A stretch of DNA of 24,050 nucleotides from the IMG/VR virus record IMGVR_UViG_3300037160_000022, positions 1-24,050 of that record, one strand, 5' to 3'. The DNA is from a virus. Every line of letters starts with the position of its first letter. The stretch's first letter is position 1. The position numbers and the translations under genes are program-made. The notes under the pieces are model-generated. The model saw nothing but the letters and a program-made list of their open reading frames with translations. It did no database searches and had not been told where the DNA came from. Below, piece by piece: positions 1 to 24,050 of this stretch.

Positions 1-292
1 TAACCTAGATCCTAAGCTTAGGATCATTGAGGCATCAGTCCTAGGTGACAAGTTCACGCGTGCTCTACCAGTAGCAGCGGCATGGAACGATGGCAGAGTA
101 AGACTACCTGAAAAAGCAGATTGGGACGTATCAGATTTTCTATCGGAAGTAGAGAAGTTCACAGGCGTTAAAGACGTTCACGACGATATGGTAGACGCAA
201 TGGCTCACTGTTTCAACTCAGCCCAGATGCTTATTCCGACGATTGTCACAAAACCAGTAGTACCTATCAAGTCAGGACTTCCATTCGGGTGA
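1..292 (+). CDS. Large terminase subunit, C-terminal part (partial, 5' end outside window)
   Basis: Open from the left edge (frame beginning at base 2) to TGA at 290-292, giving the last 96 residues of a protein. Near the end it reads GVKDVHDDMVDAMAH, the typical close of the RNase H-like nuclease domain of phage large terminases, where acidic residues (here around fragment residues 61, 62 and 65) bind the metal that cuts concatemeric DNA during packaging. The preceding segment (WDVSDFLSEVEKF) also fits the conserved amphipathic stretch before this motif. The ATPase half is outside the window. Position directly upstream of a portal-scaffold-capsid block supports the assignment. The tail PVVPIKSGLPFG is an ordinary short C-terminal extension. 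Confidence 0.88.
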   Translation, partial: NLDPKLRIIEASVLGDKFTRALPVAAAWNDGRVRLPEKADWDVSDFLSEVEKFTGVKDVHDDMVDAMAHCFNSAQMLIPTIVTKPVVPIKSGLPFG

Positions 293-295
293 TCT

Positions 296-535
296 ATGTT
301 TGCCGATTATCCAATCCACTATTGCACACACTGTGGCAGGCAACTTAAGCCTTTAGCTACAACTATGTATTGTCCGGGCAATTGCGATAGAAAGATCACT
401 GAGCCGTTAGAAGGCCAGATCACAGAGAAGATAATCAGGCTACAATGCCCTGCGTGTAATAGCTTTAACATTGGACCATATTCTAACTGGATCGCACCTG
501 CTAACCACTGCATAGACTGCGGCAAAGTCTTCTAA
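296..535 (+). CDS. Small protein with two zinc-ribbon-like Cys pairs, unknown function
   Basis: A 79-residue protein starting four bases after the terminase stop. It contains CTHCGRQL (residues 10-13 Cys pair), a CPGNC element, then CPAC and CIDC, so up to two zinc-binding knuckles, each a CxxC pair with a partner. Such small zinc-ribbon proteins are common near phage packaging genes and may bind nucleic acid or a protein partner, but nothing here identifies the target. The ribosome binding site is weak (GGGTGA shortly before ATG), so translation is probably coupled to the terminase gene. The reverse-strand reading frame over the same bases looks like a shadow. Confidence 0.75.
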   Translation: MFADYPIHYCTHCGRQLKPLATTMYCPGNCDRKITEPLEGQITEKIIRLQCPACNSFNIGPYSNWIAPANHCIDCGKVF

Positions 536-544
536 GTAGTTGTA

Positions 545-784
545 ATGCTAGATTTAATTCCATTTACTGGAGCAGAGGCTAAGACCCACGTATTGCCTCT
601 TATTCAAGAATGGGCTAATGCCTGGTTTAATCAGAATAAACATCAAGTTAAACCCGTGTGGAGGCAGGAGCTACGAACGTGGCTGCTAAGAAATAGATTC
701 TTAGCAGAAGTAATCGTAGATCATACTAGCCTGCACTTATATGTAAGAAGTCTTGAGACATGTGTACTGGTTATCAAGTGCTAG
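545..784 (+). CDS. Hypothetical protein, 79 residues
   Basis: Not recognised. The protein has a moderately hydrophobic and aromatic composition, with a WANAWFNQ stretch, a basic middle (WRQELRTWLLRNRF) and no Cys pairs until the C-terminal ...ETCVLVIKC. No signal peptide or convincing membrane segment is visible. It lies 9 bases after the previous gene and its end overlaps the next candidate start (760) by 25 bases, the compact packing typical of small phage genes. The ribosome binding site is weak (AAGTAGT before ATG). It is accepted because the reading frame fills the space between neighbours without competing frames. Confidence 0.55.
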   Translation: MLDLIPFTGAEAKTHVLPLIQEWANAWFNQNKHQVKPVWRQELRTWLLRNRFLAEVIVDHTSLHLYVRSLETCVLVIKC

Positions 785-1050
785 ACCTAACTTACCTGGA
801 GCCCACAGAGCCAGGAGTTAATTGGTGGATAATCAGCATGACAGAAGAGCAGAAGTACTGTGGTAGTGAGATCTTGTATTTGGACGCTAAGCGAATATGT
901 ACACGTGGTTTTTTACACGAAGGCCCGCATGTATCGGGCAGAATACCTGAATACATATACGACGAGTTTTTTCCGCCTATTTACTGGAATGAAGACAAAT
1001 CCATCCGAGTCATCTGGAGTATAGACTATGCGGCATATGAGCTTTATTGA
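760..1050 (+). CDS. Hypothetical protein with a Cys/His cluster, 96 residues (start uncertain)
   Basis: Not assigned to a family. The central part (roughly residues 34-59) carries C-G-S-E then C-T-R-G-F-L-H-E-G-P-H, a C...C...H...H arrangement that resembles a small zinc-binding element seen in many phage-encoded proteins. The C-terminal half is rich in aromatic residues (Y, W, F). Two starts are possible: ATG 760, overlapping the preceding gene by 25 bases, or ATG 838, which has GGTGG about nine bases upstream and would give 70 residues while keeping the Cys/His cluster. The end overlaps the next gene by 23 bases. Confidence 0.5.
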   Translation: MCTGYQVLDLTYLEPTEPGVNWWIISMTEEQKYCGSEILYLDAKRICTRGFLHEGPHVSGRIPEYIYDEFFPPIYWNEDKSIRVIWSIDYAAYELY

Positions 1051-1264
1051 AGGCGCAAGAGAATCAGAGTTTAGAGAAACAGGAGAAATGCCTATCTTCT
1101 ACAGTGCCATAGGCCAATCTCTGGATAGCGTCTATATTCAAGTGTCCGTAGAAACTTACATCACACCTAAGTTCCAAGAATGGCTTACATGTACTGTAAT
1201 GCCACGTATCACAAATAAGTGCGATGCCATTAGATTAGCTATTAAGAATACTCGCGGGAACTAG
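1028..1264 (+). CDS. Hypothetical protein, 78 residues
   Basis: Not recognised. The start ATG at 1028 has GGAG eight bases upstream, inside the preceding gene, which favours it over the ATG at 1037. The protein is mixed alpha/beta in appearance, with a central hydrophobic stretch (YSAIGQSLDSVYIQVSVETYI) and no clear motif. Its stop TAG at 1262-1264 lies in the palindrome CTAG, which also provides the stop codon of the small minus-strand gene coming the other way. It is the last gene of the + strand group that begins after terminase, before the portal transcription unit. Confidence 0.5.
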   Translation: MRHMSFIEGARESEFRETGEMPIFYSAIGQSLDSVYIQVSVETYITPKFQEWLTCTVMPRITNKCDAIRLAIKNTRGN

Positions 1265-1395
1265 CAGTCAGAACCTCCATGCTTAGCGCAATCGGCCGCG
1301 TGATCTTGTAGTGCATGAGACGCATCCTGTAGCATCCAGCGGCAAACAAAGAATAGGACAGTCAGTAGAACCAGACCGAAAAGTGCTTTCTTCAT
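1261..1395 (-). CDS. 44-residue signal-anchored or secreted peptide on the reverse strand
   Basis: Reading the minus strand from the ATG at 1395 gives MKKALFGLVLLTVLFFVCRW, then 24 mostly polar residues ending HGGSDC, with stop TAG at 1263-1261. Residues 2-3 are Lys, residues 4-18 are a strongly hydrophobic helix, and the rest contains His, Asp and two more Cys, so it looks like a small inner-membrane peptide with its C-terminus in the periplasm. It fills the gap between the 1028 gene and the portal. Upstream on the same strand is a near-consensus promoter, TTGACA, 16 bases, TATAGT, then exactly six bases to the ATG, which argues strongly that this is a real gene expressed as a leaderless message. 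It has no Shine-Dalgarno site. Possible roles include membrane effects or superinfection exclusion, but no function can be assigned. Confidence 0.7.
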   Translation of the reverse strand: MKKALFGLVLLTVLFFVCRWMLQDASHALQDHAADCAKHGGSDC

Positions 1396-1401
1396 ATAAG
1401 T

Positions 1402-1429
1402 ACTATATAGGCTCGTCCAAACTTGTCAA
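1402..1429 (-). promoter_or_regulatory. Sigma70-like promoter for the 44-residue peptide, leaderless layout
   Basis: On the minus strand, -35 TTGACA (1429-1424) is a perfect consensus, the spacer is 16 bases and the -10 TATAGT (1407-1402) differs from consensus at one position. Six bases separate the -10 from the ATG at 1395, so the predicted first transcribed base is at or next to the A of the start codon. Confidence 0.72.
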
Positions 1430-1442
1430 GCACTATTCAATC

Positions 1443-1471
1443 TTGCAAGATAATTTATCTTAGCCTAACCC
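1443..1471 (+). promoter_or_regulatory. Promoter candidate for the portal unit
   Basis: TTGCAA (1443-1448), 17 bases, TAACCC (1466-1471), then 8 bases to the portal ATG at 1480. There is no Shine-Dalgarno sequence in front of the portal gene, so a leaderless or near-leaderless message is likely. The spacer contains the dyad AAGATAA-T-TTATCTT (1447-1461). The -10 matches only at its first positions, so this is weaker than the divergent promoter next to it. Confidence 0.45.
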
Positions 1472-1479
1472 TTTAAGCT

Positions 1480-3234
1480 ATGGCTAAAGCAGCGCCTACA
1501 ACTCCGAGTGCCTTCCCCTCGGCCATTAAGTATAAAACCCTTAAAGTCCGCAATGATGAATACAAGGCAGACTTTTGGGCACGCTGCAGAGCGCTTTATT
1601 CTGGAGGCCCGACGCTCCTAGAAGATCCTGAAGTTCTTAAGCACGTCATGCCGATGCATGGCTCGGAAGAGCAGTCAGTTTATAAAGAACGTTGCGCGAG
1701 AGCTTTCTATATTCCCTATCCAGGCTCGATCGTAGACAAGATCGTCTCTGAACTGATGGGTAAGCCAATTACATTCGACCTGGAGAATACTACAGACGAT
1801 CCAGGCGACGGCGGATCAGGGGAGCGCAGTCAACTCGATACAGAGCAAGAGAAGCATCTACCGCCGTATTACTCTGACCTGGTTAAGAACTGCAGTAAGG
1901 CTGGAGGAGCCAAGCTCAGCCTAGCGCAGTTCGCACGTAACCAGATGTTTACCGCGCTACAATGTAGATACGCATGGGCGCTCGTGGACATGCCTAAGGC
2001 CCCAGAGCGTGGCTACGCAAATCTCAAGAGCCAAGTAGACGCAGGAGGACTAGACGCCTACATCTGTCCCATTGATCCAGAGTGCGTCGTAGATTGGGAG
2101 ATGGGAGAAGATGGCGAGCTAGAGTGGGCACTTATTCAAGATAAGATCGCAAAGCGAGACAGCATCGCAGGCGATCGGAGCATAGTCACGTTGCGTTGGA
2201 GATATTATACTAAAGACGCATGGGCGATCTACGAGTATAAGTACGATATTACTAAGAAAGCTACGGGTCCTACAGATAACGACGAAGCGGCCCTAGTAGA
2301 TCAAGGTAAGCACACTTTCCAAAAAGTACCAGTGCGCAGACTCGTGCTCCCAGAAGGTCTTTGGGCCATGGGTAAGCTAGAAGCGATGGCACGCGCGCAT
2401 ATGAATCAGCGTAACGCTCTTTCTTGGGGTCAACTCAAAGCGCTTTATCCAGTTCCAGTGCTCTACGTCCAGAAGCCAGAGATCGGCAACGATGTAAGCG
2501 AAGACATGGGTAGAGCTAGCCAGACACATGGTCAAGGCTACATGCGTGTTCTAGCTGAAAACGATCGGCTAGAGTATTTCTCTCCTGACACTGCCCCTTA
2601 TAAGATCGCTATGGATGATCTGGCAGGCATTCGAGATGAAATGCACAGAGTTTTGCATCACATGGCGATGTCCGTAGATAACTCAGGGGCAGCGCTACAG
2701 CGTTCGGCAGACAGTAAGGCTATCGACCAGGCTGCAGCGTCTGTCATCCTTAGAGCGCTTGGTATGCTGCTACGTGAGCACCTGGAAGAGCTTTTGGGAC
2801 TGATCTCAACAGGCCGTAAAGACAACCTGGCATTCTGTGCACACGGCATGGATAATTTTGACGATGTGACACTGTCACAACTTGTAGTAGACGCTGTAGG
2901 TATCAGTGCTGTTGACATTCCGTCTGCTACTTTCCAAAAGAAGTTCAAGCTCAAGATCGCCAAACTGGCACTAGGTTCGGATGTATCTGAAGAGGACCTG
3001 GTAACGATCGCAGAAGAGCTAGAGCAGACGACAACACAAGACTCTTTCCAGGCCGAGCAAGATACTGCGATGGCTCAGCATGGAGCTAAGCAGGCTACTG
3101 CTAACGCCACAGCAGAAGACCCTACAGGAGCTTTTAAGTCTACTGGACCCCTAGAGACCAAGAGCCAAAAGAAAGAATTGGCGGATATGAAAAAGATGAA
3201 AAAGTCAAAGGCAGGCAAGCCCGGAGCTAAGTAG
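1480..3234 (+). CDS. Phage portal protein
   Basis: A 584-residue protein in the classic portal position, after terminase and before a Mu F-like head protein. The N-terminal half has the pattern of portal-like structural proteins (DUF4055-like by eye): an ADFWARCRALYSGG region, YKERCARAFYIPYPGSIVDK, then SELMGKPI. The middle includes the long conserved block AMARAHMNQRNALSWGQLK, consistent with the stem/wing helices around residues 305-325. The C-terminal 60 residues are charged and low complexity, ending in a Lys-rich tail. Twelve copies would form the ring at the head vertex through which DNA passes and to which the neck attaches. Its TAG stop overlaps the next GTG start by one base (TAGTG), so the two genes are translationally coupled. 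The family assignment rests on context as much as on motifs. Confidence 0.82.
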   Translation: MAKAAPTTPSAFPSAIKYKTLKVRNDEYKADFWARCRALYSGGPTLLEDPEVLKHVMPMHGSEEQSVYKERCARAFYIPYPGSIVDKIVSELMGKPITFDLENTTDDPGDGGSGERSQLDTEQEKHLPPYYSDLVKNCSKAGGAKLSLAQFARNQMFTALQCRYAWALVDMPKAPERGYANLKSQVDAGGLDAYICPIDPECVVDWEMGEDGELEWALIQDKIAKRDSIAGDRSIVTLRWRYYTKDAWAIYEYKYDITKKATGPTDNDEAALVDQGKHTFQKVPVRRLVLPEGLWAMGKLEAMARAHMNQRNALSWGQLKALYPVPVLYVQKPEIGNDVSEDMGRASQTHGQGYMRVLAENDRLEYFSPDTAPYKIAMDDLAGIRDEMHRVLHHMAMSVDNSGAALQRSADSKAIDQAAASVILRALGMLLREHLEELLGLISTGRKDNLAFCAHGMDNFDDVTLSQLVVDAVGISAVDIPSATFQKKFKLKIAKLALGSDVSEEDLVTIAEELEQTTTQDSFQAEQDTAMAQHGAKQATANATAEDPTGAFKSTGPLETKSQKKELADMKKMKKSKAGKPGAK

Positions 3235-4247
3235 TGGCAGATAATCTCAAAGCTATCTTAGAGCATATAAACGGCGAAGTAGGAAAGCTCTCTGTCACAA
3301 GCACGCATGCGTTAGGACCTGTTCTAGACGCTGCGGAGAAAGAGTTAACTAAAGACCTGGCTAAGTGGCATGCGCTAGCTAAGGGGGATGAAAAATTCAC
3401 GCCCCAGATGTATCGCAATGCGTTAATCCAGATTCGCTCTGCTCTTAATACTATTAGAGGCGATCTCGGAGATGACATTTCAGATCATATGAAAGCACAG
3501 GGCCATAAAGCTGCCGGACTTGCTACAAAGCATCTACACCAAGAAGTAGAACAGTTTTCACACATGTTCGAAGGCTCAGTAAGACACATAGCCCTTGAAG
3601 CGGCAGAAGTTCTAGCAGTAGGACAGAAAGCCGTCTGGAAGCGCTTTGATACTTCTGCAGCGCGCTACGCTGGCCAGGTAGGTAAAGATATCCAAAAGCA
3701 ATTAGCGATTGGTGTAGTCCGTGGCGAAACAATCGACCAATTAACCACGCGCCTAGCCAAGATGGGAGGTCCTAAAGGCTGGGTAAACGTTACCGGCATG
3801 GGAGTTAATGCCAAGGCTGAATATATTGCAGAGGGATTATTTCATAAGTACAGATACTATGCAGAGCGCTTAGTTAGAACAGAAGTCGTCAGCGCTTATA
3901 ACAGTTTTGCTCTCGACGGCATGGAGGAGCTTAACAAAGAAGATCCTGGCTACATGAAACGTTGGGACGCAGCTATTGATGGACGTACGTGTGTACTCTG
4001 CGCATCGTATGATGATCTAGTTCGTAAGCTAGATGAGCCTTTTAAAGACGGCATAGAGCAACCCCCAGCGCATTCAAATTGCAGATGCGCCCAAGTTATT
4101 TGGCGTAAAGAATGGACCGAGGCAGAGCATAGGCATGACGCAGGGCGTACAGATAGAGGCGTAAGAGGAGCACTAGATGGCAAAGCAGGCGGAGAAACTC
4201 CAGCACCTAAGGGCACAGGGATGCCACATAAGATCACTTATGATTAG
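3234..4247 (+). CDS. Minor head / head morphogenesis protein (phage Mu F / SPP1 gp7 type)
   Basis: A 337-residue protein starting at GTG, with GGAG seven bases upstream. The C-terminal part has the signature of the Mu F/gp7 family: RLVRTEVVSAYN (about 212-223), KRWDAAIDGRTCVLCASY (about 242-259) and PPAHSNCRC (277-285), the Cys and His residues of which form the conserved metal-binding-like core. The N-terminal 200 residues are mostly helical. These proteins sit near the portal inside the head and are needed for head assembly or DNA ejection. Gene order (portal then F-like) is the usual one. The last 40 residues are a polar, Gly-rich tail. Confidence 0.88.
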   Translation: MADNLKAILEHINGEVGKLSVTSTHALGPVLDAAEKELTKDLAKWHALAKGDEKFTPQMYRNALIQIRSALNTIRGDLGDDISDHMKAQGHKAAGLATKHLHQEVEQFSHMFEGSVRHIALEAAEVLAVGQKAVWKRFDTSAARYAGQVGKDIQKQLAIGVVRGETIDQLTTRLAKMGGPKGWVNVTGMGVNAKAEYIAEGLFHKYRYYAERLVRTEVVSAYNSFALDGMEELNKEDPGYMKRWDAAIDGRTCVLCASYDDLVRKLDEPFKDGIEQPPAHSNCRCAQVIWRKEWTEAEHRHDAGRTDRGVRGALDGKAGGETPAPKGTGMPHKITYD

Positions 4248-4261
4248 CGCAACTTGAATAC

Positions 4262-4270
4262 TTATCCACA
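4262..4270 (+). other. DnaA-box-like sequence (single)
   Basis: TTATCCACA matches the classical DnaA box exactly and lies in the short gap between the head protein and the phosphoesterase gene. Only one copy is seen here, so it may well be chance. Confidence 0.25.
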
Positions 4271-4290
4271 GTGACTCAGGGTTGATCCAC

Positions 4291-5322
4291 ATGTCTAACT
4301 CCAAACCTGAAGTATCTGGAATTGCTAGAGACATTTTAGAACGCAAGCTTAAGCAGGAGAATCAAGCCCTAAAGTCAAGGCTTTTAGACGCTCTTAAAGC
4401 TCTTGAGACCTGTCAATATGAACTTGACACAGCTGTAAAAGTTAAGAGAGCAAAAGAGCAAGTAACCCCGATCAAGCCTAGAGAGATCAAGTCAGGCGCT
4501 AGAGAAGCCACATGGGTAGCGCTCGCGTCCGATTTCCACATTGAAGAAACGGTAGAATCAGAAAAAGTAAACGGTGTCAATAGCTATAATCTGGCTATCG
4601 CAAGACATCGCGTAGAACGCTACTTCTCAGGTGTCGCTTGGCTGGTTAACTACCATTCAGACAGGTTCAAGCTCAGAGACGGCATTCTCTGGCTCGGGGG
4701 AGATCTCATCACAGGGTATCTCAGAGAAGAGAACCTGGAAGACAACGGCTGTTCTCCAGTCCAAGCCATCGCAAAACTGCAGACTTGGCTTAGCGACGGC
4801 ATTAGATATATCCTTAAGCACACTAAGACAGAAAAGCTAAGAGTTGTCTGTAACTCAGGTAATCACGGTAGACTAACTTACAAAGTCAGGCCAGCCACTA
4901 GAGAAGCTAACTCTATTGAATGGCTGCTCTATCAGTTCCTAGCCAGAGAGTTTGCTGATAACCCGAGAGTGGAGTTTCAGCTTCCCCACGGCGTACACAG
5001 CTATGCACAGATCTACAATTGGTCAGTTAGATTCACTCACGGCGATGCAGCTAAGTACGGAGGGGGAGTAGGAGGAGTATTCATCCCGATCAGAAAAGCG
5101 CTTTACAGGTGGAATACAGTAAGACACGCAGACTGGACCAATATGGGCCACTTCCATCAGTACTCCGACCTGAACGATTTGGTAATTAACGGATCACTTA
5201 TCGGCTATAACACGTTCGCGTTAGAAATCGGCGCTAACTACGAAGATCCTAAGCAGGCTTTCTATTTGGTAGACTCCAAACGTGGTAAAACGATGCCGGC
5301 CTCGGTCTGGGTCAAGGATTAA
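4291..5322 (+). CDS. Calcineurin-like metallophosphoesterase
   Basis: With the ATG at 4291 the protein has 343 residues. (A TTG three codons earlier is possible but less likely; AGGG precedes the ATG by about ten bases.) After a helical, coiled-coil-like N-terminus (residues 15-60) come all five motifs of the family in order: SDFHIEE (D81, H83), LGGDLITG (D138), SGNHGR (N191, H192), FTHGD (H250) and MGHFHQY (H287, H289). These ligate two metal ions and hydrolyse phosphoesters, such as nucleotides, DNA ends or phosphoproteins. The substrate cannot be told. Such an enzyme between the minor head protein and the scaffold is unexpected for a purely structural operon. It might act on DNA ends or on host nucleotide signals, but that is inference. 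The stop abuts the next gene. Confidence 0.85.
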   Translation: MSNSKPEVSGIARDILERKLKQENQALKSRLLDALKALETCQYELDTAVKVKRAKEQVTPIKPREIKSGAREATWVALASDFHIEETVESEKVNGVNSYNLAIARHRVERYFSGVAWLVNYHSDRFKLRDGILWLGGDLITGYLREENLEDNGCSPVQAIAKLQTWLSDGIRYILKHTKTEKLRVVCNSGNHGRLTYKVRPATREANSIEWLLYQFLAREFADNPRVEFQLPHGVHSYAQIYNWSVRFTHGDAAKYGGGVGGVFIPIRKALYRWNTVRHADWTNMGHFHQYSDLNDLVINGSLIGYNTFALEIGANYEDPKQAFYLVDSKRGKTMPASVWVKD

Positions 5323-5323
5323 T

Positions 5324-5755
5324 ATGCCTAAGAAACCTACTAAAGAACCTAAGGCCAAAAAGCCTAAATTCACTCAACTCAAAGAGCCTTTAAACAATAT
5401 GCCTTTGAACGTACTAACTCGCGGAGGCAGAGAATACACAACCCCTAACGGCATGCCTAGCAAAGTAAAAGTGCTTGGTATGGATTACGCCATTACATAT
5501 CACTCCAAGATCTATAGTACAGAAAAACAAATGCTGCGTGGAATAGTCATGTTCCAGCAACGCAGGATTTATTTGGATCCTAACCAGACTATTCATATAC
5601 TACGTGAAACTCTCTATCACGAGATGGCACATATTTACTACTCGACGTGGTGTGTACGCAGTCCTCATTTGCATAAGCTAACAGGCGCACAGATAGAAGA
5701 TCTATGCGACTGGTTTGCAGATTCAACATACGATCTAACTTCTAATAATTCTTGA
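5324..5755 (+). CDS. Zincin-like protein with HExxH motif
   Basis: Starting at the ATG at 5324, which has AAGGA five bases upstream, the protein has 143 residues. An upstream in-frame ATG (5282) lies inside the phosphoesterase gene and lacks such a site. After a Lys/Pro-rich N-terminus (about 20 residues) there is a compact domain ending in LYHEMAHIYYSTW (H99, E100, H103) followed by IEDLCDWFAD (E125, D129). This matches the active-site layout of small phage zincins related to ImmA/SprT-type metallopeptidases: HExxH plus a downstream acidic residue. Its target is unknown. It lies just before the scaffold gene, where many phages have the head-maturation protease, so a role in head processing is possible but unproven. 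Confidence 0.75.
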   Translation: MPKKPTKEPKAKKPKFTQLKEPLNNMPLNVLTRGGREYTTPNGMPSKVKVLGMDYAITYHSKIYSTEKQMLRGIVMFQQRRIYLDPNQTIHILRETLYHEMAHIYYSTWCVRSPHLHKLTGAQIEDLCDWFADSTYDLTSNNS

Positions 5756-5780
5756 TACTGAAATATTTGCACGCTACCAA
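5752..5780 (+). promoter_or_regulatory. Promoter candidate for the scaffold gene
   Basis: TTGATA (5752-5757), 17 bases, TACCAA (5775-5780), then 8 bases to the scaffold ATG, the same geometry as at the portal gene. The -10 is poor and the -35 overlaps the preceding stop codon. The ribosome binding site of the scaffold gene is weak. Confidence 0.35.
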
Positions 5781-5788
5781 GAGATACC

Positions 5789-6577
5789 ATGGCTCAAAAG
5801 ACCAAGACCCCCAAGAAACCGGACCCCAAAGATCCTGAAGATCAGGACGACGACACAACTGAAGACGACGACACTACCGAGGATGACTCGGCAGAAGCTA
5901 ATCGCCGAATCAACGCTATCGTCACGTCACGCGTTAATCGTGCCATGAAGGGCATGACAGCCCAGATGACAGCAATTCAAGAGACCCTTGCTAAGTTGTC
6001 TCAGCCAAAGCAGGAAGAACAAGACGACGAGCAAGACGATGAGCAAGAGCAGACACCTGCTAAGGGTAAGACAACCACTAAACTCGATCCTAAGATTTCA
6101 AAGCAGATGACCAAGCTAGAGCGCGAGCTCGCAGAAGAGCGCGATGCGCGCAAGAAAGCCGAGCTTGCTCAGGCAGAGCAGGCGGAAAAGCAGCGCACTA
6201 TGGAGATGCGCAACTCTTTTGACAGTGCTCTCCAAGAGCACGGCGTAACGGATCCTAAGCTCCGTCGCGCGGCACTCCTCACGCTTGAGCAAGATGGCGT
6301 GATGATTCGCGACGAAGACGGTAAAGTTAAGTTCAAGGGCGTAGACAAGTACGGTATCGAAACCAACTTCGATCCTAAGGCAGGCCTCAAGACCTGGGTA
6401 AATGGCGAAGGTAAGATTTTTGTTCCGGCTGTGGACGCAGGCGGATCAGGCCAAGGCGGATCACGCAATCAAGATTCTAATAAGATCACCAAAGGTGAAT
6501 TTGGTAAGCTCAGTCCGCAACAGAAGGCAGGTATTGATCTTGAAAGAGCCTCCACAGGGCTTCCCCCCCTGGAATAA
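5789..6577 (+). CDS. Capsid scaffold protein
   Basis: A 262-residue, highly charged protein. Residues 1-35 are Lys/Pro and then Asp/Glu/Thr-rich (DDDTTEDDDTTEDD). Residues 40-75 form a short helix, followed by a second acidic block (EEQDDEQDDEQEQ). A long coiled coil rich in Glu, Lys, Arg and Ala runs from about residue 100 to 145, and a more structured C-terminus follows. This composition and the place before the major capsid protein are typical of internal scaffolds that shape the procapsid and are then removed. The codon use (GCG, CGC, AAG, CTC) is more biased than in the flanking accessory genes, suggesting high expression. No protease domain is fused to it. Confidence 0.82.
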   Translation: MAQKTKTPKKPDPKDPEDQDDDTTEDDDTTEDDSAEANRRINAIVTSRVNRAMKGMTAQMTAIQETLAKLSQPKQEEQDDEQDDEQEQTPAKGKTTTKLDPKISKQMTKLERELAEERDARKKAELAQAEQAEKQRTMEMRNSFDSALQEHGVTDPKLRRAALLTLEQDGVMIRDEDGKVKFKGVDKYGIETNFDPKAGLKTWVNGEGKIFVPAVDAGGSGQGGSRNQDSNKITKGEFGKLSPQQKAGIDLERASTGLPPLE

Positions 6578-6602
6578 AGTAAACTTTTAGTTTAGTTTAT
6601 TA

Positions 6603-6633
6603 CACGAAGGTTACCTCACGGTTAACTTTCGTG
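6603..6633 (+). repeat. Long stem-loop after the scaffold gene
   Basis: CACGAAGGTTACC pairs with GGTTAACTTTCGTG around a TCAC loop, with one G-U pair and one bulged base. No T-run follows, so it is not a standard terminator. It could protect the 3' end of the scaffold message or be a processing site. Confidence 0.6.
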
Positions 6634-6667
6634 CGTTAGAGTAAAATCACGTACAGATAAATCTTGT

Positions 6668-6704
6668 AAGGCCAGATGTGTAATAGCATCCTGGCCTTAT
6701 TCTT
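6668..6704 (+). terminator. Terminator-like hairpin directly before the 6706 start codon
   Basis: AAGGCCAG (6668-6675) pairs perfectly with CTGGCCTT (6691-6698), extended inside by ATG/CAT with one bulge. The T-rich run ATTCTTT follows. It would reduce transcription beyond the scaffold gene. The next start codon ATG begins at 6706, immediately after the T-rich run. Confidence 0.55.
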
Positions 6705-6705
6705 T

Positions 6706-6885
6706 ATGGACAACTACACACCTACGGGCAAAGAAAAAGGTTCTCCAAACCCTGATGAAATTCAACAGATTACTGAGTTTGTTGAAAGAATGATCCCGGG
6801 CAGTGTAGACAATGCACACCCTCATCAAAATGCAGAAGATAGGCAAGTAGGCGCAAATCCTCACTCTGATCTAGTTAGGAAGTAG
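6706..6885 (+). CDS. Small hypothetical protein, 59 residues
   Basis: Not recognised. From the ATG at 6706 the protein is [18 protein letters not shown]... and is polar, with a helix around [13 protein letters not shown] and a His/Asn-rich end. An ATG at 6676 in the same frame falls in the loop of the terminator-like hairpin, and it would add ten residues read through the stem, so it is rejected. No good ribosome binding site is visible. The gene ends three bases before the fibre gene and may work with it. Confidence 0.5.
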
Positions 6886-6887
6886 CT

Positions 6888-8423
6888 ATGACACTTCCTG
6901 TTGTACCTTTAGGAACGCTTCTCTCTCAGATCAGAGGGGACGTGGATACTTGTACACAAGGTATACAAGGCATTCAGGGAGAGATCGGCTATAGCGGGAA
7001 CACTGGTCCAACAGGTCCAACAGGTCCAACAGGTCCAACAGGTCCGACTGGACCTAAAGGCGATACAGGCACTAATGGATCCACAGGCGCAACAGGATCA
7101 CAAGGAATCCAGGGCGCTACCGGATCTCAAGGTCCAAAAGGGGATACTGGAGATACAGGACCACAAGGCATTCAAGGGGCCACAGGTCTTACAGGTCCTA
7201 CTGGCGCGCAAGGTATTCAAGGCCCGACCGGACCAAAGGGAGATACAGGGGATACCGGCCCAACGGGACCGCAAGGTGTTCAGGGAACTACCGGGTCTAG
7301 TGGTACTGCTGGCTCTGCAGGTTCAACCGGACCGCAAGGTATCCAGGGAGCCACAGGTACAGCAGGTACCAATGGCGCTTCGTGGAGATCTGGCAGTGGA
7401 GTACCGAGCAATGCTACCGGAGTAGATGGAGATTTCTACTACCGCACTGCTACTAGTGACATTTATACGCGCACAAGCGGAACGTACTCGATTGTAGCCA
7501 ATATTCTAGGGGCTACTGGAGCACAAGGTATTCAGGGAACTACTGGAGCACAGGGTATTCAAGGGGCTACCGGCAACACTGGATCTCAAGGTATTCAAGG
7601 GGCTACAGGTACAGCCGGAACCAACGGGGCCACATGGAGATCGGGCAGCGGAGTACCGAGTAACGGGACCGGAGTAGACGGGGATTTCTACTATCGTACT
7701 GCTACTAGCGACATATACACACGTACAAGCGGAACATACTCAATCATTGCAAATATTCTAGGAGCTACTGGATCACAGGGTATCCAAGGCGTCACAGGCA
7801 ATACTGGGTCTCAAGGTATTCAAGGAGCGACGGGCAACACCGGATCACAAGGTATTCAGGGCATCCAAGGTGCTACTGGTAATACAGGCGCGCAAGGCAC
7901 AGCAGGAACTAACGGTACCAATGGCACTAACGCAGCGTCTACAGCACACCTAGCCACAAATAAGTCAATTGCTAACACACTTACGCAGGTAATAGGGTTT
8001 ACAGCTAACGCTAATACTCTTGCGGTAGGTACCACTATCAGATTTAAGGGCTATGGCCTACTTACTAATACTACATCAGCATCTACGTCCGTATTGACTT
8101 TACGGATCAACTCAGGGTCTCTAGGCGCGACCATCGAGGCCTCTTGGACAGTTGTACTGGGCACCACAGCGCGAACTAACTGCCCATTCGTAGTAGACGC
8201 ACAACTAGTAGTTATCTCTACAGGCTCAAGCGGAACAGCCTGGGGACTAATCCTAGTAGATCTTAACTCTACTACTGCCTTTGCTCTACCTAGCACGCAA
8301 GTTACTGCAGCAGTAACAGTGAACACTACTCAGAGCAACGTAGTAGAATTAACTTGCATTAGTGGAGCTACTACAACTACTTGGAATTTCATAACAGCTA
8401 CAATCGAATTAGTGCAGCCCTAG
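6888..8423 (+). CDS. Collagen-like fibre protein (probable head or tail fibre)
   Basis: A 511-residue protein with AGGAAG five bases before the ATG. Residues 1-25 are a short attachment region ([18 protein letters not shown]). Residues 26-360 are mostly Gly-X-Y triplets (GPT, GIQ, GAT, GDT), expected to form a trimeric collagen-like rod. The rod is interrupted twice by nearly identical 46-residue modules, starting [13 protein letters not shown] and [13 protein letters not shown] at residues 163 and 247, of the GDFYYRT...IYT type known from phage fibres. The last 150 residues are Thr/Ser/Val/Ala-rich with beta-strand patterns, consistent with a jelly-roll-like tip that could bind a surface or other ligand. 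Its place between scaffold and major capsid protein suggests a head fibre. Triplet repeats at DNA level make it prone to length change. Confidence 0.85.
7005..7040 (+). repeat. Four perfect 9-base tandem repeats (GGTCCAACA)
   Basis: Four exact copies of GGTCCAACA in frame, each encoding Gly-Pro-Thr, followed by a fifth degenerate copy. Their identity, compared with the varied codons used in the rest of the collagen region, suggests recent expansion by replication slippage. Confidence 0.9.
7374..7511 (+). repeat. Fibre module duplication, copy 1
   Basis: 138 bases encoding a 46-residue non-collagen module. It is repeated at 7626-7763 with the same length, about four amino-acid differences and many silent changes. 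The silent changes indicate an old duplication maintained by selection or repeated exchange. Confidence 0.88.
7626..7763 (+). repeat. Fibre module duplication, copy 2
   Basis: Second copy of the 46-residue GDFYYRT module. Compared with copy 1 it has Thr for Ser at position 3, Gly for Ala after PSN, and Ile for Val near its end. Confidence 0.88.
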
Positions 8424-8431
8424 GATCCCCC

Positions 8432-8626
8432 ATGAAAAGACTCTTCCTATTTTTGCTTCTATCTTCTTGCACCTGGCGCTATGGATTGAGCGCAGCACAG
8501 GTAACAGGGGTACCAGATATCTACTGTGAGCCTAAGAACACAGGATCTGAGATCTGCTACGAAGACTCAGAGCATTATTGGGTTTGCTCTGATACAGGAG
8601 GTAAGTGGTCATGCGTAAGAGCTTAA
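8432..8626 (+). CDS. Small Cys-rich lipoprotein
   Basis: From the ATG at 8432 (AGGAT six bases upstream) the protein has 64 residues. It begins MKRLFLFLLLSSC, a short signal sequence ending in a lipobox (LSSC) with the modifiable Cys at 13. Residue +2 is Thr, not Asp, which by the usual rule favours the outer membrane. The mature part has four more Cys (YCEPK, EICYED, WVCSD, WSCVR) that could form two disulfides. Phage lipoproteins of this size often block superinfection or receptor use, but no homologue is recognised. Its end overlaps the next gene by 16 bases, so the two exported proteins are made together. A start at 8381 inside the fibre gene is rejected because it would bury the signal sequence. 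Confidence 0.75.
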   Translation: MKRLFLFLLLSSCTWRYGLSAAQVTGVPDIYCEPKNTGSEICYEDSEHYWVCSDTGGKWSCVRA

Positions 8627-8976
8627 TTGTTGCTGCGCTACTATTAGCTAGTCCCGTACTAGCAGGGGAGAAACCGTCTTATATTCTTAAAGGCACGCAA
8701 GTGCTCTTTAATGAATGTGGACATGCTAAAGACATGCTTAAAGACATCTACAAGATCCACTTTGTAGGCAATACGCCTGTAGTAAATTACACAGAGTGGC
8801 AACTGGAGTATCAGTCAGACACCAGTTTTTTGATTGAGTACAAAGCAGCGCCAGATGCCTACACTCAGCTAGATCTCGTGTATTTCAAAGACATTAACAT
8901 GGGATACCTGACGCTTACAGAGACCACAGAGTACCGCGATGTCTGCTTTGATAGAATCCAACTAATTGAGAAGTAG
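8611..8976 (+). CDS. Periplasmic protein of unknown function with signal peptide
   Basis: From the ATG at 8611 (GGAGG nine bases upstream) the protein has 121 residues. The N-terminus MRKSLIVAALLLASPVLAG is a classic signal peptide with cleavage likely after Ala at about residue 18 (VLA-GE). The mature part has beta-rich character (YKIHFVGNTPVVNYTEWQLEYQ; SFLIEYKAA) and two Cys, in NECGHAK and YRDVCFD, which may form a disulfide. No family is recognised. It is paired with the overlapping lipoprotein gene and is out of place in a structural operon, so it is best viewed as an accessory (moron-like) gene acting in the host envelope. Confidence 0.72.
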   Translation: MRKSLIVAALLLASPVLAGEKPSYILKGTQVLFNECGHAKDMLKDIYKIHFVGNTPVVNYTEWQLEYQSDTSFLIEYKAAPDAYTQLDLVYFKDINMGYLTLTETTEYRDVCFDRIQLIEK

Positions 8977-8989
8977 ACCATTTAATTAC

Positions 8990-9019
8990 TTGATCTAAAC
9001 AACTGCTTTAGGGTAAGGT
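8990..9019 (+). promoter_or_regulatory. Promoter candidate for the Cys-rich protein / HNH pair
   Basis: TTGATC (8990-8995), 18 bases, TAAGGT (9014-9019), then exactly 6 bases to the ATG at 9026. The geometry matches the other leaderless candidates. The GTAAGG within it could also serve as a weak ribosome binding site if transcription starts further upstream. Confidence 0.45.
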
Positions 9020-9025
9020 ATTTGC

Positions 9026-9193
9026 ATGTCTAAAAAACTACCCGGAGAATTCTCAGATCGCGAGCATAAGAAACACTGCAAAGAGGCAGGGTGCTCACAT
9101 CCAGCAGTGCATAATCTTGGACCCTGGAAAGTCCAGGGATGGTGTGCTCTTTGCAGATCGATCGCTTTTTGTGGAAAGAAGTTTGGAGAGTGA
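9026..9193 (+). CDS. 55-residue Cys/His-rich protein preceding the HNH gene
   Basis: This short frame starts at the ATG at 9026 and ends at TGA 9191-9193. It encodes MSKKLPGEFSDREHKKHC..., with Cys at about 18, 23, 40, 43 and 49 and nearby His residues (GCSHPAVHNLG; GWCALCR), which looks like a small zinc-binding fold. The stop overlaps the GTG start of the HNH gene in GTGA, the usual sign of coupled translation, which supports both this frame and the HNH start. Function is unknown. It could be a partner of, or a control factor for, the nuclease, or simply an independent zinc protein. Confidence 0.68.
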   Translation: MSKKLPGEFSDREHKKHCKEAGCSHPAVHNLGPWKVQGWCALCRSIAFCGKKFGE

Positions 9194-9744
9194 AGGCCTG
9201 CTCTAAGTGTAAGCGGATTAAACCTTTTGAAGCTTTTGGTACAAATAATCAACAGACAAGCGGATTACAGCCATCTTGCAAAGAATGCGCAGCCGCTCTT
9301 GCAAAGGGGAGAAGAAAAAAAGTAACTGTAGAAGACTCTATAGAGATTACTTGCACAACCTGCAAAATTAACAAACTAGCAACGCTCTTTCCTATAGACA
9401 GAAATGCCAAGTACGGACGAAGACCTAATTGTAAGGCGTGTGAGTCTATCCGTAAAAGAGAGCAATATCTAGATCTACGTTTGTCAAAGCGGAATACTGC
9501 TCCTGTACCAAGGGGGTGCGAGATATGCGGTTGTAAGTTTCATACAGATGCCAAAAAGGGGGAGAAAGAAAAGAACACGCCCCATTGGGATCATGTTCAC
9601 GAGACAGAAATCTTTAGAGGATGGCTCTGTCATAACTGTAACTCTGCATTGGGGCAATTCGGCGAAAACATTAGGATTGTTGAAAAGGCCGTAGAGTACA
9701 TGCGCATAAGAGGAGCCAGTCCAACTAGGCCCCTTATAAAATAA
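9190..9744 (+). CDS. HNH endonuclease of the recombination endonuclease VII type
   Basis: With the GTG at 9190 the protein has 184 residues. (Frames starting at 9139 would overlap the preceding small gene much more.) Two N-terminal zinc knuckles repeat the pattern CxxC...GLxPxCKxC (C4, C7, C30, C33; then C55, C58, C81, C84). They are followed by the nuclease core: CEICG (C110, C113), HWDHVHETEIFRGWLCHNCN (D134, H135, H137, C147, C150, Asn151), and the helix LGQFGENIRIVEKAVEYM. This is the beta-beta-alpha metal fold of T4 endonuclease VII-like enzymes. Free-standing copies lying beside capsid genes often act as homing nucleases that cut a related phage lacking them. It sits just upstream of the capsid promoter. 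Confidence 0.88.
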   Translation: MKACSKCKRIKPFEAFGTNNQQTSGLQPSCKECAAALAKGRRKKVTVEDSIEITCTTCKINKLATLFPIDRNAKYGRRPNCKACESIRKREQYLDLRLSKRNTAPVPRGCEICGCKFHTDAKKGEKEKNTPHWDHVHETEIFRGWLCHNCNSALGQFGENIRIVEKAVEYMRIRGASPTRPLIK

Positions 9745-9756
9745 TCATGTGCTAAG

Positions 9757-9785
9757 TTGCAGAGCTAAAAAATCTCTTGTAGGGT
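9757..9785 (+). promoter_or_regulatory. Promoter candidate for the major capsid protein
   Basis: TTGCAG (9757-9762), 17 bases, TAGGGT (9780-9785). The predicted start near 9792 would give a leader of about 115 bases. The -35 is identical to that seen before the 13950 gene, the sheath gene and the reverse-strand HNH gene. Confidence 0.45.
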
Positions 9786-9798
9786 CAGATTTATCAAA

Positions 9799-9903
9799 CG
9801 ACCTTTAGGTCGCACAATTCTCCATATAGGAGTCTTGCACGTATCCACTCCACGTTTCAGAGGGTGTCGAAACTGCTAGATTACTATACTTAATTGGAGA
9901 ATT
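9799..9903 (+). promoter_or_regulatory. Structured leader of the capsid gene with possible SD-masking pairing
   Basis: A hairpin CGACCT-TT-AGGTCG lies at 9799-9812. Downstream, AATTCTCCA (9816-9824) is exactly complementary to TGGAGAATT (9895-9903), which contains the GGAG ribosome binding site of the capsid gene. AATTCTCCA can alternatively pair locally as CTCC-ATATA-GGAG (9820-9832). Two competing pairings would let the leader switch the site between open and masked. This is inference from pairing only. Confidence 0.45.
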
Positions 9904-9906
9904 CAC

Positions 9907-10983
9907 ATGGCATGGCCTCAAGTTGACCTAGGTAGGATCACATCTGCTCTCCCAACACTGTTGGCAGACAAAGTCATTCCTCAAATGAATAGAACTGCTC
10001 CTGAGTTGCAGCTTATTCCGTTTAAGGCTGGACAACACAAGAATGTCGTCTGGGACGTTGAGTTTAAGAACGCCTCGGAGTCCACCGACTCGTCGCTTGC
10101 TGAAGGCGCCGTAGTTTCGACATATGGTGATGATGACATCGTTCCGGCCACACTCAACTGGTGTGACTACTCGGAATCGATCGCTGTCACAGGTAAGGCG
10201 TTGTCGTCCGCTCGTGGTAGTGCTGGCGCTGCAGGTGGAGCCTCGGAGCTTCAAGACCTGTGGGTGCATAAGACCCTTGGCGCGATTAGACGCCTCGCGA
10301 AGAACCTTGGTCGTGATTTCTGGCAAGGTCCAGGCACGGGCACACGCATGACTGGCCTCTACGGCGGTGCGACGCTGACATCGGCTGCTCCTCTGAGCAA
10401 CGCTGGCGTGTACGCGGGTATTGATCGTGCGACCTACGCTGACTGGAAGGCGAACGTACTGCTTAATGGCGGTGTTACTCGTGCGCTCACGTTTGATCTC
10501 ATGCGCGACATGCGTAAGGCGATCTATGACGCGTGCGGCGAGATGCCCGATCTCATCATGTGCGACTCTGGTCAGCATGAAGCGTACGGTAAGCTCTTTG
10601 GTGACAATCGTCGTTATACACAAGAAGTGACCATCCGTGGTCAGAAGATTGTGCTCGACGGCGGTTACCGCGCGCTTGAGTTTGACGGTATCCCACTGAT
10701 CGCATCGGTTAACCATCCTGCTGGTTACATGACGTTCCTTAACACTAACTATGTTAAGCTCAGCGCGCTTGATGACATGCCGACTGAGGCGAATCGTGCA
10801 ACTGGTATGGTCCAACTGCAAGCGATGCCTGAAGAGCAACTGATGTCGGGTACCTGTCCGTTCCGTGCGCGCCTTAATCCGCTCGCTGTAACTGGTGATC
10901 TCTACCCCATTCAGATGATTCTCTATCCGCAGATCGTTGTAGAGCGCTGCAACGTCCACGGCGTACTTGGTGATCTGGCCTAA
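9907..10983 (+). CDS. Major capsid protein
   Basis: A 358-residue protein with GGAG seven bases before the ATG. It follows the scaffold region and starts MAWPQVDLGRITSALPTLLA. It has the length and pattern of an HK97-fold capsid protein: an N-terminal arm, an extended E-loop-like segment (WDVEFKNASESTDSSLAEGA), a helix of LQDLWVHKTLGAIRRLAKNL type, DLIMCDSGQHEAYGKLFG, then EFDGIPLIASVNHPAGYMTFLN and a beta-rich C-terminus. DLIMCDSGQHEAY and the FDGIPLI...FLN pair are typical A-domain features. Codon choice is strongly biased: Arg is almost always CGT/CGC, unlike nearby accessory genes that use AGA/AGG. This indicates very high expression and also creates a long open frame on the opposite strand. 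Confidence 0.88.
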   Translation: MAWPQVDLGRITSALPTLLADKVIPQMNRTAPELQLIPFKAGQHKNVVWDVEFKNASESTDSSLAEGAVVSTYGDDDIVPATLNWCDYSESIAVTGKALSSARGSAGAAGGASELQDLWVHKTLGAIRRLAKNLGRDFWQGPGTGTRMTGLYGGATLTSAAPLSNAGVYAGIDRATYADWKANVLLNGGVTRALTFDLMRDMRKAIYDACGEMPDLIMCDSGQHEAYGKLFGDNRRYTQEVTIRGQKIVLDGGYRALEFDGIPLIASVNHPAGYMTFLNTNYVKLSALDDMPTEANRATGMVQLQAMPEEQLMSGTCPFRARLNPLAVTGDLYPIQMILYPQIVVERCNVHGVLGDLA

Positions 10984-11013
10984 TTAAAGGCTACTCTGTA
11001 GCTCAGGTATAAT
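10984..11013 (+). promoter_or_regulatory. Perfect -10 (TATAAT) with hairpin between capsid and decoration genes
   Basis: TATAAT at 11008-11013 has a weak -35 TTAAAG (10984-10989) 18 bases upstream. The -10 lies in the loop of a stem formed by GTAGCTCAG (10998-11006) and CTGGGCTAC (11014-11022). RNA read through from the capsid gene would fold into this hairpin, while transcription from the promoter would begin near 11020 and lack the left arm. Confidence 0.45.
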
Positions 11014-11077
11014 CTGGGCTACATGTTGGTTCTTTAATTTCTTCTCTCTTTCCAATCTCTCTACAAGGATTATTTCT

Positions 11078-11896
11078 ATGACTGCAGTAGCTATTAAAGG
11101 ATCGTCTGGCGAGCCGATGGTCTTCACACAAGCGGAAGCCACAGCAGCACAGGCCACATGGATGTTCCATCTCTGTCTGTCTGCCGACGGTACAGACGCC
11201 ACAGGTCTTACTCCTGTAGTGTCTATCAGCAAGGCAGGCGCGGCATTTGCAGGCGCTGCAGGCACTGTGTCGGAGATCTCCGGGGGTTGGTACAAGATTG
11301 TATTTACCACGGTGGACCTTAGCACAATTGGTCAACTCGGTGTACACGTGGCTGTAGCCACTGCTGACACTTTGAATGTCAGTCACCAGGTTACGCTCCT
11401 TGACATGAATATTGCCACTGTGCCTCTGGCTACAGGTGCAATTGCCTCTACTACGTTCGCTTCTGGCGCTATGACATCCGCGGCTTTTGCTACGGATGCG
11501 ATTGCAGCAGCTGCTGTCAAGGCAGACGCAGTCACGAAGATCCAAGCCAATCTTGCTACGGCAACTGAAGTAGCTGCGGTGTTTGGTCCGACCAGCAACC
11601 TTACGATCGGCCTCGGTACATTGTCCGCAGACGGACACAGCAAGGGCGTATCGGCCAAGAATGCCAGCAAGGTAGTTCTTACCGTCACAGGCACGTGGGG
11701 CAGCGGTACTGCTCAGCCTGAAGTGTGCGCGGATCCTCTAGCCACAGTACCCGTCTGGGTTGCCTCGGGATCGTCTCTTACTGCCAACGGTAGCGAGACA
11801 ATCACAGGTCCAGTTAACGCTGTGCGCGTCACTCTCTCGGGATCGACTAGTCCGAGTCTCGTAGTTACAGCTGAAGTTCAGATTCCTAAGCCGTAA
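11078..11896 (+). CDS. Putative capsid decoration or minor structural protein
   Basis: A 272-residue protein with AAGGA eight bases before the ATG. Residues 1-100 form a beta-rich domain with FHLCLSADGTDATGL and EISGGWYKIVFTTVDLSTIGQLGVHV. The GGWY...T.D..T.G.L pattern occurs in many phage structural proteins. Residues 110-165 are low complexity (Ala/Thr/Ile, with repeated ATGAIASTTFASGAM-like units, likely a helical or beta-helical linker). The C-terminal 100 residues form another Val/Thr/Ser-rich beta domain. Its place directly after the capsid gene and its own well-made start site suggest a protein on the capsid surface. The exact role is unproven. Confidence 0.55.
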   Translation: MTAVAIKGSSGEPMVFTQAEATAAQATWMFHLCLSADGTDATGLTPVVSISKAGAAFAGAAGTVSEISGGWYKIVFTTVDLSTIGQLGVHVAVATADTLNVSHQVTLLDMNIATVPLATGAIASTTFASGAMTSAAFATDAIAAAAVKADAVTKIQANLATATEVAAVFGPTSNLTIGLGTLSADGHSKGVSAKNASKVVLTVTGTWGSGTAQPEVCADPLATVPVWVASGSSLTANGSETITGPVNAVRVTLSGSTSPSLVVTAEVQIPKP

Positions 11897-11906
11897 TTCA
11901 GTCTTT

Positions 11907-11967
11907 CTGTGGCTCCTTGTCAGTCTCCGGGGGGTCTCCTGGCGAGGGGTCACAGGATTTTTTATTT
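11907..11967 (+). terminator. Rho-independent terminator after the decoration gene
   Basis: CTGTGGCTCC (11907-11916) pairs with GGGGTCACAG (11946-11955) with two G-U pairs, enclosing a G/C-rich internal segment. The run ATTTTTTATTT follows directly. It is the best intrinsic terminator in the window and closes the capsid transcription unit. Confidence 0.72.
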
Positions 11968-11971
11968 GTAC

Positions 11972-12000
11972 TTGATTTCTATCTGCACTATTACTAGAGA
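11972..12000 (+). promoter_or_regulatory. Promoter candidate for the 12007 unit
   Basis: TTGATT (11972-11977), 17 bases, TAGAGA (11995-12000), then 6 bases to the ATG at 12007. An overlapping alternative is TTGTAC (11966-11971), 17 bases, TATTAC (11989-11994), giving a six-base leader. Either way the message would be nearly leaderless. It follows the terminator immediately. Confidence 0.5.
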
Positions 12001-12006
12001 AACCCT

Positions 12007-12402
12007 ATGGCACTACATAACGAAACAATGAAGTTCAGGAATCCTACACAGTATACGATTAACCTCGATGCTGTAGGACTGGATCCCGTTGGCCCCGGCG
12101 AGGAGTTTGACGTACCTTTGAGCATTGCTGCACCCGGACGGGGTGACGGAGGGAAGCGTACGAAGAGCGCACTTGAGTGTGTAGCTCCTCAGTTGGAGCC
12201 AGCGCTTAAATCGGATCATGCAGCATGGATGAGCATTCCAGTAGCGCCTACTCCAATTAGCAAGATCGTAAGCATCAGACAAGGCCCGATGCAAAAAGAG
12301 CCTCCGGGTGTTAAGGCACTCAGGGAAGCTCAAGCCAAGAAGGCTGCAGAGGCTTCACAGATGGCCCAGAAGCAAGTTTCAAAACCGACCGACCAGAAGT
12401 AA
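12007..12402 (+). CDS. Hypothetical structural-module protein, 131 residues
   Basis: Not recognised with certainty. The N-terminal part is a small beta-like domain (MKFRNPTQYTINLDAVGLDP-VGPGEEFDVPL), the middle contains SALECVAPQLEPAL, and the last 35 residues are a charged Ala/Lys/Gln-rich helix (VKALREAQAKKAAEASQMAQ). It starts the unit after the capsid terminator, with no usable ribosome binding site before the ATG. The phrase VGPGEEFDVP resembles small beta proteins found in phage head-completion regions. A role at the capsid surface or neck is a guess from position. Confidence 0.6.
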   Translation: MALHNETMKFRNPTQYTINLDAVGLDPVGPGEEFDVPLSIAAPGRGDGGKRTKSALECVAPQLEPALKSDHAAWMSIPVAPTPISKIVSIRQGPMQKEPPGVKALREAQAKKAAEASQMAQKQVSKPTDQK

Positions 12403-12411
12403 GGTTAGCTC

Positions 12412-12783
12412 ATGGCATTCACCAGCACAGAGAAGGCACGCATTAGAGAGCTTCTAGGCTGGGGTGCGCGCTTTTGGCAGCTGGAAACACGGCTGGAGAG
12501 CGCGATGTCGGCGGTAGAATTGAATCTACCAGATGAAACAGCGCTTATTCAGGCAACGCTGGTCAGTCTTACTGACATCGACACCATGATTACGGCCGCA
12601 CTGGGCACCGTAGGTGTTACAGGTGTTAGCACTATTCACTTAGATAGTGATCAAGGCATTGGCCATCTTAAATCTGAAGGCAGGCGCTTGGTCGAAGGCA
12701 TCGCAATAATCTTGCAAGTCAACATCAAGAAGAACTTTTACGCCAATGGTGGCATGCAGGGTGGACTCGTTAACTACGGATAA
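12412..12783 (+). CDS. Probable neck / head-completion protein, 123 residues
   Basis: Starts at the ATG at 12412 with TAAGG seven bases upstream. The protein is mainly helical (STEKARIRELLGWGARFWQ; SAVELNLPDETALIQATLVSLTDIDTMI), then has GRRLVEGIAIILQVNIKKNFY and a Gly/Asn-rich C-terminus. The place between capsid and tail-completion genes and the all-helical character fit a head-tail connector, but no family signature is visible. It is followed closely (five bases) by the next gene. Confidence 0.6.
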   Translation: MAFTSTEKARIRELLGWGARFWQLETRLESAMSAVELNLPDETALIQATLVSLTDIDTMITAALGTVGVTGVSTIHLDSDQGIGHLKSEGRRLVEGIAIILQVNIKKNFYANGGMQGGLVNYG

Positions 12784-12788
12784 ACAAC

Positions 12789-13073
12789 ATGCTCGCAATT
12801 GTCGCAAATCCAGGATCAGTATATACAGCAACTAGCGGATCGGCTGCTAATCTTAGTGGCATGATTTCTACTCGCTTCTACGTGCTTACATGCACTGCAG
12901 CTATTTTGTTTGCTCAAGGTGCAGCACCTACGGCTAGCGCTGCTAGTGGTAGTACTGTTCTCGCCGCAGGGGAGTCAATCCTTCTGGACGGCGGCAATGG
13001 TGCAGTAGTATCGGTGATTCAAGTAACAGCAGGTGGAGCAGCGACTCTTACACCTGTGTCTATTGTCCGGTAA
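12789..13073 (+). CDS. Small Ala/Ser/Thr-rich structural protein, 94 residues
   Basis: Not assigned. A beta-rich composition is indicated by alternating Val/Thr/Ser/Ala, with ISTRFYVLTCTAAILFAQGAAP and STVLAAGESILLDGGNGAVVSVIQVTAGG. The latter resembles short beta-barrel domains of phage decoration or neck proteins. There is no signal peptide. The central hydrophobic run is too short and broken by polar residues for a membrane helix. The start follows GGATAAAC from the preceding stop region, and the stop is two bases before the next gene. Confidence 0.58.
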   Translation: MLAIVANPGSVYTATSGSAANLSGMISTRFYVLTCTAAILFAQGAAPTASAASGSTVLAAGESILLDGGNGAVVSVIQVTAGGAATLTPVSIVR

Positions 13074-13075
13074 GC

Positions 13076-13516
13076 ATGCCGAACCTGATAGACAAGCTGA
13101 TTAACAAAGTAGATTCCGTACGCCAGAAGGCAGCGGATCGTTTTGGCTTGCCTGCACACGATGTCTATCGTGTAGTTCGTACGTATACCAGCGGAATCAT
13201 CGGAGACGGCGGATATACAGATCAGATAGATATTATCTTTCCGACACCTGCTGTTAAGTTCTCTGGCAAAGAGACATTTGAGCACGGCGGACGATTTGAT
13301 AATCGCGATCTGACTATTACAGAGATCTCTCTAACTTTCCAAGAGAACTGGCTCCAAGGAGATCCTAAGTCTCCTGGCCAAGAGTGTTTCTACAAACTCG
13401 TAGAGCGCAATGCACAGGGCGCAGACACTACCTACTGGATCTTGACATCAGTTCCAGAGGCCGTACGCGGTGAAGTATACTGGAAGTTGACACTCCACAG
13501 GTTTACTGTGTGTTAA
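13076..13516 (+). CDS. Probable head-tail joining protein, 146 residues
   Basis: Starts at the ATG at 13076, two bases after the previous stop. An N-terminal helix (MPNLIDKLINKVDSVRQKAADRFG) is followed by a beta-rich domain (VYRVVRTYTSGI; QIDIIFPTPAVKFSG; DLTITEISLTFQENW; YWILTSVPEAVRGEVYWKLTLHRF). This helix-then-beta layout is common in neck/stopper proteins, but no diagnostic motif is seen. Its TAA stop forms part of the palindrome TTAA at 13513-13516, which on the other strand is the stop of the reverse-strand zinc protein gene. Confidence 0.58.
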   Translation: MPNLIDKLINKVDSVRQKAADRFGLPAHDVYRVVRTYTSGIIGDGGYTDQIDIIFPTPAVKFSGKETFEHGGRFDNRDLTITEISLTFQENWLQGDPKSPGQECFYKLVERNAQGADTTYWILTSVPEAVRGEVYWKLTLHRFTVC

Positions 13517-13845
13517 ACCATCTTAGCTAGTTCCGCTCGAAGTTCAACCAGTTGAGCTTTACGAATAGCAATCTGCTTTTCAGTTTGACTACGGCCAAAC
13601 TTAGCTGAGGCCAGACGAGTTTCGCTATCGGCGATGATTCTGATAACCTCATCAATATGAGCCTGCTTACGATTGTAGGCAGATTCTTTGGTGTCTTCCA
13701 TATACTCACCCCTACCACCACACTTGTAACAGACGCGGAAACCCTGATTAGCATTCCAGTTACCAGTACCAGCGCAACGGTTACACTCGATAACGATCAT
13801 CTTGCCGAGTTTTGTGTTCCGGGTGCCTAGAATCGTCTTCGCCAT
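13513..13845 (-). CDS. Reverse-strand protein with DnaJ-like zinc motif, 110 residues
   Basis: Starts at the ATG at 13845 on the minus strand. Residues 19-47 are IECNRCAGTGNW...VCYKCGGRGEY, i.e. two CxxCxGxG-type half-motifs (C21, C24, C39, C42) like those in the DnaJ zinc-binding domain, but only one pair of motifs instead of four. The remaining 60 residues are a charged coiled-coil-like helix (ADSETRLASAKFGRSQTEKQ...LVELRAELAKMV). Small phage proteins with one DnaJ-like zinc centre are known but their roles are mostly undefined. It has a promoter-like TTGCGC, 17 bases, TAACTT, 6 bases, ATG, and no strong ribosome site (only GAAG close to the ATG). It is convergent with the gene before it and divergent from the gene after it. 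Confidence 0.78.
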   Translation of the reverse strand: MAKTILGTRNTKLGKMIVIECNRCAGTGNWNANQGFRVCYKCGGRGEYMEDTKESAYNRKQAHIDEVIRIIADSETRLASAKFGRSQTEKQIAIRKAQLVELRAELAKMV

Positions 13846-13851
13846 GTCTTC

Positions 13852-13880
13852 AAGTTAGCAACTCACCTGACTAAGCGCAA
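13852..13880 (-). promoter_or_regulatory. Promoter candidate for the reverse-strand zinc protein
   Basis: On the minus strand: TTGCGC (13880-13875), 17 bases, TAACTT (13857-13852), then exactly 6 bases to the ATG at 13845, matching the leaderless geometry of the 1395 and 15014 genes. Confidence 0.5.
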
Positions 13881-13914
13881 TGGAATAATCTAACTATTTC
13901 ACAACTACTGGATC

Positions 13915-13943
13915 TTGCAGGTAAATTATCTCTACTTTAATCT
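13915..13943 (+). promoter_or_regulatory. Promoter candidate for the 13950 gene, leaderless layout
   Basis: TTGCAG (13915-13920), 17 bases, TAATCT (13938-13943), then GGCCAA and GTG at 13950. No Shine-Dalgarno site is present. The element faces away from the promoter of the reverse-strand zinc protein, 34 bases away. Confidence 0.55.
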
Positions 13944-13949
13944 GGCCAA

Positions 13950-14483
13950 GTGTCTACGATTACCTTAGAGGCAGGCCAGCTAGGGGCGCGTCTGCGATCC
14001 GATGCCAATGGCGCACCTAAGGCAGTGCAGAGAGCCATGTTTAGTGCTGGCCAGAGGGGCAAGGCGCTACTTGTCAAAGACTCCCCCGTAGACCGAGGCA
14101 TTCTTAGAAACGCTTGGAAAGTAGTTAGGCTTTCAGATGGCGTAGAGATCGTAAACGATCAGCCTTACGCAGGCATTATAGAAATGGGCGCAAAGCCATT
14201 CAAGATGTCAGCAGAAGGTAGGAAAGCGCTAGAAGGCTGGGTCTACAGAAAGATTCTACAAGGCACGATCACTCTTAAGCCCCTTAAAGGCAAGGCTCGG
14301 AAGAGCGCCAAAAGCAGACTGGAGCAACAAGCCGAGTCTATTGCTTATCTAATCGCTAGAAAGTTTGAGCGTGTAGGCATGAAGGGCAAGCGCTTTGTCT
14401 ACAACAATCTAGACAAACTTGCAGAGCTTATGGACGGGGAGATCAATCGTTTTTTAAGCAGTTTCTTTGACAGATCTGCTTAA
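13950..14483 (+). CDS. HK97 gp10-like tail completion / neck protein
   Basis: A 177-residue protein with a GTG start six bases downstream of a predicted -10. The central segment KDSPVDRGILRNAWKVVRLSDGVEIVNDQPYAGIIEMGAKP (about residues 43-83) is the recognisable core of the HK97 gp10-like family: a Pro-Val-Asp-x-Gly-x-Leu-Arg block followed by a strand pair and YAxxIExG. The C-terminal half is basic and helical. These proteins form the interface between connector and tail in many phages. Its 3' end overlaps the reverse-strand HNH gene by 30 bases. Confidence 0.8.
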   Translation: MSTITLEAGQLGARLRSDANGAPKAVQRAMFSAGQRGKALLVKDSPVDRGILRNAWKVVRLSDGVEIVNDQPYAGIIEMGAKPFKMSAEGRKALEGWVYRKILQGTITLKPLKGKARKSAKSRLEQQAESIAYLIARKFERVGMKGKRFVYNNLDKLAELMDGEINRFLSSFFDRSA

Positions 14484-15014
14484 ATAACTGGCAGCAGAGT
14501 CTAAAAAAGCAAGAGATTCAAAAAAATGTCCCAGACCTATATTGCAATAATGACAAAGTAGCCCTCTAACACATTTCCCGCAAGATCGATTTTTCTCAGG
14601 ACAACATCTATGATCATGGTCAATGTGCCACGATCCGCTAGTACCTGGATCTCCTTTTTTACAAATAGCACAGCTGTTATTCTGTGCAGTCAATAAGGAA
14701 GTGTATTGTTCTATGCTAATATTATACTTCTGGCACCTAGTCTGAAGTTTTACAGCGGGATCCTTTTGGTATTCTATGGCAAAGTCCAGTACTTTTCGTC
14801 TCCATATAGGATCAGTATGATATCTAGCTTTATTCCTACTTAGAGTTTTTGCGTTATAAACACTTCTCTCTTCACTGGACCAATTAAGTCTCCTAATAGC
14901 AGCCTTCTCTGTCTCGCGTTTTCTTCTTTGTACTTGACAATCTTTACAAAGGGCAGAAGCGGAGCTAATATCACGTAAATTAGGACATTTTTTACAGAGT
15001 AATCGTTTTGCCAC
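14454..15014 (-). CDS. Reverse-strand HNH endonuclease (endonuclease VII type)
   Basis: A 186-residue protein read on the minus strand from the GTG at 15014. An N-terminal zinc knuckle (C7, C10, C23, C26) is followed by a basic helical segment, then IEQYTSLLTAQNNSCAIC (C115, C118), SWHIDHDH (H130, D132, H133, D134, H135), a Cys-containing insertion, and VRGLLCHYCNIGLGHF (C154, C157, Asn158). This is the beta-beta-alpha metal fold of phage endonuclease VII-like nucleases, often free-standing homing enzymes. It lies antisense in the tail-completion region. Its C-terminus runs 30 bases into the gp10-like gene. It has its own promoter-like element and no Shine-Dalgarno site. It differs in sequence from the HNH gene at 9190, so the two are not recent copies. 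Confidence 0.88.
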   Translation of the reverse strand: MAKRLLCKKCPNLRDISSASALCKDCQVQRRKRETEKAAIRRLNWSSEERSVYNAKTLSRNKARYHTDPIWRRKVLDFAIEYQKDPAVKLQTRCQKYNISIEQYTSLLTAQNNSCAICKKGDPGTSGSWHIDHDHRCCPEKNRSCGKCVRGLLCHYCNIGLGHFFESLAFLDSAASYLSRSVKETA

Positions 15015-15020
15015 ATATGT

Positions 15021-15048
15021 AGAGTATCCAAAAATTATTACTCTGCAA
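15021..15048 (-). promoter_or_regulatory. Promoter candidate for the reverse-strand HNH gene, leaderless layout
   Basis: On the minus strand: TTGCAG (15048-15043), 16 bases, TACTCT (15026-15021), then ACATAT and GTG at 15014. The spacer and -10 also form a dyad, AGAGTA with TACTCT. Confidence 0.55.
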
Positions 15049-15091
15049 CTTTATTGAAGACAGTATAAGGCAGTTTTTTCAAGAGTTAACT

Positions 15092-15736
15092 ATGGCTACT
15101 ACCAACATGAAACGCATCGTAGCCAACGCGCTAGCTGACTATATCGGAGCTAACGTCGCAGGTCTTAGCGGCTTGACAAGCGCTGTAATCGCAGGTCCAG
15201 AAGTAGTTTTGCCATGCCTTGCAGTGCGAGTTATTCCACAAGGTCTCAAGTTTGAGCCAGCACAAGAAGACGAAGTCTACGAAACAGACGTAGATGACGG
15301 CAATGTAATTACAGACGTAGGCTCTTGGACAGGCCAGTTTAACCTGGAACTTTATACTACTAGTCCAGCAGAGCGGGAAGTATACGAACAGGCTATTACA
15401 GATCTATTTATGCAGGAGACATGGGCACCAGGCACGCTCTTTCTAGACACACCTGCTCTTACTGTCAACGGCTATATCTCTCTTTACTCAGCAGAGGCTA
15501 AGCTCCGCCTAACAGACGAAGACTGGAACGATGAGATGGCCTTTGAAGCTAAGCGCTATTGCTATCTAACGGTAGACGTGGATCTTCCTGTATTGGTCAA
15601 CAGACTTGCGCACAATCTAGATATTCAATTGGTATTCAGCAACGATTTTGACGCAGTAATCACAGACCGCAGCCAAGTAGATCCTACAGATCAAGTAGAT
15701 GTGAATGACGATGGAACGGTTACGAGAGCGACATAA
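15092..15736 (+). CDS. Probable tail terminator / completion protein, 214 residues
   Basis: Placed between the gp10-like gene and the sheath, where myoviruses usually encode the tail terminator. The sequence is mixed alpha/beta: a helix (MKRIVANALADYIGANV), then LPCLAVRVIPQGLKFEP, WTGQFNLELYTTSPAEREVYEQAITDLF and a beta-rich middle, ending in an acidic tail (DQVDVNDDGTVT). The strand-helix order, with a WxGxFxLxLYTTS-type strand followed by an amphipathic helix, resembles gpU-like terminators, but the similarity is only general. The ribosome binding site is weak (AAGAG six bases before the ATG). Confidence 0.6.
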   Translation: MATTNMKRIVANALADYIGANVAGLSGLTSAVIAGPEVVLPCLAVRVIPQGLKFEPAQEDEVYETDVDDGNVITDVGSWTGQFNLELYTTSPAEREVYEQAITDLFMQETWAPGTLFLDTPALTVNGYISLYSAEAKLRLTDEDWNDEMAFEAKRYCYLTVDVDLPVLVNRLAHNLDIQLVFSNDFDAVITDRSQVDPTDQVDVNDDGTVTRAT

Positions 15737-15738
15737 TC

Positions 15739-15767
15739 TTGCAGCAAGAGTAATTATCTCTTAGCGT
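15739..15767 (+). promoter_or_regulatory. Promoter candidate for the tail sheath unit
   Basis: TTGCAG (15739-15744), 17 bases, TAGCGT (15762-15767), giving a start near 15774 and a leader of about 94 bases. The spacer holds the dyad AAGAG-TAATTAT-CTCTT. The arrangement is the same as before the capsid gene. Confidence 0.45.
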
Positions 15768-15791
15768 GACCATAACGGTAGCCCAACCGCA

Positions 15792-15836
15792 CGTTTAGGC
15801 TTCTAAACGAACGCTTCAATTAGGCGTAACTAATTG
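15792..15836 (+). promoter_or_regulatory. Two tandem hairpins in the sheath leader
   Basis: CGTTTAG-GCTT-CTAAACG (15792-15809) and CAATTAG-GCGTAA-CTAATTG (15817-15836) are both perfect 7-base-pair stems. The ribosome site AAAGG lies about 20 bases further on, before the sheath ATG. They could stabilise the 5' end of an abundant message or bind a regulator. Confidence 0.65.
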
Positions 15837-15867
15837 GAACCATAGCGCTCGTCTATAAAGGTCTAAA

Positions 15868-17394
15868 ATGCCTGCACCGTATTTTACTACAAACGACTCT
15901 GATGTATCCCAACTTGAAGGCGTGTACATCAAGGAGACTAATCCGCCAGCTACAGTGGCAGAGACTTCTCTTAACACCGTTGGCGTGTACGGAGTAACTC
16001 TTAAGGGCCCAGTTGGCCAAGGTATCCTTATCGGATCTGAGGCTCGGTTTGTAGAAGTGTTTGGCGGCGGATATCTTGCTGGCGTGAACATTAACAAAGT
16101 CTGGAAGTCCATTCTCAATAAGGGCTTTTCCAGCCTCTATGTTTCGCGTGTAGCAGCTGCTGCAGCTGTAGCCGCAAGTTTCACTACTGAAACCGCTACA
16201 GGTGGCGGCGGAACGGCCAACATGCGTATCGACGCAAGCTCGGTAGGCACTTGGGGCAACTCTCTCCAATTCAGAGTCTATGCAGCTACAAGCGGTGTAT
16301 CCAACGCGTTTAACCTTGACATCAAAGATACGATCACGGGCAAGATCTGGACGTATCCTAATCTCGATATCGTTACAGGCGGTGGAGACAACACTGCCTC
16401 GGTAGTAGGTAATGATCCTGGCGCACCTGTTCTCTTGACCAAACTCGCGTCTACACGCCCTGTCAACAGCACTGCTAGCACAGACGGAGCAGACGCCTCT
16501 GGATTTACTCCGCTCGGTGCGACTGTAGCAGCGTTTACTAGCGTCGCGGGTACAGATGGATCGGTAGCAGACTCGGACTATCTGACCTACGGCCTGGACG
16601 TACTTGCCACTCTTAAGGGCGTAGCGATCATCTACTGCGCTGAATACACCAGTGCAACCATCAAGGCTGCTACTAAGGTCTTCGCAGCAGCATCGTCTGA
16701 TCGCATGTTCCTTATCGGAGCGGATTCGCATACGGTGATCGCATCTGCGGCAGTTTCAGATGTAGCGACCTATCAGAGCGATCGCCTGATCTATTGCTTC
16801 AACCACACATATACAATCGATCCTGTCCTGGGCACGGAAGTTTTGTGCAAGCCGGAATCTTGGATGGCTGCTGTACTTGCTAACACGGATGTGGATATTC
16901 ACCCCGGCGAGGAAGACACTAAGGCTTTCCTAGCAGGCATCACGAGAATTTACTATCCGGCGCTTGTGCGAGCGGACTATATCTCTCTTAAGGCTGCAGG
17001 CATCGCGGCGCTCGAAATCGATTTGGGCAGTCCGGTGTTTGTCTCTGGTGTTGTTACAGGCCTGACTCCTGGCAAGACTGAGATTACGCGTAGACGTATG
17101 GCTGATTTTATCCAGCTGTCCGCAGCGTACACCCTGCGCTTCCACGTGAAGAAAAAGAACACTGAGCAACGTAGAACGGCAATTGCCGCTACTCTCAAAG
17201 GCTGGCTCTCTGGTCTTAAGAAGCAAGGTCGCGTTGTAGAAGACTTCAATCTGGATATGAATATCCTCACAAGTCCTACGGATCAAGCCAACGGCATTCA
17301 GCGCATTCTGTTGCAAGTACAGTTGCTCCCTCACATGCTGGAAATTGTGCTGGTAACTGAAATCGGCGAGACGGTCTCTATCACATCGAACTAA
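15868..17394 (+). CDS. Contractile tail sheath protein
   Basis: A 508-residue protein with AAAGG six bases before the ATG. The N-terminus has the sheath pattern (QLEGVYIKETNPPATVAETSLNTVGVYGVTLKGPVGQGILI), in which a short strand is followed by a T.vg.vG..kGP..... segment used for subunit interlocking. The middle is a variable Gly/Thr/Ser-rich domain. The C-terminal 130 residues are the conserved helical/beta handshake region: RRRMADFIQLSAAYTLRFHV, then a helix and a strand pair ending in LVTEIGETVSI. Sheath subunits wrap the tube and contract to drive it through the cell envelope, so this gene establishes the myovirus type. The strong codon bias matches the capsid gene. Confidence 0.87.
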   Translation: MPAPYFTTNDSDVSQLEGVYIKETNPPATVAETSLNTVGVYGVTLKGPVGQGILIGSEARFVEVFGGGYLAGVNINKVWKSILNKGFSSLYVSRVAAAAAVAASFTTETATGGGGTANMRIDASSVGTWGNSLQFRVYAATSGVSNAFNLDIKDTITGKIWTYPNLDIVTGGGDNTASVVGNDPGAPVLLTKLASTRPVNSTASTDGADASGFTPLGATVAAFTSVAGTDGSVADSDYLTYGLDVLATLKGVAIIYCAEYTSATIKAATKVFAAASSDRMFLIGADSHTVIASAAVSDVATYQSDRLIYCFNHTYTIDPVLGTEVLCKPESWMAAVLANTDVDIHPGEEDTKAFLAGITRIYYPALVRADYISLKAAGIAALEIDLGSPVFVSGVVTGLTPGKTEITRRRMADFIQLSAAYTLRFHVKKKNTEQRRTAIAATLKGWLSGLKKQGRVVEDFNLDMNILTSPTDQANGIQRILLQVQLLPHMLEIVLVTEIGETVSITSN

Positions 17395-17406
17395 GGATTA
17401 TTATTT

Positions 17407-17844
17407 ATGTCGCAAAGAGTACGTGGCTCAGAAACTACAATCCAGGTGATCGTAGATGGAGATCTTAAACAGGGCTCGTGGGCGAAAGTCCTAGAGTGGA
17501 ATATCTCTCCTAAGCAAGAGATCGCAGAGACAGGCTTTCAAGGTGAACTGGAAGATGATTACGATTTCCAACACCACGGCTTTGGCTTTGATATGAGCTT
17601 GCAAGAGCTTGATTCCAAACTTCGCGATGTGTTGCTCGATTTTGTCTCGCGTGAGCAAGCGCGTGCGGCGTATCCAGACGTCCAGATCGTACTTACGATC
17701 AAGTTCCGTGCTGGCCAGGCTCCTACGGAGACACTCGTGCTGGAGAACGTAAAGTTTAAGTTTGACTCGATCCAATCTGCAGCTAAGAAAGATTTCGTAG
17801 CGACGAAGATTTCTGGATCGTTCGCGACGATGACACGCCAGTAA
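17407..17844 (+). CDS. Tail tube protein
   Basis: A 145-residue protein immediately after the sheath, the standard position and size for a tube subunit. The predicted fold is a beta-sandwich: RGSETTIQVIVDGDLKQGSW, VLEWNISPKQEIAETGFQGE, a Phe/Gly-rich loop (FQHHGFGFDMSLQ), then VQIVLTIKFRAGQAPTETLVLENVKF and a C-terminal strand. Its hexamers would stack into the tube through which DNA passes. AAGGA lies nine bases before the ATG. Codon choice is biased as in other abundant proteins. Confidence 0.78.
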   Translation: MSQRVRGSETTIQVIVDGDLKQGSWAKVLEWNISPKQEIAETGFQGELEDDYDFQHHGFGFDMSLQELDSKLRDVLLDFVSREQARAAYPDVQIVLTIKFRAGQAPTETLVLENVKFKFDSIQSAAKKDFVATKISGSFATMTRQ

Positions 17845-17869
17845 ACCCTAGTTAGAAAGTTAGACCCCT

Positions 17870-18256
17870 ATGAACAGATCTGTAACGTACAAGCTTGATA
17901 AGTTCACTGACTGCCTGGATGGCGACGCTCGTAAGATTTCGAGTTTTACTATCAGGACCACAGACGGCACGGACGAAACCTACGCTGCCAAGAAGGCAGA
18001 GAGCACGGGTAACAGCATGACCGAGGAGCTTATTCGCTTCTCTATCACTGGGTACTCAGTAGTTGTAAACGAACAAAAAGAAGGCGAGCCGGCAGTAGTC
18101 ACCAGTCAGGTTGTGATGGTTAAGCAGCCCTTTCTGGCCTTTGACAACTGGTCTACCAAGGCACGCAACTTTGTAGTTGCAGCCTGGAAGCGCCTCAGCA
18201 CGCCTAACGAAGTAGAGATCGCGGATTTTTTCGCGTCCGCTTTGGAGACAGAGTAG
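17870..18256 (+). CDS. Tail assembly chaperone, short form (gpG-like)
   Basis: A 128-residue protein between tube and tape measure genes, the usual slot for the tail assembly chaperone. The sequence is not strongly conserved but has the expected size: MNRSVTYKLDKFTDCL, a polar middle with SFTIRTTDGTDETYAAKKAESTG, then a more hydrophobic part (FLAFDNWSTKARNFVVAAWKRL) and an acidic end. Near the 3' end is T TTT TTC, a canonical -1 slippery heptamer, in the correct reading register (codons GAT TTT TTC). The second frame continues open to 18492, giving the long form listed separately. The ribosome binding site is weak (GAAAG upstream). Confidence 0.75.
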   Translation: MNRSVTYKLDKFTDCLDGDARKISSFTIRTTDGTDETYAAKKAESTGNSMTEELIRFSITGYSVVVNEQKEGEPAVVTSQVVMVKQPFLAFDNWSTKARNFVVAAWKRLSTPNEVEIADFFASALETE

Positions 18257-18492
18257 CTAACGCTGCTATTCGTAGTACTAGAACAGACTACGATCAGACT
18301 CTAGAGCGATTAGCAGGAGAATGGGCAAGACTCTCGTGGTGGTTACCAATCACCTGGAGTGAGTATAAACTTATTTCTACTGCGGAGCGTTACGCACTCT
18401 TTGAGGCGCTTAAAGATATTCAGCGCGAGCAAAACGGTAATGACACGTTCACAGGCCAGCCCAGGATGGATAAGAAGCAAAGCCTGAGGTAA
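17870..18492 (+). CDS. Tail assembly chaperone, long form made by -1 frameshift (gpGT-like)
   Basis: After the slip at 18226-18232 the -1 frame reads on as RVRFGDRVANAAIR... to TAA at 18490-18492. This gives 121 shared residues plus 86 new ones, about 207 in total. The extension is protein-like (LERLAGEWARLSWWLPITW; EYKLISTAERYALFEALKDI) and its frame has an upstream stop at 18205 and no start codon or ribosome site of its own, so frameshifting is the only likely route. This is the same logic as lambda G/GT and Mu/P2 analogues, where the two products coat the tape measure during tail assembly. Confidence 0.8.
18226..18232 (+). promoter_or_regulatory. -1 ribosomal frameshift site T TTT TTC
   Basis: The 0-frame codons here are GAT TTT TTC. 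Slippage of both Phe tRNAs by one base keeps pairing (TTT TTT), then decoding continues at CGC (18232-18234). I do not see a convincing downstream pseudoknot; only a weak TAGC/GCTA stem lies near 18255. Confidence 0.82.
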
Positions 18493-18536
18493 TTTTGCCA
18501 AAGTAGATTTTTTGTTGCAGAGTCTAGCGAGGCTCT

Positions 18537-20354
18537 ATGGGTAACGAGACTGTCTACTCAGTTAAGGTAAAATATCAACTCGATGCTAATCAAGCAACGT
18601 CGAGTCTTAAAGGCATGGCTCATCAGGCTGAGAAAACTGAAGGCTCAGTTTTTTCGCTTAGACATGCTGTAGAAGCTTTAGCGCTACACAAAGTGTTTGA
18701 GTTAGGCAAAGAAGCGCTCATAGATTTCAATTCAGAGATGGAATCTCTCAAGATCGGAATGAGTACCGTAATGGAGATGAATCTCCACTTACCGTTCCAA
18801 AAAGCCCGATTCGAAGCTGATAAACTTTTTGAGACATTTCAACAGTTAGCTAAAAAGTCCCCGGTTACTACTGCAGACTTTATGCACATGGCTTCTGCCA
18901 TCGCTGCACCTGTCGCCATGGCCGGTGGCGGACCTGACAAGCTCGCGAAGATCACGCAAGGCGCAATCATCGCAGGTCTCGCTTACGGCAAAGATTCGCA
19001 GACCACTTCAATGGCTATCGAAGAGATGCTAGGGGGTAAAGTTCGCAAGACTAACCCGATGGCCATGTCTCTGATCGCTAGCTCAGGCAAAGACGCACAG
19101 TCTTTCAACGCGATGTCTTCGCAAGCTCGCGCTAAATCAGTTGAAGAAATTCTCTCTGCTCCAGCGCTCAAAAGAGCGGCTGATCGGTTTGGAGAGTCTT
19201 TCAAAGGCCAGACATCGACTCTGAAAGACAATTTGCAGATCGCTCTAGGCGAAGTAGGTAAACCACTCATGGAGGCAATGACAGCCGAAGTGTCTAAGTG
19301 GAATAACTGGATCGAAAAGCATCCTAAGATGATCGCAGAAGTAGGCCAAAAGCTCGCTTCCATGATCAAGGGCGCGTTTGAGTTTGTCAAAGACGCAGGA
19401 GCGTGGCTAGTAGACAACAAAGAGACACTCTTCCAGATCGGAAAGATGTTTCTGCTTTTCAAGGGCGCACAGATCGGCACCGGTCTTATCAAGACATTCG
19501 CAGAAGGCCTAAGTTCTCTCGGTAAGAACGCCAAAGAGGCAGGCACTACATTAATCGGCGCGTTTACTAGTGGAGGTGGAATCACAGGAGCATTCGGGTC
19601 TGTGGTCGGAATTCTCAAAGGTGCTGGCGGATTAATTCCCGCTCTAGGTCTGTTCATTGGTGGACTGGAGCTAGCTGCCCACTTTCTCAGCACGCACAAT
19701 GAGGAAGATAAGAAAGCGCGTTCCGCCAAGACGTCTATCCACGAAGCCGTAGGGGATTTCCCGGCTATGATGGAGCGCAGTAAGTTTCTCAAAGAAACTC
19801 TTGCTGGCAAGGGCCAATATGGCGCTATGGCTTCGCAGAGTCCTGAGATGAAAGAGCGCTACGCCTCGGAACTTGAGGGCATCAACTCCAAAATGTTTGA
19901 CTCGGAGAAAATGGGCGAGGCACTGAAGAAAATCAGTGAGGCATCTGAATCCAATGGCGGATCGAGCTTCAAGAATCTTTCTCTTGCAGATATGAACCAC
20001 GCGGAGCGTTACATGCCTAACCTGTACGCACATGGGGAGGCCGCGGATAACAAGAAAGTGGCAGAGGAAATGCTATCCACCCTTACTATGTTCGAACACC
20101 TGACAGTGGACGCGCGCAGAGAAGCACTCAAGTACGCTTTCCCTGAGCAATGGGGCACACCTACTAGCCAAAAACCGGCAGCACCTGACTCCGGATGGTC
20201 TGGGGGAGAGAAGCCGCAAGTTAACGTAACAATCCAGCGGATCGAAGTAGCCTCAGAAGATCCAGATAGATTCGTATTTGGTCTTGCAAAAGTTGCCGAG
20301 CAAGCGGTTAAGCACAAGACACAATCTTCCCACACGATTCCTGGAGGCTTCTAA
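18537..20354 (+). CDS. Tail tape measure protein
   Basis: A 605-residue protein directly after the chaperone genes, as in nearly all tailed phages. GAGG precedes the ATG by four bases. Features: an N-terminal helical region with Gln/Ala/Lys-rich coils (QLDANQATSSLKGMAHQAEKTE), a Gly/Ala-rich stretch with IAAPVAMAGGG and ITQGAIIAGLAYG, and two hydrophobic segments (about 300-325, LFQIGKMFLLFKGAQIGTGL; about 345-385, a Gly/Phe/Val/Leu-rich run) that may span the membrane during DNA entry. The C-terminal 170 residues are charged. At 605 residues it would set a fairly short tail, since length generally scales with tape measure length. Its stop overlaps the next ATG (TAATG). Confidence 0.85.
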   Translation: MGNETVYSVKVKYQLDANQATSSLKGMAHQAEKTEGSVFSLRHAVEALALHKVFELGKEALIDFNSEMESLKIGMSTVMEMNLHLPFQKARFEADKLFETFQQLAKKSPVTTADFMHMASAIAAPVAMAGGGPDKLAKITQGAIIAGLAYGKDSQTTSMAIEEMLGGKVRKTNPMAMSLIASSGKDAQSFNAMSSQARAKSVEEILSAPALKRAADRFGESFKGQTSTLKDNLQIALGEVGKPLMEAMTAEVSKWNNWIEKHPKMIAEVGQKLASMIKGAFEFVKDAGAWLVDNKETLFQIGKMFLLFKGAQIGTGLIKTFAEGLSSLGKNAKEAGTTLIGAFTSGGGITGAFGSVVGILKGAGGLIPALGLFIGGLELAAHFLSTHNEEDKKARSAKTSIHEAVGDFPAMMERSKFLKETLAGKGQYGAMASQSPEMKERYASELEGINSKMFDSEKMGEALKKISEASESNGGSSFKNLSLADMNHAERYMPNLYAHGEAADNKKVAEEMLSTLTMFEHLTVDARREALKYAFPEQWGTPTSQKPAAPDSGWSGGEKPQVNVTIQRIEVASEDPDRFVFGLAKVAEQAVKHKTQSSHTIPGGF

Positions 20355-21550
20355 TGGCTCTCTCTCCTTTTCCACCTAAGAGCACTAGCTCTCTTACTAG
20401 TCCGCTAAGCACGGGCCTCGGCAATTCTCCAGGAGCCTCAGGCAAAGTTCGCGGCAATCTGCGTGTTCTAACTATTACAGAAATGAAGCGAGTAGGTTCC
20501 GGTGGATACGGTGCGACGAGTCTGCAGCCTACTGGCGTAGAGTTTAGGTTCGCTAAAGAGAACTTCTCTGCTCCTAGAGGCCCTCAGACGTTCGGCGTAG
20601 AGCTAAGAACAGCTAGACAAGATCTGCCAGGCAGCGAAGAGCCTGTAGAGCAGGTACTTGGCTGGCACTATACTCCTTTCACCGTAACAGGCGTCTGGGA
20701 TGATCGCTATGCAGGCAAAGGCTTCGCAGAGCAAACGCGTAATGACTTTCAAGACATGGTCAAGCGCGGAAACATGATCAAATACCAGTTTGAGCAGGTA
20801 TGCGTATTTGGACTGATCAAGAATTTTAGCACGAACTATAAACGCCAGGACATGCAAGGCTACTCTTTTACGATCAGTCCTCACTTTAGACTTGAAGGGG
20901 AAACCGTACGTGTAGATGCCAACCCTGATCGCAAAGTAGTTCAGGATCCTAAGACCAGCGTGCTTAAGGCCAGAGCAGCACTAGACGCACTACATGCGGC
21001 ACAAGCGCTTGCTACAGCTGCAGCTAACTCGCGCGTACAGAGCCTTCTCAATAATGGTATTTTCTCTACTCTTAATGACGCTATTGACACTGTAGAAACG
21101 CACGTAACCAACGCTGAAAACATCGTCAATAACGAGATTCTAAAGCCAGGCCAGGATGCTGCTAACGCTCTGAACCGTGGCGCCCAAGCTATGGCCAGCG
21201 TTAAAACAGCCTGTTCTGTAATCCTTTCTACAACGCGCTCCATTGCCGCTAGCACGCTCATGTCTGTGTCCTCCATCTCAGAGACACTCAAGCTAGAAAC
21301 GTGGGGCAGAGGCGTTGCTAGCTTCACCCGTGACCTTGTGGTACAGGCGGAGCAGTCGCGTCTAGACTTTATTTACCGCGCGCAGCCAAAACCAGCCAGG
21401 TTGCATCGCGTTCGTCAAGGAGAGAGCCTCTACCAGATCTCAAATACCTATTATGGCACCCCCCATCACTGGAGAGATATTCTTAACGCGAACCATCTTA
21501 GTACCATTGTGCTTAGCGGCGGAGAATTATTGGTTGTGCCAAATTTATAA
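20354..21550 (+). CDS. Baseplate / tail protein with C-terminal LysM domain
   Basis: A 398-residue protein that starts in the stop of the tape measure gene (TAATG), with GGAGG nine bases before the ATG. Residues 35-190 form a beta-rich domain (LRVLTITEMKRVGSG; GVEFRFAKENFSAPRGPQ; WHYTPFTVTGVWDDRY; KYQFEQVCVFGLIKNFSTNY) like the hub-adaptor proteins found before gpD-type genes. Residues 200-340 are an Ala-rich helical linker. The last 50 residues are a LysM motif (HRVRQGESLYQISNTYYG... LSTIVLSGGELLVVPNL) that binds peptidoglycan or attaches within the baseplate. Such proteins link the tube to the baseplate hub. Confidence 0.75.
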   Translation: MALSPFPPKSTSSLTSPLSTGLGNSPGASGKVRGNLRVLTITEMKRVGSGGYGATSLQPTGVEFRFAKENFSAPRGPQTFGVELRTARQDLPGSEEPVEQVLGWHYTPFTVTGVWDDRYAGKGFAEQTRNDFQDMVKRGNMIKYQFEQVCVFGLIKNFSTNYKRQDMQGYSFTISPHFRLEGETVRVDANPDRKVVQDPKTSVLKARAALDALHAAQALATAAANSRVQSLLNNGIFSTLNDAIDTVETHVTNAENIVNNEILKPGQDAANALNRGAQAMASVKTACSVILSTTRSIAASTLMSVSSISETLKLETWGRGVASFTRDLVVQAEQSRLDFIYRAQPKPARLHRVRQGESLYQISNTYYGTPHHWRDILNANHLSTIVLSGGELLVVPNL

Positions 21551-21561
21551 GGAATAAGCAA

Positions 21562-22986
21562 GTGAGTACTTACTATCCGCGCTGTAAGATTAATATATCT
21601 GTCGTCTTTGATGGCTTTGGCGGACCTGAAACGCCTACAGTCCTTACAGATATTATTCCGTATAGCGCCAGCATGCACTTGAACAGTTACAAAGAGGCGG
21701 ACACGTGGGAAGTAGTGTTTGATGCCAAACGCTTTCCATTCTCACCAGAGCTTATCCGGTCTATGGCCGTAGAGATCTATCTCTACCAAGTAGAAGACCA
21801 GACCACAGATATCACGTGGAACGACCCATCACACCTGATCGCAATCGGTCTCGTAGATCAAGCGACGCTTACAGAAGACAATGACGGCGGAAAAGTAAGT
21901 CTCTCTGGTAGAGACTACACAAGCCTTATGATCGATCGTCAGTGGGATCCGCAGACGTCTGGAACAGGAGGAAAAGCCCCTAACGGAGATCTACAAGACG
22001 TAGTGCAGCAACTAGTAGACGAAGCCACAAACAAAGACTTAGTCGGACGTACGCTTACCGTGAAATTATTTGATGTAGGCGACGTCAAGACCAGCACAGG
22101 AGGGAGCGCTGGAATTCAGAATAAAGTCAACACAACTAAGATCAAGACCACACAGAGCAAGTCCCGCAAAGCGCGAGGTATCGCAGTTAAGGCATCTTCT
22201 ACATATTGGGATGTGATCTACAAGCTCTGCCTAGCCTACGGCTATATTGTTTTTGTGAAAGGACTGGAAGTCTGGATCACTCCTCCACACGTTCTACAAG
22301 ATCTAGCTGCAACTCAGTTTCACGTAGCGTATGGGCGCAATCTTGAGAAGCTAGAAGTAGAGCGTAAGATGTCAAAAGAAGCTACTCCGCAGATTAGAGT
22401 ACGATCGGCTAATCCAAACGCCCCGTTTATTCCATTCGAAGGCAGGTTCCCTGCAGACGGGGATACAGCTGCAGCTAAAGCAGGTGTTACACAGAAAAAA
22501 GGCAAGAGCAAGGTCTTGTTCGGCTTCACAGGAGTAGGAACCAAGAAAGAAGAATTCAAAGTCTACGCGGTGCCTGACTGCAAAGATGTAAAGACTCTTA
22601 CGCAGATCGCCAAAGCCACGTATTACACACTCGCACGTGGAGAAGGCATCATTAGATTCTCCACGCCACACCTGAAAGATCTAGATCAGAACGATTTGCT
22701 AACTATGAAGGCTGGCGACTCCTGTCAAGTAGAGTGGGATGCATTCACAACGTCTACTATGACAGATAAGAACCTAACTAAGGCTGTTCGCATGTCTACT
22801 CTACTAGGACTCGGCTACGCACAGGACGTAGCCTCACTAGTTGCAGAGAACTACGACAAACTTGATTACTTTCGCCAGCCCTTCTACATCAAAGAAGTAA
22901 ATATCACCTGGGATAAAGACTCAGGGTGCAAGTTAGATGTAGAAGCAATGAACTTCATTAACCCCGCGGCTTCTAACGGAGACTAA
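21562..22986 (+). CDS. Baseplate hub protein (gpD / gp27-like)
   Basis: A 474-residue protein with a GTG start and AAGGA eight bases upstream. It has the sequence order expected of hub proteins of the gpD/T4 gp27/Mu 44 type: an N-terminal beta domain (ISVVFDGFGG; YEWEVVFDA-like TWEVVFDAKRFP), a LSGRDYTSLMID segment, SSTYWDVIYKLCLAYGYIVFVKG with WITPPHVL, then a C-terminal set of strands with VEWDAFTTSTM and FYIKEVNITWDKDSGCKLDVEAMNF. The ...DVI..LC...G....V..L.VWI motif is typical. It is immediately followed, with the stop adjacent to ATG, by the OB-fold spike gene, another constant neighbour. Confidence 0.8.
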   Translation: MSTYYPRCKINISVVFDGFGGPETPTVLTDIIPYSASMHLNSYKEADTWEVVFDAKRFPFSPELIRSMAVEIYLYQVEDQTTDITWNDPSHLIAIGLVDQATLTEDNDGGKVSLSGRDYTSLMIDRQWDPQTSGTGGKAPNGDLQDVVQQLVDEATNKDLVGRTLTVKLFDVGDVKTSTGGSAGIQNKVNTTKIKTTQSKSRKARGIAVKASSTYWDVIYKLCLAYGYIVFVKGLEVWITPPHVLQDLAATQFHVAYGRNLEKLEVERKMSKEATPQIRVRSANPNAPFIPFEGRFPADGDTAAAKAGVTQKKGKSKVLFGFTGVGTKKEEFKVYAVPDCKDVKTLTQIAKATYYTLARGEGIIRFSTPHLKDLDQNDLLTMKAGDSCQVEWDAFTTSTMTDKNLTKAVRMSTLLGLGYAQDVASLVAENYDKLDYFRQPFYIKEVNITWDKDSGCKLDVEAMNFINPAASNGD

Positions 22987-23547
22987 ATGCGCAGCACAGT
23001 TAGTAAAAGAGGAGTACGTGGAGGCAAGAGAGCCGACACTAGCCAGATTAAAGACTGGCTAGGCAAAGGTGAAATGGTCACGAGCCTGGGAGTCGTGAGA
23101 AAATTTGATAATCAGGACTCACACTTTCAGGTCAGTACTGAAAATGGATCTCAAGAGATCTTAGTGGATGTGGAGCTTATCCCGAGTGGTACACGCGTTA
23201 CATGTAGACTTGGCTTTGGTGGCCAAGGCGTGTACAGGATTCCGCAAGTGGACACAGAAGTGGCAGTTTTGATCCCGTATGATCCTAACAGCCTGATCAA
23301 AGACTCGTTGGACTATGAGCCTATTATCGTGGCATCGGTGGAGTTAAACACGCCTAGCCAGCTTAACGATGATGACATCATAGTACTAAGTTCTTCTAGA
23401 GTACATGTGTACTCAGATAATATTTTGTTAGGTACGGCGCCAGGAGCACAAGAAGGTATCTTGAACGGATCCGCAGTAGACCCCTACACAGGAGCCACGC
23501 ACTTCGCGCTAGGTAATGCCAGTCTTAAAGTGAAAGCGAGTAAATAA
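22987..23547 (+). CDS. Baseplate spike / central hub component with OB fold (gpV / gp5 N-type)
   Basis: A 186-residue protein whose ATG directly follows the hub stop (TAAATG). Residues 30-120 resemble the OB-fold of gpV-type spikes: EMVTSLGVVRKFDNQDSHFQV, LVDVELIPSGTRVTCRLGFGGQGVYRIPQVDTEVAVLIPY and a DYEPIIVASVELN strand. The C-terminal part (VHVYSDNILLGTAP...SLKVKAS) would begin a beta-helix spike but is short, so the tip may be completed by another protein. The Gly-Gly-Gln-Gly-x-x-x-x-P-x-x-D-T-E-V block is characteristic. Confidence 0.78.
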   Translation: MRSTVSKRGVRGGKRADTSQIKDWLGKGEMVTSLGVVRKFDNQDSHFQVSTENGSQEILVDVELIPSGTRVTCRLGFGGQGVYRIPQVDTEVAVLIPYDPNSLIKDSLDYEPIIVASVELNTPSQLNDDDIIVLSSSRVHVYSDNILLGTAPGAQEGILNGSAVDPYTGATHFALGNASLKVKASK

Positions 23548-23548
23548 T

Positions 23549-23761
23549 ATGGCTCTAAATGGACCTGCTCTCGGAGATGCCATCAAGGCTGCTACGGATG
23601 CTTTGACAGATGCACAGAAAGCAAATCGTGTAACTTTGTTTGAAGCCATGGGGTCTGCAATCGTTACCTATCTCGTAACCAATGCTCAAGTAGGAGTCAC
23701 GGTCTCTACTACTGGAACAGCTACGGCACAGACAGGTACAGGTCACGGTACTATCACCTAG
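23549..23761 (+). CDS. Small baseplate-module protein, 70 residues
   Basis: Starts one base after the spike gene ends. The sequence, beginning ALNGPALGDAIKAATDA, has an N-terminal helical part (DALTDAQKANRVTLFEAMGSAIVTYLVTNAQ) and a Thr/Gly/Ala-rich end. Small proteins of this pattern commonly follow spike genes in myovirus baseplate modules; their function is not established. There is no ribosome site of its own beyond coupling to the upstream gene. Confidence 0.65.
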   Translation: MALNGPALGDAIKAATDALTDAQKANRVTLFEAMGSAIVTYLVTNAQVGVTVSTTGTATAQTGTGHGTIT

Positions 23762-23780
23762 TGTAAGTTGTAAATTCTCT

Positions 23781-23803
23781 CTCTTGGATTGACAGTCCAA
23801 GAG
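23781..23803 (+). promoter_or_regulatory. Perfect hairpin one base before the gp25-like start codon
   Basis: CTCTTGGA (23781-23788) and TCCAAGAG (23796-23803) form an 8-base-pair stem with the loop TTGACAG. The start codon ATG begins at 23805. The only purine-rich bases that could act as a ribosome site (AAGAG) lie inside the stem, so translation would be reduced unless the hairpin opens. Confidence 0.7.
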
Positions 23804-23804
23804 C

Positions 23805-24050
23805 ATGGCATCTAGTGACACACAGACGGCCGCAGAAACAGAGATCGATCTTTTTGGCGTAGATATCTACTTCAATGACGATCTCCAGGTTAGCTCTGCA
23901 GGAGACTACTCCACTGTTCAGGGCCAAGATGCGCTTAAACAAGCCATTAAAGCGCGCCTAATCACCGCTCCTGGTGAATATGCTGTGCACCCTGAATACG
24001 GATGCGGCGTCACTCGCTGGCTTAAGAAGCGCATGTCCCAATCGGATCTA
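23805..24050 (+). CDS. Baseplate wedge protein, gp25 / gpW-like (partial, 3' end outside window)
   Basis: The first 82 residues from the ATG at 23805, open to the right edge. The sequence IDLFGVDIYFNDDLQVSSAGDY, followed by GQDALKQAIKARLITAPGEYAVHPEYGCGVTRWL, is the core of the T4 gp25/P2 gpW family. In particular, A-[IV]-x-x-R-L-x-T-x-x-G-E and the Gly-Cys-Gly pair are typical. These small subunits start sheath assembly at the baseplate and share features with lysozyme-like sheath-initiator proteins. Its location after the spike region is the standard one. Confidence 0.82.
   Translation, partial: MASSDTQTAAETEIDLFGVDIYFNDDLQVSSAGDYSTVQGQDALKQAIKARLITAPGEYAVHPEYGCGVTRWLKKRMSQSDL

Follow-up and report, generated by a model that had tools for sequence, protein, structure and literature searches.

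Predicted leaderless promoters at a fixed distance from the start codons of inserted genes in an uncultured contractile-tailed phage

Known leaderless systems and the phage analysed

A TANNNT motif that precedes the start codon by about 12 bp is a published mark of leaderless bacterial genes (Zheng et al. 2011, PMC3160421). In Deinococcus-Thermus, TANNNT beside the ORF drives leaderless mRNA in a spacing-dependent manner, and a -35 element raises the output (PMC12340547). Among phages, most middle and late mRNAs of the Thermus phage phiYS40 have been described as leaderless (PMC3594737), and a phage lambda gene with a leaderless message is cited in PMC3160421.

The window, that is the whole stretch of DNA analysed here, is an IMG/VR record in full (24,050 bases) from an uncultured tailed phage. 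It carries the late region of a contractile-tailed phage, with genes for portal, head morphogenesis, exonuclease, collagen-like tail protein (made up of Gly-X-Y repeats, 6888-8423), capsid, neck and sheath. Gene calls were home-made, and a simple gene finder missed the genes at 1395, 9026 and 15014. No close relative was present among the named phages compared, Alicyclobacillus phage MMB025 being the only one with a similar sheath (25% identity). The close relatives are the contigs G001 and G003 (67,968 and 66,134 bases) and the 11-kb L003, with capsid identity of approximately 82-83%. To find the host, relatives of sheath and capsid were sought in bacterial genomes, and two genome scans gave no matches. 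No phage sigma factor was found among the scanned subset of G001 and G003 proteins.

At five gene starts of the window a TANNNT element ends six bases before the start codon (gap 6, where the gap is the number of bases from the -10 end to the start codon), which places its first T exactly 12 bp upstream, as in the TA-led bacterial genes (PMC3160421). Those genes are cellular and come from named phyla, whereas those described here belong to a phage, and a TTG -35 is added. The Deinococcus-Thermus element (PMC12340547) adjoins the ORF in the same way; it was tested by experiment there and is predicted from the sequence here. With phiYS40 (PMC3594737) the phage would share a whole set of leaderless messages, so that such a set, regarded as new in the sequence-only reading, has a precedent. 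Yet in phiYS40 it comprises most middle and late transcripts and here only genes at insertion points: most gene starts in the window have no gap-6 promoter, and capsid and sheath have leadered promoters, 100-121 bases upstream. For lambda a single case is cited (PMC3160421), as opposed to the recurring set described below.

Promoter-like elements six bases from the start codon

To examine the spacing, TTGNNN-N16-18-TANNNT-gap-[A/G]TG was scanned on both strands of the whole window, with the other gaps as internal control. The comparison with shuffled sequences proposed in the sequence-only reading gave a clear excess: gap 6 had 7 matches, other gaps averaged below 1, and dinucleotide shuffles gave a mean of 1.16 at gap 6, none of 200 reaching 7. 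Two of the matches, at a GTG inside the sheath gene (16084) and at a 13-codon ORF (181, minus strand), lie outside the five sites, a number close to chance expectation. Among the 34 listed gene starts, of which 32 are valid (8431 and 9191 are not start codons), five have the pattern at gap 6 (Table 1), and each of the 40 other gaps (0-5 and 7-40) has zero matches. Relative to the rate at all 1,282 ATG/GTG codons this corresponds to P of about 6e-12, or about 3e-10 after multiplication by 41 gaps, values that leave uncorrected the freedom in the choice of hexamer forms, which were picked after inspection. All five sites show a TTG -35, a spacer of 16-18 and a TANNNT -10, with a purine as the predicted first transcribed base.

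Table 1. Coordinates of promoters, genes and leaders; positions refer to the window unless a contig is named
Feature	Position	Strand	Remarks
44-aa small membrane-type protein	1261..1395	-	opposite strand, between upstream genes and portal
Predicted leaderless promoter TTGACA-16-TATAGT, gap 6 to ATG at 1395	1402..1429	-	sequence scans
Portal gene, weaker candidate for a near-leaderless promoter, TTGCAA-17-TAACCC, gap 8	1443..1471	+	
Scaffold gene, weaker candidate for a near-leaderless promoter, TTGATA-17-TACCAA, gap 8	5752..5780	+	
Predicted leaderless promoter TTGATC-18-TAAGGT, gap 6 to ATG at 9026	8990..9019	+	sequence scans
Accessory cassette: 55-aa protein (9026-9193) and overlapping Endonuclease VII-like gene (9190-9744)	9026..9744	+	
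Leadered promoter of major capsid gene, TTGCAG-17-TAGGGT, gap 121	9757..9785	+	same position in G001, G003, L003
Claimed -10 of 12007, TAGAGA	11995..12000	+	unsupported
110-aa zinc-ribbon-like protein	13513..13845	-	opposite-strand insertion between two core genes
Predicted leaderless promoter TTGCGC-17-TAACTT, gap 6 to ATG at 13845	13852..13880	-	sequence scans
Predicted leaderless promoter TTGCAG-17-TAATCT, gap 6 to GTG at 13950	13915..13943	+	sequence scans
Core gene, tail completion/Neck1-like	13950..14483	+	
186-aa Endonuclease VII-like gene	14454..15014	-	opposite-strand insertion
Predicted leaderless promoter TTGCAG-16-TACTCT, gap 6 to GTG at 15014	15021..15048	-	sequence scans
Leadered promoter of tail sheath gene, TTGCAG-17-TAGCGT, gap 100	15739..15767	+	same position in G001, G003, L003
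Capsid and sheath leaders (n=8), window	9792-9906, 15774-15867		
Capsid and sheath leaders, L003	3804-3912, 10000-10106		
Capsid and sheath leaders, L017	19768-19872		
Capsid and sheath leaders, L018	4999-5095		
Capsid and sheath leaders, L021	2092-2202	-	
Capsid and sheath leaders, L020	17461-17560	-	

In the close relatives (G001, G003 and L003) the test was made with gap 6 fixed beforehand, and five plausible starts were obtained against a mean of 0.85 per other gap (Poisson P 0.0018). Gap 7 had four. All six gap-6 matches in G001 and G003 lead into ORFs of at least 59 aa, including a 656-aa nuclease gene. The G003 ortholog of 9026 has TTGACT-17-TAACTT-AGATGT-ATG and lacks a Shine-Dalgarno core; its spacer and -10 have diverged and the six-base gap is kept. 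In the same contig, a 190-aa gene divergent from portal (TTGCGC-16-TAGATT, gap 6) occupies the place of 1395 in the window and is a different gene. We regard this recurrence as the cleanest test, of moderate strength. Distant relatives gave no gap excess when the -35 was required. In one of them, G006 (L027-L030, 61% GC), 11 of the 92 gene starts have TANNNT at gap 5, 6 or 7, as against about 0.5 for each other gap, and a -35 is mostly missing; this is the published TA-led leaderless signature.

That genes are read from promoters farther upstream and the -35/-10 matches are meaningless, picked out by selective reading, is a view favoured by the discovery of the pattern after inspection and by generic scans: the sigma-70 consensus scan of the region gave 19 vs. 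22.4 matches, no excess. The fixed position relative to start codons is the only exceptional feature of these promoters. It is the count of five at one gap against zero at 40 control gaps, together with the repeat in relatives at a preset gap, that makes chance very improbable, in agreement with the earlier judgement of the exact spacing; moreover, three of the genes are opposite in strand to the late operon and need some promoter. Slightly less probable still is an artefact in which ribosome sites resembling TAAGG, or the TAA or TAG stop codon of a preceding gene, mimic a -10 at that distance. This is true for 12412, where TAAGGT overlaps the stop of the upstream gene, with similar cases in L019 and L023, and it is possible for 9026, where AAGG lies at Shine-Dalgarno distance and, as noted earlier, could also serve as such. 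Yet all five sites are intergenic or divergent, each has a spaced TTG -35 as well, and four have no Shine-Dalgarno core. The missing core does not significantly distinguish the sites from the majority of genes, as had been proposed, since it is also missing at 14 of 29 other starts (Fisher P 0.34). Contamination by stop codons of upstream genes was the reason why TANNNT alone was dropped as a test. A TAA or TAG inside a -10 at gap 6 is also an in-frame stop, and this makes an ORF call more likely; the bias applies equally to other gaps that are multiples of 3, and no comparable excess was observed at them.

A more serious alternative, though still unlikely, is that the promoters are real and initiation is shifted by a few bases, giving leaders of 1-5 nt. 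It would fit the four gap-7 starts of the close relatives, the scaffold gene of L003 (TTGCAA-17-TAGCGT, gap 7) and the gap-8 sites of portal and scaffold in the window, against which stands the window itself, where gap 6 has five sites and gaps 5 and 7 are empty. The gap-8 claim for these two genes was borne out as to position, and the sites match only under a relaxed -10 (TAACCC, TACCAA). The portal of G003 can be read as TTGCGT-18-TATGTC at gap 8. For scaffold, three relatives show a -35 of the TTGCA type about equally far from the start, and the promoter of this gene is likely near-leaderless, less exact than the gap-6 sites.

The reading that best accounts for the five sites is that they are sigma-70-type promoters, quite likely giving leaderless mRNAs and probably read by the host RNA polymerase. 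With the -10 ending six bases before the start codon, the first transcribed base would be the A or G of that codon, and ribosomes would bind the 5′-terminal AUG or GUG to start; transcript starts, polymerase and leaderless translation are what we infer from the pattern. The site of 1395 is the best sigma-70 consensus match in the window scan (11/12), and a weight matrix built from the leadered sites ranked the gap-6 site best for 13950, 13845 and 15014, but not for 1395 or 9026. The sequence-only reading had listed six sites. All are present and five were upheld, with their spacing recurring in two related phages, but 12007 was dropped because the final T of its -10 is missing and its orthologs carry purine-rich AGAGAAAGATTCCC-type tracts and no -10. 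Between genes 11078 and 12007 (11905-11970), and before the G003 ortholog of 12007, there is also a conserved TCTCCGGGGGGTCTCC element with a T-rich run after it, which may be a terminator or an attenuator.

Leadered promoters and leader RNAs of the capsid and sheath genes

A scan for TTGCNN-N17-TANNNT in the window, G001 and G003, with L003 studied by inspection, revealed that in all four a strong copy precedes both the capsid and the sheath gene, with predicted leaders of approximately 95-115 nt. Since the TTGCA -35 occurs also in these promoters, at the same places in related phages, the TTGC...TANNNT form looks genuine for the group, and the phage appears to use one promoter type in two layouts, leaderless and leadered. 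Some distant relatives have TTGACA-like promoters upstream of the capsid gene, which would fit the housekeeping polymerase of the host. In the capsid and sheath promoters, a dyad of the AGAGA...TCTCT type is often present between the -35 and the -10 (9763-9779 and 15745-15761; in L003 upstream of 3791 and 9987), and might serve a late regulator as operator.

The eight capsid and sheath leaders start with two hairpins with CA between them, and the 5′ hairpin pair ends in GCACG/AACGC. Of the pair cells in the eight leaders, 98% are standard, and five of seven pairs change on both sides; these figures lean towards the structure, because the hairpins were already in view when the sequences were trimmed and the structure was drawn. 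No shuffled leader matched the covariation score, and shuffled and slid controls were far below. A covariance model run over 543 kb of this and related phages recovered only the eight leaders, which are its training set, and, in L036 and L038, weak matches immediately before the capsid gene. No Rfam family matched the leaders. The Shine-Dalgarno region is a possible alternative pairing partner of the second hairpin region; permutations of leaders as good as the cognate pairing numbered 3 of 40,320, and 3 of 576 within gene type, the cognate arrangement being counted in both. Such pairing hints that the leader could act as a switch on capsid and sheath translation, and it may represent a new regulatory RNA.

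Insertion points and expression of inserted genes

All five sites of the window lie at insertion points and serve four accessory units and one core gene, 13950, from a split operon. The genes 13845 and 15014 are without counterparts in relatives, in which the core genes on either side follow one another with little or nothing between them; those flanking 15014 are contiguous in G001, G003 and L003. The 13950 orthologs of G001 and G003 closely follow their operon partner and have no gap-6 promoter, and in the window the 13845 insertion separates 13950, with its own predicted promoter, from this partner. Contiguity in the relatives at both places shows that the window carries the insertions. The 9026/9190 cassette is present in G003 and was not found in G001 or L003. 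No orthologs of 13845 were detected in viral contigs, and no relatives were found of the 44-aa protein. Leaderless starts as a trait of Endonuclease VII-like genes were ruled out, as three other relatives have AGGAGG sites.

The set had been placed inside the late operon. Instead, it is located on opposite-strand or inserted accessory genes and one cut-off core gene, with capsid and sheath leadered. The promoters would serve units unable to rely on the late operon, namely the opposite-strand insertions (1395, 13845 and 15014), the endonuclease cassette and 13950. The simplest account is that inserted or cut-off genes have to be transcribed on their own, and that a promoter set directly against the start codon takes the least space.

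For the expression of inserted genes in a phage late region this offers a rule: a promoter of about 35 bp, with no ribosome-binding site needed. Such genes can be misplaced or missed when annotation relies on codon usage or on Shine-Dalgarno signals. A broader and tentative proposal, which we consider possible but doubtful, is that accessory genes inserted in phages of this group bring along, or evolve, compact leaderless promoters as a general means of expression independent of the late operon, and core late genes keep structured, possibly regulated leaders. If true, two separate translation regimes would operate in one phage.
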